A DNA stretch of 64,000 nucleotides, taken from contig CADAUZ010000029.1 in assembly GCA_902791215.1 (NCBI GenBank), forward strand, positions 1 to 64,000. Reading direction: 5' to 3'. Within the stretch, counting starts at the first letter, position 1. Every line of letters starts with the position of its first letter. The notes under the pieces were generated by a model. The model did not search any database. It saw only the letters and a list, made by a program, of their open reading frames with translations, and was not told the origin of the DNA. A program made the translations under genes and the position numbers. The stretch comes from Oscillospiraceae bacterium. Its GTDB lineage: Bacteria; Bacillota; Clostridia; Oscillospirales; Oscillospiraceae. Positions 1 to 64,000 of this stretch are shown here, piece by piece.

Positions 1-461
1 TGAAAGAGGACGGCGAGCTGACATACAACGGATATCGCAGCGTGCGGACAAAAGAAATGAGCGCGGTGTCACCTATCCATGCCGTTTCTGTTTTAGGGTA
101 CGTTGCCTGCGGCCCTGGTCAAGAGGAGGAAGAGCAGTTTCTCGAAACGATCCGTATGCCGGAGACTTTGGTGGAGCGCGGGGATTATTTTGCTCTGATC
201 GCAAAAGGCGAAAGCATGATCGGAGCTGGCATCTTTCCCGGAGATTATGTTTTTGTCAAACGGCAGCAGACAGCTAACGAGGGTGATCTTGTCATCGCAC
301 TTTTTGACGGGAAGAATAATCTGAAAAAGCTCGGCCTTGACAAGAAGCACAAAAAGTACATTCTTCATTCCTGCAATCCGGATACAGAAGCATACCCGGA
401 TATTGTCGTGGACGAGCTGCTTATCCAAGGCGTCGTGAAAGGCGCATATCACAGATATTGA
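1..461 (+). CDS. LexA-like S24 repressor, 5' end outside window
   Basis: The reading frame is open from the first bases of the window, so the GTG at 42 is internal and the N-terminal DNA-binding domain is missing here. The visible part is an S24/LexA protease domain: a GESM motif with the nucleophilic serine, a downstream lysine-rich segment (NNLKKL) in the region of the catalytic lysine, and a C-terminal beta structure ending in GVVKGAYHRY. The LexA autocleavage site is normally Ala-Gly; here the matching position reads VACGPG, a Cys-Gly bond, which may alter self-cleavage. Such repressors on mobile elements usually couple element genes to DNA damage (family knowledge). It could be a true LexA paralogue or an element-specific repressor. 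Confidence 0.75.
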   Translation, partial: KEDGELTYNGYRSVRTKEMSAVSPIHAVSVLGYVACGPGQEEEEQFLETIRMPETLVERGDYFALIAKGESMIGAGIFPGDYVFVKRQQTANEGDLVIALFDGKNNLKKLGLDKKHKKYILHSCNPDTEAYPDIVVDELLIQGVVKGAYHRY

Positions 462-482
462 ATACGGAGGAAACAGAGAAAA

Positions 483-758
483 TTGAAGAAAGCTATCGTG
501 GAAACGGAGCGGCAACGCCTTCCGTCCTTCGATTGCCCCAACCCGGATTGCAAGGCAAAGCACATCGCCTTTGCCACCAGCCGGGACGCAAAGAATGAAA
601 CCGAATTGGTACAGAGAGATATTTTTAATGACCTGACCGAAGCGGATTTTGTCATAATCTGCCCCAAATGCAAACAGCAGTATGTTCTGTATCGGCACAG
701 AGAACAGCCGATCATCTCAATCTACGATCTCTGCCATTACACCGGGATCGCCACCTGA
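483..758 (+). CDS. Small zinc-ribbon protein of unknown function
   Basis: A 91-residue protein starting at TTG 483, 21 bases after the repressor stop, with a purine-rich GGAGGAAACAGAG stretch upstream as ribosome binding site. It holds two cysteine pairs, CPNPDC near residue 18 and CPKC near residue 59, which would form one zinc ribbon. Nothing else is recognisable. Its position between the repressor and the oriT-like region suggests an element-encoded accessory or regulatory protein (inference). Confidence 0.6.
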   Translation: MKKAIVETERQRLPSFDCPNPDCKAKHIAFATSRDAKNETELVQRDIFNDLTEADFVIICPKCKQQYVLYRHREQPIISIYDLCHYTGIAT

Positions 759-816
759 CCAACTGAATACTATGGCATAGTGAGCCGTCCTCCCGTCAGT
801 GAATACGGAGCAAAAG

Positions 817-886
817 GGCAGGCATCAAGTCCAGAAAGGAATCACGCATCGGCATTGCGCGCGTGATCTTTGGCTTGATGCCTGCC
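817..886. repeat. Nested inverted repeat (13-bp outer, 7-bp inner stem)
   Basis: GGCAGGCATCAAG at 817-829 is exactly complementary to 874-886. Inside it ATCACGC (841-847) pairs with GCGTGAT (861-867). The cruciform lies in the gene-free stretch ahead of mobC and may belong to the transfer origin or act as a terminator for the upstream genes. Confidence 0.6.
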
Positions 887-1030
887 TCTTGTTTTGTCAG
901 CTTTCGGACGAAAACTTGTTGACGAGCGGTGCTTCGACAACATTCCCGTTTATAAATCTGATAGAGTACGAGGAGTGAACGCAAAAAACGACATGTATGG
1001 GAGCTGGCTGCGTAGTAAGAGCAAGTATCG

Positions 1031-1102
1031 ACCTGTGGCCCGGATATCACGATTTGGTGAATATCCCACAGGTCCGTCCTTGTTGGGGAGTGCCTTCCCC
1101 AA
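1031..1102. other. Candidate oriT: two inverted repeats upstream of mobC
   Basis: ACCTGTGG (1031-1038) pairs with CCACAGGT (1066-1073), with GATAT/ATATC inside (1043-1047 and 1061-1065). A second hairpin TTGGGGA/TCCCCAA follows at 1083-1089 and 1096-1102. The gene-free interval 759-1186 directly ahead of mobC and relaxase is where relaxases of this kind usually have their origin of transfer. No known nic consensus was recognised, so the call rests on position and structure. The rest of 759-1186 shows nothing else. Confidence 0.4.
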
Positions 1103-1186
1103 ACCCAGCTCTTGCGTTCGTTCTCGCAGGAGAACATTGTTATTAAGAGAAAACATAATCAATTTTCACATTGGAGGTGCTGACAT

Positions 1187-1660
1187 ATTTCAAAAAGATA
1201 CGATGCTCCCCATCGCAGCCATGTGGTCAAAGTACGGATGAACGATGAGGAATATGCGTTTTTCATAAAACAATGCGAGGCTTATGGCTTTTCACAATCT
1301 GAGATGATACGCACTTCACTGGATAAGCTGGTGATCAAACCTGTGATCAAATTCTCGCCGGTGAATAAGGAGCTGCTTTCAAAAATCGATGAGCTGATCA
1401 CAGAGGGAAAGCGCATCGGCAACAATCTGAATCAGATTGCCCGCGCGCTTAACTCGGATTCCTTCGACGCCGGTATCGTCGATGCGATCAAAAAAGCTCT
1501 CGGCGATCTGGCGGAATGGAAATACGAAATCTTACAGAAGGCAGGCAGCGCTATTGGCAACGATCAAACATTTGAGCTCGAAAAACTCGGACTACGGGGC
1601 CGCCGAGCGATACTTAATATTCCAGCACAACGAGATCACCAACAAGCCGATCCTGGATAA
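1187..1660 (+). CDS. mobC: Plasmid mobilization protein MobC family, probable ATT start
   Basis: A relaxosome accessory protein that binds oriT next to the nick site and helps the relaxase. The ribbon-helix-helix part reads HVVKVRMNDEEYAFF near the N-terminus and is followed by SPVNKELLSKIDELI and IGNNLNQIAR, the hallmark of MobC-type proteins. Relatives begin (M)xKRYxxPHRSxVVKVRM; here the matching residues SKRYDAPHRSHVVKVRM are preceded by ATT at 1187, nine bases after a strong GGAGG (1173-1177). The GTG at 1223 lacks a ribosome binding site and would remove conserved residues. The 3' part overlaps the relaxase reading frame by about 107 bases. Either ATT is used as a rare start or the ATG has mutated. 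Confidence 0.8.
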   Translation: MSKRYDAPHRSHVVKVRMNDEEYAFFIKQCEAYGFSQSEMIRTSLDKLVIKPVIKFSPVNKELLSKIDELITEGKRIGNNLNQIARALNSDSFDAGIVDAIKKALGDLAEWKYEILQKAGSAIGNDQTFELEKLGLRGRRAILNIPAQRDHQQADPG

Positions 1661-3134
1661 GGACGGGCATCTGATCCCACGCGAGGATTACCGCATCGAT
1701 TCCGTCCTGTGCGGCGAAGAAGATTTTGCGATTGCCTGCATGAAGGCGAATCTGTCTTACAATAAAAATCTCTCGCGTGCTGACATCAAGAGTCATCACT
1801 ACATCATCAGCTTTGATCCGCGCGACGCAGAGGCTAACGGTCTGACGATGGATCGGGCGCAGGCGCTGGGACTGGAATTTTGCAAAAAGCATTTCCCCGG
1901 CCATCAGGCTTTGGTCTGTACCCATCCCGACGGTCACAACAAAAGCGGCAATATCCATGTGCATATCGTGATCAACAGCCTGCGTGTCGAACAGGTTCCG
2001 CGTTTGCCATACATGGACAAAGACTGCGATATACTCCCCGGCATGAAGCACCGGTGCACGGCAGCGGCACTCCGCTATCTCCGTGCGGAAGTGATGGAGA
2101 TGTGCCAGCGGGAGGGGCTGTATCAGATCGATTTGCTCAATGGCAGCAAGGAACGGATCACCGAAAAAGAATACCGGGCACAGCGACAGGAGCAGAAAAA
2201 GCTGGACGAGGAAAACGCAAGGCTGGTCGCAAACGGTGAAGAACCAAAACAGACAAAGTTTGAAACTGACAAAGCAATTCTACGCAGGCAGATCCGTGCA
2301 GCACTGGCAAAAGCTCAAACACTGGACCAGTTCATCGACATTTTGCTGAATGATTACGGCATCACGCTCAAAGAGAGCAGAGGACGTTATAGCTATCTGA
2401 CGCCGGATCGGGCAAGGCCGATCACGTCCCGAAAGCTGGGGGATGACTTTTCAAAAGATGCAATCCTCGCCGCATTGGAGAAAAACGCTGCGCGTGTTGT
2501 AACTCCAGCGCAGAAGGGAAGCAATGCTTTTTCACCGCCGCATGACAATGATGAGCTCCGAAAGCTCATTGATCTGGATGCCAAGCGCACCGAAGGCAAA
2601 GGTGAGGGCTACATCCAGTGGGCCAAAATGTATAATCTGAAAATGAAGGCCAAGACGCTTATCTATTTGCAGGAACATAAGCTAACCCATCTGGAAGATT
2701 TATATGATGCCGTCGATGCCGCACATGAAAAAACGAAAGAAAGCCTTGCCAACCTGAAAGCAATCGAAGCAGAGCTGGCAGAGAAGAAAGAACGCCAAAA
2801 ACAGGTCGCTGCCTACCGTACCGGTAAGAAGCTTTATGATGAATATAAGAGTCTGCCAAAGAAAAAGCAGCAGGAGTTTTATGAATCCAACCGTCAAACC
2901 CTGATGCTTTTTGAGGCATCCGTCAGGTATTTCAAGGAACATGACATCAAAAAGCTGCCCTCGGCTAAGACTCTTCGAGATGAGATAGAGGATCTGATCT
3001 CAAAGAAGAACGACAGTTACAACGGATACCGGGAAACCAAAGCACATGAAAAAGAGTTGCAGCTTACCAAAGACAACATTCTAAAAACGCTTGAAATTCA
3101 GGAGCCGAAGCGTGAAGAAAAACGCGAGAAATAA
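1554..3134 (+). CDS. Relaxase/mobilization nuclease
   Basis: DNA strand-transfer nuclease that nicks oriT. I place the start at TTG 1554, overlapping mobC, because relatives begin MATxKxxxxxS.xYGAAERYLIFQHNE and the frame reads LATIKHLSSKNSDYGAAERY from here; the further upstream ATG at 1437 would add residues that only shadow mobC. The protein is then 526 residues. The N-terminal relaxase domain has the expected tyrosines (YGAAERY, residues 14-20) and the metal-binding histidine motif (HPDGHN then HVHIVIN, around residues 123-140). The C-terminal half is charged and predicted coiled coil (KAIEAELAEKKERQKQ). It closely resembles relaxases of gut Firmicute mobilizable elements. Overlap with mobC implies translational coupling. 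Confidence 0.9.
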   Translation: MATIKHLSSKNSDYGAAERYLIFQHNEITNKPILDKDGHLIPREDYRIDSVLCGEEDFAIACMKANLSYNKNLSRADIKSHHYIISFDPRDAEANGLTMDRAQALGLEFCKKHFPGHQALVCTHPDGHNKSGNIHVHIVINSLRVEQVPRLPYMDKDCDILPGMKHRCTAAALRYLRAEVMEMCQREGLYQIDLLNGSKERITEKEYRAQRQEQKKLDEENARLVANGEEPKQTKFETDKAILRRQIRAALAKAQTLDQFIDILLNDYGITLKESRGRYSYLTPDRARPITSRKLGDDFSKDAILAALEKNAARVVTPAQKGSNAFSPPHDNDELRKLIDLDAKRTEGKGEGYIQWAKMYNLKMKAKTLIYLQEHKLTHLEDLYDAVDAAHEKTKESLANLKAIEAELAEKKERQKQVAAYRTGKKLYDEYKSLPKKKQQEFYESNRQTLMLFEASVRYFKEHDIKKLPSAKTLRDEIEDLISKKNDSYNGYRETKAHEKELQLTKDNILKTLEIQEPKREEKREK

Positions 3135-3181
3135 GTTTTGCTGATCTGAAACAAGACACTTATGAAACGGAGAATAATACT

Positions 3182-5257
<2,076 letters not shown>

Positions 5258-5299
5258 CCTATGCCATGCCGTTCCAAAAATACGTTAAAACAGTCTTAC

Positions 5300-5465
5300 G
5301 GGTGGCGGCCTCCCCGGCGGCCCGGCAGAGAGAATCCTGAATAACACATTGACCCCGGCGAATCCGTAACACTGTACGTTTTCGCCGGGGGCTTTCTGCT
5401 TTATTTTTGGTTCTGCTTTATTTTTGGACTGTACCGCTCGGGCCGCAGTGGGCGTCGGCCCCTAC
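5300..5465. repeat. R3 palindromic repeat, copy A
   Basis: This stretch is a diverged, oppositely oriented copy of the element at 62360-62506. Shared parts are the outer arm ending GGGCGTCGGCCCCTAC (5450-5465), the CGGCGGCCCGGCAGAGA segment (from about 5317) and an inner hairpin pairing CCCCGGCGAA with TTCGCCGGGG. It fills the space between the recombinase and sipL, and its inner hairpin could also end the sipL transcript on the minus strand. The rest of 5258-5499 contains no gene; an ACGGCATG/CATGCCGT hairpin overlaps the recombinase stop. Confidence 0.6.
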
Positions 5466-5499
5466 ACTGGCAATTGACTTTTTTCGCAGTGCCTTCTTT

Positions 5500-6996
5500 T
5501 TATATGCACTTGGGGATCAGGAGCATCCTTGCGCTGTTCTCCGGGTCCTCGTTGAGTTCGCGGATCTTTTCCTCGCTCGAGTGGTAGCGCTTGGCGAGGG
5601 TCCAGAGGCTCTCCCCCTCCCGGCGCACCAGGGTCAGGGTCGGCAGGCTCCCCTGCACGTAGGCGCCCTCCTCACTGAGCACAACGCCGCTGACGGCGCT
5701 GACGCTCTGTCTCTCGCAGGCGGCGCACAGGATCTCCGCCGTGACGGCGCATTCCACGTATTCCCCGTCCGGCTTTGTATCCACCGTGAGCTGTCCCGCG
5801 CCCAGCACGCGCCTTTCCTGCCCTCCGCTCCCGCCGGACATGGTGACTGTCCTGCGGCAGGCCGTGAGCTTTCCCTCGCCGTTTTTGAAGATAAAGTCCA
5901 GCGTCACCGCGGCGGAGAGCTTTTCGTTGTCACACGCGAGACGCGTCAAAGAAGCGAAGACATGCAGCAGCTCCGCGCACTCCTCCATGAGGCCGATGCG
6001 CTCCTCGGCCCTGAGGGTCTCGGCTTCGGCGGCGGCGCTGATCGCGTACTCCTGCTGCTGGCGTTTCAGCTGGGACGGCATGAGATTGCTGTAAGCGTCG
6101 GCCACGCAGCGGATCTCCCGCTGCTCGCAGCATATAAGCTGCAAAACCGCGTGCAGCTCCATGTCCAGCGCCTTTTCGCCGCTGATGGTGTCGATGAGAT
6201 CCACATACACGCCGGTGATCTCGGGCCGCACGGTGCAGTACTGCATGCTCTCCGCGCCGATCTCGATGATCTGGGAAAAGGGTGTGGAGAACGCATTGAC
6301 CGTCGGCAGGGCATCCTCTCCGCCAAGGCCCAGGACCGTGAGCTCGACGCTGCCCTTCACGATCATTTTGCTGCCGATGAGCTGGCAGTCGCGGACCACC
6401 AGCCGTGGCTTTTCCCATAAAAGGGCCTCCGGGACCGCCTGCGCGTCGGTAAAGGGAAACTGCTCGTTGACGGCGACGCTCTTTTCGCACACGGCGTTCG
6501 GCAGGGTCAAGGTGTGCTGCTCCGTTCTGACGTGGAGCCCCGCGGCGTCCTCCGGCAGGATCGCGTCCACGTTCAGACTCTCGCTGCGATAGCAGCTCAA
6601 AAGACCCTCCACGTCAAAGGTGACGGAGATCTTGCGCGGGTTGACGAGGCGCACATCCGTCCCCTGCAGCAGCAGTGTCACCTGGGCAAGGCTCTCGGAC
6701 TCCAGGCCCTCCAGCTCATATTCCAGCGTGAAGGGCTTGCGGACGCGGATGCAGCCGACGCCCGGCTCCCCCTCGCGGATGTAAAGCACGCTCGCGTACA
6801 GCTCCCCGGAGACCGTGACACCCCGGGAGCTTAAGTCCTTGCTTTTGAGCAGCACACCGCTCTGCACGGCGGCGATCTTCTGAATGTCCGCGTCCGTGTC
6901 CGGCACGACGCACTCCGCCGTCTCCTGCGTGCGGCGGGTCTGATACGCAAATTCCCTGTAAATAACGGCCTCTCTGCCTTCAAAGCTGATTTCCAT
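5500..6996 (-). CDS. sipL: SipL-like spore coat morphogenetic protein (DUF3794 repeats + LysM)
   Basis: A 498-residue protein with repeated DUF3794 modules across most of its length and a C-terminal LysM domain (VRREGESLWTLAKRYHSSEE and LLIPKCI at the very end). This architecture matches SipL of Clostridioides difficile, which binds SpoIVA through LysM and is needed for the coat to encase the forespore (established for that organism). Start at ATG 6996 follows AAGGAG. The gene lies directly downstream of a spoVM-like gene; SpoVM anchors SpoIVA in Bacillus, so the two neighbours serve the same structure. Expression in the mother cell during sporulation is expected, but no sigma-E/K promoter was defined. 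Confidence 0.85.
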   Translation of the reverse strand: MEISFEGREAVIYREFAYQTRRTQETAECVVPDTDADIQKIAAVQSGVLLKSKDLSSRGVTVSGELYASVLYIREGEPGVGCIRVRKPFTLEYELEGLESESLAQVTLLLQGTDVRLVNPRKISVTFDVEGLLSCYRSESLNVDAILPEDAAGLHVRTEQHTLTLPNAVCEKSVAVNEQFPFTDAQAVPEALLWEKPRLVVRDCQLIGSKMIVKGSVELTVLGLGGEDALPTVNAFSTPFSQIIEIGAESMQYCTVRPEITGVYVDLIDTISGEKALDMELHAVLQLICCEQREIRCVADAYSNLMPSQLKRQQQEYAISAAAEAETLRAEERIGLMEECAELLHVFASLTRLACDNEKLSAAVTLDFIFKNGEGKLTACRRTVTMSGGSGGQERRVLGAGQLTVDTKPDGEYVECAVTAEILCAACERQSVSAVSGVVLSEEGAYVQGSLPTLTLVRREGESLWTLAKRYHSSEEKIRELNEDPENSARMLLIPKCI

Positions 6997-7118
6997 GCAT
7001 TGCTCCTTCTGCCGCTCGGATGGTGAAGCTTTTGATCTCCATAAGCGGCAGATGGAGACCTGCGGGAAAACGCGTGATGTTCTCCCGTGTAATACAGCTT
7101 ATGCCCTGTCCGGCCCCG

Positions 7119-7184
7119 TTATGTCTGCAGGCGGATCAGGAGCCGCGCCAGAAAGCGCGGCATGCGGAACACAAAGATTTTCAT
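7119..7184 (-). CDS. spoVM: Stage V sporulation protein SpoVM (21 codons)
   Basis: A very short frame translating as MKIFVFRMPRFLARLL plus five more residues, with a strong ribosome binding site (AAGGAGAGGGCT) directly before the ATG. Bacillus subtilis SpoVM begins MKFYTIKLPKFLGGIV: hydrophobic and basic positions line up one for one, including the central proline at position 9. SpoVM is an amphipathic helix that senses the convex forespore membrane and anchors SpoIVA (established in Bacillus). Genomic position agrees: in B. subtilis spoVM follows the priA-def-fmt-rsmB-rlmN-prpC-prkC-rsgA block, as here. It starts 16 bases after the stop of the 51-residue membrane protein. The product is 21 residues, about five shorter than in Bacillus. 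Confidence 0.8.
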   Translation of the reverse strand: MKIFVFRMPRFLARLLIRLQT

Positions 7185-7200
7185 AGCCCTCTCCTTTCCC

Positions 7201-7356
7201 TTACCAACAGCAGTGGATGTACCAAACCCCGTACCCGATCAGGCCCGCCGCCAGCGCAAACCACCAGAACGACGACGGCAGCACCAGCGCCAGCAGGATC
7301 ACAAGCCCCAGGATGATGGCGGCCAGGCCCCACAGACAACGGCGTCCTCTGCGCAT
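7201..7356 (-). CDS. 51-residue membrane protein upstream of spoVM
   Basis: The frame begins MRRGRRCLWGLAAIILGLVI and ends IGYGVWYIHCCW. It has two hydrophobic segments (about residues 8-25 and 28-46) separated by PSSFWW, with a basic N-terminus. The G-rich stem of the rsgA terminator supplies the only ribosome-binding-like sequence (GGGGGG, about nine bases ahead). It is spaced 16 bases from spoVM and therefore probably co-expressed. No family is recognised. Its place between rsgA and spoVM corresponds to rpe-thiN in B. subtilis. Confidence 0.55.
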   Translation of the reverse strand: MRRGRRCLWGLAAIILGLVILLALVLPSSFWWFALAAGLIGYGVWYIHCCW

Positions 7357-7408
7357 AAAAAAACGCCCCCCGCCCTGTGATACTCATCACAGCATATGCG
7401 GGAGGCAT
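7357..7408 (-). terminator. Terminator after rsgA
   Basis: On the minus strand GCCTCCCGC and GGGCGGGGGGC form the base of a stem with an inner CTGTGAT/ATCACAG hairpin, followed by seven U residues that reach the ATG of the 51-residue gene. It lies 6 to 57 bases after the rsgA stop. Confidence 0.75.
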
Positions 7409-7413
7409 TTTAT

Positions 7414-8301
7414 TTATTCCTCTTTATATTCCCAGAACTTGTGCTGAGCGCTGATGTCGTAGAGTCTCGCGTAGGAGCGGTAGCGGCTCGGGGCGATGAG
7501 GCCGTCGGCCACCGCCCCCGTCACGGCGCAGCCCGGCTCCTTGAGATGGGCGCAGTCGTGAAAGCGGCAGGAGCCTATGTAGGGCGCAAAGTCCGGGAAA
7601 TCATACTGGAGGTTTTCCTTCAATATGACATTGGTCATGGTCACATCGAGGGAGGCAAAGCCCGGGGTGTCGGCGATGTAGGTGTCCTCGCCCAGAGCAT
7701 AGAGCTCCACATGGCGGGTGGTGTGCTTGCCGCGGCCGAGCTTTTCGCTTACCTCGGCGGTCTTGATATGGGCATCCGGCAGCAGGACGTTCAGAAGGCT
7801 CGACTTGCCGACGCCGGAGTTGCCGCTGAAGGCGCTGACCTTGCCTTTGAGAAGCTCTCGCAGCCCGTCCACGCCCTCCCCCGTCACGGCGCTTGCGCGC
7901 ACGACGGGAAAGCCCGCTTTGGTAAAGGTCTCATAAAGCGTGTCGCCGGGGTCTACGTCCGTCTTATTGATGCAGATCACAAGCTCGCACCCGGCCTCGG
8001 CTGCGATGACGGAGAAGCGGTCCACCAGGAAGGGGTCGGTGACGGGATTTGTGTTGGCCGCGACGAAGACCAGGGTGTCGATATTGGCGACCGCCGGGCG
8101 GATGAACCAGTTTTTGCGCGCCTTTACCTCGTCCACGCGGCCCTTGCCGTGTGCGTCCAGACTGACGCGCACCCGGTCCCCCACAAGCGGCGAGCTGCCG
8201 TCGAGACGGAAGCGGCCCCTTGCCTTGCAGTCGATGATTTTTCCCTCGGAGGCAACGTAATAGAAGCCGCTGAGTGCCTTGATGATAATTCCTTCGATCA
8301 T
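7414..8301 (-). CDS. rsgA: Ribosome small subunit-dependent GTPase RsgA
   Basis: Circularly permuted GTPase that checks late 30S ribosome maturation in the cytoplasm. The 295-residue protein shows an N-terminal OB-fold, then the motifs in permuted order: G4 NKTDVD, then G1 GNSGVGKSSLLN and G3 DTPGF. A C-terminal zinc-binding segment has the expected Cys/His pattern (CRFHDCAHLKEPGC). Length is normal for the family. The start at 8301 lies nine bases after the prkC stop, so it is the last gene of the prpC-prkC-rsgA group, an arrangement conserved in Bacillus. PrkC phosphorylates this GTPase in Bacillus. Confidence 0.95.
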   Translation of the reverse strand: MIEGIIIKALSGFYYVASEGKIIDCKARGRFRLDGSSPLVGDRVRVSLDAHGKGRVDEVKARKNWFIRPAVANIDTLVFVAANTNPVTDPFLVDRFSVIAAEAGCELVICINKTDVDPGDTLYETFTKAGFPVVRASAVTGEGVDGLRELLKGKVSAFSGNSGVGKSSLLNVLLPDAHIKTAEVSEKLGRGKHTTRHVELYALGEDTYIADTPGFASLDVTMTNVILKENLQYDFPDFAPYIGSCRFHDCAHLKEPGCAVTGAVADGLIAPSRYRSYARLYDISAQHKFWEYKEE

Positions 8302-8310
8302 CCGCGCCTC

Positions 8311-9990
8311 CTACAGCTGCGGCCCGAGGGAGACCTTGAGGGCGATCTTGGAGTGCTCTTCGATCTCGGTAAAGGCGTCACTGCTCTGGCCGATGACGGT
8401 GCCGGCGTCCACATCGCTGTACACGCGGTCGGACCCGCCGTAGCTGAGCCCCGCGCTTTCAAGGCGGCTGATGGCGGCTTCCTCGGAAAGGCCGATGACG
8501 TTCGGCATGCGCACATAGCTTGTCTGCGGGCCGGTGGAAACCACCACATAGACCGTGGAGCCGGAGCTCATCTGCTCGCCCGCCATGGGGCTCGTGCTGA
8601 TGACATAGTCCTTGGTGACGCTGGAGGACACGGAGTTTTCGATATCCACGATGAAGCCCGCCTTCTGCAGGCGGTTCTTGGCCTCGCGGTAGTCGAGGTT
8701 CACCACGTCCGGCACCTCGCTGAAGACCTTGCCGGTACTGACCGACAGCTCCACCTTGATGCCCTCGGGCGTGACCATCATGCTGCGGCCCGGGTCCGGG
8801 TTCTGGGAGAGGACGGTGCCGCTCTCGGTCTCGGTATTGATAACGTAGACGATATCGAAGCTGTAGAGGCTTGCAAGCTCCGCGTTTTCCACGACGCGTC
8901 GGTAGTCGCTGCCGACGAAGTTTGGAAGACTTATCCGTTCGGCGGGGGAAAAGACCTCCTTGAGCCAGAAGTTCCACATGAACACGAACATCACAACGCA
9001 AAGGCTCAGGGCCCCGAAGCTCCCCATCAGAAAGGTCACGCGCCGCGCTCTGCGGTGGCGGAGCAGAAAGCGCTCCCTGTTCATCTCGCTCACCGAGCGC
9101 ACGGGCACCACGCCGGGGTTCTCCATCGGCTTTTCCTCGGGCTCGGCGGGCTTGAGCTGCTCCTGCACAAAGAGCTCCAAATCCTCCAGCAGCTCGTTTG
9201 CGCTCTGGTAGCGCTCGTCAATGTCGGCGCGCATGGCCTTGAGGGTAATGCGCTCCAGCTCCGGCGGCACGTCCTCGACCAGTTCATGGGGCGGTACAAA
9301 GTCTGCGCTGAGGTGCTTGACGGCGATCTCGCCGATGGTCTCGCCCTCGTAGGGCTTTTTGGCCGTGAGCATCTCGTACATCACGATGCCGAGGGAGTAG
9401 ATGTCGCTGCGGGCGTCGGGCAGCTCGCCCCGCGCCTGCTCGGGGGCGATATAGTGGATGGAGCCTATGGCCTGGCCGTCGTTCTCGTGGGCTTCGTTTT
9501 CCAGAGCCGCGATGCCGAAATCCTCCACCTTCACGGTGCCGTCGCGCAGCATCATGATGTTCTGGGGTTTGATGTCCCGGTGGATGATGCCGCGCTCATG
9601 GGCGTGGGCAAGCGCGCGGGCGATCTGCCGCGTAAAGTGCAGCACCTCCCGCCATTGCAGCGCGCCGCGCCGGTCCATGTATTGCCGCAGCGTGATCCCG
9701 TCTACCAGTTCCATGACTATGTATTCGATTTCATCGCTGTGGCTGACATCATACACGGCCACGATATTCGGGTTGGAGAGCATGGCAACGGCGTGGGCCT
9801 CGGCGCAGAAGGTACGGCGGAATTCCTCGTCCGCCGCCATCTCCTCGCGCATGATCTTCACCGCCACGCTGCGGTTGAGTCTCAGGTCCTGCGCCTTGTA
9901 CACGATCGACATGCCGCCCTCGCCGATCAGCTCCTGGATTTCGTAGCGATCGTCAAAGACCCGGCCGATAAACTTGTCCTTGTAGTCCAT
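8311..9990 (-). CDS. prkC: Ser/Thr protein kinase with PASTA domains
   Basis: Membrane-anchored eukaryotic-type kinase sensing muropeptides or lipid II. I start it at ATG 9990 (MDYKDKFIGRVFDDRYEIQE), preceded by GGAG, rather than at the in-frame ATG 36 bases upstream. The 559-residue product has a glycine loop GEGGMSIVYKA (23-33), catalytic lysine K45 in VAVKIM, HRDIKPQN from 137 and DFG at 157-159, so it should be active. A transmembrane segment spans about 318-341. The outside part holds three PASTA repeats to the C-terminus. It begins 19 bases after the cognate phosphatase gene prpC. Roles in growth, cell wall metabolism and spore exit are known in relatives. Confidence 0.95.
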   Translation of the reverse strand: MDYKDKFIGRVFDDRYEIQELIGEGGMSIVYKAQDLRLNRSVAVKIMREEMAADEEFRRTFCAEAHAVAMLSNPNIVAVYDVSHSDEIEYIVMELVDGITLRQYMDRRGALQWREVLHFTRQIARALAHAHERGIIHRDIKPQNIMMLRDGTVKVEDFGIAALENEAHENDGQAIGSIHYIAPEQARGELPDARSDIYSLGIVMYEMLTAKKPYEGETIGEIAVKHLSADFVPPHELVEDVPPELERITLKAMRADIDERYQSANELLEDLELFVQEQLKPAEPEEKPMENPGVVPVRSVSEMNRERFLLRHRRARRVTFLMGSFGALSLCVVMFVFMWNFWLKEVFSPAERISLPNFVGSDYRRVVENAELASLYSFDIVYVINTETESGTVLSQNPDPGRSMMVTPEGIKVELSVSTGKVFSEVPDVVNLDYREAKNRLQKAGFIVDIENSVSSSVTKDYVISTSPMAGEQMSSGSTVYVVVSTGPQTSYVRMPNVIGLSEEAAISRLESAGLSYGGSDRVYSDVDAGTVIGQSSDAFTEIEEHSKIALKVSLGPQL

Positions 9991-10009
9991 AAAGATCTCC
10001 GATTGGCTG

Positions 10010-10756
10010 TCAGCGCATGACCGCAACGACCGTCACATTGTCCTTTGCGCCGCGGTTCAGCGCCTTGTTCATGAGCATGCGGCAAAGCTGCTCGGGCTCG
10101 GGGAATTCCCTGGCGCATTCCAGCATCTCCAGATCGGAGACGATGTTGGAAAGCCCGTCCGAGCACAAAAGCAGGATGTCGCCGCTTTGCAGAGAGAAGG
10201 TAAAATAATCGCACTGCACGCTCGGGTCGGAGCCCAGGGCGCGGGTGATGACGTTTTTCTTCGGGTGGATTCTGGCCTGCTCGGCCGTGATGGCCCCGGC
10301 CTCCACCAGCTCCCCCACCAGGGAGTGGTCCCGGGTGATCTGCCGGATGGCGGAGGGGCGCTTCGTGATGAGATAGGCACGGCTGTCGCCCACGTTGATA
10401 ATATACCCATTCCCGTTGTTTTTAATCACGCCGCCGACAATGGTGGTGCCCATGCCGTCAAAATCCTGATCGAAATGGGAATATTCATAAGACACGCCGT
10501 TTGCCTCCGCGCAGGCGTTTTCCAGGATGCGCTGGTAGTCCACATTGCGCGGCAGACGGGAGATCATCTTCTCGTAGATATAGGAGACGAAGGCCTTGTT
10601 GGCGAGCTGGCTTGCAATGCCGCCCGCCTTCGCGCCGCCCATCCCGTCACACAGCCCCACGATCAGGCAGCTTTTGACATCGCACTTTTCCAGGATAAAG
10701 CAGTCCTGGTTGTCCTTTCTGACAGCGCCCTTGTCTGTCAGGCCAAAGCTTTTCAT
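10010..10756 (-). CDS. prpC: PP2C-type protein phosphatase PrpC/Stp
   Basis: Cytosolic metal-dependent Ser/Thr phosphatase that reverses PrkC phosphorylation. The 248-residue sequence carries the PP2C signature residues: RKDNQD near the N-terminus, GLCDGMGGAKAG, GDSRAYLI, TRDHSLV and LLCSDGLSN, with the terminal GAKDNVTVV supplying the last metal-ligand aspartate. Length is normal. The ATG overlaps the rlmN stop by four bases, and prkC follows after 19 bases, so the three are translationally linked. Confidence 0.95.
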   Translation of the reverse strand: MKSFGLTDKGAVRKDNQDCFILEKCDVKSCLIVGLCDGMGGAKAGGIASQLANKAFVSYIYEKMISRLPRNVDYQRILENACAEANGVSYEYSHFDQDFDGMGTTIVGGVIKNNGNGYIINVGDSRAYLITKRPSAIRQITRDHSLVGELVEAGAITAEQARIHPKKNVITRALGSDPSVQCDYFTFSLQSGDILLLCSDGLSNIVSDLEMLECAREFPEPEQLCRMLMNKALNRGAKDNVTVVAVMR

Positions 10757-11817
10757 GACGGTTTCTGCCCTCCCCTCTGCTTCTGCATCTTGCGCCGGAG
10801 CTGTCCGCAGGAGGCGTCCACGTCGCTGCCCAGCCTGCGCCGGACGGTGACATTGACGCCGTTTTCCTCCAGGATGGCGATAAACTGCTTTAAGTGCTCC
10901 GGCGTGGAGGGCTGGAACTGCCGCTCCTCCACATGGTTCAAGGGAATAAGATTGACGTGCGCCGCGACCGCGCGGGCGTGCTTGGCAAGCTTTTTTGCCT
11001 GCTCGGGGCTGTCGTTTACCCCGTCGATCATGGCGTATTCAAAGGAGATGCGCCGCCCGGTCTTTTCGTAATAGACCCGGCAGGCGTCGATGAGCTTCTC
11101 CACGCCGCGGCCGTGATTGGCGGGCATGATGCGAGAGCGCGTCTCATCGTCCGGCGCGTGGAGGGAGACAGAGAGGGTAAGCTGCAAATCACGCGCGGCA
11201 AGCTCGTCAAATTTCTCGATGATGCCGCAGGTGGACAGCGAGATGTGCCGCATGCCGATATTCATGCCCTTGGGGTGGTTTACAAGCTCGAGAAAACGCA
11301 TGACGTTATCGAAGTTATCCAGCGGCTCGCCGATGCCCATGAGGACGATGTTGGAAATTTTCTTGCCGGAATCGAGCTCCGAAAAGATGACCTCATCCAG
11401 GATCTCGGAGGCGCGCAGATTGCGCACCAGTCCCCCGATGGTGGAGGCGCAGAAGGCGCAGCCCTGGCGGCAGCCCACCTGAGACGAGACGCAGACGGTG
11501 TTGCCGTGCTTATAGCTCATGACAACGGTCTCCACGGCGTTGCCGTCACTGAGCTCCCAGAGGTATTTGATCGTCCCGTCGATGGCGGAGACCTGCTTGC
11601 TCAGTACCTTCGGGGCGTAGAGATGGAAGTTTTCTTTCAGCTTTTCGCGCAGGTCCCTGGAGAGATTGGTCATCTCGTCAAAGTCCCGCACGCCGCGGCC
11701 GAGCCACTGGAAAATCTGGGCAGCGCGAAAGCGCGGCTGACCCAGAGCGGCAAGTTCCGCCTCCAGCTCCTCCGGCAAGAGGGAGAGGATATCCGGTTTT
11801 TCGGCAATTTCGTTCAT
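10753..11817 (-). CDS. rlmN: 23S rRNA/tRNA adenine C2 methyltransferase RlmN
   Basis: Radical-SAM enzyme methylating C2 of A2503 in 23S rRNA and A37 in tRNA. The 354-residue protein shows the CxxxCxxC cluster motif at residues 116-123 (CRQGCAFC), the upstream KYLWEL/VVMSYKHGNTVCVSSQ block typical of RlmN rather than Cfr-like proteins, and MGIGEPLDN. The mechanistic C-terminal cysteine is expected near VDASCGQL. It begins six bases after the rsmB stop and overlaps prpC by four bases. Confidence 0.95.
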   Translation of the reverse strand: MNEIAEKPDILSLLPEELEAELAALGQPRFRAAQIFQWLGRGVRDFDEMTNLSRDLREKLKENFHLYAPKVLSKQVSAIDGTIKYLWELSDGNAVETVVMSYKHGNTVCVSSQVGCRQGCAFCASTIGGLVRNLRASEILDEVIFSELDSGKKISNIVLMGIGEPLDNFDNVMRFLELVNHPKGMNIGMRHISLSTCGIIEKFDELAARDLQLTLSVSLHAPDDETRSRIMPANHGRGVEKLIDACRVYYEKTGRRISFEYAMIDGVNDSPEQAKKLAKHARAVAAHVNLIPLNHVEERQFQPSTPEHLKQFIAILEENGVNVTVRRRLGSDVDASCGQLRRKMQKQRGGQKPS

Positions 11818-11823
11818 GGTTTC

Positions 11824-13133
11824 TCAGAAAGTCCTTGTAAGTTTTGCGGCAAAAAAGCCGTCGGTGCCGTCGATATGGGGCCAGAAGGTGTACATGCCGC
11901 TGTCGCTCTCAACGCCGCAGCAGCAAAAGGCCTCGGCCCGGTAATCCGTGTGCTCCTGCAAAAAGCGCAGGACCACGGCTTCGTTTTCTTCTTTCAAAAT
12001 CGTGCAGGTGGAATACAAAAGCGTCCCGCCCGGCTTTACGTAGCGGCTGAGGTTCTCGAGGATCGCGCCCTGGATGGCGGGCAGGCCCCGGAGCTCTTCG
12101 GGTTTCTTCGTTCTGATCTCTGGCTTCTTGGCGATCACGCCGAGACCCGAGCACGGCACGTCCGCGATCACAAGGTCGAAGACATTTTCCAGTGCCGGAT
12201 CAAAGGCGCGGGCGTCCATGGGCCGGGTCTCGATGATGTCGATACCGAGACGTTCAGCGCCGCTGTTGAGCAGGCGCAGCTTCTTTTCGTGGATGTCGCA
12301 GGAGAGGATGCTGCCGCTGTTTTCCATGCGGATGGCGGCGGCGAAGCTCTTGCCGCCGGGACAGGCGCAGGCGTCGAGTACGTGCATGCCCTTCTCGGGC
12401 GCGGCGATCTCAACGGCGAGGCGCGCGGCCCGGTCCTGCACGTAGAAAAGTCCCTCCTCGAAGCCCGGCAGCGCGGTGGCAAGCCCGCCCTCGAGCGCGA
12501 TGCAGCCCTCCGGCTCCATGGCCTCAAAGGGGATCTCCGCGCGCTGTAAGGCCCGGATGTAATCCGCCGTGCTCACCTTCAGGGTGTTGACCTGGATAAA
12601 GAGCTTGGGCTGTTCGTTGTTCTTTTTTAAAAAGCCCTCCGCAAAGGCGCAGCCCTTTTCCTGCGTCAGATACTCGCACAGCCACTCGGGGTGGCTGTAA
12701 CGGGTGGCGAGGTACGCGGTCGTCCCCCTGCCCGGGATTTCGGGCAGGCTCTCCGCGTCGGCAACGCGGCGCAGGACGGCGTTGACAAGGCCGGAGGCGC
12801 GGGCATAGCCCCTCTGCCTGCACAGTTCCACCGTCTCGCTCACCGCCGCGCGGGCGGGAACGCGGTCGAGGAAAAGGAGCTGATACACGCCGAGGCGCAG
12901 GATGTCCCGCACCGGCGGCTCGAGCTTTGTATGGCAGAAGCTGTCGATGTAAAAATCGCACAGCCTGTCGTTTTGCAGCACACCGAGGCAGAGGCGGGAG
13001 GCCAGGGCCGCGTCGCGCCGGTCAAGGTTTGCGCGGCTTAAAATGCTGTCCAGCACATCCCCGGACCAGGCCCCATCCCGGCGGCAGCGCATCAAGGCTT
13101 CCAGCGCGGCCGCGCGCGCGTTTGTCGTTTTAT

Positions 13134-13137
<4 letters not shown>
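11824..13137 (-). CDS. rsmB: 16S rRNA cytosine-967 methyltransferase RsmB
   Basis: m5C methyltransferase acting on C967 of 16S rRNA. The start is placed at ATG 13137 (MNKTTNARAAALEALMRC), which overlaps the fmt stop in an ATGA; the longer upstream reading frame only shadows fmt. The 437-residue product has an N-terminal NusB-like RNA-binding domain (about 1-130) and a C-terminal SAM-dependent domain with DACACPGGK, the two catalytic cysteines in VADVPCSGLG and YSTCTI. The position between fmt and rlmN is conserved in Firmicutes. Confidence 0.95.
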
Positions 13138-14051
<914 letters not shown>

Positions 14052-14064
14052 GTGCTCCCCCGCC

Positions 14065-14568
14065 TCACTCGTTGAACTTGCCGCTTTCCAGCTCTTCCTC
14101 GGTCAGCATGCGCTCACACTTGGAGGTGAACACGATGCCGTTGAGGTGGTCGATCTCGTGGCAGAAGCACCTTGCGGTCAGGCCCTCGCCCTCCACCTCG
14201 AAGGATTCGCCGTTGCGATCCTGGGCGCGGACTTTGACATGCATGGGTCTTCTCACAAGGCCGTATTCGCCCGGCACGCTCAGGCAGCCCTCGGCGCCGT
14301 ACTGCTCCCCGTCGCTCTCGATGATCTCGGGGTTTACAAGCTCGATGATGTACTCCTCCTCGCCCTCGGGGACGTTGGTCTCGAGGACGATGACCGCGCG
14401 GCGCAGCACGCCCACCTGGGGCGCGGCGAGACCGACGCCGTTTTCCTGGGAAAGGGTATCCCGCATGTCGTCGAGGAGCTGGTGCAGTCTGGGATTAAAG
14501 TCCGTCACCGGGCGGCAATGTTTATAAAGCCCGGGCTCTTCCTTGGTGAGAATATTTCTGCGTGCCAT
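14065..14568 (-). CDS. def: Peptide deformylase
   Basis: Metalloenzyme removing the formyl group from nascent proteins. All three motifs are present in 167 residues: NGVGLAAPQVG (motif 1), EGCLSVPG with the metal-ligand cysteine (motif 2) and CHEIDHLNG with the two histidines and catalytic glutamate (motif 3). The C-terminus is short, ending EELESGKFNE. Start ATG 14568 (MARRNILTKEEPGLYKHCRP) lies 20 bases after priA. Confidence 0.95.
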   Translation of the reverse strand: MARRNILTKEEPGLYKHCRPVTDFNPRLHQLLDDMRDTLSQENGVGLAAPQVGVLRRAVIVLETNVPEGEEEYIIELVNPEIIESDGEQYGAEGCLSVPGEYGLVRRPMHVKVRAQDRNGESFEVEGEGLTARCFCHEIDHLNGIVFTSKCERMLTEEELESGKFNE

Positions 14569-14588
14569 TGTATATCTCCAATCAAATT

Positions 14589-16838
14589 TTAGTCGTTTGG
14601 ATCGTTGTCCGCGTAGATTGCCACATCGGCAAACTGTTTATCCCGGCAAAACTCCATCACCACGCCGGCAACGATGCCGCGCAGGCCCCTGTTCGCGAGC
14701 CCGTAGATCATCACGCGGTAGCGGAAGCGGTTGTTGACCTTCACCACCGCAAGCGGCGCGGGGCCGAGTACCTCGGCGCTGCCGTCGGTGAGAAGGGTGT
14801 CGAGACGCTCCCGGATCAGGCGGCAGGCACGGAAGACATGCTCCTCGCTCAGGCCCGAGGCGGTAATGGACAAAAGCTCCGAAAAGGGCGGGGTATGCTG
14901 GAGTTTCCGCATGCCGATCTCGGCCTCATAAAACGCCTGATAATCCTGGCTTGCCGCCTGGACGATGGTCTCGTTGTCGGGGGTATAGGTCTGGATGACG
15001 GCGCGGCCCGGCTTCTGTCCGCGGCCGCTGCGGCCCACCACCTGGGTGATGAGGGAGAAGGTGCGCTCCCCCGCCCGGTAGTCGCCGGCATAGAGGCTCT
15101 GGTCGGCGGAGATAACGCCGACGAGGGTCACGTTTTCAAAATTCAGGCCCTTCGTGACCATCTGCGTGCCCACCATGATGGGGATCTTCTCCTCGCGGAA
15201 GCGGTCCAGGAGCTTTTCATGCGAGCCCGCCGGGGCCACGGTGTCCGCGTCCATGCGCAAAACCTCGCTGCCCGGAAAGAGCTCTTTCAGCTCGGTCTCC
15301 ACCATCTGAGTGCCGACGCCGATATATTTGAGCATGCCGCCGCAGTCGGGGCAGGCCTCGTCCGGCCGCCGGGAGTAGCCGCAGTAGTGGCAGCGAAGGC
15401 GGCGGTTCGTGCTGTGATAGGTCAGCGACACGCTGCAGCGCGGGCACTTGTAGACATAGCCGCACTCGCCGCAGCTGATAAGGCGGTTTGCGCCCCGGCG
15501 GTTGATGAACAGGATGGACTGCTCGCCGCGGTCGATGTTCGTCTGCAGTTCCTCGCGCAGCCTCTCGCTGATGCTGCCGCCGTTGCCATGGCGAAGCTCA
15601 CGCTTCATATCCACGATCTCGACGGCGGGAAGCTCGTGCTCGTTATATCGCGTGGAGAGCGCAAAATACGCGTAGCGTCCGGTTTGGGCCGCGTACATGC
15701 TGACGATGTCCGGCGTGGCCGAGCCCAGAAGCAGAAGGCACCCTGCCTTTGCGCAGCGGTATTTTGCCACGTCGCGGGCGTTATAGCGTGGGATATTCTC
15801 GGATTTGTAGGTCTCCTCCTGCTCCTCGTCGATGATGATGAGGCCGAGGTCGGGCGTGGGAGCAAACACGGCGCTGCGCGTGCCGATGACGACCCGCGCC
15901 TTGCCTGTTCTGACCCGCTTCCACTCGTCATAGCGCTCCCCGACGGAGAGGCTGCTGTGCAATACCGCCACCTCGTTTCCGAAGTGGGAGGAGAAGGTCT
16001 GGATCATCTGGGGGGTCAGGGCGATCTCCGGCACCAGCAGGATCACCGCCCGGCCCCGCCGGAGCTGGCGGTCGATGAGGTGGATGTAGACGCTCGTCTT
16101 GCCGCTGCCGGTGACGCCGAACAAAAGCGCCGCCCCGGCCTTGCCGGATTGGGCAAGCGCGTCGATGCCGGTGAAGGCCTTCTCCTGCTCATCCGACAGG
16201 ACGGGCAGCGGGTCGGTGGCCCCGAGGTGGATCTGCGGGCGGCGGTAGGCCTCCTTCCGGTAGAGCTCCACAGCGCCCGCCTTTTCCAGCGCCTTGAGGG
16301 CCTGGCGCTTTGTGCCGGTGTGCAGCATGAGATCATGGCTCGGCAGGCACTCGAAGGCGCAAAGCTGTTCAAGGATCGCCGCCTGGCCCGGAGAGCGCAG
16401 ACGCTTTGCGTCGCGCAGGGCCTCGGCCTCCTCGGGCTCGATGGCAAGGCGCGCCATCTCGATGCTCTTGTCGTTTATCCGCCGTCTCCCCTCCTCGTCA
16501 AACCAGAGGCCCGCGGGGAGCATGGCGCGCACCGCGTCATAGACCGTGCAGAAAAAGCGCTCGCGCATGAAGAAGGCAAGCTTTATCTGCTCCTCGGTAA
16601 GGACGGGCTCCTCGTCCAGAAGCTGGAGGACCGCCTTGAGGGGCTGGTCATAGTCGCTGTGCTCGGAGACGGCGAGGATGACGCCCTCCGTCCTGCGGTT
16701 GCCGCGGGAGAAGGGCACGTGGACCCGCATGCCGGGCTTTGCCTGATCTTTTAGCTCCGGCGGCAGGAGATAGTCGTAGGGCTTGTCAAGCCAGTATGTT
16801 GCGGCCGAAACCGCGATCTTTGCCACTGCTCTGGACAT
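14589..16838 (-). CDS. priA: Primosomal replication helicase PriA
   Basis: Replication-restart helicase that rebuilds forks away from oriC. The 749-residue protein has an N-terminal 3'-DNA-binding domain, Walker A GVTGSGKTSVY, a DEEQEETYKSE Walker B/DEAD-like box, and the zinc-binding insert with paired cysteines (CGECGYVYKCPRC, then CHYCG and CPDCGG). The helicase C-terminal part includes VGTQMVTKGLNFENVTLVGV and the QVVGRSGRG motif. It starts 21 bases after rpoZ; the coaBC gene often found between the two is absent here. Confidence 0.95.
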   Translation of the reverse strand: MSRAVAKIAVSAATYWLDKPYDYLLPPELKDQAKPGMRVHVPFSRGNRRTEGVILAVSEHSDYDQPLKAVLQLLDEEPVLTEEQIKLAFFMRERFFCTVYDAVRAMLPAGLWFDEEGRRRINDKSIEMARLAIEPEEAEALRDAKRLRSPGQAAILEQLCAFECLPSHDLMLHTGTKRQALKALEKAGAVELYRKEAYRRPQIHLGATDPLPVLSDEQEKAFTGIDALAQSGKAGAALLFGVTGSGKTSVYIHLIDRQLRRGRAVILLVPEIALTPQMIQTFSSHFGNEVAVLHSSLSVGERYDEWKRVRTGKARVVIGTRSAVFAPTPDLGLIIIDEEQEETYKSENIPRYNARDVAKYRCAKAGCLLLLGSATPDIVSMYAAQTGRYAYFALSTRYNEHELPAVEIVDMKRELRHGNGGSISERLREELQTNIDRGEQSILFINRRGANRLISCGECGYVYKCPRCSVSLTYHSTNRRLRCHYCGYSRRPDEACPDCGGMLKYIGVGTQMVETELKELFPGSEVLRMDADTVAPAGSHEKLLDRFREEKIPIMVGTQMVTKGLNFENVTLVGVISADQSLYAGDYRAGERTFSLITQVVGRSGRGQKPGRAVIQTYTPDNETIVQAASQDYQAFYEAEIGMRKLQHTPPFSELLSITASGLSEEHVFRACRLIRERLDTLLTDGSAEVLGPAPLAVVKVNNRFRYRVMIYGLANRGLRGIVAGVVMEFCRDKQFADVAIYADNDPND

Positions 16839-16859
16839 GGACGCCCCTCCGGATCAGGC

Positions 16860-17060
16860 TTAGTGCTGCTCGTGCTCGATGCTGAGCTTGCCGGTGTAGA
16901 CCTCCTCAATGGCGGTGGAGACCGCTTTTCTCTCGAGGGGGATCTGCTTCTCCTCCGCCTCGGAGGAGATGGTCCTGGCACGCTTGGCGACGAGGTTTAC
17001 AAGCTGGTAGCGGCTGCCGATTTTGTCAACGAGCTCGGCAACGGGGGGATAAAGCATCAT
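16860..17060 (-). CDS. rpoZ: RNA polymerase omega subunit
   Basis: Small subunit that folds and stabilises the beta' subunit. The 66-residue sequence has the omega core PPVAELVDKIGSRYQLVNLV followed by AKRAR and ends acidic/His-rich. Either of the first two methionines may be used. It is separated from gmk by 268 bases that contain an R1 palindromic repeat, an unusual interruption of the normally tight gmk-rpoZ pair. Confidence 0.9.
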   Translation of the reverse strand: MMLYPPVAELVDKIGSRYQLVNLVAKRARTISSEAEEKQIPLERKAVSTAIEEVYTGKLSIEHEQH

Positions 17061-17137
17061 GATAATTCTCCATTCTGCCGCGAAAAGCGGCGATAAAAAT
17101 TAATGTATGTGAGTATCGGCTTTAGTCGGCTAATCCC

Positions 17138-17270
17138 GTCATTGCGAGCCAGTGCGCACACTGGCGTGGCAATCCGCCCGCCGGAGGCCATTAACAACTC
17201 AGAAATCAAACGTGGCCGCAGGGAGTACGGATTGCCACACCAGTGACAGCGGTCACTGGTTCGCAATGAC
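17138..17270. repeat. R1 palindromic repeat, copy 1 (between gmk and rpoZ)
   Basis: The left arm begins GTCATTGCGAGCCAGTG and the right arm ends ACTGGTTCGCAATGAC; the arms also share CGTGGCAATCCG/CGGATTGCCACACC. The copies at 33731 and 63808 have the same arms with unrelated centres. The flanks 17100-17125 and 17292-17325 (each with ATCGGCTT and TTAATGTAT) look like a further, imperfect inverted repeat, so the inserted unit may be about 225 bp. The rest of 17061-17328 shows no gene. Confidence 0.75.
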
Positions 17271-17328
17271 AGACCGGGAGCTGGTTCTTGCTGAGTTAAG
17301 CCGATGCCCATATTAATGTATTAACAAA

Positions 17329-17928
17329 TCAATTGGACCGGAGCCAGTCGGCCCAGTCGGCGAAGCGGCAGTGCTCGGCCTCGATGATGGCGCCCAGCTG
17401 CTTTGCCGCCTTCTCCACATCGTCGTTGATGATGAGATAATCGTAGAAGTTTGCCTCCTGATACTCCTGGCGGGCGCGGGTGAGGCGGCCGAGGATGGCC
17501 TCCTCGGTATCGGTGCCGCGGCCTCTCAGGCGGCGCTCAAGCTCAATAAGCGAGGGCGGGGCAATGAAGATCAGCACGGCCCCGGGCATTTTCTTTCTCA
17601 CCTGGCGCGCGCCCAGGACCTCGATATCCAGCACGACGTTCATGCCCTCGTTCAGGCGCTGCTCCACATAAGCGCGCGGCGTGCCGTAGCAGTTGGTCAC
17701 ATACTCGGCGTGCTCAAGAAGCTCGTCGTTTTCGACCATCTCATGAAAGCGCTTGAAGTCGATAAAGAAGTATTCCCTGCCGTCCACCTCGCCGGGCCGG
17801 GGGGAACGCGTGGTGACCGAGGTGGAGAAGCAAACGTCGCTCCTGCCCTCGATGGCCTTGAAGACCACCGTGCTCTTCCCCGCGCCGGAGGGGCCGGAGA
17901 TCACAAGGAGTTTTCCCTTTTCACTCAT
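17329..17928 (-). CDS. gmk: Guanylate kinase
   Basis: Phosphorylates GMP to GDP. The start is ATG 17928 ([20 protein letters not shown]), overlapping the remA stop by eight bases; the upstream in-frame methionine only reads through remA. The 199-residue product has the P-loop GPSGAGKST, the GMP-binding [19 protein letters not shown] segment and the [13 protein letters not shown] lid. Length is normal for the family. Confidence 0.95.
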
Positions 17929-18184
17929 CCTTATATCCGCCTTCCTCAGAATTGTCGGCGCAGCGCGCCGCAAGGGTTTCCGGGGTCAGGGCCGAGAGGA
18001 TCACGTTGCCGCTGTCCATGGTGATGACCGCCCTGGTGCTGCGCCCGAAGGAGGCGTCGATCAGAAGCCCCCGCTCGCGCGCGTCCTGCACCATGCGCTT
18101 GATGGGCGCGGAGTCGGGACTGACGATGGCGATGATCCGGCCCGCCGAGACAAGATTGCCGAAGCCGATTCCGATCAGTTTCAT
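17921..18184 (-). CDS. remA: RemA/YlzA-type DNA-binding regulator
   Basis: An 87-residue DUF370 protein starting [20 protein letters not shown] and containing [15 protein letters not shown]. RemA of Bacillus is a ring-forming DNA-binding activator of biofilm matrix and osmoprotection genes; in Clostridia its targets are less clear. The yloC-remA-gmk-rpoZ order is the same as in Bacillus. It begins six bases after yloC. Confidence 0.9.
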
Positions 18185-18190
18185 GGGCGC

Positions 18191-19069
18191 TTACTCGATG
18201 TTCTGGATCTGCTCGCGGATCTTTTCGATCTCGGATTTGAGATCCACGACGGTGTGAGCAATGTCGGAGTTCTGGCACTTGGAGCCGATGGTGTTGGCCT
18301 CGCGGTTGAATTCCTGGATCAGAAAGTCGATCTTGCGGCCCGTGGGGGAATTGCCGCCGATCATGGTTTTGAGCTGGCTCATGTGGCTGCGAAGACGCAC
18401 GGTCTCCTCGTCCACGGCGATGTGGTCGGCAAAGATCGCGGCCTCGGCGAGGATGCGGTTTTCGTCGATGCCGGCGGTGCCGAGCACTTCCGCCATCTTG
18501 GCCTCGAGCCTTGCCCGGTAGTCGGCGACGGTCTCGGGGCTTGCCTGCTCGACGGCAGAGACAAGCGCGTCGATGGTGCCGAGACGGCTCAGGACATCGT
18601 CCCTTAGCTTCATGCCCTCGCGCTCGCGCATGGCGTCAAAGTCGTTGAGGGCGCGCTCGGTGATGTCCAAAATCCCGGCAGAGATGGCGTCCGCGTCCAG
18701 GTCCTTTTTCTCCACGGTCAGCACGTCGGGAAATCGGCTGACGGAGAGGACGGTCGCGTCGTTTGCAAGGCCGTACTCCTCCGCGATATGGCGGAAGGCC
18801 TCCAGGTAGCCGCGCAGCAGCGGCTCGTTGACCTTCACGTTCATGTCGCCCGCCTCGCTTGCGTCCACCGTCACGAACACATCCACCTTGCCGCGGCTGA
18901 TGTGCCGCTGTACGGCGGATTTCACGGCGTCCTCGGCAAAGAGGAAGCTTCTGGGCAGGCGGACGGACGCGTCCAGATAGCGGTTGTTCACGCTCTTGAG
19001 CTCGACGGTGATCTGGAGTCCCTCGACGGTCCCCTTCGCACTGCCGTAGCCGGTCATGCTTTTGATCAT
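18191..19069 (-). CDS. yloC: YicC/YloC family endoribonuclease
   Basis: A 292-residue protein starting MIKSMTGYGSAKGTVEGLQI, the YicC N-terminal signature, and ending with the DUF1732 domain (SQLKTMIGGNSPTGRKIDFL and QEFNREANTIGSKC). YicC-family proteins are metal-dependent endoribonucleases in E. coli; the Bacillus homologue's RNA targets are not defined to my knowledge. It starts 15 bases after the RseC-like gene, in the same direction as remA, gmk and rpoZ. Confidence 0.9.
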   Translation of the reverse strand: MIKSMTGYGSAKGTVEGLQITVELKSVNNRYLDASVRLPRSFLFAEDAVKSAVQRHISRGKVDVFVTVDASEAGDMNVKVNEPLLRGYLEAFRHIAEEYGLANDATVLSVSRFPDVLTVEKKDLDADAISAGILDITERALNDFDAMREREGMKLRDDVLSRLGTIDALVSAVEQASPETVADYRARLEAKMAEVLGTAGIDENRILAEAAIFADHIAVDEETVRLRSHMSQLKTMIGGNSPTGRKIDFLIQEFNREANTIGSKCQNSDIAHTVVDLKSEIEKIREQIQNIE

Positions 19070-19084
19070 ATTGCCTCCAAATAT

Positions 19085-19495
19085 TTATGATTGAATTGAG
19101 ATGATATCAAAGCTGATGGGGTTTTTGTCCTTTCTCATGCGCTGGGTCAGCACGATGATCACGGCCCCCAGGATGAAGCCCAGGAAGGTGCACAGGACGC
19201 AGACCCCCTCCGACGCGCCCGCGCCGTAGGCCAGGAAGCAGCCCAGCACCGCAAGCAGGATCGGCACGATGTACACCAGCATGATCGCCCCGTAGACCCG
19301 GGAGGACTTGCTCTCGATCAGGACCTTCTGTCCCGGCCTTGCGCCGACAAGATTGCGGGCCACGGTTTTGAGCTCGTTCTGGAACACGCAGGCCTCGCAG
19401 CTTGCGCAGTTGGAGCCGCAGGCGGTGGCGCGGGTCACGACGACCTCCGCCCGCTCCCTGTCCAGGCATTTATAAACGATGGCGTCCTGCGTCAA
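19085..19495 (-). CDS. RseC/MucC family membrane protein
   Basis: A 136-residue protein with an N-terminal cysteine cluster (CGSNCASCEAC, about residues 27-37) and two transmembrane segments (about 70-90 and 98-118). This is the SoxR-reducing-system RseC/MucC architecture, linked in other bacteria to Rnf-type electron transfer or redox sensing. The CxxxCxxCxxC arrangement may bind an Fe-S cluster (inference). It overlaps the cdaR stop by four bases. Its job in this operon is unclear. Confidence 0.8.
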   Translation of the reverse strand: MTQDAIVYKCLDRERAEVVVTRATACGSNCASCEACVFQNELKTVARNLVGARPGQKVLIESKSSRVYGAIMLVYIVPILLAVLGCFLAYGAGASEGVCVLCTFLGFILGAVIIVLTQRMRKDKNPISFDIISIQS

Positions 19496-20799
19496 TCCAG
19501 ATCACTCTCCATTTCCGGGATTACCTCCGGGACCTTCTCGGGAGCCTTATCGATCTGGATATAAACCGCGTAGTCCGTGCCGCCGGACTTGATGGCGCCC
19601 ACATCGGTGTACCCGTCCACATAGATGCGCACCCTGGGCATGTAGGTGCCGACGGATTCATTCATGTCCGCCAGATCCGCGACTGCCCGGATGTTCTCGT
19701 CCTTGAGCTGGGCAAGGCTCTCGGGATTGCCGCGCAGGGTCACGTTCAGGCTCTTGGTAAGGATGTCGGCCGCATAGCCCTCCGTCACGTTGATGCAGGA
19801 GATATTTGTCACCTTGACGTTCTTGGTCTCCAGGCCCACGATCTCCACCGTCACCTTGGCCTCGGTGGCGCCGGTGATGTTCCTCAGCTCATTGTCAATG
19901 GGGATGACATATGTATCGCTGAAGGAGGTGGTGAAATCGGTCAGGTCGATGGAGGCGAGGTTTATCTTGTTGATGCCCGCCAGCAGCTTCGAGTCGCCCG
20001 CGAGGCTGATGGTCTCGGGCTCGATGGTGACCTTGGTGTTCTCCGCGGTCGCGCCGCCGCCCTCGATGAGGTTTACGCCCAGGCTCACGTCCTTGACAGT
20101 CAGCAGCGGCAGTGTCGCGGTCACGACATCGGTGGAGAAGCTGATGCCGGTGGTGGAGGCGGGGATGTTGTCCGCCGTCATGAGCGTGTAGCCGGTCTCC
20201 ACCTCGTAGGTGCTGTCCACGTTTTCCTTGCCGAAGCTGACCCAGGCATAGTCCACGTTTCTCAGGTACGCCTCGGGGCCGGAGAGGGTGATGGTGGCGG
20301 GCTCGAAGACCACGCTTTCGGCGATGAAGCCCTCGGCAATGGAGCCGTCAAAGCTGCCGCGCACCTGCACGGATTTGGTCGTCTGGGAGGAGACCATGAA
20401 GTTGATGGTCTCGGGGGTCTTGCGCGTGACGGAGAGGCTGCCGGTCTCGGTGCCGTCCGGGAAAATGACGGAATACTGCTGTGAGGTATATGCCGCGCGG
20501 GAAAGCTTGGACACGTCGATCTGGGCGTAGATCTGGTCGGAGTCAAGACTCCCGACGACGCGGCGGGGGCCGACGACCTCCACCGTGACGGTGCTGGTGT
20601 CCATGTCGGTGATGACAAGGTTTTTCGAGTCGCGCAGCAGCGTCTCGCCCACGAGCTGCACCCGCACGCCGCGGAAGGTCTGCTTGAATTCCTCCGTCTC
20701 CACGCTTGCCACGTACACCCACATGATGACGGAGCAGATCAGGGAGACGATCATCCAGAAGGCCCGGCTGTTATAAAGTTTTTTAATGTTTGTCTTCAT
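19492..20799 (-). CDS. cdaR: YbbR-domain protein, CdaA regulator (CdaR)
   Basis: A 435-residue protein with one N-terminal transmembrane anchor (RAFWMIVSLICSVIMWVYVA) and several YbbR repeats on the outside, recognisable by recurring VxVxG and xYxVxVD stretches. CdaR modulates the c-di-AMP synthase CdaA, and the two genes are almost always adjacent. Here the reading frames overlap by 17 bases. The usual third gene, glmM, is not present downstream; rseC follows. Confidence 0.9.
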   Translation of the reverse strand: MKTNIKKLYNSRAFWMIVSLICSVIMWVYVASVETEEFKQTFRGVRVQLVGETLLRDSKNLVITDMDTSTVTVEVVGPRRVVGSLDSDQIYAQIDVSKLSRAAYTSQQYSVIFPDGTETGSLSVTRKTPETINFMVSSQTTKSVQVRGSFDGSIAEGFIAESVVFEPATITLSGPEAYLRNVDYAWVSFGKENVDSTYEVETGYTLMTADNIPASTTGISFSTDVVTATLPLLTVKDVSLGVNLIEGGGATAENTKVTIEPETISLAGDSKLLAGINKINLASIDLTDFTTSFSDTYVIPIDNELRNITGATEAKVTVEIVGLETKNVKVTNISCINVTEGYAADILTKSLNVTLRGNPESLAQLKDENIRAVADLADMNESVGTYMPRVRIYVDGYTDVGAIKSGGTDYAVYIQIDKAPEKVPEVIPEMESDLD

Positions 20800-21721
20800 G
20801 CTTGCCCTCGCTGTCGGTCCCGTCCCCGGTCTCGTCCCCGGTCTCGTCTTCGATCTCGTCCTCGCTGTCGTCGTCCACGCGTTTGAAAAAGCTCTTGACG
20901 CCGGAGAAGAAGCCCAGCTTTTCGTCCTTTCTCTCGTCGCGTATCAGCTCCTTGGTCAGGATCGCGGCAAGCTCACCGGCGCTGACGTGGCGCTTGATCT
21001 CGTCATGGATGGCCACGCAGATATCGCCGCGCTCCTCCGAGACGATGACGGCGACGGCATCCGATTCCTCGGCAACGCCGAAGCCCGCGCGGTGGCGGGT
21101 GCCGTAGTCCTTGGAGATGTTCTGGCGCTTTGAGAGGGGCAGGATGCAGCCCGCCGCCTCGATCCTGCCGTCACGCAGGATGACCGCGCCGTCATGCAGG
21201 GGCGCGTTTTTGAAAAACAGGTTCTTGATAAGCTCGGCATTGGCGTCGGCGTTCACAACCGAGCCGGTGCCGATGATGGGCGCGAGGGAGACGTTTCGTT
21301 CAAAGACCAGCAGCGCCCCGGTTTTGGTGGCCGCCATGTCGCCGCAGGCCTGCGCCACCTCGCTGATGGCGCGGGTCATGTCCGTACCGCTTGGCCCGAT
21401 ATTGGTGTTGAGGGTGCTGCCCATGCGCTCGAGCAGACGGCGCAGCTCCGGCTGGAAGAGGATCACCAGGGCGATCATGCCGAGCTCGACCGCCTTGCGG
21501 AGGATGAAGTTTATCATGATCAGGCCGAAGAACTCCGACAGCCACAGTGCCAGCAGCACCAGGATCAGGCCCTTTGCCAGATTGATGAAGCTCGACTTGC
21601 GGACAAACCAGATCGCGCGGTAGATCAGGTAAGCGACAATGATGATATCAATAAAGTCGGCGATGCCCATTGTCGCCATGTAATTTCCTGCGCGGGCAAG
21701 TGTACTGGTTATTCTCTCCAT
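20783..21721 (-). CDS. cdaA: Diadenylate cyclase CdaA
   Basis: Makes the essential second messenger c-di-AMP from two ATP. The 312-residue protein has three N-terminal membrane helices (through about residue 90) followed by the DAC domain with the catalytic DGAVILRDGR and the ATP-binding GTRHRAGFG motifs. The C-terminal 40 residues form a highly acidic, low-complexity tail (repeated DE/GD) that is not usual in Bacillus CdaA. A clear sigma-A promoter lies upstream and probably serves the following long run of minus-strand genes. Confidence 0.95.
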   Translation of the reverse strand: MERITSTLARAGNYMATMGIADFIDIIIVAYLIYRAIWFVRKSSFINLAKGLILVLLALWLSEFFGLIMINFILRKAVELGMIALVILFQPELRRLLERMGSTLNTNIGPSGTDMTRAISEVAQACGDMAATKTGALLVFERNVSLAPIIGTGSVVNADANAELIKNLFFKNAPLHDGAVILRDGRIEAAGCILPLSKRQNISKDYGTRHRAGFGVAEESDAVAVIVSEERGDICVAIHDEIKRHVSAGELAAILTKELIRDERKDEKLGFFSGVKSFFKRVDDDSEDEIEDETGDETGDGTDSEGKHEDKH

Positions 21722-21774
21722 ATGCTGACCCCTTATCCGTACACATACTGAGTCTATTTTAATCCTATCAATAT

Positions 21775-21803
21775 ATTATATCGCAAACCGCCGGAAAAGG
21801 CAA
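21775..21803 (-). promoter_or_regulatory. Sigma-A promoter of the cdaA operon
   Basis: On the minus strand -35 TTGCCT (21803-21798), 17-bp spacer, -10 TATAAT (21780-21775). It points toward cdaA, 54 bases upstream of the ATG. Confidence 0.75.
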
Positions 21804-21891
21804 TAACCTAAACGGGACTGTTTTTCGTAAAAAAATAGGATGTCCCAAAACGGCAAATAATATTAAAATATGTTGAATACGCATTTTTTTG

Positions 21892-21920
21892 TTGTGTTTT
21901 TTTCAAAGGCATATTATACT
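21892..21920 (+). promoter_or_regulatory. Candidate promoter of the PrsW-like gene
   Basis: -35-like TTGTGT (21892-21897), 17-bp spacer, -10 TATACT (21915-21920). The leader then holds a CCCGATCA/TGATCGGG hairpin (about 21943-21963) before AGGAGG and the ATG at 22005. Confidence 0.5.
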
Positions 21921-22004
21921 GGGTGGCAGACATAAAACATCGCCCGATCATACGCTGATCGGGTACAGGCCATCGGATCCAACTTTTTATAACAGGAGGA
22001 AGCT

Positions 22005-22778
22005 ATGGGTTTTATTACTTCTCTGATCGCATTTATACTTTGCGCCTTCGTTTACGTCAGAATGATCCGCCGGGAGGTCCCCGAGCAGATCGGGAAGGCG
22101 CAGGCATGGGTCCCGGTCGGGGCCGGCCTGATCGCGCCGATCATTTCCACCGTCATTGCCGTCGGGCTCGGCATGCTGACGATCAAGCTGCACGGCGGCG
22201 AGATCACGCAATCGGGCGTGACGATGCCTGTACAGCAGGCGCAGCAGGAGACGAATGTCGTGCTCCGCTCCCTGATCAAGTCATTTCGTGTCGCCGGTTT
22301 TACCGAGGAGCTTGTCAAGCTGCTGCTGGCGCTTTTGATGGTGAAGATCTTCAAACCGAAAAACGTCTATGAATATGCCCTGGCCTTTATCGGCGTCGGC
22401 TTCGGCTTCACGGCGCTGGAGGAGGTCCTCTACGGCGGCGGCGGACTTGCATCGCTCTCCCGTCTGCCCGGCTTTGCCATGCACATGGTCTTTGCTATAC
22501 TCATGGGTGTAAACCTCGGCCTTGCGCGCTATGCAAAGCTGCACGGCGGCAGCGCGGGAAAACATATCTTCCTCGGCCTGTTCCTGCCGGTACTGTGGCA
22601 TACGCTTTACGATGCGGCGACAGCCTTCAACGCGGGCCTTGAATCTACCGACGAGAATGTCCAGGTGGCAGCGGTCGTGATCGCCCTCATCGTGACCGTC
22701 GCCTCGACGGTGCTGCAGTTCGTGCTGCTTGTCAGATTCAAGAACAATGCCGTCAAATACAGCGAGATGGTGTATTAA
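22005..22778 (+). CDS. PrsW-like intramembrane metalloprotease
   Basis: A polytopic 257-residue membrane protein with the conserved glutamate pairs of the PrsW/CPBP-like families: FTEELVKLLLAL around residue 100, ALEEVLYGGGG near 142, HMVFAILMG and a final HTLYDAATAF. In Bacillus PrsW starts degradation of the anti-sigma factor RsiW. No sigma/anti-sigma pair is next to it here, so the substrate is unknown. ATG follows ACAGGAGGAAGCT. The gene is divergent from cdaA. Confidence 0.8.
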   Translation: MGFITSLIAFILCAFVYVRMIRREVPEQIGKAQAWVPVGAGLIAPIISTVIAVGLGMLTIKLHGGEITQSGVTMPVQQAQQETNVVLRSLIKSFRVAGFTEELVKLLLALLMVKIFKPKNVYEYALAFIGVGFGFTALEEVLYGGGGLASLSRLPGFAMHMVFAILMGVNLGLARYAKLHGGSAGKHIFLGLFLPVLWHTLYDAATAFNAGLESTDENVQVAAVVIALIVTVASTVLQFVLLVRFKNNAVKYSEMVY

Positions 22779-22822
22779 GAAGCTGTCTCAGACATAGAAA
22801 TGCGGGAAGAGAGCGCCGATAC

Positions 22823-23398
22823 ATGCAGTACGGGAAAACGATCACGCTCAAAGACGGCAGGCCCTGTGTCCTTCGCAGCGGCACGGAGCGGGACGGACAG
22901 GCCCTTCTGGAGCTCTTCATCCTGACCCACACGCAGACCGAATTTCTGGTCGATTACCCGGATGAGATCACCATGACGGCGGAGGAAGAGATGCAGTTTC
23001 TCAAGACCAAGGCCGAAAGCGGCAACGAGGTCGAGATCCTCGCCGTGGTCGACGGCAGGGTCGTCGGCTCTTCCGGGATCTGGTGCGTGCGGGACCGGGC
23101 CAAGCTCAGGCACCGGGCCTGGTTCGGCGTCAGCGTCGCCGGGGACTTCTGGGGTCTCGGCATCGGGCGGGCGCTGACGGAGGCCGCCGTCGAATGCGCA
23201 AAAGCGGCAGGCTATCGGCAGCTCGAGCTCGAGGTGCTGGCAGACAACGAAAAGGCCATCGCCCTGTATAAGAGCGTGGGCTTCACGGAATACGGCAGGA
23301 ATCCTCTGGGAATAAACCTGCGCGGCAGCGGCTGTCACGCGCTGGTGCTCATGCGGCTGGAATTACAGGCTTGTGTATGCATTCAGGATGGTTTATAA
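22823..23398 (+). CDS. GNAT family N-acetyltransferase
   Basis: A 191-residue acetyl-CoA-dependent acetyltransferase. The GNAT motif A is visible as FWGLGIGRALTEAAVECAKA (acetyl-CoA pyrophosphate loop), followed by motif B LADNEKAIALYKSVGFTEYG. The substrate cannot be deduced. The gene follows the PrsW-like gene by 44 bases and may be co-transcribed. Confidence 0.85.
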   Translation: MQYGKTITLKDGRPCVLRSGTERDGQALLELFILTHTQTEFLVDYPDEITMTAEEEMQFLKTKAESGNEVEILAVVDGRVVGSSGIWCVRDRAKLRHRAWFGVSVAGDFWGLGIGRALTEAAVECAKAAGYRQLELEVLADNEKAIALYKSVGFTEYGRNPLGINLRGSGCHALVLMRLELQACVCIQDGL

Positions 23399-23440
23399 TG
23401 AATATATCCCCGGAAAGATTAAAAAACGGAGGTACTGCGC

Positions 23441-24064
23441 ATGAAAAGAGTTCTGGCAATTGTGATGCTCCTGCTGGTGCTTTCGGGCCTTGCCGGATGC
23501 GCCAGGCTCAGAAGCGGCATCCACGACCTGCACGGCAGCATCATCGGCAACGAATATAACATCGACATTTTCGACAACACCGGCGTGCGCACCCTGCGCT
23601 CGCACGGCAAGCGGATCGACATCGACAACAACGTCGTCGAGGAGCGGACCTATTCCTCCACGACGGACGAGTGGTACACCACCAAGACCTTAAGCTCCGT
23701 CATCACCATCAAGATCGACGGCAAGCAGCTCATCTCCTGCGGGGACACCTGCATCTTTTACGACAAGAAGCTCGTGCCGGAATATGAGTTCTATCTGGAC
23801 AACATCGACAGCTCTTCCTCGGGCGTCTGGAGCACGACCCTGGTCAACGGTCTGGTCAACAGTGTGAAAAACCAGTTCGGCAAGCCCATGGTGGTCGTTG
23901 TCAAGTCTCAGATGGGCGCGCCGATCTACGCCTTCTCCGGCAACAAGGTCTACTGGGAGGTGCAGGAGGATCTGCCGCGGTTCACAAAGCTCATGATCGA
24001 CGGCATGGCCCTCTACATCCACCGCGCAAACTTCCAGATCATCGACAAGTCCCTGCTGGACTGA
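23441..24064 (+). CDS. DUF5052-like lipoprotein
   Basis: A 207-residue exported lipoprotein: signal peptide MKRVLAIVMLLLVLSGLAGC with a good lipobox (LAGC, cysteine 20). The mature part begins ARLRSGIHDLHGSIIGNEYN, which resembles the DUF5052 family of Firmicute lipoproteins; function unknown. AACGGAGG precedes the ATG and an intrinsic terminator follows. Confidence 0.65.
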   Translation: MKRVLAIVMLLLVLSGLAGCARLRSGIHDLHGSIIGNEYNIDIFDNTGVRTLRSHGKRIDIDNNVVEERTYSSTTDEWYTTKTLSSVITIKIDGKQLISCGDTCIFYDKKLVPEYEFYLDNIDSSSSGVWSTTLVNGLVNSVKNQFGKPMVVVVKSQMGAPIYAFSGNKVYWEVQEDLPRFTKLMIDGMALYIHRANFQIIDKSLLD

Positions 24065-24073
24065 TACGAAAAC

Positions 24074-24107
24074 GGAGGCTGTTTTCTGTGTACAGCCTCC
24101 TGTTTTT
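24074..24107 (+). terminator. Terminator after the DUF5052-like gene
   Basis: GGAGGCTGT pairs with ACAGCCTCC, followed by TGTTTTT, eight bases beyond the stop codon. It ends against the stop of the converging preA-like gene. Confidence 0.85.
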
Positions 24108-25605
24108 ATTTCTTTTTTGCGATACGCTTTGGGCTTGGGCTGATGGCTCTGGCGGGACATACCAGCAGGCACAGATGACAGCCGACGCATTTTGTCCCGT
24201 CCAGCAGCGGCTTCCGGTCGCGGCCGAGCCTGAGCGCCTGGTGCCCGCCGTCCATGCACGAGATCACGCAGCGCCCGCAGCCGATACAGTCGGCCCGGTG
24301 GAATTTGGGGAAAACCACCGTGTCCCGCTCGAGGATGTCCGTCGTCTCGCTGACGGCGTCCAGCGCGAGGCCCTGCGCCTCTTTGACGCTCTGAAAGCCC
24401 TTTTCCGCAAGGTACAGGTTCAATCCCTCTTTCAGATCGTCGATGATGCGATAGCCGTACTGCATCACCGCCGTGGTCACCTGGATGCTCCCGGCCCCCA
24501 GCAGGATAAACTCCAGCGCGTCCGACCACTCGTCCACACCGCCCATGCCGCTTATGTGCATGCCTTTTAGATTGGGGTTCTTGCCAAGCTCGGCTATAAA
24601 GCGCAGGGCGATGGGCTTGACCGCGCTGCCGCTGTAGCCCCCGAAGGCAGACATGCCTCTGACTGCCGGGGCCGACACATAGGTGTGGGCGTTGACCCCG
24701 ATGACGCTTTTGATGGTATTGATGGCAGACACCCCGTCCGCTCCGCCGCAGAGAGCGGCAATCGCCGCCGTGCTCATGGACGCGACGTTCGGCGTGAGCT
24801 TTGCGAGTATGGGGATGTGCGCGCCGCGTCTCGCCGCGGCGGTGAAGCGCTCCACCAGCTCCGGCACCTGGCCGATATCCGAGCCGAGGCCCTCTTCCGC
24901 CATGTTGGGGCAGGAGAAGTTGAGCTCAATGGCGTCCGCGCCGTTTTCCTCGCAGGCGCGCGCAAGCTGCTCCCACTCCCGCTCGTTCTGCCCCATGATG
25001 GAGGCGAGGATAAACTTTGTAGGGTACTTCGCCTTCAGGCGGCGGAAGATCTCCATATTCTCCGCCACGCTGTGGTCCGAAAGCTGCTCGATATTCTTGA
25101 AGCCGATGATGCTGCCGTTGTCGCCGCTGATGGCCGAGTAGCGGGGCGAGGCCTCGTGGATATCAAAGGAGCATATCGTCTTGTACGAAACGCCGGCCCA
25201 GCCCGCCTCAAAGGCCCTGGCGCACATGTCATAGGTGCTTGCGACCACGGAGGAGGAGAGGAAAAACGGGTTTTCGATCGGGATGCCGCACAGCTCCGTG
25301 CGAAGCCTGTCCTCGTTTTTGGGCACCGGGATCTCAAGCTCCGGACGCACCTCGTCATACAGCCGCGTGACCAGGGAGCGGATCGGCACCTCAGCCGGGC
25401 GGACACAGGCGGCCTCGCAGGCGGCGTCACAGTCCGCGCAGGGATTCAAGTCCGGCAGGCGGGACGCCGCGCCCTTTTCGTTGTCAAACCATATGCTGCG
25501 CAGGAGTCCCGCCGGGTCGAGCCTTGAACAGGCGCGGGAACACGGCGCGTCATAGCACAGCGCGCATCGGAGCATATCCTCGCGGTACAGTTTTCTCTCA
25601 AACAT
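24106..25605 (-). CDS. PreA-like dihydropyrimidine dehydrogenase with extra N-terminal Cys-rich domain
   Basis: A DHODH-fold FMN enzyme related to the PreA subunit of NAD-dependent dihydropyrimidine dehydrogenase. Start at ATG 25605 (MFERKLYREDMLRCALCYDA) follows AAGGAGG; the longer upstream frame lacks support. The 499-residue product has a cysteine-rich N-terminus (CALCYDAPCSRAC and NPCADCDAACEAAC), the TIM barrel with IELNFSCPNM and ISGMGGVDEWSDALEF, and two C-terminal 4Fe-4S motifs (CIGCGRCVISC, CVGCHLCLLVCP). The N-terminal segment resembles the Fe-S part that normally sits on the partner PreT. No preT is adjacent, so its electron donor is unknown. Confidence 0.8.
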   Translation of the reverse strand: MFERKLYREDMLRCALCYDAPCSRACSRLDPAGLLRSIWFDNEKGAASRLPDLNPCADCDAACEAACVRPAEVPIRSLVTRLYDEVRPELEIPVPKNEDRLRTELCGIPIENPFFLSSSVVASTYDMCARAFEAGWAGVSYKTICSFDIHEASPRYSAISGDNGSIIGFKNIEQLSDHSVAENMEIFRRLKAKYPTKFILASIMGQNEREWEQLARACEENGADAIELNFSCPNMAEEGLGSDIGQVPELVERFTAAARRGAHIPILAKLTPNVASMSTAAIAALCGGADGVSAINTIKSVIGVNAHTYVSAPAVRGMSAFGGYSGSAVKPIALRFIAELGKNPNLKGMHISGMGGVDEWSDALEFILLGAGSIQVTTAVMQYGYRIIDDLKEGLNLYLAEKGFQSVKEAQGLALDAVSETTDILERDTVVFPKFHRADCIGCGRCVISCMDGGHQALRLGRDRKPLLDGTKCVGCHLCLLVCPARAISPSPKRIAKKK

Positions 25606-25738
25606 TCTGTCGTTCCTCCTTGAAACGGCGGCGGCTGCCATGCGGGCGGCGCTTGAATATTCCAGCAAACCTGTAGAATGATCTGTGCTTATTATATCAG
25701 CTTTTGTGCATATTGCAATATAAAAGAGATGAAAAGTG

Positions 25739-25787
25739 TGAAAAAAATACCGCACAAGGCGTCTTAACATCATTGCCTTGTGCGGTA
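25739..25787 (-). terminator. Terminator after the ABC transporter operon
   Basis: A 14-bp stem (ATACCGCACAAGGC with GCCTTGTGCGGTAT) followed on the minus strand by seven U residues, just after the ATPase stop at 25794. Confidence 0.85.
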
Positions 25788-25793
25788 TTTCCA

Positions 25794-26381
25794 TTATACG
25801 AAACACCCGTCTCTGTAGCGCAGGACGCGGCAGCCGAGAGCATACGCCTCCCGCTCGTTGTGGGTGATGAGCAGGAGCGCGGCATCCCCCAGGGCGTCCG
25901 CCGTGACGCGCAGGACGCGGTCTCTCAGCGCTTCGTCCATGGCCTTGAAGGGCTCGTCCATGACCAGAAGCTCCGGCCCCGGCGCGAGGGCGCGGGCGAT
26001 GGACACGCGCTGCTGCATGCCGCCCGAGAGCTCTGACGGATAAAGCGTTGACGAGTCCCCGAGCTCCAGCCGCTCAAGCCAGGCGCGGGCTTCCTCCACG
26101 GTCCGGGCGCTGTCGGAGAGGACGAGGTTCACATTCTCCGCCGCCGTCAGCCACGGCAGCAGGCGCGGCTCCTGAAAGACGGCGGCGATGCGCGCAAAGC
26201 CGCAGCTCACCGTGCCGGAATCCGGGTTGTGCAGAGAAAGCGCAACGCGGGCAAGCGTCGTCTTCCCGCAGCCGGAGGGGCCCGTCAGGGCGACCCTCTC
26301 CCCTTTTTCGAGCCGCAGGCTGCATTTGTCCAGCACCTGCTTTTCGCCGAAGCGGACGGAGATTTCCTTAAGATTCAGCAT
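25794..26381 (-). CDS. ABC transporter ATP-binding protein (SsuB/TauB-like)
   Basis: Cytosolic ATPase of a nitrate/sulfonate/thiamine-precursor type importer. Start at ATG 26381 (MLNLKEISVRFGEKQVLDKC), 10 bases after AAGGAG, overlapping the permease stop by 14 bases. The 195-residue product contains Walker A GPSGCGKTT, the signature LSGGMQQRVSIARAL, Walker B LLVMDEP and the switch histidine (LLITHNE). It is about 50 residues shorter than usual, lacking the C-terminal extension, but the catalytic core is complete. Confidence 0.85.
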   Translation of the reverse strand: MLNLKEISVRFGEKQVLDKCSLRLEKGERVALTGPSGCGKTTLARVALSLHNPDSGTVSCGFARIAAVFQEPRLLPWLTAAENVNLVLSDSARTVEEARAWLERLELGDSSTLYPSELSGGMQQRVSIARALAPGPELLVMDEPFKAMDEALRDRVLRVTADALGDAALLLITHNEREAYALGCRVLRYRDGCFV

Positions 26382-27135
26382 GGGCCCGCTCCTTTCTCCC
26401 GATGCCGTCCACAAGGCGCAGGATCACGCGCTCGATGAGAAAGCTCAGCAGTACCACCGCCGCCGTCCAGGCAAAAAGCTCGGTGGTCTCGAGATAGAGC
26501 TTTGCCTCATAGATGCTCTTGCCGATGGAATACGGCGGCACGGTCAGCACCTCGGCGGCGATCCCGGCCTTCCAGCCGAGCCCCAGCGCAGAGCGCAGAG
26601 CCGCACGCAGATGGGGCAGCACCGACGGCCATACGATCCGGCGAAAGGTCTTCATGCGCGGGAAGCGGTATACCGAGGCAAGCTCCAGAAGCTGCGGGTC
26701 GATCCCCGCAAGCCCGGCGGCGGTGTTGGCCCAGACCACCGGCAGCACCATCAGCCCCGCGATGAACACGGGCACCGCGTCTCTCCCCAGCCACACCAGG
26801 GCCAGGATGATGAAGGATGCCACGGGTGTACTTTTGAGAAGCGTCATGACAGGGCTTAAAAGCTCCCGGGCGAGTCTGCTTTTGTGGGTGAGCAGCCCTG
26901 TAAGAACACCGAGAACAACCGCCGATAGGATGCCCGTCAGCACCCGCAGGATCGTCCGCGCGAGTGTGCGCCAGAAGGCCCCGGTCGAGGCAAGCGCGAT
27001 AAGCTTTTTTAAAACCGCCTCAAGGCCGGGCAGGAGCAGCTCCTTCCCCACCGCCGCGGCGGCAAGCTGCCAGACCATAAGCCAGAAGACAGCCACCGCG
27101 AGGCGGCGCAGGGCTTTTGACAGCGCGGGGTTCAT
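26368..27135 (-). CDS. ABC transporter permease (SsuC/TauC-like)
   Basis: A 255-residue inner-membrane permease with about six hydrophobic segments and a BPD_transp_1 loop (the EAA-like stretch around VYRFPRMKTFRRIVWPSVLP). Its ATG overlaps the binding-protein stop by four bases (27132-27135). With the flanking genes it forms a three-part importer of the SsuABC/TauABC/ThiXYZ group. Confidence 0.85.
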   Translation of the reverse strand: MNPALSKALRRLAVAVFWLMVWQLAAAAVGKELLLPGLEAVLKKLIALASTGAFWRTLARTILRVLTGILSAVVLGVLTGLLTHKSRLARELLSPVMTLLKSTPVASFIILALVWLGRDAVPVFIAGLMVLPVVWANTAAGLAGIDPQLLELASVYRFPRMKTFRRIVWPSVLPHLRAALRSALGLGWKAGIAAEVLTVPPYSIGKSIYEAKLYLETTELFAWTAAVVLLSFLIERVILRLVDGIGRKERAHAES

Positions 27136-28094
27136 TGCAGGATGCAGTAGAAGTCCTCACCGGGGAGCTTGCCGCCGATGGACTGGGGCGCCTTCCGGGA
27201 CATGATCTCCAGAAACGCGCCGAGCTCACGCTGCATATCCTCGCCGGTGACAAAGCAGATATTGCAGTTGGGGATCGCCTTGGCGGCGACGGCGGCCTTG
27301 GCGAAGATGCCCGCCGCCTCGATGTTTTTCGCCGCGGTCTCGGTGTCCTCGGTCAGAAGCTTGACGGAGGCCTCATAGTCCGCGAGAAAGGCCTTGACGG
27401 CGTCGGGGTGAGCTTCGGCAAAGTCGCGGCGCACGACCACGCAGCCCTGGACGAGGCTGCCCGGCTCCATGACCTTGTCCCACTCTTCGGTGAGGTCGAG
27501 GGCCACAGTGAGATCCGGGTTCTGGCTCTTTGCCACCGTCACCATGGGCTCGGGCAGAACGGCGAGACCTACCTGCCCCGCGGCGACGGCGGTGTTGAGC
27601 TCGGCGGGCTGGGCATAGCCGGTATCAATTTCGAGCTCGATGCCGTACTTGCTGCAGAGCGCGGCAAAGATGAAGCTGGGGTTCTGGGCGGGGGCATAGA
27701 CCGTCTTGCCGTTGAGGTCGGCAATGCTCTCGATCTTCTCCTTGCCGTCCGTCACGAGGTACAGTACGCCCCGGGTGTTGAGGGCCAGCACCTGCACCGC
27801 GCCTTCGGTCTTGTTGTAAAGGGCCGCGGCGGCGTTTGTCGGGAGGGCCGCGATATCGCAGTCGCCGCTTACGAGCGCGGCGGTGACGACGGAGGGATCG
27901 GTCTCCACGGTGAAGGTGTACTCCGGGCAGACCTTGTTCTCATTATCTGCAATCATGCCTGCCATGCCGAAGCCGGTGGTGCCGTTGAGGGTATAGACAC
28001 GGGTATTCACCGCCGCATCCGCCGAGGCCGTGCCCGCAAACAGGCAGAGAACAAGGGCGAGGGCGAGGGTCAGGACAGCGATTCTCTTTTTCAT
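27132..28094 (-). CDS. ABC transporter substrate-binding protein (NMT1/THI5/SsuA-like)
   Basis: A 320-residue exported binding protein. It has a signal peptide (MKKRIAVLTLALALVLCLFA) without a clear lipobox, then an SBP fold with VSGDCDIAALPTNAAAAL and GQVGLAVLPEPMV typical of the SsuA/NMT1-like class. Possible ligands include sulfonates, nitrate-like anions or thiamine precursors; nothing in the sequence decides. It follows a TM1266-type regulator gene by about 17 bases. Confidence 0.8.
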   Translation of the reverse strand: MKKRIAVLTLALALVLCLFAGTASADAAVNTRVYTLNGTTGFGMAGMIADNENKVCPEYTFTVETDPSVVTAALVSGDCDIAALPTNAAAALYNKTEGAVQVLALNTRGVLYLVTDGKEKIESIADLNGKTVYAPAQNPSFIFAALCSKYGIELEIDTGYAQPAELNTAVAAGQVGLAVLPEPMVTVAKSQNPDLTVALDLTEEWDKVMEPGSLVQGCVVVRRDFAEAHPDAVKAFLADYEASVKLLTEDTETAAKNIEAAGIFAKAAVAAKAIPNCNICFVTGEDMQRELGAFLEIMSRKAPQSIGGKLPGEDFYCILQ

Positions 28095-28111
28095 GTTGTG
28101 ATGATCTCCTT

Positions 28112-28363
28112 TTATTTTGTACTCTTCGGGGTTACGGCCTTGGCGCTGACGCCGGGCAGCCGCCCGAGCTTTCCGCTCAGGGCGTTGATGGTGTCCATGG
28201 GCGCGTCCAGGACCAGGCAGATCACGTTCACGCCCCTGTCGTGGTCCGGGATGCCCATGCGCCCGCGGATATACGGGGCGTAGTCATGCAGCAGGGCGTT
28301 GAGCGTGTCCACCGATTCCGGCTCCTCCACCAGAATGGCGATGGCGGCAATGCGTGTTTCCAT
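28112..28363 (-). CDS. TM1266-type iron-only hydrogenase system regulator
   Basis: An 83-residue ferredoxin-like-fold (ACT/NikR-C-like) protein, METRIAAIAILVEEPESVDT onward, matching the family annotated as putative regulator of iron-only hydrogenase systems after TM1266. Start at ATG 28363 after AAAGGAG. It lies divergent from hydCBA, which supports the family's name, and is also the first gene of an operon with an SsuABC-like importer. Family members lack a proven function; the attenuator-like leader in front suggests ligand control. Confidence 0.8.
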   Translation of the reverse strand: METRIAAIAILVEEPESVDTLNALLHDYAPYIRGRMGIPDHDRGVNVICLVLDAPMDTINALSGKLGRLPGVSAKAVTPKSTK

Positions 28364-28379
28364 TGTGCTCCTTTCCGCC

Positions 28380-28515
28380 AAAACAAAAAACCATGCCGGA
28401 AGGCATGGCAAAAAACACGTTATATGTGCGCTCGTGCCTTCCGCCTCAAGCTCCGTTTCGGCGTCAGAAATCTATTGTTTTTCCTCACCGCAAGAAAACG
28501 TCTCACGGCTCGGGC
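28380..28515 (-). promoter_or_regulatory. Riboswitch-like leader with terminator/antiterminator
   Basis: The transcript from the promoter at 28522-28549 would have a leader of about 150 nt. Just ahead of the ribosome binding site stands an intrinsic terminator on the minus strand: CCATGCC/GGCATGG (28408-28391) followed by UUUUUUGUUUU. Upstream in the same leader, CGGAAGGCA (28443-28435) is exactly complementary to TGCCTTCCG in the terminator's 5' arm and loop, a 9-bp alternative pairing that would open the terminator. Upstream of that lie conserved-looking paired segments (CCGT...ACGG). I do not recognise the aptamer class; TPP consensus motifs are absent. Confidence 0.6.
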
Positions 28516-28521
28516 CTCCCT

Positions 28522-28549
28522 ATTGTATCAGCTTTGCCTGCAAAGTCAA
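28522..28549 (-). promoter_or_regulatory. Sigma-A promoter of the TM1266-ABC operon
   Basis: Minus strand: -35 TTGACT (28549-28544), 16-bp spacer, -10 TACAAT (28527-28522). The remainder of 28364-28705 is taken up by the leader RNA and the divergent hydrogenase promoter. Confidence 0.75.
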
Positions 28550-28608
28550 GCATTTTTACAAATTCCGCATTTTTGTCTATTTTGCCATACAGTTCTTGTA
28601 AAAACGAC

Positions 28609-28637
28609 TTGATTATTTAATCTAAATACGATAGAAT
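28609..28637 (+). promoter_or_regulatory. Sigma-A promoter of the hydrogenase operon
   Basis: -35 TTGATT (28609-28614), 17-bp spacer, -10 TAGAAT (28632-28637), giving a start near 28644 and a leader of about 60 nt. Confidence 0.75.
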
Positions 28638-28648
28638 ACTCACAGCGA

Positions 28649-28666
28649 TTGTCACAAAATTATCAA
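28649..28666. promoter_or_regulatory. Rex-like operator at hydrogenase promoter
   Basis: TTGTCACAAAATTATCAA matches the Rex box TTGTTAANNNNTTAACAA at 11 of 14 defined positions and has the same 18-bp length. It overlaps the presumed transcription start, where a bound repressor would block the promoter. Rex senses the NADH/NAD+ ratio and controls fermentation and hydrogenase genes in Clostridia. Confidence 0.6.
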
Positions 28667-28705
28667 TAGCTAACTTCAAGCATACAGAGAAAGGACGCGA
28701 TCACA

Positions 28706-29179
28706 TTGGAAAACGTTGATCTCAGGTTTATTGACTCCGTACTGGACAAGTACGGCAGCGACAAGGCGAAGGTCATCGCCATCATGCAGGACGTGCAGGA
28801 GAAGTACCGCTACCTCCCCCAGGAGGCGCTGGAGTACATCGCCAAGAAGGTCGGCATGAGCGAATCGAAGCTCTACGGCGTGGCCACCTTCTACGGCAAC
28901 TTCTCCCTGGACGCCAAGGGCAAGTACGTCATGAAGGTCTGCCGCGGCACGGCATGTCATGTTCGCAAGAGCAGCAATGTCCTCCAGGCCATCTACGACG
29001 CCACCGGCACCAGCGAGCACAAGCCCAATTCCGACGACGGGCTGTTTACGCTGGAGATCGTCTCCTGCCTCGGCGCCTGCGGTCTGAGCCCCGTGGTCAT
29101 GGTCAACGACACCGTGCATGCCGCCATGACGCCGGAGAAGGCCCGCGCCCTGGTGGAGCAGCTCAGAGGGGAGGCATGA
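28706..29179 (+). CDS. hydC: Hydrogenase NuoE-like subunit HydC
   Basis: The 157-residue thioredoxin-fold [2Fe-2S] subunit of a multimeric FeFe-hydrogenase. Start is TTG 28706, nine bases after AAAGGA. The cluster cysteines are in CRGTAC and CLGAC, the spacing of the 24-kDa/NuoE family. The ATG of the next gene overlaps its stop (ATGA). In three-subunit HydABC enzymes this subunit takes part in electron transfer between NAD(H), ferredoxin and H2. Confidence 0.9.
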   Translation: MENVDLRFIDSVLDKYGSDKAKVIAIMQDVQEKYRYLPQEALEYIAKKVGMSESKLYGVATFYGNFSLDAKGKYVMKVCRGTACHVRKSSNVLQAIYDATGTSEHKPNSDDGLFTLEIVSCLGACGLSPVVMVNDTVHAAMTPEKARALVEQLRGEA

Positions 29180-31062
29180 ACATGCGGGAAAAAATACAGA
29201 ATCTTGAACAGTTCAAGGCATTACAGGAAAAATTCATGCAGGCCCGCGCGAATGAAAAGCGCAAGGTCCTCGTCTGCTGCGGCACCGGCTGCGCTGCCGG
29301 CGGCAACCTCGCCGTCTATGAGGAACTGAAAGCCCAGATGGAGGCCCACGGCGCGGCCTTTGAGCTCAGCCTGAACGACACTTGCGGCGCGGCCACCGGC
29401 ATCAAGAAGTCCGGCTGCCACGGCTTTTGCGAGATGGGGCCCCTGGTGCGCATCGAGCCGGAAGGCTGGCTCTACACCAAGGTCCACGCCGAGGATGTGG
29501 CCGAGATCGTGGAGAAGACGATCCTCGGCGGCGAGTTTATCGAGCGCCTCGGCTACCACCAGAACGGCCAGCTCTACAAGCGCCAGGAGGATATCCCCTT
29601 CTACAAGAAGCAGACCCGCCGCGTGCTCGAGCACTGCGGCCACATCGACGCCGAGAGCATCGAGGAATACTTCTCCATCGGCGGCTACCAGGCCCTTGCC
29701 AAGGCCCTGTTCGAGATGAGCGGGGACGAGGTCATCCAGGAGGTCACGGACTCCGGCCTGCGCGGCCGCGGCGGCGCGGGCTTCCCCACCGGCAAGAAGT
29801 GGGCCCAGGTCGCGGCACACACGGAAGAGCCTGTCAAGTACATCGTCTGCAACGGCGACGAGGGCGACCCCGGCGCGTTCATGGACCGCTCCTGCATGGA
29901 GGGCGACCCCCACAAGATCCTCGAGGGCATGATCATCGCGGGCGTGGCCACCGGCTCCACCGAGGGCTACATCTATGTCCGCGCGGAGTACCCGCTGGCA
30001 GTCTCCCGTCTGACCATCGCGATCGGGCAGGCTGAGGAATACGGCCTCATCGGCGACGATATCCTCGGCAGCGGCAAGAGCTTCCATATGCACATCAACA
30101 AGGGCGCGGGCGCCTTCGTCTGCGGCGAGGGCTCGGCCATGACCGCCTCCATCGAAGGCAACCGCGGCATGCCGCGCACCAAGCCCCCCAGAAGCGTCGA
30201 CAAGGGCCTGTTTGGAAAACCCACATGTCTCAACAATGTCGAGACCTTCGCAAACGTCCCCGACATCATCAAAAAGGGCGCCGCCTGGTTTCGCTCCGTC
30301 GGCACCGAGAAGAGCCCCGGCACCAAGGCCTTTGCCCTGACCGGCAATGTGGTGAACACCGGCCTCATTGAGGTCCCCATGGGCACCACGCTGCGTGAGG
30401 TCGTCTACGACATCGGCGGCGGCATCAAAAACGGCAAGAAGTTCAAGGCCGTGCAGATCGGCGGCCCCTCCGGCGGATGTCTCACCGAGGAGCACCTGGA
30501 CCTGCCCATGGACTTCGACTCCCTCAAGAAGGTGGGCGCGATCATCGGCTCCGGCGGTCTGGTCGTCATGGACGAGGACAGCTGCATGGTCAACATCGCG
30601 CAGTTCTTCATGAACTTCATCTGCGAGGAATCCTGCGGCAAGTGCACCCCCTGCCGCGAGGGCACCACCCGCATGAACGAGATCCTCAAGCGCATCACCA
30701 GCGGCAAGGGCCGCATGAGCGACCTTGACGAGCTCAGAGACCTGGCCGAGATGATCCAGGTATCCTCCCTGTGCGGTCTGGGCAAGACGGCCCCGAACCC
30801 CGTTTTGTCCACGCTCCAGAACTTTGAGGAGGAATACATCGAGCATATCCGTGACAAGCGCTGCCACTGCGGCACCTGCAAGGCACTGAGCCAGTACGTC
30901 ATCACGGACAAGTGCATCGGCTGCACCAGATGCGCGCGCAACTGCCCGGTCGAGGCCATCACCGGCACGCCGCGCCACAAACACGTCATCGACACCACGC
31001 GCTGCATCAAGTGCGGCACCTGCAAAGACAACTGCCCGGTCGGCGCCATCAGGGAGGGTTAA
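29176..31062 (+). CDS. hydB: Hydrogenase NADH-binding subunit HydB (NuoF-like)
   Basis: A 628-residue flavoprotein subunit. I start it at ATG 29176 (ATG 29182 is the alternative, with better spacing to GAGGGGAGG); the longer frame merely shadows hydC. Domains in order: thioredoxin-like [2Fe-2S] domain (CCGTGC, CHGFC), the NuoF FMN/NADH domain (RGRGGAGFPTGKKWA, CNGDEGDPGAFMDRS), SLBB, the N3-type cluster ESCGKCTPCREGTTRM, and two C-terminal 4Fe-4S ferredoxin motifs (CIGCTRCARNCP and CIKCGTCKDNCP). This is the layout of electron-bifurcating HydB, which oxidises or reduces NAD(H) together with ferredoxin. Confidence 0.92.
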   Translation: MNMREKIQNLEQFKALQEKFMQARANEKRKVLVCCGTGCAAGGNLAVYEELKAQMEAHGAAFELSLNDTCGAATGIKKSGCHGFCEMGPLVRIEPEGWLYTKVHAEDVAEIVEKTILGGEFIERLGYHQNGQLYKRQEDIPFYKKQTRRVLEHCGHIDAESIEEYFSIGGYQALAKALFEMSGDEVIQEVTDSGLRGRGGAGFPTGKKWAQVAAHTEEPVKYIVCNGDEGDPGAFMDRSCMEGDPHKILEGMIIAGVATGSTEGYIYVRAEYPLAVSRLTIAIGQAEEYGLIGDDILGSGKSFHMHINKGAGAFVCGEGSAMTASIEGNRGMPRTKPPRSVDKGLFGKPTCLNNVETFANVPDIIKKGAAWFRSVGTEKSPGTKAFALTGNVVNTGLIEVPMGTTLREVVYDIGGGIKNGKKFKAVQIGGPSGGCLTEEHLDLPMDFDSLKKVGAIIGSGGLVVMDEDSCMVNIAQFFMNFICEESCGKCTPCREGTTRMNEILKRITSGKGRMSDLDELRDLAEMIQVSSLCGLGKTAPNPVLSTLQNFEEEYIEHIRDKRCHCGTCKALSQYVITDKCIGCTRCARNCPVEAITGTPRHKHVIDTTRCIKCGTCKDNCPVGAIREG

Positions 31063-31065
31063 GCA

Positions 31066-32778
31066 ATGAGTGAAAAGAAAATGATCATCGACGGCATCGA
31101 ATGTCCGTTCACCGACGAGCGCAACGTGCTCGAGGTCGCGAAAAACAACGGGATCGACATCCCCTCGCTGTGCTACTGCGAAAACCTCTCCATCTACGGC
31201 GGCTGCCGCCTGTGTCTGGTGGAAAACGAGAAGGGCGTGCTGGACGCGGCCTGCTCCATGCAGCCGAGAAACGGCCTAGTCGTCAAGACCCACAGCGAAA
31301 AGGTGCTCAAGAGCCGTCACACCACGCTCCAGCTCCTCATGAGCAGCCACCGGGCCGAGTGTCTGACCTGTGAGCAGAGCGGCCACTGCAAGCTTCAGGA
31401 GTACGCCCACCGCTACAACGTGGTGGAGCCGCGCTTCGCTGAGAACACCTATTCCCACGAGCGCCTGGACGTCTCCTCCCCCTGCATCACCCGCGACCCC
31501 TCCAAGTGCATCCTCTGCGGCCTGTGCGTGCGCATGTGCTCCGAGGTACAGAATATCGGCGCCATAGACTTCACCAAGCGCGGCAAGAAGGCCATCGTGG
31601 CCCCGGGCTTCGGCAAGATGCTCATCGAGACCGGCTGCGTCGGCTGCGGCCAGTGCGCGGCGGTATGTCCCACCGGCGCCCTCACCATCAACCGCCAGAT
31701 CCCCGAGATGTGGCGCATGCTCAACGACCCCAACAAGCGCGTCGTGGTGCAGTTTGCCCCCAGCGTGCGCGTCGGCCTTGCCGAGGAGTTCGGCATGCCC
31801 GCCAATGAGCCCGTCACCGGCAAGCTCGTCACCGCCCTGCGCCGCCTGGGTGTGGACGTGGTGTACGACACGAATCTCTCCGCCGACCTCACCATCATGG
31901 AGGAGAGCGCGGAATTTCTCGAGAAGGTCAAGTCCGGCGCCAAGCTCCCCATGTTCACCTCCTGCTGCCCCGGCTGGATTCAGCATGTCGAGAAGGCCCA
32001 CCCGGAGCTGATGCCCCAGGTGTCCACCTGCGGCAGCCCCATGGAGATGCTGGGCGCGCTCATCCGCCAGCAGTTCAATAACGGCAATGACTCTAAGGGA
32101 GATGACGATGTCTACTCCGTGGCGATCATGCCATGCACCGCCAAGAAGTTTGAGGCCCAGCGCCCCGAGCTCGTAAAGGACGGCAAGCGTCTGATTGACC
32201 TCGTGCTCACCACCGACGAGCTGGCAAGGCTCCTCAAGGCTGCCGGCATCGACCTCAAGAACCTGCCCGACTCTGAGCCGGACAGCCCCCTCGGCGACTA
32301 CACCGGCGCGGGCGTCATCTTCGGCGTCACGGGCGGCGTGACCGAGGCCGTCATCCGCCGCGTCCTGGACGACGCCTCCCCCGAGGCGCTCAAGACCATT
32401 GCCGAATGCGGCGTGCGCGGGCTGGAGGGTATCAAGGCCTTCACCGTGACGGCGGGCGATCTGAGCCTCAAAATCGCGGTGGCAAACGGTCTCGGCAACG
32501 CCGACAAGCTCATCGAGAAGGTGCAGAGCGGCGAGGAGTACTTCGACTTCATCGAGGTCATGGCCTGCCCCAACGGCTGCATCGGCGGCGGCGGTCAGCC
32601 CCCCGCCTCCAACGCCCGCAAGCGTGAGCGCATGGAAGCCATCTTCAAGGCCGATGACGCCTGCGAGCTCAAGCTCCCGCAGCAGAACCCCGCCCTGGGC
32701 TACGTCTATGACGAGCTTCTCAAGGGCCGCGCCCACGAGCTGCTGCACATCCACTATCCCCTGCACCATCAGCACTGA
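31066..32778 (+). CDS. hydA: FeFe-hydrogenase catalytic subunit HydA
   Basis: A 570-residue H-cluster protein starting three bases after hydB. N-terminal relay: plant-type [2Fe-2S] (CYCENLSIYGGCRLC), a His-ligated 4Fe-4S (HRAECLTCEQSGHC) and two 4Fe-4S motifs (CILCGLCVRMC, CVGCGQCAAVCP). H-cluster motifs: L1 TSCCPGW (298-304), L2 MPCTAKK (from 355), L3 MACPNGCIGGGGQP (from 499). The position that is a conserved lysine in most enzymes (K358 of Clostridium pasteurianum CpI) is glycine 323 here (STCGSP). No maturases (hydEFG) are in the window. With HydB and HydC it forms a complex that likely couples H2, NADH and ferredoxin. Confidence 0.95.
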   Translation: MSEKKMIIDGIECPFTDERNVLEVAKNNGIDIPSLCYCENLSIYGGCRLCLVENEKGVLDAACSMQPRNGLVVKTHSEKVLKSRHTTLQLLMSSHRAECLTCEQSGHCKLQEYAHRYNVVEPRFAENTYSHERLDVSSPCITRDPSKCILCGLCVRMCSEVQNIGAIDFTKRGKKAIVAPGFGKMLIETGCVGCGQCAAVCPTGALTINRQIPEMWRMLNDPNKRVVVQFAPSVRVGLAEEFGMPANEPVTGKLVTALRRLGVDVVYDTNLSADLTIMEESAEFLEKVKSGAKLPMFTSCCPGWIQHVEKAHPELMPQVSTCGSPMEMLGALIRQQFNNGNDSKGDDDVYSVAIMPCTAKKFEAQRPELVKDGKRLIDLVLTTDELARLLKAAGIDLKNLPDSEPDSPLGDYTGAGVIFGVTGGVTEAVIRRVLDDASPEALKTIAECGVRGLEGIKAFTVTAGDLSLKIAVANGLGNADKLIEKVQSGEEYFDFIEVMACPNGCIGGGGQPPASNARKRERMEAIFKADDACELKLPQQNPALGYVYDELLKGRAHELLHIHYPLHHQH

Positions 32779-32784
32779 TACTGT

Positions 32785-32814
32785 TTTTCCATAAAACACT
32801 GTGTTTATGGAAAA
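32785..32814 (+). terminator. Hairpin after hydA
   Basis: A perfect 11-bp stem, TTTTCCATAAA with TTTATGGAAAA, seven bases after the hydA stop. There is no U-run, so termination is uncertain. Confidence 0.4.
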
Positions 32815-32820
32815 GGCACA

Positions 32821-33066
32821 AAAGGGCGCGTTGCAAAATAATAATTTTTCGTGAAAACAAAGCATTATGAGCGTAGGGGAGGGGCTTGCCCCTCCCGCCC
32901 ATGGCAAGCTTGAACTGTAAAAAATGTACGGCAATTTCGTAGAATACTACGATTTCGCCGTACATTTTCTTTTTATAGTCATGCTGTACCGCCGGGAGGG
33001 GCAAGTCCCTCCCCTACGGTATTCACGGACAATTACGCGAAAAGTGAATTATGCAACGCGCCCTTC
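32821..33066. mobile_element. R2 MITE-like element, copy 1
   Basis: A 246-bp non-coding element. Its ends are inverted repeats: AAAGGGCGCGTTGCAAAAT at the left and its near-complement ending CAACGCGCCCTT at the right. Inside are two nested palindromes: an outer one of GTAGGGGAGGGGCTTGCCCC type (and its complement), and a central AATGTACGGC...GCCGTACATT stem. A second copy of almost identical length lies at 42396-42640. No open reading frame, so mobility would need a transposase in trans. It fills the hydA-cyclophilin gap. Confidence 0.75.
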
Positions 33067-33074
33067 GTTGTTTG

Positions 33075-33698
33075 TCAATCCGTGATCGCAATACTCTCGA
33101 TCACCGGCTGCTGATCCGGCGGGATGGTGCCGTTGTTGTCGACGGGCTTTGCGTCTTTCGCGATCTGCTCGGCTATCTCCATACCCTCGGTCACGCGGCC
33201 GAAGGCGGCGTAGCTGCCGTCGAGGAAGGTGGAGTCGGCGACAGTGATGAAGAACTGCGAGCTTGCGCTGTCGGGATCGTTGGAGCGCGCCATGGAGATG
33301 ACGCCCTTGACGTGGCTGATGGGATTGTTAACGCCATTCTTGGCAAACTCGCCCTTGATCTTGTCCTTGGCCCCGCCGGTGCCGTTTCCGTCGGGATCGC
33401 CGCCCTGGATCATGAAGCCGTCCATGATGCGGTGGAAGGTCAGGCCGTTATAAAAACCGTCATTGGCAAGCTTGATAAAGTTTGCCACCGTGATGGGGGC
33501 TGTGCCCTCGTCCAGCTCCAGCTTGATGGTGCCGTAGTCTTTGACGGTGATCTCAGCGTGGCGGAGCTTCTGAAAGGGTTCGGCGCTCTGCGGCGCGGCG
33601 GCGGTCTGCGCGCTCTGGGCCGTCCGGGCCGTCTGCTTTGCGCCGCAGCCCGTCAGCAGCAGGACAAATGCCGCGAGCACGAGGATGATTTTCTTCAT
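33075..33698 (-). CDS. Cyclophilin-type peptidyl-prolyl isomerase lipoprotein
   Basis: A 207-residue exported proline isomerase. The signal peptide MKKIILVLAAFVLLLTGCGA has lipobox LTGC (cysteine 18); a short Ala/Gln/Thr-rich linker follows. The cyclophilin domain contains the catalytic FHRIMDGFMIQGGDPDGNGT block, the SMARSNDPDSASSQFFI stretch with catalytic glutamine/phenylalanine positions, and AAFGRVTEGMEIAEQI. It should help fold secreted proteins at the outer face of the membrane. RBS AAAGGAG. Confidence 0.9.
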   Translation of the reverse strand: MKKIILVLAAFVLLLTGCGAKQTARTAQSAQTAAAPQSAEPFQKLRHAEITVKDYGTIKLELDEGTAPITVANFIKLANDGFYNGLTFHRIMDGFMIQGGDPDGNGTGGAKDKIKGEFAKNGVNNPISHVKGVISMARSNDPDSASSQFFITVADSTFLDGSYAAFGRVTEGMEIAEQIAKDAKPVDNNGTIPPDQQPVIESIAITD

Positions 33699-33730
33699 TG
33701 TGTTCTCCTTTGCAGCTATTCAGTCTCCCT

Positions 33731-33858
33731 GTCATTCCGAGCCAGTGTCGCAACACTGGCGTGGGAATCCGTCTCTCTTATGCGGGTAATACTTTTTTCC
33801 TTTGCGAAAAAGAAGCGGATTGCCACACCAGTGACATCGGTCACTGGTTCGCAATGAC
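33731..33858. repeat. R1 palindromic repeat, copy 2
   Basis: Same arms as the copy at 17138: left GTCATTCCGAGCCAGTG with GGCGTGGGAATCCG, right GCGGATTGCCACACCAGTGA to GGTTCGCAATGAC, with a different central 45 bp. It lies just upstream of the cyclophilin gene. Apart from this and the hairpin at 33955, the interval 33699-33999 holds nothing recognised. Confidence 0.75.
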
Positions 33859-33954
33859 GTAAAACGGACATTTTCCAAATTGAATGACGAAGGATGAATA
33901 GTTATCTTCTTTTTTTGAAAACTGTGTTTCGCAATCGGCTAATCAAGTGCATAA

Positions 33955-33976
33955 GGGAGGCCCGTTTGGGCCTCCC
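33955..33976. terminator. Terminator-like hairpin after LysM peptide gene 1
   Basis: GGGAGGCCC pairs with GGGCCTCCC around a 4-nt loop, 24 bases beyond the stop of the LysM gene on the minus strand. U-tracts are weak on both sides (TTCTGTTTT on plus, TTAT on minus). Confidence 0.55.
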
Positions 33977-33999
33977 CTTCTGTTTTGTGCTGTTTGGGA

Positions 34000-34206
34000 T
34001 CAGAACTTGATCTTGAGGGTCTGACCGGGCATCAGAGCGGAATTGCTCGGGAGATTGTTCCACTTTGCCACCTGGTCAGCGGTGACATGATACTGTGCCG
34101 CGACGCTCTCCAGCGTGTCGCCCGGGTTTACCTGGTACGGGAGAATGGTGCCGCCGCCGACTGCGTCCAGTACTTCGTCGTTCAGAGCTTTCTTATTCAT
34201 CGTCAT
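34000..34206 (-). CDS. Double-glycine leader LysM peptide 1
   Basis: A 68-residue protein, start at ATG 34206 eight bases after GGAGG (the TTG upstream would place that ribosome binding site inside the gene). Residues 1-17, MTMNKKALNDEVLDAVGG, look like a class II bacteriocin/pheromone leader: L-(S/N)-D-E-x-L-x-x-V-x-GG. The rest (GTILPYQVNPGDTLESVAAQ through PGQTLKIKF) is one complete LysM domain. Predicted: cleavage after the GG by a C39-peptidase ABC exporter and release of a free peptidoglycan-binding module. No such exporter is in the window. It has its own promoter with 11-bp-spaced repeats. Two paralogues lie at 39422 and 42650. Confidence 0.75.
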   Translation of the reverse strand: MTMNKKALNDEVLDAVGGGTILPYQVNPGDTLESVAAQYHVTADQVAKWNNLPSNSALMPGQTLKIKF

Positions 34207-34265
34207 TTTCTTATCCTCCAATTCAAAGATTCCTGTTTGTGTGTTTTCTTCCTGCCTGCGTGTGT

Positions 34266-34300
34266 ATCATAGCACACGAACTGTCACACTACTGTCACAC
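34266..34300 (-). promoter_or_regulatory. Promoter of LysM peptide 1 with 11-bp-spaced direct repeats
   Basis: Minus strand: -10 TATGAT (34271-34266); then, 10 bp upstream, GTGTGACA (34289-34282) and a second GTGTGACA (34300-34293), exactly 11 bp apart. The repeats cover the -35 region, where no good -35 box exists, as expected for an activator-dependent promoter. Confidence 0.7.
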
Positions 34301-34308
34301 GCTTCTCC

Positions 34309-36339
34309 TCAGGGAGTCCAGCCGCAGAACGGGCAGGCGTCATATCCGGGAGAGAAGTGGTTGCCGCAGTTCGGGCACTCCACACGGTTGTGTTCATCCC
34401 CGATCGGATCATAGTCCGCGTACACATAGGGATTGATGTAATCGCTGTCATCAACGTCATAATACTGGTTATCATAGTAGTTGGAGCCGGCATAACCGCC
34501 CATCGTGTCATAGTAGTGGGAGCCGGCCCAGCCGCCCTGGTCGGGGATGGGGTCTGAGCTGCCGTAGATGGCAACGGAGGTGACGTTATCGGAGCTCGGG
34601 TAGTTCATATAGGTGACGGTGCAGGGAGCGCCGTCATAGAAGGTGCCGGATACGTTGCACTTCCAGCCGTCAACATAGATCTGCGTGCCGTTGGAGAGGT
34701 TGATGGCGTATCCGCCGCCGCCCTCATAGGCATAGCCGCTCATATCGCCGTAGACCGGGCCGACCTGCTCGCTGCCGTAGATATCGACGCTGTAGACGCT
34801 GGCATTGCTGATCGAGCCGCTGTAATAGGCCACGCAGGAGGCGCCGTCATAGAAGTTGCCGTAGACATTGCACTTCCAGCCGTCAACGTACAGGGAGACA
34901 CCGTTGGCGAGATTGATGGTGAAGCCGCCGCCGGATTCATAGGCCGTGCCGCTCATGGAGCCGTACTGCGGCGTGGGCGAAGGCTTGTTGCCGGAGATGT
35001 AGCAGTAGGTCACCTCAGAGCCGTTCCAGTTAAAGGAGGCGTAGGCGCCGACATAGAGGTCGCCGTCGATGTCGCACTTGCCGAAGGGGATGGAGATGGA
35101 CACGGTGTTCTCCGCCCAGATGGTCACGCTGCTGTAGTTCCAGTCGGTGACGGTGCCGGTGTAGGTGCCGCTGGGAGCGGGCTTGCTCTTGGCGGTGACA
35201 TACATGTAGGCGGTGGTGGTGCGGGCGGTCTGTCCCTGGTAGTAGAAGGTGCAGTAGGCGCCCCAGTTGTTCATGCTGGTGCTGACGTTGTCGATGGCGA
35301 GGGTGGTGCTGTATTCACCGCTGACGCTTGCGCCGAAGATGTTGCGGAAGTTCTGCACGGAGTACTCGCCGCCGTCGGGGCCGACAAACGTCCAGGTCAG
35401 GGACTCATAGGCGTTGGCACAGGAGACAAAGTAGGCGGTGCCGCCCTCGGTCTTGTTCTCGTTGGTGGGGTTCTTGGTGATAGACAGGTAGATCGGCTGC
35501 ACGGGCGCGGGCGTAGGTGCAGGCGTGGGCGCCGCGGGCGCGGGGGTGGCGGTCGGAGCCGTCAGGGCCTCGGGCTTGGGAACCGGGAAGACCTCGGTCG
35601 GGTTCTTTCTGCCGGAGAAGACCGCGTAGCTGTCGATCACGCGGGTGAGATTATTCACATCCGAAGCGGTCAGCCACTCAAAGTTGGTGCTGCTGCGCTC
35701 GGCATTGGCAAAGGCGTTGTTGCCGGCGGCGTTGTACTGCTCGGGAGAGATCCTGGCGCCGTTTTCGTCAGTGTGGCTGACGTTTCTCACGCCGTTTACG
35801 ATCTGGGTATGCTCAACGGCGTAGGCCTGGTAGCTGATGACGCCGTCCTTGAGGTTATAGGCGCTCTTGCTGGTGTAGACATCGGTGGGAGAGAGCACCA
35901 CGTTGTCATAGAACAGGTAGTTCCAGGTATCGGTGGCAGTGTCGTGGTAGGTGTCGGCAACGTCGGTGAGGATGTCCGGGAAGGATTCCTCCGCGTCCTT
36001 GTCGAGCTTGCACTCCACAAGAGCCTTTCTGTCGTTGCTGACCTCCCAGACCTTCAGGTTGGTGGAGCGGTCCTGCGGGTGCTGGGACGCGGAAACAAAC
36101 TCCAGGTTGCCGTCATGGTCAAGGTCGGTGATGGTGTAGTACCAGGGATTTACGCTGTCGTTCTGCTTGAGGGTCCCGATCTGGGAATAGATGTACGCGA
36201 GCTGGTTGTCGATGTCTGTGGGCTCGAGCGTGACGGGCTTGAGCTCTTCGGCCCAGGCGCTCACGCCGCCGCATACCGCCGCCGAGACCAGCATGGTCAT
36301 AGCCAGCAGGCAGGCGAAAATGCGCTTCGTTGTTGTCAT
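34309..36339 (-). CDS. Large secreted protein, Pro-rich linker, beta repeats, C-terminal zinc ribbon
   Basis: Start at ATG 36339 (MTTTKRIFACLLAMTMLVSA), with AAGGAGAAGG before it; signal peptide about 30 residues. The 676-residue product then has a globular domain (to about 250) rich in polar residues, a linker of PTATPAPAAPTPAPTPAP type, an Ig-like domain (YLSITKNPTNENKTEGGTAY), and three related repeats with YVDGWKCNVYGNFYDGA and similar (residues about 400-600). The tail is Tyr/Asp-rich and ends in a treble-clef zinc ribbon CPNCG...CPFCGW, a module usual in cytosolic proteins. No family recognised. It lies between LysM peptide gene 1 and the response-regulator operon, so it may belong to the same surface system. 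Confidence 0.65.
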   Translation of the reverse strand: MTTTKRIFACLLAMTMLVSAAVCGGVSAWAEELKPVTLEPTDIDNQLAYIYSQIGTLKQNDSVNPWYYTITDLDHDGNLEFVSASQHPQDRSTNLKVWEVSNDRKALVECKLDKDAEESFPDILTDVADTYHDTATDTWNYLFYDNVVLSPTDVYTSKSAYNLKDGVISYQAYAVEHTQIVNGVRNVSHTDENGARISPEQYNAAGNNAFANAERSSTNFEWLTASDVNNLTRVIDSYAVFSGRKNPTEVFPVPKPEALTAPTATPAPAAPTPAPTPAPVQPIYLSITKNPTNENKTEGGTAYFVSCANAYESLTWTFVGPDGGEYSVQNFRNIFGASVSGEYSTTLAIDNVSTSMNNWGAYCTFYYQGQTARTTTAYMYVTAKSKPAPSGTYTGTVTDWNYSSVTIWAENTVSISIPFGKCDIDGDLYVGAYASFNWNGSEVTYCYISGNKPSPTPQYGSMSGTAYESGGGFTINLANGVSLYVDGWKCNVYGNFYDGASCVAYYSGSISNASVYSVDIYGSEQVGPVYGDMSGYAYEGGGGYAINLSNGTQIYVDGWKCNVSGTFYDGAPCTVTYMNYPSSDNVTSVAIYGSSDPIPDQGGWAGSHYYDTMGGYAGSNYYDNQYYDVDDSDYINPYVYADYDPIGDEHNRVECPNCGNHFSPGYDACPFCGWTP

Positions 36340-36418
36340 GTTCCTTCTCCTTTTCATATCGGCAGCATCGCACAATACGCCTGCGGCATCTTCCGGAAAA
36401 TTTGTGCCCTGATTTCGT

Positions 36419-36460
36419 CACTTTTTCTTGAGGTACACAAAGTACATCTGCGAAAAAGTG
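36419..36460 (-). other. Leader hairpin of the secreted protein mRNA
   Basis: CACTTTTTC pairs with GAAAAAGTG (9 bp) with an inner GTAC/GTAC pairing, between the promoter at 36559 and the start codon at 36339. It lacks a U-run and may stabilise or regulate the message. Confidence 0.4.
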
Positions 36461-36558
36461 CCATCATAGCGCCCCGCGCTGTGTGCGCAGCTCCCGTTTT
36501 TCTCCCCTTTTCCGTGAACCGGGGGCTGTACGCGAGCCGCTGCCTTTGCAGCGAGGTC

Positions 36559-36587
36559 ATTATATCACAGCTCTGCAGGAAAATGAA
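36559..36587 (-). promoter_or_regulatory. Promoter upstream of the large secreted protein
   Basis: Minus strand: -35 TTCATT (36587-36582), 17-bp spacer, -10 TATAAT (36564-36559). The leader to ATG 36339 is about 210 nt. The interval 36340-36605 contains only this promoter and the leader structures. Confidence 0.6.
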
Positions 36588-36605
36588 CACAATTATGTGA
36601 ACTTT

Positions 36606-37418
36606 TTACTGATCGTCATCAAACGACCAGGCGATCTCGTCGAGCTCGGCGTGCATGACCTCGGGCCAGCTGTACTGGTTCATGTAATCGCCCAGATAGT
36701 GGTACTTGGACTCCTGCTTCTTCTCGAGCCAGTCGTAGAGATCACATTTGATGCGGTCGGTGGCGATGGCGAGACTGCCGCGCTGCTTGAGGATGATGCC
36801 GTTGAGCTTGAGCTTTGTGAAGGTGTTCTGCAGGTCCTGGCGCAGATTGGACAGATAGGAGGCCTTCTTCTCCGGGTCGCCGTCGTCCTCCCACAGGCAG
36901 GCGATGATCTCGCCGTTGCTGGTCTGGGCGCCGCGGTTGTTGATCAGCACCGCCACCAGCTCCTTGGTGCGGTTATACTTGAAGGCCACGGGCTTGCCGT
37001 CGACAAAGAGCTCAAAGTTGCCGAAGGTCTGGGCGAAGACGCGCTTGTGCTCCTTCATGACCGCCGGGTGGCGCAGCTCGTCCAGCTCCCGCGTAAGCTC
37101 CGGCTCTGCCACCGGCTTCGGCAGGATGCCGCTTGCGTGCTGCCGCAGAGCTGTGTAGCCCGCCTCTTTGTCCGTGGAGAGGTAGATGAGGTTTACGTCC
37201 GGGTACAGCTCCTGGAGATACTGGCCGAAGTCCAGGCCGCTGAGCTCGGGCAGCTCCGTGTCGATGACGGCGATGTCCGCCTCCTGCTTTCTGGCGTCGG
37301 CAAGAGCGGTCAGTCCGCTGTCGAAAAGACGCAGCTCCGCGTCGGGCCGGAGCGCGGTGAGCATTTCGCGCAGGCTCTCCCGCTCGTCCTCCGCGGCATG
37401 TACGACAAGAATGTTCAT
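36606..37418 (-). CDS. Response regulator with SARP-like winged-helix output domain
   Basis: A 270-residue receiver-plus-DNA-binding protein. The receiver (1-118) has the phosphoacceptor at D53 (VIDTELPELSGLDFG) and the lysine K101 (LPKP), but the acidic pair near the N-terminus reads AEDER. Residues about 130-205 (FGNFELFVDGKPVAFKYNRT, then KELVAVLINNRG and YLSNLRQDLQNTF) match the OmpR-like winged helix of SARP/BTAD regulators, followed by a short helical tail. SARP proteins bind direct repeats spaced 11 bp just upstream of a -10 box, precisely the arrangement at the three LysM-peptide promoters. Its start overlaps the upstream unknown gene by four bases. No histidine kinase is nearby. Confidence 0.8.
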   Translation of the reverse strand: MNILVVHAAEDERESLREMLTALRPDAELRLFDSGLTALADARKQEADIAVIDTELPELSGLDFGQYLQELYPDVNLIYLSTDKEAGYTALRQHASGILPKPVAEPELTRELDELRHPAVMKEHKRVFAQTFGNFELFVDGKPVAFKYNRTKELVAVLINNRGAQTSNGEIIACLWEDDGDPEKKASYLSNLRQDLQNTFTKLKLNGIILKQRGSLAIATDRIKCDLYDWLEKKQESKYHYLGDYMNQYSWPEVMHAELDEIAWSFDDDQ

Positions 37419-37921
37419 GCGTCCTCCTCCCTTGCCCGCTCGGGGATCTTCACCACGCGCAGCTTCTGGTTCTTCCGCTCCTCCCGGCTCATGGTCAGGG
37501 GGTTGAGCGCGCCGACCAGCAGCATCTCACCGCCGTAGACCGCCGCGTCATGCAGGGGGCCGACGCTCAGATCCGCGATCACCAGGGCCGCAAAGCGGTC
37601 GTAGTTATCCTCGTCGATCACGGGGAAATGGTGCTGCATGCGATACCAGTGCTTCGGATCGAAGGAGGGCTGGCCCACGTACAGGCGGTCCGCAGTGGCC
37701 TCCACATCCTCGGGCGAGGCCTTCTGTCCCGCCACCGCGCCGATATCGTCACAGAAAAGCATGGCATAGGCGCGCAGGATCTGATTGCGCACGGTGTCCT
37801 TTCTGCCGTCCCGCTCCACCTCCGCGTCCATCACGCGGTAATAGAAATCCTGTGAAGCCTCGCTTTTTTCAAAGCTGCACACCGCCTCGTAAAACGCCTT
37901 GTTGATCCATGCATGTGCCAT
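37415..37921 (-). CDS. Conserved-looking protein of unknown function
   Basis: A 168-residue soluble protein starting MAHAWINKAFYEAVCSFEKS. It contains tryptophan/histidine-rich stretches (DPKHWYRMQHHFPVIDEDNY) and a hydrophobic segment near AALVIADLSVGPLHDAAVYG, but no known motif. It lies 37 bases after the YdcF-like gene and overlaps the response-regulator gene by four bases, which implies coupled expression and perhaps a direct partnership with the regulator (inference). Confidence 0.6.
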   Translation of the reverse strand: MAHAWINKAFYEAVCSFEKSEASQDFYYRVMDAEVERDGRKDTVRNQILRAYAMLFCDDIGAVAGQKASPEDVEATADRLYVGQPSFDPKHWYRMQHHFPVIDEDNYDRFAALVIADLSVGPLHDAAVYGGEMLLVGALNPLTMSREERKNQKLRVVKIPERAREEDA

Positions 37922-37958
37922 GATTGCCTGCACCCTTCCTTTTATGATTACATTATAA

Positions 37959-39425
37959 TTACATTACCAGTGTTGTGATACTCGCGGTGATCAGAACGAT
38001 CACCCCCATTGCGGCCAGCTGCTGGACGCGCTGCGCCGCCATCAGGCCGATAAATTCGCGCAGAAACGCGTTCGGCCAGAAATACCATTTGGTACGGCTT
38101 CCCATACCGTCAAGGTCCCAGCCCACCTCCGAGGCGAGGATGCCGCTTCGGTAGACATGATAGTTGGAGCTGGAAAACGCCGCGTTTCCGACGCTCCCCT
38201 TCTCTTCGATGAGCCTGCGGGAAAAGAGGAGGTTTTCCCGCGTGGTCGTGGATTTCGTCTCCGGCAGGATGTACTCCTCCGGTACGCCCTTCTCCCGCAT
38301 GTAACGGGCCATGGCCTCGCCCTCGGACAGGGGCTCGTCGCCGCCCTTGCCGCCGCTCGGTACCAGGACGGCCCGCTTGCCGGTGGCCTTGAACTGGGCA
38401 TTGACAAAATTGATGGCCCGGTCCACCCTGCCCCGGATGAGCGGATAGAGCGTCCCGTCGGGCCGGATGCGGCAGCCGAGGACCAGCACATAATCCTTGT
38501 CGTAGGCAGGTTCGTGCCGCCCCGCCATCACGGAGCGGATGATCGTGGCGGCGAGCAGGCACTCAAAGTACACGAAAAGTCCCGCGTACACATTGAGCAG
38601 CACATTCCTGAGTGGGAACTGCAGCATAGACCTTGACATCCAGATGCCGAGGGCCGCGCCCCCCACCATCACGAGTGACACCGCGAGCCCCAGCATATTG
38701 GCGGGCCGCACCCCTTCATGGCGCATGAGGACGAAATTGCTCGCCGCCGTCACAAGGGCAAAGCCCACGATCACGAAGGCGGTGCGGCGCACGAAGGTCT
38801 GGGCCGTGACGATGGTGCTCACCAGAAAGGACCACACCGTCCCCACGTTTTCGCCGCGCAGGAAGCCGCAGAGCATGTCTACACGCACGAGGCTTGCCAC
38901 CAGCAGGAAGATCGCAATGCCGAGCTCGGCAGTGGCGCGGTAGGAGAAGAAGACGCGCTTTCTCTCCCGCCTCGATTCCAGGAAAAAGATCACGGCGGCT
39001 GTCAGCAGAAACAGGAAAAAGCAGGCCGTAAAGAGCTCCCAGCCGCTGAAGTTCCAGGTGATGTCGTCAAAGAGGATGCCGCCGGGATAGGAGCGGATAT
39101 GGCTTTCGATGTCGCTGTCGTACAGGCTCTGCTCGCCGAGTCCGTCCCAGTGGAGCAGCGCGTCCGTCTCCCCGTGCCCCACAGGCACGAGCCGTACGGC
39201 AAGCTCCGTCCCGTCGGCGGAGGTCTTCATCTGTGAGGCCTTCGCGATCCCCTCCGGCGAGAAGGTCAGCGCGTAGCCGTCCGCGTCCGGCGGGACCTCG
39301 AAGAAGAGCGTCAGTCCCCCGCCGCCGATGCGCAGGCACAGGAAGAACACAAGCAGCCACGCGATGCCCGCCGCCAGAAGCTTCAATAAAATGACCGGGC
39401 CGCGCTTTTCGGAAGCTCTCTTCAT
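37959..39425 (-). CDS. YdcF/SanA-family (DUF218) polytopic membrane protein
   Basis: A 488-residue protein: one N-terminal transmembrane segment, an extracytoplasmic loop of about 100 residues, then further membrane segments (roughly 130-300) and a C-terminal DUF218 domain (YVLVLGCRIRPDGTLYPLIR, VPSGGKGGDEPLSEGEAMARY, TTTRENLLFS, and SSNYHVYR). DUF218 proteins such as ElyC and SanA affect envelope and peptidoglycan precursor metabolism in E. coli. Its ATG overlaps the stop of LysM peptide gene 2 by four bases, so the two are translationally coupled. Confidence 0.8.
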   Translation of the reverse strand: MKRASEKRGPVILLKLLAAGIAWLLVFFLCLRIGGGGLTLFFEVPPDADGYALTFSPEGIAKASQMKTSADGTELAVRLVPVGHGETDALLHWDGLGEQSLYDSDIESHIRSYPGGILFDDITWNFSGWELFTACFFLFLLTAAVIFFLESRRERKRVFFSYRATAELGIAIFLLVASLVRVDMLCGFLRGENVGTVWSFLVSTIVTAQTFVRRTAFVIVGFALVTAASNFVLMRHEGVRPANMLGLAVSLVMVGGAALGIWMSRSMLQFPLRNVLLNVYAGLFVYFECLLAATIIRSVMAGRHEPAYDKDYVLVLGCRIRPDGTLYPLIRGRVDRAINFVNAQFKATGKRAVLVPSGGKGGDEPLSEGEAMARYMREKGVPEEYILPETKSTTTRENLLFSRRLIEEKGSVGNAAFSSSNYHVYRSGILASEVGWDLDGMGSRTKWYFWPNAFLREFIGLMAAQRVQQLAAMGVIVLITASITTLVM

Positions 39426-39658
39426 CGCTGGGGGATCATGATCGTTCTGCCGGGCCGGAGCTGATCGGGGTCATCGGTGAGATTGTTCAGCTCCCGCAGC
39501 ACGCGCACCGTCGTGCCGAAGCGGTGGGCCAGCACCGAAAGCTTGTCGCCGGGCTGGAGGGTGTACATGAATACCGCCCCGTTGTACGCCCCGCCGGAGA
39601 CCTGTTCCATCATGTCGTCCCCGAGCGCCTTAAGCCGGATGTTTTTCGTTCCGTTCAT
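39422..39658 (-). CDS. Double-glycine leader LysM peptide 2
   Basis: A 78-residue protein; start ATG 39658 follows GAGAGGTG. The leader MNGTKNIRLKALGDDMMEQV ends in SGG (residues 21-23), and the mature part AYNGAVFMYTLQPGDKLSVL to PGRTIMIPQR is a single LysM domain. It has the same leader-plus-LysM design as the genes at 34000 and 42650, but heads a probable operon: ydcF-like gene (four-base overlap), unknown protein, SARP-like response regulator. The LysM cores of the three are clearly diverged, so this is not a recent duplication. Confidence 0.72.
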   Translation of the reverse strand: MNGTKNIRLKALGDDMMEQVSGGAYNGAVFMYTLQPGDKLSVLAHRFGTTVRVLRELNNLTDDPDQLRPGRTIMIPQR

Positions 39659-39691
39659 AGTTTTCACCTCTCTCAGATCCATGATACGCCC

Positions 39692-39726
39692 AGTTTATCA
39701 CACAGACTGTCACAGATCCGTCACAC
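39692..39726 (-). promoter_or_regulatory. Promoter of LysM peptide 2 operon with 11-bp-spaced repeats
   Basis: Minus strand: -10-like TAAACT (39697-39692), 10-bp gap, CTGTGACA (39715-39708), and GTGTGACG (39726-39719), 11 bp apart. Geometry is identical to the other two LysM-peptide promoters. Confidence 0.65.
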
Positions 39727-39806
39727 GTTTTTTCCGCAGAACATTATACTTGCTTTATCCCGATTTTACAAGCCATGGATTCACCCCGACGCGCTCGTTT
39801 CCGTCC

Positions 39807-39834
39807 TTGACAGTGTGGGAAAGCATGTTATAAT
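39807..39834 (+). promoter_or_regulatory. Sigma-A promoter of the gtrA-like operon
   Basis: -35 TTGACA (39807-39812), 16-bp spacer, -10 TATAAT (39829-39834): consensus in both boxes. It is divergent from the LysM peptide 2 promoter. Confidence 0.8.
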
Positions 39835-39843
39835 AATCACATT

Positions 39844-39876
39844 GCCGCGTACCGCTGTGAGCGGGTGCGGCTTTTT
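39844..39876 (+). terminator. Promoter-proximal terminator/attenuator hairpin
   Basis: GCCGCGTACCGCT pairs imperfectly with AGCGGGTGCGGC and is followed by TTTTT. It starts only about three bases after the predicted transcription start and lies 27 bases ahead of the gtrA-like ATG. No plus-strand gene upstream needs a terminator here. Confidence 0.6.
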
Positions 39877-39902
39877 ACTATCGGTATAAATGAGGATGGC
39901 GC

Positions 39903-40433
39903 ATGTCACTGCTCAAAAAGCTGGACGCCCGCTTCGGTGACGCGGCGCTCTGGCAGTTTATCAAATTCAACCTTGTCTCCACCGGCATCACACTTTTACA
40001 GCTTGCGCTCGCCAATCTCCTGCCGCTCGTGTTCGACGGCGTGACCGCGAAGCTGCCGCCGCTGCTGCGTCCGGTGTTCCGGCCCGAGGCCCTGTTTGAG
40101 GGGCCGAGCCGCTATGTGGTGGACGGGGTGGTCACCTGGGGCTATGTGCTCCCCTTCTTTCTCTCCAACTTCATCGCCAATCTCTGCGGCTACTATATGA
40201 ATATGAAGACCACCTTCCGCGGCAGGGGCAGCCGGGCGGGACTGATTGCTTATCTCGTGATCATCGCCCTGCTGATCCTGTTTTCCACCTGGCTGCAGGG
40301 GTTCATCACGGCAAAGCTCTCCGTGACCGCCCTCGCGCCGCTGGCAAGGACCATCGCCGCCATGGCTGCGGGGTATGCGCAGCTGGCGGTGCTGTTCCCG
40401 CTGGAAAAATTCGTACTGTTCAAAAAGGACTGA
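39903..40433 (+). CDS. GtrA-like membrane protein
   Basis: A 176-residue protein with about four transmembrane segments and the GtrA-type start (WQFIKFNLVSTGITLLQLAL) and end (FPLEKFVLFKKD). A non-helical insert (about 45-80) lies between helices 1 and 2. GtrA-like proteins are thought to flip lipid-linked sugars, which fits the glycosyltransferase gene starting five bases after its stop. Confidence 0.75.
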   Translation: MSLLKKLDARFGDAALWQFIKFNLVSTGITLLQLALANLLPLVFDGVTAKLPPLLRPVFRPEALFEGPSRYVVDGVVTWGYVLPFFLSNFIANLCGYYMNMKTTFRGRGSRAGLIAYLVIIALLILFSTWLQGFITAKLSVTALAPLARTIAAMAAGYAQLAVLFPLEKFVLFKKD

Positions 40434-40437
40434 TCGC

Positions 40438-41748
40438 ATGGAAAAAGTCAGCGTCATCGTACCCGTGTATAACGGGGAGCAGCGCGTGGAGCGCTGCGCG
40501 GAGAGCATGCTCAGTCAGGACTACCCGGAGCTGGAGCTGATCCTGGTGGACGACGGGAGCCGGGACAGCTCCTTCGAGCTCATGCGGAAAATCGCCGCGG
40601 GCGACAGCCGTGTGAAGCTCGTCCACAAGGAAAACGGCGGCGTCTCCTCCGCCCGCAACCGCGGACTCGACGAGGCGAGCGGCACCTATATCCAGTTTGC
40701 GGATGTGGACGACTGGCTGCCCATGGACGCGACCAAGCTCCTGGTGCGGGAGATGGAAGCAAGCGGCGCCCAGCTCGTCGTCGGCGACTTCTACCGCGTC
40801 GTGGAGGGGAACGTGTCCCGAAAGGGCGCCATCGAAAAGGGAGGCATTCTCTCCCTGCGCGCCTACGCAGACCAGATGATGCTGGGCCCGGCCGACCTGT
40901 ATTTCGGCGTACTCTGGAACAAGCTCTACCGGCGGGAGATCATCGAGCTGCACGGCATCCGCATGGACGAGAGCATCAGCTACAGCGAGGACATGATCTT
41001 CAACCTCGAATACCTCCTGCACGTCCAGGCGATCGCCGTCTTGAAGGCCCCGGTCTATTATTATCAATATACGAAGGGCTCCCTGGTGGATCAGAGTCTC
41101 AATCTGAACGCCACCGTGAAGATGAAGAAAAGCGTCATCGGCTATTACAACGACTTTTTCAGGAGCACCTTTGAAACGCCGGACTACAAGGAACGCCTGC
41201 CGGTGATCTACAGCTATCTCCTGGCCGTGAGCCGTGACAGTCTGGCGCTGTCCTTCATGCCGGGCACGAAGAAGCTGAGCGAGGGCGGCGGCCTGTCCGC
41301 CCTGTCCGAGGGGCTCAAAGAGGGCTCTCCCCTGCGCAGCGCGATTTTGCTCGACAGACTGCTGACGCGCTATATGGAGAGCATCGGCCGCAGGCACAGT
41401 CTGGACGGGACCGCGGTCAGGCTTCTCTACTGCATGGACAAGCTGGGCGTGCCCTGCACGACGGAGACGCTGTGCACGCTGACCGGTCTCGGCAAAACCG
41501 CGGCGCTTGTCGCCCTGGCCCGCCTGATGGCCGAGGGGCTTGTGCGGCGGGAACCCGTCTCCGGGCAGCCCGACCTCTTTGTCTTCCAGGCCCCGGAGCT
41601 GCGGGAAGAGCTGCGGCAGCTCGACCGGGATATGGACGCGGTCTGCTTTGACGGCTTCAGCGAGGAGGAGCTTAAGCAGTATCTCGAATTTCAGCGGCGC
41701 ATCGACGGGAGCATACTCCGCCGCCTGCGCGCGGAATCGGCCCGGTGA
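40438..41748 (+). CDS. GT2 glycosyltransferase fused to MarR-like winged helix
   Basis: A 436-residue protein starting MEKVSVIVPVYNGEQRVERC. Residues 1-230 form a GT-A family 2 domain with VDDGSRDSS, KENGGVSSARNRGLD and the metal-binding FADVDDW. The C-terminal 110 residues (from about 328) look like a MarR-type winged helix: TLTGLGKTAALVALARLMAE as the helix-turn-helix, a VRREPVSGQPDLFVF wing, and the family-typical terminal helix DGFSEEELKQYLEFQRRI. I know no common GT2-MarR fusion. The gene sits between the GtrA-like gene (five-base gap) and a HAD phosphatase, whose upstream frame touches its stop. Confidence 0.75.
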   Translation: MEKVSVIVPVYNGEQRVERCAESMLSQDYPELELILVDDGSRDSSFELMRKIAAGDSRVKLVHKENGGVSSARNRGLDEASGTYIQFADVDDWLPMDATKLLVREMEASGAQLVVGDFYRVVEGNVSRKGAIEKGGILSLRAYADQMMLGPADLYFGVLWNKLYRREIIELHGIRMDESISYSEDMIFNLEYLLHVQAIAVLKAPVYYYQYTKGSLVDQSLNLNATVKMKKSVIGYYNDFFRSTFETPDYKERLPVIYSYLLAVSRDSLALSFMPGTKKLSEGGGLSALSEGLKEGSPLRSAILLDRLLTRYMESIGRRHSLDGTAVRLLYCMDKLGVPCTTETLCTLTGLGKTAALVALARLMAEGLVRREPVSGQPDLFVFQAPELREELRQLDRDMDAVCFDGFSEEELKQYLEFQRRIDGSILRRLRAESAR

Positions 41749-41762
41749 CGGAGGGAAACGGC

Positions 41763-42389
41763 ATGGAGAGTCTTTCCTTTCTCTGGGATATGGACGGGAC
41801 GCTTGTGGACTCCTACCCCGCCATTGTCCCGAACGTCATCGACGCCTGCGCGGAATACGGGTACTCCATCGACGCCGACACGGTGTACCGGAATGTGATC
41901 AAAACCTCCGTGGGGAGCTTCCTGGAAAGCCTCGACACGCCGCACACGGCGTCCGTCAAGGCGCGCTTTCAGGAGCTCAACGACACGCGCATCGAAAAGA
42001 TCCGCCCCATGTCCCGCGCGCTTGAGACGCTTTCGCGCCTCCGGGAGGCGGGGCACCGGCATTTTGTGTACACCCACCGCGGCGCGTCCTGCCGGGCGAT
42101 CCTGGAAAATTGCGGCCTGCTGCCGTATTTCACCGAGATCGTGACCGCCCTGGACGGCTATCCGAGAAAGCCCGCGCCCGACGCGATTTTTTACCTGATG
42201 AAAAAATACGCGCTCGCCCCGGCGCAATGCTACTATGTGGGCGACCGCAGCCTCGACATGGAGGCCTCCCGAAACGCTTCCATCGGCGGCATCCTGCTTC
42301 TGGTCCCGGGCAGTCCCACAGAGCCCACGGGATATGAGAGCCATGTGGTGCGTGACCTTGCGGAGCTCGGCGGATTGTTCGGCGCATAA
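41763..42389 (+). CDS. HAD-superfamily hydrolase
   Basis: A 208-residue phosphatase-like protein (MESLSFLWDMDGTLVDSYPA). HAD motifs are complete: DMDGTLVDS (nucleophile Asp), VYTHRG (Thr), RKPAPDAIFYL (Lys) and YVGDRSLDMEA (acid pair), with a helical cap as in phosphoglycolate phosphatases. I use ATG 41763, preceded by GGAGGG, rather than the GTG at 41745. It closes the three-gene operon with GtrA and GT2; the substrate could be a sugar phosphate (inference). Confidence 0.85.
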   Translation: MESLSFLWDMDGTLVDSYPAIVPNVIDACAEYGYSIDADTVYRNVIKTSVGSFLESLDTPHTASVKARFQELNDTRIEKIRPMSRALETLSRLREAGHRHFVYTHRGASCRAILENCGLLPYFTEIVTALDGYPRKPAPDAIFYLMKKYALAPAQCYYVGDRSLDMEASRNASIGGILLLVPGSPTEPTGYESHVVRDLAELGGLFGA

Positions 42390-42395
42390 GCGCAA

Positions 42396-42640
42396 AAAGG
42401 GTGCATTGCAAAATACCGGTTTTTCGCAAAATCACAGCACCATGAGCGTAGGGGAGGGGCTTGCCCCTCCCGCGCACGATAAGCTTGAACTATGAAAAAT
42501 GTACGGCGATTTCGTAAAATGCTACGATTTCGCCGTACATTGTTTCTAATGGTTGTGTTGTACTGCCGGGAGGGGCAAGCCCCTCCCCTACAGTATTCAC
42601 GGGAATTATGCTAAAAGTGATTTTTGCAGCGAGTCCCTTT
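42396..42640. mobile_element. R2 MITE-like element, copy 2
   Basis: A 245-bp element with the same ends (AAAGGGTGCATTGCAAAATA and its near-complement at the right) and the same two nested palindromes as the copy at 32821. Spacer positions between palindromes differ. It lies immediately after the HAD gene stop and next to the stop of LysM peptide gene 3; its internal stems may end both transcripts. Confidence 0.75.
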
Positions 42641-42649
42641 GCTTTTGAC

Positions 42650-42874
42650 TCAGCGGATGCGGATGACGGCACCGGCGCTGATGACGTCGGGGTTCTTGAT
42701 GCTGGGGTTGAGGGCCAGGATCTGGCTCATGGGGACCTGCGCGCGCAGGGCGATCTCAGAGAGGGTATCCCGGGGAGCGATGCGGTAGTAGATCGCAGCG
42801 CCGTCCTGCCAGAAGTTGCCGTTTGCGCCGCCGCCGGAAACGTTTGCCATGGTCTGATCGTTGATAGGATTCAT
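42650..42874 (-). CDS. Double-glycine leader LysM peptide 3
   Basis: A 74-residue protein with ATG 42874 eight bases after AAGGAG. The leader is very short, MNPINDQTMANVSGG (residues 1-15), matching the LxDxxMxxVSGG pattern of double-glycine leaders. The mature part GANGNFWQDGAAIYYRIAPR continues into a LysM domain ending SAGAVIRIR. It is a stand-alone gene with its own repeat-containing promoter. Export and cleavage by a C39-peptidase transporter are predicted, but no transporter is seen here. Confidence 0.72.
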   Translation of the reverse strand: MNPINDQTMANVSGGGANGNFWQDGAAIYYRIAPRDTLSEIALRAQVPMSQILALNPSIKNPDVISAGAVIRIR

Positions 42875-42922
42875 TTGTTTAATCTCCTTTTTTTATTATT
42901 CTTTTGCCCGGATTGCGTGTTT

Positions 42923-42957
42923 ATCATAGCACAGCTTCTGTCACACAAATGTCACAG
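42923..42957 (-). promoter_or_regulatory. Promoter of LysM peptide 3 with 11-bp-spaced repeats
   Basis: Minus strand: -10 TATGAT (42928-42923), 10-bp gap, GTGTGACA (42946-42939) and CTGTGACA (42957-42950), 11 bp apart. A stretch around the -10, TGTGCTATGATA, is shared with the LysM peptide 1 promoter. Confidence 0.7.
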
Positions 42958-43112
42958 TATGTTCTATGGAATCTTCCCCCGTTTCTTCCGGGCTGTACAC
43001 AGTATAGCATATTTTTCCGTCCCTGTACAGGGCGGAACTTCTTAATATTTATTAACGGAGTGAAGACATCGCATCGCAATGACTGCAAGCGGCGCAAAGC
43101 GCCCCATATCTT

Positions 43113-43154
43113 CACTTTCCACTTTTCACTTTTCACTTTTCACTTTTCACTTTC
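43113..43154. repeat. Heptamer tandem repeat at the end of the EAL gene
   Basis: About six near-perfect copies of CACTTTT, preceded by a GC-rich ATATGGGGCGCTTTGCGCCG-type palindrome (43090-43109 on the opposite strand). The stop codon of the GGDEF/EAL gene lies inside the array. The rest of 42960-43112 shows no gene. Confidence 0.75.
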
Positions 43155-44921
43155 GTTGTCTCCCTGCCAGCTTCTGCGGAAGACCGCCCGCTCCTCGGGG
43201 GTCTCGTAGTCCTTCAGCGGCTGCCCGCCCCTGATGCGAAACAGCAGATCGTCCAGCGGCTCGGGCCGGGAATAATAGTAGCCCTGCGCAAGCTCACACT
43301 CGATGCCTCGCACGAAGCCGAGCTGGTCGGTATCCTCCAGCCCCTCGATGAGCGTATGCAACCCCAGCTTCTTTGCGACCTGCACAAGCTCCCTGAGGAT
43401 CACGCGGTTGATGCCGCCGTTATCCTCCAGGTGGCGCAGCAGCTCCATGTCGTACTTGATGAGGTCAAACTGAAACTGGCTGAACATGTTGATGGCGGAA
43501 TAGCCGCTGCCGAAATCGTCCAGCCACAGGCCGTAGCCGTTTTCCTGTATGCACCGGAGCTGTTCGCGGAAGCGCTCGGCCCCCATGGCCATGTCCTGCT
43601 CGGTGATCTCGACGATCAGACTGTCCCTGCCAACATAGCGGGAAAGCTCGTATTTTTCGTAGAACGTATTCATGCAGCCCACGATGTCCACATGGTCGAA
43701 ATCCTGACGCGAGAAGTTCACCGACACCGGCACAATCGGCAGGCCGTTTTCGTGGCGCAGGGGGATCTCGCGGCACACCTGCTCGAGCATATAGAGATCG
43801 AGCTTGTAAAGCTGGTGGTACTCCTGCAAAGTCGGGATGAAATCCGCCGGGGAAATGATGCCGCGCACCGGGTCAACCCATCTGGCCAGCGCCTCCATCG
43901 CCGCGATCTTCTGAGAGCTGACGCGGGTGATGCCCTGGTAATAGACCTTGATCCAATGCTTTTCCAGCGCCCGGTCAATGTTTTCGATGATATAGCGCTT
44001 CTGCCAGTAGCGCTCGTCCGCCGCCCGGGAGAAGAAGGCCCAGGTGCGCGTCATGTCGTTGTTGATGCGGCGCAGGGCGTGGCGGGCGTGGTCCAGGGCC
44101 TCGGTGGCGCTCTGATTCTCGCCGATCTCGCAGATGCCGACGCGGATGCCGGTGGTGATGCCCTTTGCCTCGCTCTTGATCCTGGCGTTGGCCTTTTCGA
44201 TCCCGGCGGTGATCGCCTCGGGGCTTGTGAGCTCGGTGATGAGGGCAAAGCGGTCGATGGCCCCGCGCACCACCAGCGCCCCCGGGAAGGCCTCCTTCAA
44301 TGACGCTGCCACCAGGCGCAGAAGCTCATCCCCCTCCTGCACGCCGTAGCGGTTGTTGTACGACTGCATGGAATACACATCCGCAAACAGCAGCACGGGC
44401 TTCTTCCCCTGCACGTACAGCACCCGCGCCCGCGCGTCGGCAAACTCGTGGAAGTAGTTAAGGTTCGGCAGGCCCGTCAGCGGGTCGCTGTAAAACCGGT
44501 CCTTGCGGAACAGATCGTAATTCTGCGTGATGGTGACCATCTTCTCGGTCGTTTCCGTCACGTTCAGATAGCCGATCACCGCGAGCTCCTCCCCGTCGGG
44601 CATGCGCTGCCACTGGCCGAAGCCGTGGATATACTGATAGTCCCCGCCGAGACGGCAGCGAAAGATCACGTCGTAGGGGCCCTCGCGGCGCATGAAGTCC
44701 CGGCTGATCTTGGACACCACGCCCACATCGTCCGGGTGCATGCGCTCAAACATCCCGCTGGACAGCCACGGGAACAGATGCTCCCGGTCCACGCCGACAT
44801 TTTTGCAGAAGCCGTCCGACGCGAGCACGGGCACGGCTTTTTCGTCCGTCACCTCGTAGTACACAAAGGAGAGCGGGCTGCTCTCGTAATGCCGTCTCAT
44901 ATCTTCCGGAAAGATGTACAT
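43140..44921 (-). CDS. PAS-GGDEF-EAL protein, probable c-di-GMP phosphodiesterase
   Basis: A 593-residue cytosolic signalling protein with an N-terminal PAS-like domain (about 10-120), a GGDEF-fold domain (150-300) and an EAL domain (310-575). The cyclase signature is degenerate (RGAIDRFAL where RxGGDEF is expected), so it should not make c-di-GMP. The EAL residues look intact: MEALARW, NFSRQDF, VEITEQD, LDDFGSGYS, KYDMELL, EGLED and QGYYYSRP. It therefore probably hydrolyses c-di-GMP, perhaps tuned by GTP or PAS ligands. Its stop lies in a heptamer repeat array. Confidence 0.85.
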   Translation of the reverse strand: MYIFPEDMRRHYESSPLSFVYYEVTDEKAVPVLASDGFCKNVGVDREHLFPWLSSGMFERMHPDDVGVVSKISRDFMRREGPYDVIFRCRLGGDYQYIHGFGQWQRMPDGEELAVIGYLNVTETTEKMVTITQNYDLFRKDRFYSDPLTGLPNLNYFHEFADARARVLYVQGKKPVLLFADVYSMQSYNNRYGVQEGDELLRLVAASLKEAFPGALVVRGAIDRFALITELTSPEAITAGIEKANARIKSEAKGITTGIRVGICEIGENQSATEALDHARHALRRINNDMTRTWAFFSRAADERYWQKRYIIENIDRALEKHWIKVYYQGITRVSSQKIAAMEALARWVDPVRGIISPADFIPTLQEYHQLYKLDLYMLEQVCREIPLRHENGLPIVPVSVNFSRQDFDHVDIVGCMNTFYEKYELSRYVGRDSLIVEITEQDMAMGAERFREQLRCIQENGYGLWLDDFGSGYSAINMFSQFQFDLIKYDMELLRHLEDNGGINRVILRELVQVAKKLGLHTLIEGLEDTDQLGFVRGIECELAQGYYYSRPEPLDDLLFRIRGGQPLKDYETPEERAVFRRSWQGDNESEK

Positions 44922-45134
44922 ACGCCATCCCCTCTCTTTTCAGTTCACTGTCGTATTATACATGATTGGGGATGGAATTGGCAAGTGGAAATGTGCAATT
45001 TCACAAAAATTCTGAAGTATTTTTCCAGCGGGGCAGCCGCGCGCGGCCAAAGGTTTTTATGGACAGCGCGGCGGGGGTGTGGTAAAATACGTTTGTCTGA
45101 TTTTCTCAAAATTTGTAAACGGAGGTTTAAGCAA

Positions 45135-46214
45135 ATGAAAAAAATCCTGGCGCTCGCGCTTACGCTTGCCATGCTCCTGTCCCTGTGCCCGGCGGCCTTC
45201 GCCGTCAACGAGGACGTGGAGGGCGAAATCGTCATCTACTCCTCCATGTACCAGTTCGTGCTGGACATGCTGGACGAGGCGCTGAAAAAGGAATTCCCCA
45301 ATCTCAAGCCCGGCAACGACGGCAGCTTCTTCTTTTACGGCGGCACCAGCTCCCTCATCACCAAGATCTACGGTGAGATGGAGACCGGCGCCCTCGATTG
45401 CGACATGATGCTGGTGGCCGAGCCCGCCCTCTCCCTCGAGCTCAAGGAGGCCGGCTATCTCGAGCCCGTCGACATAGACGATCCCGAGGATCTGCTCCGC
45501 TTCCCCTATGACGAGGAGGGCTACTGGTACCCCGTGCGCGTGTGCAACATGGTCCTGGCCTATAACCCCGACATGGTGGACGAATGGGCCGCCAAGGGCG
45601 TGACCATCCCCCATTCCTTCAAGGACTTCGCCGAAGACCCCGCCCTCAAGGGCTACATCTCCATGGGCAACCCCATGTCCAGCGGCACCACCTTTGCCGC
45701 CGTCGCCTCTCTCACGCAGGATAACCACTACGGCAAGGACTACCTCAAGGGTCTCGCCGCCAACAACGTCATGATCGAGTCCGGCTCCACCGCCATCACC
45801 AAGCTCCAGACCGGCGAGTGTGCCGCCATCATGATCCTCGAGGAGTCCATCCTCAAGGTTCTCAAGGAGGCCGAGGATGCCGGCAAGCCCATCACCAACA
45901 TCGCCTGCATCTACCCCGATGACGGCGTGGTGCTTATCCCCTCCACCGTCATGACCGTGGCCGAGGAGCACAGCAAGAACGTCAACACCGAAGCCTGCGA
46001 GGCGGTCGAGCAGTGGTTCCTGAGCGAGGAGGCCCAGAAGCTCATCATGCAGGGCTACATGCACTCCGTCTTCAAGGGCATGAAGGAGATCCCCTACGGC
46101 TCCATCGACACCGAGGAGCTCATCCGGAAGGACCTGGGTGTGGACTGGGAGAACGCCTACCACAACCGCGAGGCCATCAACACCGCCTGGACGGAGATCG
46201 TCACGGCAAAATAA
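45135..46214 (+). CDS. ABC transporter substrate-binding protein (AfuA/ferric iron-like)
   Basis: A 359-residue exported binding protein; ATG 45135 follows GGAGG at 45121. The signal peptide is MKKILALALTLAMLLSLCPA; no proper lipobox, so anchoring is unclear. The mature part (GEIVIYSSMYQFVLDMLDEA, FFFYGGTSSLITKI, GYISMGNPMSSGTTFAAVAS) fits the SBP class serving Fe3+ or phosphonate-like ligands with the AfuABC/FbpABC permease type. The gap 44922-45134 ahead of it shows no other gene. Confidence 0.85.
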   Translation: MKKILALALTLAMLLSLCPAAFAVNEDVEGEIVIYSSMYQFVLDMLDEALKKEFPNLKPGNDGSFFFYGGTSSLITKIYGEMETGALDCDMMLVAEPALSLELKEAGYLEPVDIDDPEDLLRFPYDEEGYWYPVRVCNMVLAYNPDMVDEWAAKGVTIPHSFKDFAEDPALKGYISMGNPMSSGTTFAAVASLTQDNHYGKDYLKGLAANNVMIESGSTAITKLQTGECAAIMILEESILKVLKEAEDAGKPITNIACIYPDDGVVLIPSTVMTVAEEHSKNVNTEACEAVEQWFLSEEAQKLIMQGYMHSVFKGMKEIPYGSIDTEELIRKDLGVDWENAYHNREAINTAWTEIVTAK

Positions 46215-46224
46215 TCTGATCGTT

Positions 46225-46258
46225 ACGGGCAAAGGGACGCGCGCGTCTCTTTGCCCGT
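46225..46258 (+). other. Intercistronic stem-loop between binding protein and permease
   Basis: ACGGGCAAAGGGACGC and GCGTCTCTTTGCCCGT form a near-perfect 16-bp stem with a tiny loop and no U-run. Such stems after binding-protein genes often protect the upstream mRNA, giving more binding protein than permease (inference). Confidence 0.55.
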
Positions 46259-46277
46259 CTGCAAAGAAGGTATGCGC

Positions 46278-48767
46278 ATGCAAACAAGCTTACAGACCAG
46301 AAACCGCGCGGCGCTTGCGGTCAAGCTCCTGGTGGTCCTCCTGTTCCTGCTGGGCGTGGGGATCATCTTCAACGGCGTGCAGGCCATGCGCCTTTACAAG
46401 CAGTCCGGCTTCAGCTCGGAGTCTGCCTATCAGGCGATCTATCACCTGTCGAAGGCCACGGACAGCGCCTGGGACAGTACACTGCTGCCCGGGCTCAAAG
46501 CCCTTTCCGACGAGGACCGGCAGCGCGTTAACGACATGACCGCCGCGCTTCTCTCCGCGACCTGGGAAAAGCAGAAGAAGGGCGGCAGCGAGACGCTTGA
46601 GGAGCTGCTTGCCCCCACGGACGGAAACGCGCGCGAGGAGCTCATGCACAAGCTCCTGTACGCAAGCTATCTCACGGCAGGGCCGAAGGTCAGCACCGCA
46701 AACCGCAAGGCCGTCACCGCCCTCACGGGAGAGGACGCCGCCGCCTTTCGCGCCGAGCTGTTAAAATGCCTGCTCGACGAGACGGCGGAGGTGCCCAGGG
46801 CCGCGCAGAAGCTCGTCGGGGACCTTGAGGGCACAGATCGTCAGGCCGCGCTGATGCAGACCCTGTTTGTCAGCGCCGGGTCCCAGGACGCGAGCGTGAC
46901 CGAGTGGGTCAACATGCTCAAGAAGACCGTGCGCGACAAGGGCGCTCAGCTCGACGCCTTCCGCATGATCGCCCGCGGTGAGGTCAACGCCCTCCAGCAA
47001 TTGGTGGTCGGCCACGGGCGCACGGCAATTCTGATCGGCGTGCTCGTCGCCTTTGACGCTCTGCTGCTGGCCCTGCTCATGATGGGCGAGCGGGTGTGGA
47101 AGCTCGATGTGAAGTGGCTCATCATCCTGCTGATCGTGGACTTTCTGCTGCTGTTCCAGATGCTGCCGCTGGTGTACATGCTCTTCAAGGCGTTTTTCCC
47201 GAACGGGAGCTTCTCGCTCGAGACCATACGCCGCCTGTACACCTATTCGCTGAACCTGGACGCGGTGAAAAACACGCTGATTGCCGCGGCCATGACCATG
47301 ATCTTCGGCACGCTCCTCGCCTTCCCGCTGGCCTGGCTCGTGGGCAGGACCGATCTATACGGGCGGAAGTTTTTCCGCGCGCTCTTCGTGCTGACGTACA
47401 TGGTGCCGCCCTACGTGGGGGCCATGGCGTGGCTGCGTTTATTGAACCCCAACGTCGGCACCATGAACCGCTGGCTGCGGGCGCTGCTGCACCTCAGTAA
47501 CGCCCCCGGCCCGCTGAACGTCTACACCCTGCCCGGCATGATCTGGGTGCTGACGAGCTTTTACTACCCCTACGCCTTCATCACCATCAGCCGCGCCATG
47601 GAGAAGATGGACCCCTCGCTGGAGGAGGCAAGCCGCATCAGCGGCGCATCCCCGCTCAAGACGGTGTTCACCGTGACGCTGCCGATGATGCTGCCGTCGC
47701 TGATTTCCGGCGCGCTGCTGGTCTTTGTCAGCGCCATGAGCTGCTACGGCATTCCCTCCATCATCGGAAGCCCCGGGCGTGTCCATACCGTGACGACGCG
47801 CATCGTGGAATATGTCTCGCTCGGCCAGCAGGGCCTCAATGACGCCACCGGCATGGCGGTATTCCTGATGGTGCTTGCGGTCATCATCCTCTTTATCTCG
47901 GACGTGGTGCTTGCAAGGCGGCAGTATATCACGGTGTCCGGCAAGTCCGTGCAGCCCACGCTGGTGGAGCTGCGGAAATGGCGCGTGCCGCTGACCGTGC
48001 TGGTCACGCTCTTTGCGGTGCTCGTGATCCTCATCCCCTTTGCAACGATCCTTTTGACCTCCTTCAAGGTCGACGTGGGCAAGAGCGTGCTGGCGAATGC
48101 AAACTTCACGCTCACGAACTGGAAGACGGTCTTTGCAAGGGTAGAGACCCTCAACAGCCTCAAAAACTCCCTGCTCTACGCCTCCGTCGCCGCGACCGTC
48201 GGCATCGTGATCGCCTGCACCATGAGCTATCTTCTGCAGCGCACCCGCATCCGGGGCCGCAAGCTCCCGGACTTCATGATCACCCTCGGCTCCGGCACGC
48301 CGTCGGTCGTCATCGCGCTGGGCCTCATCATGACCATGAAGGGCAACTTCGGCATCAATATCTACAACACGGCCTACATCATGATCATCGCTTACCTCAT
48401 CAAGTACCTGATGATGGGCATGCGCACGGTGGTGTCCGCCATGAGCCAGATCCATGTCTCCCTCGAGGAAAGCAGCCAGGTCTCGGGCGCAAGCTGGCTG
48501 CGCACGATGTTCAAGATCACGGGGCCGCTCATCTTCCCCTCCATCGCGGCGGGCTGGTTTCTGATCTTTATCCCCTGCTTCTACGAGCTTTCCATGACGA
48601 CGCTTCTCTACTCCAGCACCACCAAAACCATCGGCTTCCAGCTCTACGAATACTGGACCTTCACCAGCCAGCCCATGAGCTGCGCCATGGCCTTCGGCAT
48701 ATTGCTGATCGTCGTGCTGCTGAATTTCATTCTCAACCGCCTGACCAAGGGCGAGTTCTCCATTTGA
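46278..48767 (+). CDS. ABC transporter permease, fused two-domain (AfuB/FbpB-like)
   Basis: An 829-residue membrane protein; ATG 46278 lies seven bases after GAAGG. After one N-terminal helix comes an unusual soluble region of about 200 residues (46-240) with no known domain, then two BPD_transp_1 permease halves. Each has an EAA-type loop: LEEASRISGASPLKTVFTVT and LEESSQVSGASWLRTMFKIT. The fused two-half layout is normal for the FbpB class; the large extra loop after helix 1 is not and may face outside. It is followed by the ATPase gene. Confidence 0.85.
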   Translation: MQTSLQTRNRAALAVKLLVVLLFLLGVGIIFNGVQAMRLYKQSGFSSESAYQAIYHLSKATDSAWDSTLLPGLKALSDEDRQRVNDMTAALLSATWEKQKKGGSETLEELLAPTDGNAREELMHKLLYASYLTAGPKVSTANRKAVTALTGEDAAAFRAELLKCLLDETAEVPRAAQKLVGDLEGTDRQAALMQTLFVSAGSQDASVTEWVNMLKKTVRDKGAQLDAFRMIARGEVNALQQLVVGHGRTAILIGVLVAFDALLLALLMMGERVWKLDVKWLIILLIVDFLLLFQMLPLVYMLFKAFFPNGSFSLETIRRLYTYSLNLDAVKNTLIAAAMTMIFGTLLAFPLAWLVGRTDLYGRKFFRALFVLTYMVPPYVGAMAWLRLLNPNVGTMNRWLRALLHLSNAPGPLNVYTLPGMIWVLTSFYYPYAFITISRAMEKMDPSLEEASRISGASPLKTVFTVTLPMMLPSLISGALLVFVSAMSCYGIPSIIGSPGRVHTVTTRIVEYVSLGQQGLNDATGMAVFLMVLAVIILFISDVVLARRQYITVSGKSVQPTLVELRKWRVPLTVLVTLFAVLVILIPFATILLTSFKVDVGKSVLANANFTLTNWKTVFARVETLNSLKNSLLYASVAATVGIVIACTMSYLLQRTRIRGRKLPDFMITLGSGTPSVVIALGLIMTMKGNFGINIYNTAYIMIIAYLIKYLMMGMRTVVSAMSQIHVSLEESSQVSGASWLRTMFKITGPLIFPSIAAGWFLIFIPCFYELSMTTLLYSSTTKTIGFQLYEYWTFTSQPMSCAMAFGILLIVVLLNFILNRLTKGEFSI

Positions 48768-48780
48768 AGGGGGTCCACTG

Positions 48781-49854
48781 ATGGCAACTGTGACAATCAG
48801 GAACGTCACCAAAGCTTTTGGGGACAATGTTGTGCTCAAGGCGTTTGACGCGGAATTTCAGGACGGCGAATTTATCACGCTGCTCGGCCCGTCGGGCTGC
48901 GGCAAGACTACCATGCTGCGCATGATCGCGGGCTTTGAAAAGCCAACGGAGGGCGAAATCTACATCGACGGTCAGCTCGTCTCCGGCGGGAAGACCTTTG
49001 TCCCGCCGGAAAAGCGCGGCGTGGGCATGGTGTTTCAGAGCTACGCCGTGTGGCCGCACATGAACGTGTTTGACAATGTGGCCTACCCGCTGACCATCCG
49101 CCACACCCCGAAGGCGGAGATCAAGAGCGCGGTGGAAAGGGTGCTCGGTGTTGTTCACCTGAGCCAGTACGCCGAGCGCTTCCCGAACCAGCTCTCCGGC
49201 GGACAGCAGCAGCGCGTGGCCCTGGCAAGGGCTTTGGTGGCGGAACCCACCCTCCTGCTTCTCGACGAGCCGCTGAGTAACCTCGACGCCAAGCTCCGGG
49301 AGTCCATGCGCTTTGAGATCAAGGAGATCCAGAAAAAGCTCGGCATCACGGTGGTCTATGTGACCCACGACCAGACCGAGGCCATGGCCATGAGCGACCG
49401 CATCTTCCTCATCAACCGCGGCATCATCGAACAGTGCGGCTCGCCCATCGACATCTACAACACGCCCGTCAACCAGTTCGTGGCGGACTTTCTCGGCAAG
49501 GTGGACTTTTTCAAGGGCGAGGTCAGAGACGGGCGCGTCGTCTTCCCCGCGATGGGCGGCCAGAGCATCCCCTACAGTGGGGAGCGCACCGGCAAGGTGG
49601 ACGTTGCGATCCGGCCCGAGAACGTGTACTTCGCCGACGACGGCGTCCTGCACGGCGTCCTCGAGAAGCAGTATTATCTCGGCGACGTGGACGACTGCCG
49701 CGTGCGCGTGGGCGAGGCGCTCATGCGCGTGATCACAAACGGCTTTGCCTACCGCACCCTCCGCGAGGGGCAGGACGTAAAGCTCGGCGTGCGGGAGATG
49801 ATGGTCTTCCCCGACGACGGCCTGCTCGAGAGCATGCTGGAGATCAAGACATAA
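48781..49854 (+). CDS. ABC transporter ATP-binding protein (FbpC/PotA-like)
   Basis: A 357-residue ATPase starting 13 bases after the permease. Walker A GPSGCGKTTML, Q-loop VFQSYAVWPHMNV, signature LSGGQQQRVALARAL, Walker B LLLLDEPLSNLD and H-loop VTHDQTEA are all present, followed by a C-terminal TOBE regulatory domain. The PotA/FbpC-type ATPase with TOBE, the two-half permease and the AfuA-like binding protein make a complete importer, likely for ferric iron or a related ligand. Confidence 0.92.
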   Translation: MATVTIRNVTKAFGDNVVLKAFDAEFQDGEFITLLGPSGCGKTTMLRMIAGFEKPTEGEIYIDGQLVSGGKTFVPPEKRGVGMVFQSYAVWPHMNVFDNVAYPLTIRHTPKAEIKSAVERVLGVVHLSQYAERFPNQLSGGQQQRVALARALVAEPTLLLLDEPLSNLDAKLRESMRFEIKEIQKKLGITVVYVTHDQTEAMAMSDRIFLINRGIIEQCGSPIDIYNTPVNQFVADFLGKVDFFKGEVRDGRVVFPAMGGQSIPYSGERTGKVDVAIRPENVYFADDGVLHGVLEKQYYLGDVDDCRVRVGEALMRVITNGFAYRTLREGQDVKLGVREMMVFPDDGLLESMLEIKT

Positions 49855-49860
49855 TCAAAG

Positions 49861-49893
49861 CGGCCCCCGGCGAACAATCGCCAGGGGCCTTTT
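49861..49893 (+). terminator. Terminator after the AfuABC-like operon
   Basis: GGCCCCCGGCGA pairs with TCGCCAGGGGCC (one bulge), followed by TTTT. Confidence 0.8.
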
Positions 49894-49925
49894 CCAGCTT
49901 ATAGTCAAGGGGGTCGGCGAGGCAG

Positions 49926-51458
49926 TCAAGAGGATGCTGTCTCGTCGAGCACTGGGAAGGGCAGGCGGTCGAGGATGTCCCGCTGTTTGTCGATGCCGGG
50001 GTAGACCTCAGTCAGTGCCAGCCCCCGGGGCCTGAGCGTAAAGACGCAGCGCTCGGTCACGTACAGCACACGCTGGCCGTTCTCCACGGCGCGCTGCCCC
50101 GAGAAGCTGATGCTGCGCACCTTGTCCACGATTTTCGGGATCGTGCCCTCCGAAAGGATGCGCACAAGCGCGTCCTCCTCGGTGACATTGAGGCCCTTGG
50201 TGTCGAAGGTGAGGCAGAAGATCACGTTATGGGTCGCGGCGGTGATGTTGCCGAAGCCCCCGATGCCGGAGCACTGGTCCACGCCCCGGTGGGCATTGAC
50301 GTTGCCGAAGCGGTCCATCTCCAGCGCGCCCATGAAGCAGCAGTCGAGGCCGCCGCCGTCATAGAAGTCAAACTGCATGGACATGTCGCTGATGGAGTCG
50401 GCGCCGATCATGGCCCCGAATTCCAGCCCGCCCGCGGGCAGGCCGCCGGTGCCGCCGGACTCCACCGAGAGGGTGAGGTCCTGCAAAATGCCCTCCGCCG
50501 CGGCGTACTTGCTGACCTTCTCTGGGATGCCGATGCCGATGTTGACAATGTCGCCGCGCTTTAGTTCCTTCGCCGCGCGCCGACCGATGATGTCCGCCGA
50601 GAAGTCCGCGCGGACCTTGCCGCTTCTCGCGTTCTCCTTTTCGAGCCTGTGATACCAGTACTGCATGTGCGTCGCCGGGACGTGGATGTCGCCCGAGAGG
50701 GTGCCGAAGGCCTCATTGTCCCGGTCCGGCTCGCACACGACCACCACGTCCACGAGCACCGCAGGGATGATCACATCACGCGGGCGGCTGAAATCGGACT
50801 TGACTCTGTCCACCTGGACGATGACCTTGCCGTGGTTGCGCCTTGTGAGCTGGGCGATGGACAGGGCGTCGATGGTGCTGTACTCGCTTTCAAAGGAGAT
50901 GTTGCCCTTGGCGTCCACACTTGTCGCCTTAATGAGGGCGATGTCGAAGGCGGGCAGGCGGTAGCGCAGGTAGTCCTCCCCTTCTATGTTCACGGCCCGG
51001 ACCAGGGAATCGTCATGGGAAATGCCGTTGAGGCCCGGGCCCTCCACGCGGGGATCGGCGAAGATGCCGAGGCCGAGCTTCGTGATGTACCCGTCGTGCC
51101 CGCCCGCCTGGGCGCGCATGGCGTGGGACATGGGGCCGAGGGGGAGGTTATAGGCCTCGAAGCGGTCCTCCAGCACCAGCTTCTTCGTGCTCGGCATGGA
51201 GCCGAAGTGCCCGCAGATGAGCTTGCCGACGGCCCCCTCGCGGATATAGTTCTCAGCGCCGCGGTTCGGGTCAAAGAGGCCGAAGCCCGCCGAGGACACC
51301 AGCGTCAGGTTTCGCGGGTGGCCGGTTTTGCGGAAGCTCTCGGTGATGGCGTCGTGGAGCTTCTCCGGGTTTGCGGTGCCGACAAAGGAGTTGAGGCCGA
51401 TCACGGCCCCGTCCGGGATAAGCCTCACGGCGTCGGCGGCTTCCATGATGGTGAACAT
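49926..51458 (-). CDS. Acyl-CoA:acetate/propionate CoA-transferase (YdiF/Pct-like)
   Basis: A 510-residue class I CoA-transferase with fused alpha and beta halves; start ATG 51458 (MFTIMEAADAVRLIPDGAVI) after GGGGGGA. The oxyanion/CoA-binding GTANPEKL region of the first half is present, and the second half holds the catalytic glutamate in VESGGTGGLPAGG plus GALEMDRFGNVNAHR. This enzyme type moves CoA between acetate, propionate, butyrate or lactate in fermentation. The exact substrate pair cannot be read from sequence. It stands alone, convergent with the ABC operon. Confidence 0.88.
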   Translation of the reverse strand: MFTIMEAADAVRLIPDGAVIGLNSFVGTANPEKLHDAITESFRKTGHPRNLTLVSSAGFGLFDPNRGAENYIREGAVGKLICGHFGSMPSTKKLVLEDRFEAYNLPLGPMSHAMRAQAGGHDGYITKLGLGIFADPRVEGPGLNGISHDDSLVRAVNIEGEDYLRYRLPAFDIALIKATSVDAKGNISFESEYSTIDALSIAQLTRRNHGKVIVQVDRVKSDFSRPRDVIIPAVLVDVVVVCEPDRDNEAFGTLSGDIHVPATHMQYWYHRLEKENARSGKVRADFSADIIGRRAAKELKRGDIVNIGIGIPEKVSKYAAAEGILQDLTLSVESGGTGGLPAGGLEFGAMIGADSISDMSMQFDFYDGGGLDCCFMGALEMDRFGNVNAHRGVDQCSGIGGFGNITAATHNVIFCLTFDTKGLNVTEEDALVRILSEGTIPKIVDKVRSISFSGQRAVENGQRVLYVTERCVFTLRPRGLALTEVYPGIDKQRDILDRLPFPVLDETASS

Positions 51459-51563
51459 GCTGCATTCCCCCCACATTTTCTTGGTCTGTATTATCGCCTA
51501 TTCCTTGCGTTTTTTCAAGTAAAAATGCAAAAACACGCCTGTCAATTTGACAGACGTGACAAG

Positions 51564-52193
51564 TTATTTCGTTTCCTCTCCCCGCTCGTGCAGATACTTG
51601 AGCGCGTCGGCGAGGGTGCCGACCGTGTCGATGAGGCCCGCGCTGACTGCCTCCTGCCCGGTGAGGATGCTGCCCACATCGTTTGCAAGCTGGGTCGCGT
51701 CAGACAGCAGATGCACAAAACGCTCCTCGCTGATGCCGGAATGGGCGGTGACAAAGGCGGTGATCCGCGCCTGCATACGGGCAAGGTAGTCATAGGTCTG
51801 GGCAGCGCCGATCACAACGCCCGTGATGCGCACCGGGTGGATGGTCATGGAGGCGGAGGGCGCGATAAAGCTTTTATCCGCCGCCACCGCAAGCGGCACG
51901 CCGATGGAGTGTCCGCCGCCGAGCACCAGCGAGGCCGTGGGCTTTCGCATGCCCGCGATCATCTCCGCGATGGCAAGCCCCGCCTCCACGTCGCCCCCCG
52001 CGGTGTTGAGCAGGATCAGCAGGGCCGTGATCTCGGGCGACTCCTCCACCGCCGCGATGGTGGGCAGGATGTGCTCATACTTTGTGGTCTTCAAATCCTC
52101 CGGCAGGATCTGGTGCCCCTCGATCTGGCCGATGATGGTCAGGCAGTGGATGCTCCCCTGCTTTGCCTGTCCGGCTTCCCGAAGCTCTTCCAT
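51564..52193 (-). CDS. ClpP-fold serine protease, TepA-like
   Basis: A 209-residue ClpP/crotonase-fold protein (ILLNTAGGDVEAGLAIAEMI, GGGHSIGVPLAVAADKSFIA with the nucleophile serine, TIHPVRITGV with the histidine). This resembles TepA/YmfB and related ClpP-like proteases rather than ClpP itself; no ClpX/ClpA partner is adjacent. It should work in the cytosol, independent of ATPase or with SppA-like roles. Start ATG 52193; the stop lies close to a T-rich region opposite the CoA-transferase promoter. Confidence 0.8.
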   Translation of the reverse strand: MEELREAGQAKQGSIHCLTIIGQIEGHQILPEDLKTTKYEHILPTIAAVEESPEITALLILLNTAGGDVEAGLAIAEMIAGMRKPTASLVLGGGHSIGVPLAVAADKSFIAPSASMTIHPVRITGVVIGAAQTYDYLARMQARITAFVTAHSGISEERFVHLLSDATQLANDVGSILTGQEAVSAGLIDTVGTLADALKYLHERGEETK

Positions 52194-52243
52194 GTCATCA
52201 CCTCGGGTCTATTGTTGCCGGATAGAGAAGATATTAGCCAAAG

Positions 52244-52265
52244 AAAAACCGCGCGTCTCCGCGCG
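52244..52265 (-). terminator. Terminator after the PrdX-like gene
   Basis: Minus strand CGCGCG-GAGA-CGCGCG (GNRA-type loop) followed by GG and five U residues. Confidence 0.8.
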
Positions 52266-52286
52266 ATTTTAATTATGGTAACAGTA

Positions 52287-52850
52287 TTATGTCAACTCAT
52301 CCGGGTTCCAGGGCAGGTCCACGATCGTGGGCTCGTGCTCCATGGCGGGCAGGAGCTTTTCCGTCAGGTCCGCGGTTTTGACGCGCAGGGACGAGGTATT
52401 GATGCACGGGTGCATGCCGATGGACTCCTGGCCGAGCAGATCCCGGTCGATGAGCAGGCGGACCTTTTTCTCGCTGTCATTCATGAGACCCAGCACACTC
52501 ACCGAGCCCGGCGTAATGTCGAGATACCGAAGCATCTGCTCGGGGCTTGCAAACGACAGGCGGGCAGAGCCGATCTGTTTTGACAGGAGCTTGGTCTTGA
52601 AGGGCTTCTCCCCCGGCATGAGCAGCAGCCAGACCTCGGTCATCTGGCGGTTTGTGAGAAAGAGGTTCTTGCAGATCTCGCAGCCCAGAAGCTTTTCGAT
52701 CTCCTTGCAGGCCTCGATGGTGTCGGCGTGCTCGTGGTCGACGCGGGTGTAGGCGATGCCCAGGCGGTCGAGCAGCTCATAGCAGCGCTCCTCCTTGGGG
52801 ATGCGGGTGTCCGACGGTCTGCCGGTGTATAGTTTTTGATCGATATACAT
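52287..52850 (-). CDS. YbaK/ProX-type aminoacyl-tRNA deacylase
   Basis: A 187-residue member of the YbaK/aa-tRNA editing family: RLGIAYTRVDHEHADTIEAC, then CKNLFLTNRQMTEVWLLLMP with the conserved lysine, and GSVSVLGLMNDSEKKVRLLI. Such proteins hydrolyse mischarged Ala-tRNA(Pro) or Cys-tRNA(Pro) in trans (ProX/PrdX group). It begins 16 bases before the dipeptidase stop and may be co-transcribed with it. Confidence 0.88.
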   Translation of the reverse strand: MYIDQKLYTGRPSDTRIPKEERCYELLDRLGIAYTRVDHEHADTIEACKEIEKLLGCEICKNLFLTNRQMTEVWLLLMPGEKPFKTKLLSKQIGSARLSFASPEQMLRYLDITPGSVSVLGLMNDSEKKVRLLIDRDLLGQESIGMHPCINTSSLRVKTADLTEKLLPAMEHEPTIVDLPWNPDELT

Positions 52851-52865
52851 GTACCGTTCCCTCCC

Positions 52866-53831
52866 TCAGTTCATCACGTCCGCCAGTACGCGCAGGGCGT
52901 TTTGATAACAGATTTTCTCGGCGTTGGCGCTTCCGAAACGGTCGGCGATCAGCTCGGCCAGATGGGCAAGGCCGCTGTAGTTTTCCATCTCCAGCGTACA
53001 GTCGATGCCGTCAAAGTCCGAGCCGAGGGCCACGGCCTCCATTCCCGCATGATCGGCGATATGGGCCATGTGGCGCAGGATGTCCTCGTTTGCCGTGTCC
53101 TCCGCCCCCGCGCGCAGGAATTGGGAATAGAAGTTCACGCCGCACACGCCGCCTTTGTCGCCGAGGGCGCGAAGCTGCTCGTCGGTGAGATTGCGGCTGT
53201 GGTCACACAGGGCGCGGGCGCAGGAGTGGGAGGCCACAAAGGGCTTTTTGTTCGCGCGCACCACGTCCCAGAAGCCGCCCTCCGACAGGTGGGAGACATC
53301 CGCGACGATGCCGAGGCGGTCCATCTCCGCAAGCGCCTCGAGGCCAAAGTCCTTGAGGCCTTTGGCATGCAGGGCGGGGTCGGGGGAATTGGGAAAGCCC
53401 AGGCAGTTTTCATAGTTCCAGGTGAGAGTAATGAGCCGCACGCCCAGATCGTACATGGTTTTCAGGCGGGACAGCTCCCCGTCCAGGCAGGCCCCGTCCT
53501 CCACCGTCAGCATCGCGGAGACAAGACCCTTCGCGCGGTTTTTCTCAATGTCCGCGAAGCAGCGTACCGGGGCCAGGCGGTCCGGGTACGCTTGGGATTC
53601 CTGTCCGAAGCGGGCCGCCAGTTTCATAAAAAACTCCCAGGGCGTCTCCTTGATGCCGTAGCGCGCGGCGGTCTCATGCATCGGAACGAAGGCGGCAAAG
53701 CACTGCAGCAGTGCCCCGCCGTTTACAAGCTTCTCAAGGTTGATATGCCCGGAGGCGTTTTGTAGGCTTTTGTTTTCCAGGTACGTGGTCAGGAGCGTAT
53801 CACAGTGAAAGTCAACGAACATCTGCTTCAT
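52866..53831 (-). CDS. Membrane dipeptidase family (peptidase M19)
   Basis: A 321-residue TIM-barrel zinc dipeptidase: DFHCDTLL (metal-binding His-x-Asp), a central glutamate region (MLTVEDGACLDGEL), HSCARALCDHSRNL with a metal histidine, and GSDFDGIDCTLEME. Bacterial M19 enzymes cleave dipeptides including L-Xaa-D-Xaa. No signal peptide, so it is cytosolic. The start overlaps the end of the lipoprotein gene upstream by 20 bases; a second in-frame ATG four codons in is the alternative. Confidence 0.9.
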   Translation of the reverse strand: MKQMFVDFHCDTLLTTYLENKSLQNASGHINLEKLVNGGALLQCFAAFVPMHETAARYGIKETPWEFFMKLAARFGQESQAYPDRLAPVRCFADIEKNRAKGLVSAMLTVEDGACLDGELSRLKTMYDLGVRLITLTWNYENCLGFPNSPDPALHAKGLKDFGLEALAEMDRLGIVADVSHLSEGGFWDVVRANKKPFVASHSCARALCDHSRNLTDEQLRALGDKGGVCGVNFYSQFLRAGAEDTANEDILRHMAHIADHAGMEAVALGSDFDGIDCTLEMENYSGLAHLAELIADRFGSANAEKICYQNALRVLADVMN

Positions 53832-54483
53832 TTTGTTTTCCGATTACCTCCGGCATTTTTACGCCCGCCTCCACAAGCGGCAGATACCAGCTCTCATAGA
53901 AGCCGGGCTTTTCGTCCTCGCTCCCGGGCCAGCGGCTGCCCCATGGGCGCAGGAATATCTCATACTGAAAGCCGCCCTTGCCGACGGCGTCATACTTCCC
54001 CCGGATGTGCAGGAGCTGTCCGCAGCTGTCGCTGGCGCTGGCAATATTCCAGCTTTCCGGCCCGAGCTCCCGGTCGAGAAAGGTGCCCGCCGCGCATTTG
54101 AGTACGCCGTTATCCTCCCGGAGTCGGGCTGCTGCAAGGCCCACGTCCTTCGGCAGGTCCTCGTCCCAAAGCTGGAGGCGCAGCGTCCCCTCCTCCTGCG
54201 CGATCTCGGCGCAGCAGTCCCAGTAATAGCCGTACATGTGCGCCCAGTCGCCGCTGGTGTTGTACATGCGCCACCAGCCGTACCAGTCGTCGGGCCCGGA
54301 CTTTGTCGGCGCGGCGGTCTCCCGCGCCGCGGCGCTCTCAACGGGCGCCGGGGTCGGGGCCGGGGTCTCGCGCAGGACGACCACGGTTTTCTCCGTCCCG
54401 CCCGAACGCGCGCAGGCGCACAGCAGCAGAACAAGGAGCAGCATCGGGATAAGCCGTCTCTTCGGCGCTGACAAAGCGTTCAC
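53812..54483 (-). CDS. Lipoprotein of unknown function
   Basis: A 223-residue exported protein: signal sequence to MLLLVLLLCAC (lipobox-like LCAC), a Thr/Pro/Ala-rich linker (RETPAPTPAPVESAAA) and a globular domain rich in tryptophan and tyrosine (DDWYGWWRMYNTSGDWAHMY). The domain resembles short modules attached to other clostridial surface lipoproteins, but I cannot name it. It lies 17 bases after the glucosyltransferase-like gene and overlaps the dipeptidase gene. Confidence 0.6.
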   Translation of the reverse strand: MNALSAPKRRLIPMLLLVLLLCACARSGGTEKTVVVLRETPAPTPAPVESAAARETAAPTKSGPDDWYGWWRMYNTSGDWAHMYGYYWDCCAEIAQEEGTLRLQLWDEDLPKDVGLAAARLREDNGVLKCAAGTFLDRELGPESWNIASASDSCGQLLHIRGKYDAVGKGGFQYEIFLRPWGSRWPGSEDEKPGFYESWYLPLVEAGVKMPEVIGKQNEADVR

Positions 54484-54500
54484 CTCCGCCGCCGGTCAGA

Positions 54501-55988
54501 CTATCCCAGCCTGACCACGAGCATATTGTCGATCCTGCGGATCGAGCCGTCGTATGGGTATTCCGCCATTTCCAGCACGCGGGGGTCGGTCTCCATCTGT
54601 TCAAGCGCCGCCTCGTCGGCAAAGGGGATGTCGAGGCCGAGGTAATAGCGGATCAGGTTTTCGCGGGAATAGATATTCACAAGCTCGGGATTTACGCCCA
54701 TGAAAAGCTCGGTCTCCATCTCCGGGAAAGAGTGCAGCAGGTTTTCCTGCCGCCCCACCAGGGCAAGCGAGCAGCCTTCGTCAAAGCCCGGCGTGCTCTG
54801 CACCCGGGCGGTAAGCACCGTATAGAAGGCGCGGGCGTTTTCATACTGCAGGTTCTGTTTGAGATAGCACATGTTGGCAAAGTACACGTTTGCCAGCACG
54901 ATCGCCGCAAGCGGCAGGGCCAGCAGCCGCGGCGCCCAGATCCGGTCCAGGCGCTCGGCCGCCATACCCATAAGCAGGTACACGCTCACGAAGCTGTACA
55001 TGACCAGGGTGTGGATGGACTCCTGCGACATGATGAGAAACATGCAGCAGATCCCGAGCGGCAGCAGCATGAGCAGGCACAAAGCGAGCGCGGCGTGCAG
55101 CGCTTTTCCGCCGCGCAGGGCGAGGTACGCGATCGCCGCGAGGGTCGCAAGGCCCAGGGCAATGTGCAGGTATCGGGAAAACTCAGAGGTGATGAGGCTG
55201 AAATCGCGGAAGGAAAAGATATAGAGAAAGGCGTCGTAGGCCATGCGCACCCGGCGGGGCAGGCTCACGGAGCCGTTTACGTTTTCCGTAACGTAGGCGT
55301 TGAATTCCGCGCCGGTAACGCGAAACACCATCTGCGTAATCAGGTAGTACAAAGCGATGGAAAGCAGCATCATGGCAAGCGCCTTGACCCCGAAACGGAT
55401 GATCTCCGGCACGCTTCTCTCCCCGTCGAGCGCCCAACCCAGCATGACGAGCAGGAAAAGGCAGGCCGCGACCGAGATATAGGCCTGGTAGATCCCCAGC
55501 GCCAGCACCAGCAGCGGGACGCTCAGAAGGCCGCGCCTCAGTTCCCCGTCCCGGAACAGGTACACCGAGAGGGTCGCCAGGAAGAAGGACCAGGCATAGG
55601 CGGAGCTTGTGAACATGAAGCAGACATTCCCCGTGAGGGACGGAAAGCTCACGATCAGAGCAGGCAGCAGGATACGCATGGCAGGCGTGCGGATATCCAG
55701 GATTTTCAGCATCAGGCAGGCGGAGACCGCAATCAGGATAATGCTCACAAGGCCGTAGATCCAGGGCATGGACCAGTCGGGAAACAGGATCTTTACAAGC
55801 TCCAGCCCCCAGCGGCCGGAGGTCACGGTCGCGCCCTTGCCGAAGAGGGATTCGATCTCATCGTGATTGAGCAGCTTGTTGGTGAACGCGTAGCCGTGGG
55901 CGGCAAGGCCGGTGAGCAGCGCCGCGAGAAAGGGCGCGCGGTTTTCCCGCCAGGCCGCGGCAGCCGGGATTTTGATTTCCCTTGTCAT
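54501..55988 (-). CDS. GtrII-like glucosyltransferase domain membrane protein
   Basis: A 495-residue polytopic protein with about ten transmembrane helices. The first extracytoplasmic part (FTNKLLNHDEIESLFGKGAT, SGRWGLELVKILFPDWSMPW) matches the glucosyl-transferase GtrII-type family, with acidic residues in the first loop as in GT-C enzymes. Such proteins decorate cell-surface glycans using lipid-linked sugars. Its ATG overlaps the stop of the next upstream membrane protein by one base, so the two are a pair. Confidence 0.75.
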   Translation of the reverse strand: MTREIKIPAAAAWRENRAPFLAALLTGLAAHGYAFTNKLLNHDEIESLFGKGATVTSGRWGLELVKILFPDWSMPWIYGLVSIILIAVSACLMLKILDIRTPAMRILLPALIVSFPSLTGNVCFMFTSSAYAWSFFLATLSVYLFRDGELRRGLLSVPLLVLALGIYQAYISVAACLFLLVMLGWALDGERSVPEIIRFGVKALAMMLLSIALYYLITQMVFRVTGAEFNAYVTENVNGSVSLPRRVRMAYDAFLYIFSFRDFSLITSEFSRYLHIALGLATLAAIAYLALRGGKALHAALALCLLMLLPLGICCMFLIMSQESIHTLVMYSFVSVYLLMGMAAERLDRIWAPRLLALPLAAIVLANVYFANMCYLKQNLQYENARAFYTVLTARVQSTPGFDEGCSLALVGRQENLLHSFPEMETELFMGVNPELVNIYSRENLIRYYLGLDIPFADEAALEQMETDPRVLEMAEYPYDGSIRRIDNMLVVRLG

Positions 55989-57535
55989 TATCGGAACTCA
56001 ACCTTTCGGTACAGGGTAAACAGCCCATACGCCGCGATGGGCAGGATCATCACAAAGTATGGCAGGGCGTACTGGCTCTTGGCCTCGAACAGAAGATGGT
56101 ACAGAAGGCCGCCCAGCAGGATCAGCGGCAGCAGGCAGCGCAGCAGATCCTTCTTTTTGGTCAGGCGGATGAGGCCCAGCAGCAGGCAGAAGAACACGAA
56201 CTGCTGATAGACGTTCATCACATCCAGGGTCCACTTGGCCCCGACGCCGCAGAGGATGACATACAGCATGCCCTTCATGCTGTAGCTCGGGAACACCTGG
56301 TTGAGCCAGACGGAGCCGTAGCTCGGCTCGTTCCACTGGCTGCGGAGCTTTTCGCCGAAGAAGCTGCGTGCAAGGGCCGGGTCGGTTCTGAAGACGAAGA
56401 GGCGGTCTGCCAGCACCCTTCTCGCGTTTTCGGCGGTGGCGGCGGTATCGTGGCCGCTGTGTTCAAAGGCGGCGACGGTATAGTCCTCCCGGTACCAGCC
56501 GGGGGCGGCGTGGCCGTAGCTGAAGCCCATGGCCATCCAGGCGATCATGGGGATACCCTTGCCGTACTGTACGCCCACGCGGTGCTCATAGAGCTTTTGC
56601 GGCAGCTTCGGGATCGTGAGCACACAGGCCGCGGCGAGAAGCAGGCACATAAGCGAGCGGCGCGAGGGCTTTTTGAGCAGCATGACGCACCACACGATGC
56701 CGACCGCCACGCAGATAATCAGCAGATTCAGCTTGAGCGTGACGCCCAGGGTCAAAAACGCGGCGCAGAGGAGGCCGCACTTGAGGCTGCGCTTTTTGAT
56801 ATGCCGGAGGAACATCCACACCGCGATCGTCCCGCATGAAAAGGCCGGGATATTGCCGTAGAGATAGGGCGTCGTCAAAATCGGCTGGAGGCAGAAAAAG
56901 AGCATCAGCATCAGAATTCTGCGGATGCGCGCGTCCTTGAACAGCAGCCCCGTGATGGCGATGAGGGCGTGAAATTCGGCGAGCAGCCAGAAGAGGTTCA
57001 CCTCCTGCAAAGCGAGGACGGCGTAGCCCTCCGGCTCCCCGCGCAGGGCAATGTTCACAATGCGGAAGAAGATCTCCGAATACAGCACATAGCCGAGCTG
57101 GAAGGGAAAACGGTAAAAATAGTTCTCCTCCAGCATGGCGTAATCCCCCAGCGCCGCCCGCTGGGCCCCGTAAGTCACGATGAAGGAATCGCTGAAAACC
57201 GGGGCGCGCAGCTTCGTCGTGGCGATGTACACCGTACCGAACAGGAAGGTCCACACCAGCAGCACCTTCTCCATGGTGCTGGGATTGATGGGATCACAGC
57301 GGCGATAGAAGAGGTAGCCCGCCAAAAGCAGGATCGTGAGGATGATGATGCTGAGGAAAGCGTTGTCGTTGTAATAGATGATCCGCTCGCCGGAGGGATC
57401 GTCCGTGCTGAGATAGCTTGTCTCAAAAAGCGAGTACACTGTCAGGTACAGGATAAAGGCGAAGACCAGCACCAGAACGATCATGGAGGCGGTCTTCTCC
57501 ACACCGCCGGATATTTTTTTCAGACGCTGCGGCAT
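55988..57535 (-). CDS. Polytopic membrane protein, GT-C glycosyltransferase-like
   Basis: A 515-residue protein with 10-12 hydrophobic helices. The large loop between helices (KLRAPVFSDSFIVTYGAQRA, and YGKGIPMIAWMAMGFSYGHA) and a long extracytoplasmic segment before the last helices fit mannosyl/arabinosyl transferase-like GT-C proteins, though no diagnostic motif is certain. Coupling with the GtrII-like gene suggests joint modification of a wall polymer. No sugar-activating genes are adjacent. Confidence 0.55.
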   Translation of the reverse strand: MPQRLKKISGGVEKTASMIVLVLVFAFILYLTVYSLFETSYLSTDDPSGERIIYYNDNAFLSIIILTILLLAGYLFYRRCDPINPSTMEKVLLVWTFLFGTVYIATTKLRAPVFSDSFIVTYGAQRAALGDYAMLEENYFYRFPFQLGYVLYSEIFFRIVNIALRGEPEGYAVLALQEVNLFWLLAEFHALIAITGLLFKDARIRRILMLMLFFCLQPILTTPYLYGNIPAFSCGTIAVWMFLRHIKKRSLKCGLLCAAFLTLGVTLKLNLLIICVAVGIVWCVMLLKKPSRRSLMCLLLAAACVLTIPKLPQKLYEHRVGVQYGKGIPMIAWMAMGFSYGHAAPGWYREDYTVAAFEHSGHDTAATAENARRVLADRLFVFRTDPALARSFFGEKLRSQWNEPSYGSVWLNQVFPSYSMKGMLYVILCGVGAKWTLDVMNVYQQFVFFCLLLGLIRLTKKKDLLRCLLPLILLGGLLYHLLFEAKSQYALPYFVMILPIAAYGLFTLYRKVEFR

Positions 57536-57623
57536 GTCGGCCCGCCTCCCCTCTGCTTCTTTTTATGTAAATCTATTATACAACAGTCAACCCTTTTTGT
57601 GAATGTGTTTTTTCGTTTTTTAT

Positions 57624-57679
57624 AAAAAAGAAAACGCCTTCCCGCGGCTCACCGTTCGATCGGCAGGCCGCGGGAAGGC
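57624..57679 (-). terminator. Terminator after the GltS-like gene
   Basis: A 13-bp stem (GCCTTCCCGCGGC with GCCGCGGGAAGGC), then on the minus strand GTTTTCTTTTTT. Found 10 bases beyond the stop. Confidence 0.88.
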
Positions 57680-57688
57680 AAAAATCGT

Positions 57689-59062
57689 TTATTTCTTTTT
57701 CCCGAAGCTGATGCGGCGCAGGAGCAGCAAAAGCGCCCCGAGGTATGCCGCCGCGATGAGGCAGACCACGATCGCCATGGTGTCGGACTTGGCAGCTAAA
57801 CTCACCAGCACCAGCACCGGCGCGCCGAGGATGATGCCGACGCTGCTGCCGCTGACGAGGTTGTTGGCGGCGGGGGTGCGAAAGTCGCTGTCGATCTCCC
57901 GCAACAGCAGAATGCCGGAGGAAATGGTGCCGGTCATCATGCCGTACATGGAGATGAGGCCCTCATAGTAGTAATCGGGATAGGCCCAGCGGCAGACGCG
58001 TTTGAGGTGAAACCAGGTGACCACGCCGCCGCCCACCGCCATGAGGATAAAGCACAGCCACAGGCCGCTCAGGTCCTCGATGTTGATGGAGGCGATACCC
58101 GCCACGATCATGATGTCAAAGAAGAAGCCGGAGATGCGGTTGAGCAGATAGTTGTTCTGATACTGCCGCTGAATAAGTCCCTTCTTCCGTCCCGCTTCGA
58201 GCGCCATGCGCAGCAGTACCGCGACGGCAGAGCCGATGATGAAGTTGAAGCCCCACAAAAGTGTGTTGACGGTCTTGGCAAGCCCTTCGGAGAGAGCCGC
58301 GATCCCGGCGGTGAGACCCCTTGTCACAAGATAGGTGGCAAGATAGGTCACCAGCACCATCGCAAGCTGCACCGACAGGCGGTCCACGGAATCGGCCACC
58401 GGCAGCTCGTTTTTGTCCTGGAAGAAGCCGACGGAGAGATCGTCGTCGCTGCTGCGTCGGCCGGGCTTTACACTGCCGCGCCGGGCGAGGATGTTGAGCA
58501 GGATGACGCCCACCACGCAGGCACACAGATAGCCTGCCGCGGCGATGGCCAGACCGAAGCTGCGCCCGCCCGCAAAGCCGAGGTTCTGGTAGCTTGTGCC
58601 GACATTGTTGGCCTGTCCGGGGCCCTGGCCGTAGCCCATGGGCAGCAGCAGGCCGGAGGCCTTGAAAAGCTTCGGCATGAGGGTATAGCCGAGAGTGATG
58701 CTGATGAGAAGGCCCAGCACACCCTGTACCATGTAGGTACTGACAATGATGGCGCCGGATTTGAGCGCCGCGCGGTCCCGGCGGTTTGCGTCCTTGTTTA
58801 TCACGCGAAGCGACATCGCGATAAAGCCCAGGGCGATGCCGTGGTAGACCAGGATCTCCATGATCTCCCCGTCGATACGGATAAGGCCCATATACTTGAG
58901 GATAAGCAGCAAAAAGCCCGCCATGACCGCCACCGGCATCATGGCACTGCGGATGGCCTTGACCTTGTTGCGGAGCATGCTGCACAGCAATATCGCCCCG
59001 GCGATCAGGCCAAGCTGAATGACGATGTTCCAGAGTGCGGTATTGGCGGCTGAATAGTCCAT
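57689..59062 (-). CDS. GltS-like sodium/carboxylate carrier
   Basis: A 457-residue protein with about 12 transmembrane helices in two inverted halves. A glycine-rich re-entrant motif reads LLPMGYGQGPGQANNVGTSY in the first half, with a GMMTGTISSGILLLREID partner in the second, which is the arrangement of glutamate:Na+ symporters (GltS family). It is about 50 residues longer than E. coli GltS because of a cytosolic loop after helix 6. The substrate may differ from glutamate. RBS AAGGGGAG. Confidence 0.7.
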   Translation of the reverse strand: MDYSAANTALWNIVIQLGLIAGAILLCSMLRNKVKAIRSAMMPVAVMAGFLLLILKYMGLIRIDGEIMEILVYHGIALGFIAMSLRVINKDANRRDRAALKSGAIIVSTYMVQGVLGLLISITLGYTLMPKLFKASGLLLPMGYGQGPGQANNVGTSYQNLGFAGGRSFGLAIAAAGYLCACVVGVILLNILARRGSVKPGRRSSDDDLSVGFFQDKNELPVADSVDRLSVQLAMVLVTYLATYLVTRGLTAGIAALSEGLAKTVNTLLWGFNFIIGSAVAVLLRMALEAGRKKGLIQRQYQNNYLLNRISGFFFDIMIVAGIASINIEDLSGLWLCFILMAVGGGVVTWFHLKRVCRWAYPDYYYEGLISMYGMMTGTISSGILLLREIDSDFRTPAANNLVSGSSVGIILGAPVLVLVSLAAKSDTMAIVVCLIAAAYLGALLLLLRRISFGKKK

Positions 59063-59076
59063 GGTGTACTCCCCTT

Positions 59077-60210
59077 TTACATATTTTTGATGATCTGCCA
59101 GGCCATGAGATATTTGCGCAGGCAGCGGTCGGATCCGGTGCGGATCTCGTAATAGCGCTCACCCGAGGAAAACAGCAGGATATCGGCCTTGACCATGGCC
59201 ATGCTGTCGATGTCGGATAACGAAAAGCGCTGCCCCGCAAGCGTCATGGCGTCCGGCAGCATGGTAAGCGTCCCCCTGCCGAGCGTTCTTTGCTTATGCC
59301 CAGCGGTGATCTCCCGCAGGCGCATGTCCGGGTCGGAGAAGAGTGCGTCCTTCGCACCCTCGCACAGCTTTTTGAGCGCCTCCCGCTGGACGCTCTCCCA
59401 CGCGGCTACGGTCTCCACCGGCGCGGGCGGGTCGAAGAAGCCCTCCTCGGTGTAGTACAGCCTCATGCCGCAGGCACACAGGACGTAGTTTCCCACGCCG
59501 AGCGTTTTTCCCAGCTCCCCGCACTTGGGGCAGATGAAGAAGCCGCGCTCGATCCCCTCCGCCCGTCTCTGGGCGCGATAGGGCACATGCTCCTCGCGCT
59601 GCCGTTCGAAGGCGTCCTCATAGAGGTCGCGGTCGATCATGGCGGTGATCTCCGGGCCTTTCAGGCTTTTCAGCTCCTCGGGCGGGTAGAAGCCGATCTG
59701 ATGGCCCCGGACCCTGCCGCGCCGGAGCTTGCCGGACCAGCGGGGCATGGACAGATACCCGCCCTCCAGCCGATAGGTCAGCAGCGGCACCCCCGCCATG
59801 CGGGCAAGCTTGCCCGTGGCCGGGAAGACGGGATGGGTCAGCCCGTCCCAGGCGGCATCCCCCTCGGCGAAGATGCAGACCGTGTCCCCGGCCTTCAAAG
59901 CCCGCAGGACGGTCATGACCGTGTCGGCCCCCGAGGCCGCTTTCTTTCGCGGGATGGGCGCGACGAGCCAGTCCAGGAGCTTTGAGACAAGGCCGTGTCG
60001 GAAGATGTGCTCGCTCGCCACGAAGCGGATGGGGGTCTCGGGAAAGCTCATGGCCAGCAGCAGCGGGTCCCAGTTCGTGACGTGATTGGCAATGATGAGG
60101 CAGGGGCCGGGCGGGTTCAGCCGCTCCGCCTCCATATGAAAGCGGCGGGTGATGAAGCCACGGAGCAGCCGCCGCAGCAGCCGCCAGCGTTTGACTCGTT
60201 TTTGTGCCAT
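59077..60210 (-). CDS. PlsC-like acyltransferase with C-terminal zinc ribbon
   Basis: A 377-residue 1-acylglycerol-3-phosphate acyltransferase-like protein. The NHVTNWDP (HX4D) motif lies near residue 38, and the second conserved block reads FAEGDAAWDG. After the acyltransferase domain (to about 210) comes a zinc-ribbon-like segment (CPKCGELGKTLG then CACGMRLYY) and a C-terminal region with a YEIRTGSDRCLRKYLMAWQ end. That tail is not part of standard PlsC and its role is unknown. It starts 18 bases before the end of the frameshifted methyltransferase gene. Confidence 0.8.
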   Translation of the reverse strand: MAQKRVKRWRLLRRLLRGFITRRFHMEAERLNPPGPCLIIANHVTNWDPLLLAMSFPETPIRFVASEHIFRHGLVSKLLDWLVAPIPRKKAASGADTVMTVLRALKAGDTVCIFAEGDAAWDGLTHPVFPATGKLARMAGVPLLTYRLEGGYLSMPRWSGKLRRGRVRGHQIGFYPPEELKSLKGPEITAMIDRDLYEDAFERQREEHVPYRAQRRAEGIERGFFICPKCGELGKTLGVGNYVLCACGMRLYYTEEGFFDPPAPVETVAAWESVQREALKKLCEGAKDALFSDPDMRLREITAGHKQRTLGRGTLTMLPDAMTLAGQRFSLSDIDSMAMVKADILLFSSGERYYEIRTGSDRCLRKYLMAWQIIKNM

Positions 60211-60228
60211 GGCCCTCCCCCTTTCTTT

Positions 60229-61385
60229 TTATTCCTTCGGTATCAGCTCCAGAAGACTCTGCTTGAAGCCATATTGCTCGCGCAGAGCCTCCGCCTTCTC
60301 GCGGCTGCCGGAGCGCTTTTTGCCGGTATGCACGGCCCGAAGCATGAGATTTTTCGGCGAATGCTCGAAGTCCACAAACTCGATCACATCCACCGCGTAG
60401 CCTGCGCCCTCCAGTACGGCGGCGCGGATGGAATCCGTCAAAAGGGCGCAGACGCGCTCCTTGATGATGCCGTGCTCCAAAAGCAGGTCCAGCTCTCCGC
60501 CCTTGCGGATGCTGAGATTGACCTCATGCTGGCAGCAGGGCACGGAGAAGATGTGCTTCACTTTTCGGTTGATTGCGTAGGCCAGGGCGTAATCCGTGGC
60601 GGTATCGCAGGCGTGGAGCGTGACCACCATGTCGATCTTCGTGTCGGCAAGCGTGTCGCGTGTCACGTCCGCGACCTCAAAGCGCAGGCCATCGTATCCG
60701 TAGCGCGCGGCGATCTCGTTGCAGCGCGCCACCACGTCGGCCTTGAGATCGTAGCCGATGATCTCGGTTTTCATGCCGCGGCGCACGGCGAAATAGTAAT
60801 AGAGGATGAAGGTCAGGTAGGACTTGCCGCAGCCGAAGTCCAGGATGCGGATGGTGTCAGCCCCCTCATCCTTCACGCCCTGGGCGACCAGCTCCACAAA
60901 GCGGTTGATCTGTTTGAACTTGTCGTACTTTGCCCGGACGATCTGAAAATCCTTTGTGAACACCCCGAGGTCCACGAGGGCGGGGATGTTCTCCCCCTCG
61001 CGCAGGATGTAGTCCTTCTCGCGGTTATGGCCCTGCGCCGCTGCGGGACGGGCAATGACCGCCGCGCCGCCGGTCTTTTGTAGCTGCCGTCGCGCTTGAG
61101 GATATACTGGCGGCTCTCCGTCCTGGTGACAATGAGGGCCTGGCGGTACTTCCCCTCCAGGTTTTCCTCCGCCCAGCGAAGCAGCGCGTCCTCCGTGAGG
61201 TTTTGGTGAAATGCCTTGTTGTTTTCAAAGCGCTCGGCCTGATAGACCCGCTCCCCTTTCAGGATCAGCGGGCGCAGCTCGACCTTCGGCGCGGTGGCCT
61301 TGTCCGTCGGCTGGGAGAAAACCGCCTTGGAAAGAGTCGGAAGCGCGGCGGCAAGCTCCTGTGTGATCCTTGCCATCTCAGCCAC
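60229..61385 (-). pseudogene. SAM-dependent methyltransferase broken by a -1 frameshift
   Basis: Two overlapping reading frames together give one roughly 385-residue protein. The upstream frame (61385 down) has MAEMARITQELAAALPTLSK and AFHQNLTEDALLRWAEENLE, and the downstream frame (ending 60229) the Rossmann methyltransferase domain with RILDFGCGKSYLTFILYYYF and VVTLHACDTATDYALAYA. The frames join if one A is added to the AAAA run on the minus strand (plus-strand TTTT at 61076-61079), restoring SYKKTGGAAVIARPAAAQGH followed by NREKDYILREGENIPALVDL. Related Firmicute proteins are continuous here. As in the recombinase, the lesion is a single base in a homopolymer, so a sequencing error is possible. 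Confidence 0.75.
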
Positions 61386-62259
61386 CGAAGAGGCGCTTGA
61401 GGTTCAGGGCCGCGGCCTTGAGCTCGTTTTTGCTGTAGGAGTTGTTCTCGTCCGCCAAAACCGCCGCGACGGCCTCCTTGGCGGAGATGCCGCCCGCGAC
61501 CATGGCGTCGACCAGCATGGCCTCGGCCGAGACGGTGTGCTCGGTCTTGTTGAAAATGTAATCCTCGTCGATCTCCACCACGACGGCGTATTCGCCCTTG
61601 TCGTAGTTGCCCTTGGCGAGAAGCTGGTCCTTTACCTCGGCGGGCGTGCCGCGAAAGCTCATCTCATGCAGCTTGGTCAGATCGTTGCACAGGCACATGC
61701 GGCATTTTGCGTCCGTTTCGATAAAGAAGTCCACCAGCTCCATGATGCGCTTGGGGGATTCGTAGAGGGCGAAGGTGCGGGTATCGCCGTGGCGCATTTT
61801 CTCCAGCAGCCTGCGCCGCTCGGCGTTTTCCCGGGGAAAGAAGCCGTAGAACAGGAAGCTTGAAAGGTCGAAGCCCGACACGGACAGCGCCGTCACCGCC
61901 GCACAGCAGCCGGGCACGCCGATGACCGGGATGCCCGCCTCGACGGCGGCCTTGATGAGCTCGTTGCCGGGGTCGGAGATGCATGGCGTGCCTGCGTCCG
62001 TGATGACCGCGACGCTCTTGCCCTGGAGCATTTCGCCGATGAAATACTTTGCCTTGCCGTATTCGTTGAATTTATGGTTGGAGACCAGCTTGTTGCGGAT
62101 CTCGAGCTTGCCCAGCAGCACCATGGAGCGACGCGTATCCTCGGCGGCGATGATGTCCACGTCCTGGAGGATCTGCCTGCCGCGCGGCGACATGTCCCGG
62201 GAGTTGCCGATGGGCGTGGCCACGATATAGAGCTTGCCGGTCTGTGTCTGTTCGTTCAT
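61378..62259 (-). CDS. rsmI: 16S rRNA cytidine-1402 2'-O-methyltransferase RsmI
   Basis: Methylates the ribose of C1402 in the 16S decoding centre. Start at ATG 62259 (MNEQTQTGKLYIVATPIGNS); the longer frame upstream lies across its promoter. The 293-residue product has the tetrapyrrole-methylase fold: YIVATPIGNSRDMSPRGRQI, AAEDTRRSMVLL, SDAGTPCISDPG-type segment (VITDAGTPCISDPGNELI), GVPGCCAAVTALSVSG and FYGFFPRE. The C-terminal helical part is longer than in E. coli. It overlaps the methyltransferase start by eight bases. Confidence 0.92.
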   Translation of the reverse strand: MNEQTQTGKLYIVATPIGNSRDMSPRGRQILQDVDIIAAEDTRRSMVLLGKLEIRNKLVSNHKFNEYGKAKYFIGEMLQGKSVAVITDAGTPCISDPGNELIKAAVEAGIPVIGVPGCCAAVTALSVSGFDLSSFLFYGFFPRENAERRRLLEKMRHGDTRTFALYESPKRIMELVDFFIETDAKCRMCLCNDLTKLHEMSFRGTPAEVKDQLLAKGNYDKGEYAVVVEIDEDYIFNKTEHTVSAEAMLVDAMVAGGISAKEAVAAVLADENNSYSKNELKAAALNLKRLFGG

Positions 62260-62295
62260 ATGTGATACCTGTCCCTGTAGATTGATTAATGATAC

Positions 62296-62324
62296 ATTAT
62301 ACCCCAGCGTCGTCATCAAGGCAA
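62296..62324 (-). promoter_or_regulatory. Sigma-A promoter of rsmI
   Basis: Minus strand: -35 TTGCCT (62324-62319), 17-bp spacer, -10 TATAAT (62301-62296), 36 bases upstream of the rsmI ATG. Confidence 0.75.
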
Positions 62325-62359
62325 GCAAATAATGGGCTGTGAAAAGTCCGGTTGTCACT

Positions 62360-62506
62360 GTAGGGGCCGACGCCCTCGGCGGCCCGTTCGGAACATTCTG
62401 AATCTACACAAAAACCCGGCGAAAACGTATACACGCTACGAAATCGCCGGGGGCAAATGCATTTTTAAGGTTTCTCTGCCGGGCCGCCGAGGGCGTCGGC
62501 CCCTAC
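62360..62506. repeat. R3 palindromic repeat, copy B
   Basis: A 147-bp element bounded by perfect 27-bp inverted repeats (62360-62386 and 62480-62506, outer end GTAGGGGCCGACGCCCTCGG), with an inner CCCGGCGA/TCGCCGGG hairpin separated by GTATACACGC. A diverged, inverted copy lies next to the mobile element at 5300-5465. Confidence 0.8.
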
Positions 62507-62512
62507 GGTTAT

Positions 62513-62590
62513 GTCATCCTGAGCGCCAGCGAAGGATCTTCTGTTCCTGCTTGTTTCAAGGGAAAGATCCTTCGCTTCACTCAGGATGAC
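62513..62590. repeat. R4 palindromic repeat
   Basis: GTCATCCTGAGCGCCAGCGA and its near-complement (CTTCACTCAGGATGAC) with GAAGGATCTT/AAGATCCTTC inside: a 78-bp hairpin directly beside R3 copy B. Seen once here. The remaining non-coding bases 62591-62666 show nothing. Confidence 0.7.
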
Positions 62591-62666
62591 AGGTTTTTGC
62601 TTATGCCGCTGGTTGGAAGCTTACACTATGTTCCTTTGCCCAAGTCTCGGCCTTGCTGCCGGTGGG

Positions 62667-63614
62667 TCAATGATCGTGAGGTCTGCGATACATTCGAGGG
62701 TGGCGGATTCGTTCTTTGAGGATTCGATCTTTGAGGTTTATATAATCATCAGTAATAGTTATTACTTTGAGGTTTAAAAAATCATCCGTAATAGGTATAC
62801 GATCACCAAAGGAACGATTGTAGCATATAACCTCATCTTCAATTGTCCGAATAGTTTTTTCAGGAATCAATTCCACCGGGAAAATATATACAGCATTTCG
62901 CCTTGGATTAAAGAAGCCAAGCTTTTTGATGTTCTTAAACTCCGCCTTTCCTGAATGCTGTCCCATAATCCAATACATCAGCAGCTGCAATGTGTGTTTA
63001 CTCGTGGGCTTTTGTCTCGATACCTTAAAATCCCACATCGTATCTTCTGTGAGATAATCTCCATCTCCTGTATCAACAGTTTCTGTATACCCGTTTGGCT
63101 CAAAATCAAAACCGTCTACTGTTATTGGCCCATATTTTCCCCAGAACGCAATACTTCTTTCCACCATAATACGAATATTGTTGATAGTACTTTTGTCCGG
63201 GTTTGTTTCTTCTGCTCCCTTTGCTAAAATGGCAGCCATAGGGTTTCTATACCATACATCATAAGTGACTGCTTTGCAGGCTGCAGTTATGGATTCATTA
63301 TCTAATCCAGAGATGTGTTTTAGAAGCGAATCAATGTCTATGTTCTTCTTTTTATCTTTCTTTTGGATATTTTTTCCTCCTTTCAACACTCTGAATTCAT
63401 ATCCTTTTTTTGAAATCTTAAATGCCTCGTCAATTGTTGCGCCCATCATAAAACGTGTTAGATAATCGACTGCCATGCCAATGACTGAAGCATGTACATT
63501 TTCCTCTCCTAACACTTTTCCATCGTTGTAGATAATTTCTTCAAACTGAGAAGGTCTAATATACCCGCCGTAGGGTTGCTTTATTTCTTTAATTCGTCCA
63601 GTAACTGAGCTCAT
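62667..63614 (-). CDS. PD-(D/E)XK nuclease-like protein
   Basis: A 315-residue protein in visibly AT-rich DNA, unlike its neighbours. The middle has TVDTGDGDYLTEDTMWDFKV followed by HTLQLLMYWIMG, which matches the RecB/Cas4-type nuclease pattern: an aspartate motif, a (D/E)xK strand (DFK) and a downstream Q-x3-Y helix. The N-terminus (GGYIRPSQFEEIIYNDGKVL) and the C-terminus, with a short duplicated ITDDFLNLK/ITDDYINLK segment, are unassigned. Base composition and its place beside palindromic repeats suggest horizontal acquisition, possibly from a phage or defence locus (inference). The gene stands alone. Confidence 0.6.
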   Translation of the reverse strand: MSSVTGRIKEIKQPYGGYIRPSQFEEIIYNDGKVLGEENVHASVIGMAVDYLTRFMMGATIDEAFKISKKGYEFRVLKGGKNIQKKDKKKNIDIDSLLKHISGLDNESITAACKAVTYDVWYRNPMAAILAKGAEETNPDKSTINNIRIMVERSIAFWGKYGPITVDGFDFEPNGYTETVDTGDGDYLTEDTMWDFKVSRQKPTSKHTLQLLMYWIMGQHSGKAEFKNIKKLGFFNPRRNAVYIFPVELIPEKTIRTIEDEVICYNRSFGDRIPITDDFLNLKVITITDDYINLKDRILKERIRHPRMYRRPHDH

Positions 63615-63807
63615 AGACTAACTTCCTTTTCGATAAAATGTATAGCTATCTCAAGAATGGTTGTTCTAGAGTGTTATATTCAAAAATGTGCGGCTCTTAC
63701 AGAACCGCGCACAAGAAGGGCAGACTTCGTTGGTATTCTTGCAACCAGATAGTACCATATCGCCCGGATTTGTGCAACGTCTTTTCAGCGTTGCGACCTC
63801 AAAGTCT

Positions 63808-63915
63808 GTCATTGCGAGACAGTGCGCACACTGTCGTGGCAATCCGTTCTCTTTTACCCGGCCGCCGGGAATACGGATTGCCACACCAACGCTGCGGCGC
63901 TGGTTCGCAATGACC
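63808..63915. repeat. R1 palindromic repeat, copy 3
   Basis: The arms GTCATTGCGAGACAGTG...GTCGTGGCAATCCG and ACGGATTGCCACACC...GGTTCGCAATGAC match the copies at 17138 and 33731; the centre is again unrelated. The rest of 63615-64000 holds a GTGCGGCTCT...GAACCGCGCAC hairpin (about 63689-63710) and no gene I can support. Confidence 0.75.
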
Positions 63916-64000
63916 GTGTAGGGCGGCTTCGGCAGCAATTGTGAGATTATCCGTCGACGTACAATCCCCCAGTCATCGCCATAAATGGCGCTGACAGCCC

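Follow-up and report, generated by a model that had tools for sequence, protein, structure and literature searches.

MAM (Microbial Anti-inflammatory Molecule) is a double-glycine (GG) leader protein encoded beside a PCAT. In Faecalibacterium duncaniae, no envelope protein is more abundant (PMC12184118). MAM and its PCAT are the closest precedent for the mini-LysM proteins described here. Like them, MAM is a GG-leader protein of a gut clostridium for which cleavage and export by a C39 exporter are predicted. It is located in the envelope and is not a bacteriocin (PMC12184118), as proposed here for the mini-LysMs; a further likeness is that in some strains the exporter gene lies in another chromosomal region (PMC12184118, PMC8836110). 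However, MAM has been reported as helical and without a known domain, whereas the mini-LysM cargo consists of known wall-binding modules. In addition, MAM is essentially restricted to Faecalibacterium and has an MMMPAN leader, whereas the present cargo reaches about ten modules per genome and the MAM leader motif (MMMPAN...VxGG) was absent from all 59 mini-LysM sequences.

PCAT1 and its cargo CtA from Clostridium thermocellum (PMC6959990) resemble the present system in leader consensus, C39 catalytic residues and a cargo of dozens of residues, but the 66-residue CtA cargo was described as flexible, whereas the cargo here is a recognizable folded domain. The NHLM/NHLP systems (TIGR03794/03796/03797; Haft 2010, PMC2887384) are similar in that both ABC subunits scored above cut-off here; however, no nitrile-hydratase or Nif11-like leader model matched the mini-LysM precursors, the HlyD partner is a stub, and no modification enzyme was seen in the cluster. 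Class II bacteriocins (PF10439, TIGR01847, TIGR03949) share the leader type and the export route, but the core here is a LysM domain. The LysM fold itself also occurs in autolysins, NlpC/P60 enzymes and YneA. These proteins combine it with catalytic or membrane regions and are exported through other signals, whereas the mini-LysMs are the module alone.

The following genes were analyzed in the window, i.e., the whole 64,000-nucleotide stretch of Oscillospiraceae DNA:

34000..34206, minus strand: mini GG-LysM A, 68 aa, leader MTMNKKALNDEVLDAVGGG, mature TILPYQVNPGDTLESVAAQYHVTADQVAKWNNLPSNSALMPGQTLKIKF
34309..36375, minus strand: secreted repeat protein of 688 aa with an apparent Sec signal peptide and zinc-ribbon-like Cys motifs at the C-terminus
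36606..37418, minus strand: response regulator, REC domain and further C-terminal region, kept in the exporter cluster of relatives
37415..37933, minus strand: uncharacterized protein of 172 aa, conserved at 13 cluster loci
37959..39425, minus strand: DUF218 membrane protein (PF02698, 83 bits)
39422..39658, minus strand: mini GG-LysM B, 78 aa, leader ending in ...LGDDMMEQVSGG, mature AYNGAVFMYTLQPGDKLSVLAHRFGTTVRVLRELNNLTDDPDQLRPGRTIMIPQR
42650..42874, minus strand: mini GG-LysM C, 74 aa, leader MNPINDQTMANVSGG, mature GANGNFWQDGAAIYYRIAPRDTLSEIALRAQVPMSQILALNPSIKNPDVISAGAVIRIR

A, B and C each consist of an acidic double-glycine leader and a single LysM domain. The first-pass annotation had placed these ORFs correctly without giving a strand; all three are on the minus strand, and a plus-strand reading of their coordinates was dropped, its translations being meaningless. 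The LysM domains that it had assigned were recovered by Pfam searches, which matched PF01476 in A (55.3 bits, 6.3e-15), B (37.8 bits, 1.8e-9) and C (42.1 bits, 8.5e-11), all above the gathering cut-off of 20.9 bits. A Shine-Dalgarno-like site was present upstream of each gene (3/3), and all three leaders (3/3) had the pattern hydrophobic(-12) x4 L/M(-7) x2 V(-4) x GG. Scanning the 64 kb for this pattern behind a Shine-Dalgarno site and ATG yielded four ORFs, namely A, B, C and an apparent internal start of a longer gene; the same scan of shuffled windows gave a mean of 0.1 ORFs. The AlphaFold2 model of A, which was of moderate confidence only (mean pLDDT 63; LysM part 61-74), contained a leader helix (10-15) followed by a beta-alpha-alpha-beta arrangement, and its top PDB matches were LysM domains, some of them solved with GlcNAc oligomers. 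A phage origin was also considered and rejected: tblastn of A against phages matched proteins such as endolysins only in their LysM parts, with identity below 60%.

We identified 59 distinct mini-LysMs, including A, B and C. Position -12 was L, I, M or V and position -7 was L, M, V or A in every sequence (59/59 each), V was present at -4 in 55/59, and GG in 59/59. All 59 leaders agree at -12, -7 and -1/-2 with the published C39 leader consensus, L(-12)xxxE(-8)L(-7)xxxxGG (PMC6959990). The GG leader is also kept in homologs: all short LysM genes examined in the genus have it, and none of them has a hydrophobic signal peptide, with a leader pI of ~4 and a median of 0 for the best 12-residue hydropathy. 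Given that the dipeptide GG is common and that small LysM-only proteins exist, these could be cytosolic proteins in which the GG motif is present by chance. This explanation is so improbable that we rejected it: the leader register is exact in 59 proteins, shuffled windows rarely contain such ORFs, the same leader is found on unrelated folds, and the genes are linked to, and co-occur with, an exporter.

Seven mini GG-LysM genes were found in the genome that contains the window, and C has paralogs there on contigs C4, C7 and C40; the GG cargo of this genome was collected through domain searches and gene neighborhoods, and the list is a partial one that gives a lower bound. Mini-LysM genes occurred in 58 of 101 genomes of the same genus. 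Apart from the own genome, no clear leader-bearing mini-LysM was detected in 345 genomes of the order or in 378 genomes of the phylum; outside the genus, mini-LysMs were found in G084 only and possibly in L195 and L143.

The own genome contains one C39-peptidase exporter only, an NHLM/NHLP-type pair on contig C6, with conserved catalytic residues Cys28, His102 and Asp118. ABC1 scored 936 bits with TIGR03796 (cut-off 853) and ABC2 717 bits with TIGR03797 (cut-off 709), whereas the HlyD-like stub reached 28 bits with TIGR03794 (cut-off 156), covering the N-terminal 91 of 421 positions. An exporter of the C39 type, as the first-pass annotation had anticipated, was thus present in the own genome and also in 56 of the 58 genus genomes with mini-LysM genes (Fisher p = 2e-15, 101 genomes), and in relatives it was physically linked to these genes. 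In the two other genomes (G484 and G518), both incomplete MAGs, a direct search detected no C39 domain. The A, B and C genes and the exporter are on different contigs in the own genome; this separation and the two genomes lacking a C39 hit count against the export model.

The own-genome exporter is located directly downstream of spoVAD-spoVAE, and mam in Faecalibacterium is also near a sporulation cluster (PMC8836110), which could suggest a role in the wall or cortex tied to sporulation, in which LysM proteins would resemble SafA or SpoVID modules. Such a function appears very unlikely, however, as spoVA adjacency was not recurrent among clustered loci and SafA model scores were far under cut-off.

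In relatives, the gene block of the window is directly behind the exporter, in the order STAS, HlyD-stub, ABC1, ABC2, LysM-B, DUF218, unknown, response regulator, LysM, secreted protein, LysM-A. The DUF218 start overlaps the LysM B stop by 4 nt (ATGA), and 11 of 23 DUF218 orthologs have a mini-LysM immediately upstream, with a 4-nt overlap in 7 of these 11 pairs and a spacing of -1 to +1 nt in the other 4. The secreted repeat protein had no Pfam match; a same-strand mini-LysM comes next in 17 of 21 orthologs, which in relatives directly precede LysM A. A D-Ala-D-Ala dipeptidase-like gene was linked in 8 loci, and a histidine kinase was linked to the cluster besides REC-domain regulators and the STAS protein. 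These regulatory genes, together with a small size that resembles peptide pheromones, would fit secreted signals or wall sensors, in which LysM is freed in proportion to wall turnover and read by the linked response regulators and histidine kinases. We consider such a role quite unlikely, as the cargo comprises several folded domains of unrelated folds (mature length 49-74 residues over the LysM class), unlike short pheromones, each genome has numerous paralogs, and no receptor partner was identified.

A GG leader with an NHLM exporter is annotated as bacteriocin export, and the mature modules are basic (median pI 9.5 across the family) and encoded by numerous paralogs in each genome. All this would be expected of unmodified class II-like bacteriocins whose LysM (or CW_7/SH3b) docks on the walls of rivals and disturbs wall synthesis or the membrane. 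Nevertheless, we regard bacteriocins as unlikely. No immunity gene candidate was seen among conserved neighbors of the precursors, which are DUF218, regulators and the secreted protein. The cargo has a single conserved LysM fold, without a hydrophobic or pore-forming core. Values of pN/pS within subfamilies were below 1 (medians 0.46-0.67; a rough guide only, because synonymous differences are near saturation), which, with wide retention in the genus, points to conservation rather than an arms race. Finally, NCBIfam bacteriocin models gave sub-threshold scores only, with 12.4-14.5 bits for TIGR01847 (cut-off 15.7), and PF10439 scored 12.3 bits on a relative (cut-off 27.1). As for a RiPP, no modification enzyme was recognized among recurrent neighbors of 50 loci or the Pfam-annotated L121 genes.

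GG ORFs had a density of 10.6 per 100 kb near exporters vs 0.95 in control loci. Exporters were also flanked by double-glycine proteins with CW_7 repeats and, in other Clostridia, by those with SH3b (SH3_3) and PepSY domains. Wall-binding cargo comprises at least three types, LysM, CW_7 and SH3b, and the first-pass annotation understated the reach of the phenomenon. The same exporter type occurs in other Clostridia with zinc-ribbon, PepSY or unknown cargo, and wall binding is therefore not the common denominator everywhere. A co-exported GG beta-protein family (A5) gave a confident beta sandwich model (pLDDT 85), for which no significant PDB match was found.

Rumen bacteria of one group encode families of tiny proteins that consist of a bacteriocin-type export tag and a single cell-wall-binding domain; a bacteriocin-type transporter appears to cleave and export them. 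Export of the mini-LysMs via the NHLM-type exporter is strongly supported in silico because of co-occurrence, exporter synteny, the leader consensus and other wall-module GG cargo. Gene reality, domain, leader consensus, intact C39 residues, co-occurrence, conserved synteny and multi-domain cargo are all read from sequence; cleavage, export, own-wall binding and a protective or structural purpose are inferred. It is reasonably probable that A, B and C are exporter substrates whose mature modules decorate or shield the wall of the producer itself. The amphipathic leader would be bound by the C39 domain of the single NHLM-type exporter, which would cut behind GG, and a single LysM module of 49-59 residues would be passed across the membrane. 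Outside, the basic module would fold and attach to GlcNAc-MurNAc strands in the wall of the producer itself; alongside CW_7 and SH3b modules that are also exported, it could decorate or shield this wall (e.g., against lysozymes, phage endolysins or own autolysins) under control of the linked regulators. Peptidoglycan binding by a lone LysM domain may be weak, which counts against this model. By analogy with MAM of Faecalibacterium, we think that the mature products attach to the envelope of the cell that makes them and do not kill rivals, because neither immunity nor modification genes were seen and the paralogs are conserved. A structural or protective envelope role is favored over an antimicrobial one, and the proteins probably serve to coat or tune the wall of their own cell.

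The mini GG-LysM family is real and, within the literature searched, undescribed: as the first-pass annotation had proposed, no published description of a family joining a GG leader and a single LysM was found there, and no NCBIfam model covers the combination. More tentatively, and with a chance that we place somewhat below even, NHLM-type exporters in Clostridia may be a general secretion pathway for sets of tiny cell-wall-binding domains that stand alone (LysM, CW_7, SH3b, also PepSY and zinc ribbons), which would form a regulated protein coat on the wall that does not depend on Sec, sortase or S-layers. C39 exporters routinely receive the annotation of bacteriocin exporter, and genome mining would score loci like these as bacteriocin clusters. 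Should wall-binding modules be their main cargo, some of the bacteriocin potential predicted for rumen and gut Clostridia would be envelope biology. The analysis also yields a short list of predicted natural wall-binding domains of 50-60 residues with their exporter, and gives a directly testable function for NHLM exporters without modification enzymes.

Each of three short genes of the window encodes a single LysM domain, scoring above the Pfam cut-off, behind a double-glycine leader. This build had been claimed in the first-pass annotation, and the coordinates match exactly:

34000-34206, minus strand: mini-LysM gene A
39422-39658, minus strand: mini-LysM gene B
42650-42874, minus strand: mini-LysM gene C

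Searching the 64 kb for ORFs that have a ribosome-binding site, an ATG and then the leader pattern gave these genes and one other ORF, apparently an internal start of a longer gene; shuffled windows gave 0.1 ORFs on average. An AlphaFold2 model of A, of moderate confidence, showed a helical leader, a break at the glycines and a beta-alpha-alpha-beta LysM fold. Top matches in a PDB comparison were LysM domains, among them several structures determined with GlcNAc oligomers. Several repeats were also observed. A MITE/REP-like direct repeat (255 bp, 83% identity; 32813-33065 and 42388-42639), containing an inverted repeat (42448-42591), has its two copies close to either end of the LysM block, and dispersed short repeats (43-57 bp, up to 98% identity) occur at 17228-17270, 33816-33858 and 63860-63914.

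Leaders of 59 distinct mini-LysMs matched the published pattern of C39 substrates (PMC6959990). Position -12 was L/I/M/V and position -7 was L/M/V/A in all 59; since selection required GG (-2/-1) and restricted -4 (V in 55) but left -12 and -7 free, the agreement at these two positions is independent. None of the short LysM genes fetched from the genus lacked the required GG. Being acidic (median pI 4.05) and free of any hydrophobic stretch, the leaders are not Sec signals; the mature parts have a median length of 59 residues and a median pI of 9.5.

Genome-wide, a search for LysM detected seven mini-LysM genes: besides A, B and C, there is a single copy on each of contigs C15, C7, C40 and C4; the remaining LysM proteins are ordinary and longer. 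Gene C and the copies on C4, C7 and C40 are four paralogues of one subfamily. Other double-glycine proteins of this genome include two with CW_7 repeats (contigs C4 and C7), one with a sub-threshold SH3_3 match, and zinc-ribbon-like mini-proteins adjoining two mini-LysM genes:

L015:4918-5118 and L016:5250-5444: zinc-ribbon-like mini-proteins

The C39-type exporter that the first-pass annotation had suggested looking for is present. Exactly one C39 peptidase was found, on contig C6, in an NHLM-type exporter (TIGR03796, 936 bits, cut-off 853; partner TIGR03797, 717 bits, cut-off 709) preceded by a truncated HlyD-like protein. Its catalytic-domain Cys, His and Asp are conserved with two relatives. 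The exporter genes directly follow spoVAD and spoVAE (L013:7132-8513); a sporulation cluster also lies near mam, the gene of the double-glycine protein MAM, in Faecalibacterium (PMC8836110).

Judged from sequence, it is highly probable that the NHLM exporter exports and trims the mini-LysMs. Among 101 genomes sampled across the family, mini-LysMs with the leader occurred in this genome, G004 (same genus) and G084. Each of these carries a full C39 exporter, as does only about one in ten genomes of the sample. Within the genus, mini-LysMs were present in 58 of 101 genomes (at most about ten copies per genome) and the NHLM exporter in 66, with presence scored by E-value of profile match and residue-by-residue reading confined to fetched loci. 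The exporter accompanied mini-LysMs in 56 of the 58 genomes (Fisher p = 2e-15, genomes taken as independent though related). In two incomplete MAGs with a mini-LysM (G484, G518), the C39 search detected no C39 domain. CW_7 repeats likewise co-occur with the NHLM exporter in the genus (52/55).

A C39-domain scan of named genomes yielded 80 exporter loci, mainly from rumen and ruminant-gut MAGs. Neighbour clustering yielded the order (D-Ala-D-Ala dipeptidase-like M15 gene), response regulator, STAS protein, HlyD stub, ABC1, ABC2, LysM-B, DUF218, unknown protein, response regulator, LysM, secreted repeat protein, LysM-A. Window positions 39658-34000 correspond to LysM-B through LysM-A without the middle LysM, the exporter being elsewhere. 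LysM-B immediately precedes DUF218 at 11 of 23 loci (the genes overlap by ATGA in the window), and a mini-LysM directly follows the secreted-protein gene in 17 of 21 cases. Fetched flanks contained a mini-LysM at 14 of 34 exporter loci with at least 72% C39 identity, contig ends cutting many flanks. The secreted-protein gene (34309-36375) carries a repeat of about 124 bp (79%; 34621-34743 and 34834-34956), and similar internal repeats occur in the L121 orthologue.

Around exporters, double-glycine ORFs reached 10.6 per 100 kb, about eleven times their density in control loci (0.95 per 100 kb). Within the genus and its neighbours, the cargo fell into LysM, CW_7 repeats in pairs (94-109 bits in Pfam) and a beta-sandwich family whose predicted fold gave no significant match in a PDB comparison. 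Other Clostridia had SH3_3 (one above cut-off, others below), PepSY and zinc-ribbon-like cargo. Double-glycine examples are:

L121:209-631, L127:1166-2075, L124:4041-4964 and L118:8106-8543: beta-sandwich family, about 140 aa, predicted confidently (pLDDT 85)
L173:7616-7879: leader plus a PepSY domain standing alone (52 bits), with an NHLM exporter nearby
L134:5549-5782, L135:14438-14671 and L125:14418-14666: small conserved peptides (GGTSLYE...VGDYS) near exporters, not wall-binding domains and possibly genuine peptide products

These unrelated folds have only the export leader in common; LysM, CW_7 and SH3b also share a usual wall-binding role, which is the strongest functional hint.

The family had been proposed as undescribed, and this view holds: the open-licence literature yielded no description of LysM or CW_7 combined with double-glycine leaders, PCAT or NHLP, no NCBIfam model covers the full-length protein, and LysM goes unmentioned in a 2026 survey of bacteriocins in the Hungate1000 rumen collection. 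In its operation the system resembles C39/PCAT export of an envelope protein that is not a bacteriocin; the cargo class appears to be new. The nearest precedent is MAM, whose gene adjoins a C39 exporter and which is more abundant than any other envelope protein of Faecalibacterium (PMC12184118). Antimicrobial, signalling and sporulation roles for the mini-LysMs are less probable readings. Given this precedent, conserved neighbours resembling envelope and regulatory genes, conserved subfamilies (pN/pS medians 0.46-0.67) and the fact that no immunity or modification genes were seen, we prefer the reading that the exported modules would decorate or protect the producer's own wall.

Follow-up and report, generated by a model that had tools for sequence, protein, structure and literature searches.

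The three LysM-peptide genes in the window, a 64,000-nucleotide stretch of DNA from an Oscillospiraceae bacterium, are preceded by promoters (P1, P2 and P3) that share a 34-base pattern, TGTGAY-N5-TGTGAY-N6-TGTG-N-TANNNT, in which two direct repeats 11 bp apart are followed by an extended −10. The explanation proposed for this box, which as a whole is regarded as very likely in the absence of any binding or expression data, is that of an activator-dependent promoter through which RR1, a regulator encoded among the same genes, turns on a dispersed extracytoplasmic regulon, with double-glycine (GG) precursors exported by a C39 transporter in lineages possessing the exporter and with feedback through P2. 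The set of boxes probably turns on small exported wall-gripping proteins and is conserved in many ruminant gut bacteria.

All three sites are found where the initial annotation had placed them and match the pattern exactly (Table 1). The 11-bp periodicity that it reported is exact at each site, and the 10 bp counted between the 7-mer TGTGACA and the −10 also holds. One copy of the repeat in P2 reads TGTGACG. A third TGTG, located 12 bp past repeat 2 at all three sites, had been overlooked; it provides the TG of an extended −10, which is consistent with the reported absence of a −35. The comparison with SARP geometry is borne out by the 11-bp repeats. For the distance to the −10 the outcome depends on the count: the 3′ repeat of published SARP sites lies 8 bp from the −10 (PMC10936776, PMC4393881), a value obtained here only if the repeat is taken as 9 bases.

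Table 1. Promoter boxes and neighbouring genes in the window
Feature	Position	Strand	Description
P1	34266..34299	-	TGTGAC-AGTAG-TGTGAC-AGTTCG-TGTG-C-TATGAT; exact match
P2	39692..39725	-	TGTGAC-GGATC-TGTGAC-AGTCTG-TGTG-A-TAAACT; exact match
P3	42923..42956	-	TGTGAC-ATTTG-TGTGAC-AGAAGC-TGTG-C-TATGAT; exact match
LysM peptide 1	34000..34206	-	68 aa; leader end ..LDAVGG(G); ORF with SD, 59 bases past box; LysM 7.6e-15 (scored on longer ORF)
Predicted secreted protein	34309..36375	-	
RR1	36606..37418	-	Degenerate receiver and SARP-type winged helix; proposed activator
p165	37415..37933	-	Conserved partner gene, overlaps RR1 start; function unknown
DUF218 membrane protein	37959..39425	-	PF02698 1.7e-23; between LysM peptide 2 and p165
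LysM peptide 2	39422..39658	-	78 aa; leader end ..MMEQVSGG; ORF with SD, 33 bases past box; LysM 1.9e-9 (scored on longer ORF)
LysM peptide 3	42650..42874	-	74 aa; leader end ..MANVSGG; ORF with SD, 48 bases past box; LysM 8.5e-11

Beyond P1–P3, the window contains no further site at ≤4 mismatches. Searched without the rest of the box, the paired repeat matches 8 times, against a mean of 2.75 in 100 shuffles, none of which reached 8. In 80 related loci (1.146 Mb), a scan for TGTGAYN(k)TGTGAY with k from 0 to 16 yields 83 pairs at k=5, 14 at k=6 and 0–3 at each other value. All 14 of the k=6 pairs were listed and correspond mostly to repeat 2 with the third TGTG, at least two of them (L034, L086) representing an additional repeat upstream. 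After the 83 k=5 pairs, TGNTANNNT lies 8 bases on in 68 cases and 3 bases on in one; within the 0–24 bases examined it occurs at no further distance. In five shuffles there were 0–1 pairs and no full box.

The claim that the three genes form one regulon is supported, as part of a larger set of about 19 promoters in the genome. The genome-wide search for the pair with its −10, suggested in the initial annotation, recovered 13 exact boxes in 3.19 Mb, and 19 at ≤2 mismatches, with none for a reversed-pattern control; one extra base between repeat 2 and the third TGTG reduced the count (≤3 mismatches) from 22 sites to 2. Occurrence away from linked genes had been named as grounds for refutation; the motif does occur elsewhere, mostly at the linked kinds of genes. 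Twelve of the 19 boxes precede short GG-leader genes, with LysM, CW_7, SH3-like, PepSY or unknown cargo, and seven do not, one of which (C24:24630) has no clear gene downstream. The motif is also conserved at orthologous promoters in related genomes. Boxes are found in 42 of the 80 loci carrying RR1 relatives, and a GG-leader gene follows 63 of 91 sites there, as against 1.0% of random positions. Among 59 boxed GG peptides, LysM accounts for 38, CW_7 for 10, SH3_3 for 3 and PepSY for 2; none has a nitrile-hydratase or Nif11 leader match in Pfam. The class II GG bacteriocin leader model PF10439 remains below its cut-off of 27.1 bits on two peptides of the genome (17.9 and 15.6), as does TIGR01847 on LysM peptide 3 (12.4 against 15.7).

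Other features of the region were also considered. The initial annotation did not mention that the three LysM genes encode GG-leader precursors. Upstream of the predicted secreted protein gene (34309–36375) no box is present in the window at ≤4 mismatches, and a degenerate repeat read there by eye, with about 6 mismatches, was dropped; orthologues of this gene in other genomes do have an upstream box. Rfam gave no match over 33900–43200, nor did PADLOC for RR1, p165, the DUF218 protein or the 34309–36375 protein. A 5′-UTR hairpin sought in six hand-chosen leaders comprised 6 pairs, none changed on both sides, and is not claimed.

Export of the GG precursors is inferred from the presence of an NHLP-type C39 system. 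The genome has a single C39 gene (C39-ABC, ABC1; TIGR03796, 936.2 against a cut-off of 853.3) and a second ABC gene (ABC2; TIGR03797, 717 against 709.4); the HlyD-type partner, a protein of 138 aa, falls below the cut-off of TIGR03794 (28.9 against 156.2 bits). No box lies near the exporter in this genome, and in L088 and L092 RR1, boxed peptide genes and the exporter share a single cluster. The exporter is enriched in genomes with RR1 (41 of 50, as against 13 of 150 genomes of the same family as the source organism). C39-ABC matches at E 1e-8 in the 80 loci take in unrelated ABC genes; at ≥60% identity, C39-ABC is present in 27 of them. Nine of the 50 RR1 genomes have no exporter, and in four exporter-lacking genomes none of 21 boxed genes encodes a GG peptide, so the regulon is not defined by GG cargo.

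The distribution of the box follows that of RR1. In 50 RR1 genomes, hand-chosen from the 80 loci, the exact box occurs in 45 (323 sites, control 0) and is missing from five. Across 150 genomes of the organism's own family, exact boxes are confined to two genomes whose RR1 is at least 60% identical, and a member of the same genus (G004) has the exporter and neither RR1 nor box. Among 200 genomes of a second family, the box is present in all four whose DNA-binding domain reaches 70% identity or more and in 3 of the other 196 (Fisher p 5.4e-7, phylogeny ignored); since these three (G209, G280, G334) carry boxes without an RR1 of ≥70%, regulators related to RR1 may recognise a box of this kind. 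RR1 is thus supported as the best candidate regulator of the three genes, its binding being inferred, because box and close RR1 orthologues co-occur in two sampled families and because the model of its DNA-binding part best matches SARP proteins.

This model has a pLDDT of 86; a first full-length model, weak in the DNA-binding part, was kept out of the structure comparison. Among the matches listed, AfsR and EmbR are the best (Z 13.9–14.8 over 139–145 residues), whereas OmpR/PhoB types reach Z ≤9.6, and Trans_reg_C scores 14.7 bits on RR1, below its cut-off of 26.2. The predicted DNA-binding domain accordingly resembles those of SARP activators. The chain extends only about 48 residues beyond the winged helix, and no BTA family appears among Pfam matches to E 0.1; with most of the BTA domain missing, RR1 is not a SARP by the usual definition. 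The receiver is degenerate: the phospho-Asp (D53) is kept in 42 of 80 relatives and absent in 38, K101 is kept in 55, and the protein of the window has H7 A8 in place of the N-terminal acidic pair. Given these losses, the term response regulator may hold by descent only. In all 80 loci RR1 is immediately preceded by a p165 homologue; p165 has no Pfam match and no PDB-sequence match at E up to 1. A DUF218 homologue is present in 19 of these loci, and 11 have a same-strand box no more than 2.8 kb before RR1.

The box could be read not by RR1 but by a second related regulator of the same genome (C7:2911-3651), which adjoins a histidine kinase, belongs to the same DNA-binding family (33% identity to RR1) and lies in a cluster with two boxes, with a 2-mismatch box of its own upstream. 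This is improbable, as genomes whose regulators are only 27–52% identical to RR1 mostly have no box while those with a close RR1 do, and the RR1 helix SYLxNLRQDLQNT is unlike that of its paralogues. TGTGA is also the classical CRP half-site, and two cyclic-nucleotide-binding-like genes (family assigned by eye) adjoin a C7 box; action of a CRP/FNR-type protein on such half-sites is nevertheless scarcely credible with repeats that are direct and not inverted, a C/T at base 6 that spoils the near-palindrome, and a constant 11-bp spacing that is coupled to the position of the −10.

The fixed −10 distance and the conserved bases near the predicted start would also suit recognition of the box by an alternative sigma factor. 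The gap to the −10 is usually 16–19 bp in promoters, and the repeats lie outside this range, at 11 and 22 bp; the helical phasing of the two copies points to an activator bound in tandem, and the box has the distribution of a DNA-binding regulator, all of which makes this reading very unlikely. Recent gene duplication, suggested by the LysM peptides encoded by all three genes, can be practically discounted as the sole reason for the likeness of their promoters, since genes for CW_7, SH3-like, PepSY and thioredoxin-like proteins, and secreted proteins unrelated to these, also have the box upstream, in this genome and in other genera, and the spacer bases vary among sites. The preferred reading remains activation by RR1.

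In the proposed mechanism, two RR1 protomers would sit head to tail on both TGTGAY repeats, on one helix face and at the usual place of the −35, where they would keep polymerase and the sigma factor in place at a promoter whose only other element is an extended −10, and so turn on the dispersed extracytoplasmic regulon. In lineages with NHLP-type C39 exporters, its main products would be short GG-leader precursors, which the exporter is inferred to cut after GG, freeing small folded domains (LysM, CW_7, SH3, PepSY) that may remain at the cell wall or in its vicinity. Transcription from P2 probably covers an operon, itself inferred, running from LysM peptide 2 as first gene through DUF218 and p165 into RR1, which would result in positive feedback. 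It can be suggested only tentatively, and with considerable doubt, that RR1 is one half of a split SARP-like activator independent of phosphorylation, and that p165, as the other half, provides the activating or sensing function that RR1 lacks. On this reading the input would come from a phosphatase/anti-sigma-type partner switch, often encoded nearby, and the regulon under control would be one of the cell envelope, its cargo domains (SH3, PepSY) being delivered through GG/C39 in some lineages and through general secretion in others.

An unstudied p165–RR1 pair is tied to a promoter box across ruminant gut Clostridia, and as the box is readable from sequence alone, the regulon can be named in any genome. 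C39 exporters are mostly considered in connection with bacteriocins or signals; the data suggest that in these bacteria they may carry small wall-binding domains, the export of which is inferred. Pseudobutyrivibrio isolates with RR1 and box (P. xylanivorans DSM 14809) make the regulator and its box testable in culture. No description of this regulon was found in the literature, with most subscription journals and all preprints outside the scope; the main text of the Hungate1000 bacteriocin paper (PMC13289728) mentions LysM, NHLP and SH3 zero times.

The system shares with NHLP/NHLM bacteriocin export the C39-ABC and the second ABC gene above cut-off, and differs in its shortened HlyD partner and in a cargo of ordinary wall-binding domains with short GG leaders, without nitrile-hydratase or Nif11 matches. 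In class II bacteriocin and Com/Blp-type regulons, dispersed GG peptides are likewise placed under one regulator with direct-repeat promoters; here the regulator has a SARP fold and not LytTR, the cargo consists of domain proteins, and killing or signalling has not been shown. PhoB/OmpR response regulators share with RR1 a receiver and a winged helix, and the pho-box also comprises tandem repeats about one turn apart, whereas the fold match to RR1 is weaker, Trans_reg_C stays below cut-off and the phospho-Asp is often absent. MAM of Faecalibacterium, a gut Clostridium, is a GG-leader protein that an adjacent C39 transporter is presumed to carry to the cell envelope; unlike the boxed peptides, it is a single abundant protein, described as having a three-helix core (PMC12184118), and the main text of that paper contains the words regulator and LysM zero times. 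SARP activators (AfsR, PMC10936776; OtcR, PMC4393881) share with RR1 and its box an OmpR-type DNA-binding fold, 11-bp direct repeats over the −35 position and a weak or missing −35. The RR1-linked box, for which there are no binding data, differs in its TGTGAY repeats and in the 10 bp from the 7-mer to the −10, and RR1 itself in that a receiver precedes its DNA-binding domain, the BTA domain is not complete, a partner gene is conserved beside it and it occurs in Clostridia.

The data gathered here support a promoter box that is read by the regulator RR1 and controls an extracytoplasmic regulon, although RR1 binding, activation and the signal are inferred. Where an exporter exists (an NHLP-type C39 ABC transporter), they also support wall-binding peptides with double-glycine (GG) leaders as its main cargo, their processing again being inferred. 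The identical layout that the initial annotation had attributed to the three LysM-peptide promoters P1–P3 is borne out: all three are real and match exactly in arrangement. The full pattern is TGTGAY-N5-TGTGAY-N6-TGTG-N-TANNNT, in which the final TGTG supplies the TG of the extended -10. No further site is found in the 64-kb window with up to four mismatches. Sigma-70-like matches in the region number nine versus 2.8 in shuffles.

Coordinates of the promoters, regulator gene and neighbouring features (window positions, except the last line)
Feature	Position	Strand	Remark
P1	34266-34299	minus	box upstream of LysM peptide 1
P2	39692-39725	minus	box upstream of LysM peptide 2
P3	42923-42956	minus	box upstream of LysM peptide 3
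RR1	36606-37418	minus	regulator
p165	37415-37933	minus	unknown function; no match in Pfam or PDB sequences
Promoter-like match	37979-37952		inside the P2-RR1 run; may give basal expression
Sigma-70-like match	39771-39743	minus	upstream of P2; might contribute basal transcription
Sigma-70-like match	43029-43001	minus	upstream of P3; might contribute basal transcription
Perfect TTGACA-16-TATAAT with TG	39807-39834	plus	points toward GtrA-type gene at 39903
688-aa predicted secreted protein	34309-36375		zinc-ribbon-like C-terminal end; relatives in 21 of 80 RR1 loci; boxed orthologues in L035, L038, L039, L049
ORFs resembling NuoE, NuoF and iron-only hydrogenase	28706-32778		by eye
Second cluster, own contig C7 (L140)	1232-7899		two boxes; histidine kinase, RR1-related regulator, 455-aa secreted protein, SH3-like GG peptide, 678-aa protein (by eye similar to the 688-aa protein)

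Conservation of the box was assessed in 80 loci encoding RR1 relatives, the best 80 of 150. A site with at most two mismatches occurs in 42 of them and an exact site in 19, while the reversed pattern is absent from their 1.146 Mb. GG-leader ORFs follow 63 of the 91 sites, compared with 1.04% of 16,000 random positions, and of the 95 such ORFs recognized by a fixed rule, 62 carry a site in the 250 bp ahead of them. Spacing within the box is rigid. Own and related sites share features not imposed by the search: spacer positions three and four favour T (74-85%), each repeat tends to be followed by A (58-76%), and a further box, approximately C, G(+1), Y, A, A, surrounds the predicted start. For most boxes the start region, ∼4-16 bases past the -10, is conserved around C-G(+1)-Y-A-A-R-C, often followed by AAGAGA (for example in L030, L031 and L033). 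CTCTTG precedes the SD in some leaders, where its pairing has no covariation support. An extra TGTGAY repeat lies 12 bp upstream of the box in L034 (near 10363) and L086 (minus strand).

In the bacterium's own assembly (3,187,904 bases, 67 contigs), the pattern occurs 13 times exactly, 15 times with at most one mismatch, 19 with at most two and 22 with at most three; the reversed control gives zero matches. Short GG-leader peptide genes lie downstream of 12 of the 19 sites with at most two mismatches (a pair on contig C34 being one entry). They encode the three window LysM peptides and two further ones (that at C4:73117 assigned from near-identity to a scanned C40 peptide), one CW_7 (1.2e-29), one SH3_3-like (4.7e-5) and one PepSY-like peptide, the last two below cut-off, and four peptides without a cargo-domain match. 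LysM and CW_7 are peptidoglycan-binding domains. Whether the peptides serve outside the cell in wall decoration, killing, signalling or protection remains open. Three other sites lie ahead of larger genes whose products have a signal peptide by eye, two of them thioredoxin-like; one lies upstream of a second regulator with its histidine kinase, one each ahead of a zinc-ribbon membrane protein and a 66-aa membrane protein (both by eye), and one has no clear downstream gene.

The single C39 peptidase gene of this genome is NHLP ABC1 (above cut-off), and its exporter also comprises ABC2, likewise above cut-off, together with a short HlyD-like gene; no box is present in this stretch with up to three mismatches. 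ABC1 exceeds the cut-off in 41 of 50 RR1 genomes, hand-chosen from the 80 loci, versus 13 of the 150 genomes of the family, RR1 being present in two of these 13. In four of the nine RR1 genomes lacking ABC1 above cut-off (G181, G183, G193 and G195), GG peptides account for none of 21 boxed genes, after exclusion by eye of three regex flags in proteins of 314-800 aa; many of these genes have a signal-like or lipoprotein-like N-terminus and one is PepSY-like (by eye). Boxed SH3-like secreted genes are seen by eye in L084 and L086.

Exact sites are present in 45 of the 50 RR1 genomes (323 sites summed, control 0). Among 150 genomes of the own family, they are confined to G000 and G109, the sole genomes whose RR1 is 60% identical or more; a single site with one mismatch occurs in G098, and the control pattern matches once in G130. 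G004, a member of the same genus as the own genome, has the exporter and lacks both RR1 and the site. Among 200 genomes of the P. xylanivorans family, all four whose DNA-binding domain is 70% identical or more have sites (9, 5, 6 and 2), compared with three of the other 196 (G209 with one, G280 two, G334 three), many of which carry RR1 relatives at 27-52%. Fisher tests of box versus close RR1 give 5.4e-7 and 8.9e-5, shared ancestry being ignored. Given this co-occurrence across genome samples, close RR1 is the best candidate for reading the box, in the absence of binding data; a similar box may be recognized by the relatives in G280 and G334.

In all 80 loci a p165 homologue begins 472 to 578 bases ahead of RR1, and the two genes overlap in the window, at the start of RR1. 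LysM peptide 2, DUF218, p165 and RR1 are co-directional behind P2, an order by which RR1 may be controlled from its own box; in 11 of 80 loci, a site on the RR1 strand is located no more than 2.8 kb upstream of the regulator gene. C39-ABC relatives with at least 60% identity occur in 27 of 80 loci, and SpoIIE-type or STAS genes in 29 (without a background rate). L088 and L092 share a cluster of p165, RR1, a dCache-HAMP-SpoIIE-HATPase protein (domain scan from L088), three GG peptides downstream of a box, and exporter genes; in L092 other genes are interspersed and the locus stops inside the exporter.

RR1 comprises a receiver (PF00072, 3.2e-14) followed by a winged helix that scores below the Trans_reg_C cut-off. 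Across 40 relatives the DNA-binding part hardly varies, which does not hold for the receiver. The phospho-Asp position holds Asp in 42 of 80 relatives and E, S, A, R, G or N in 38, and the receiver Lys is retained in 55. Window RR1 keeps both Asp and Lys, with H7 A8 replacing the acidic pair. The model of its DNA-binding part (pLDDT 86) matches AfsR and EmbR with Z 13.9-14.8 over 139-145 residues, versus 9.6 or less for OmpR/PhoB-type domains. In the AfsR study (PMC10936776), AfsR is reported to bind a pair of 11-bp repeats side by side and to dock sigma region 4, partly via its BTA domain. Unlike AfsR, RR1 has only ∼48 residues past the winged helix; like AfsR, its system keeps the repeats and the fold.
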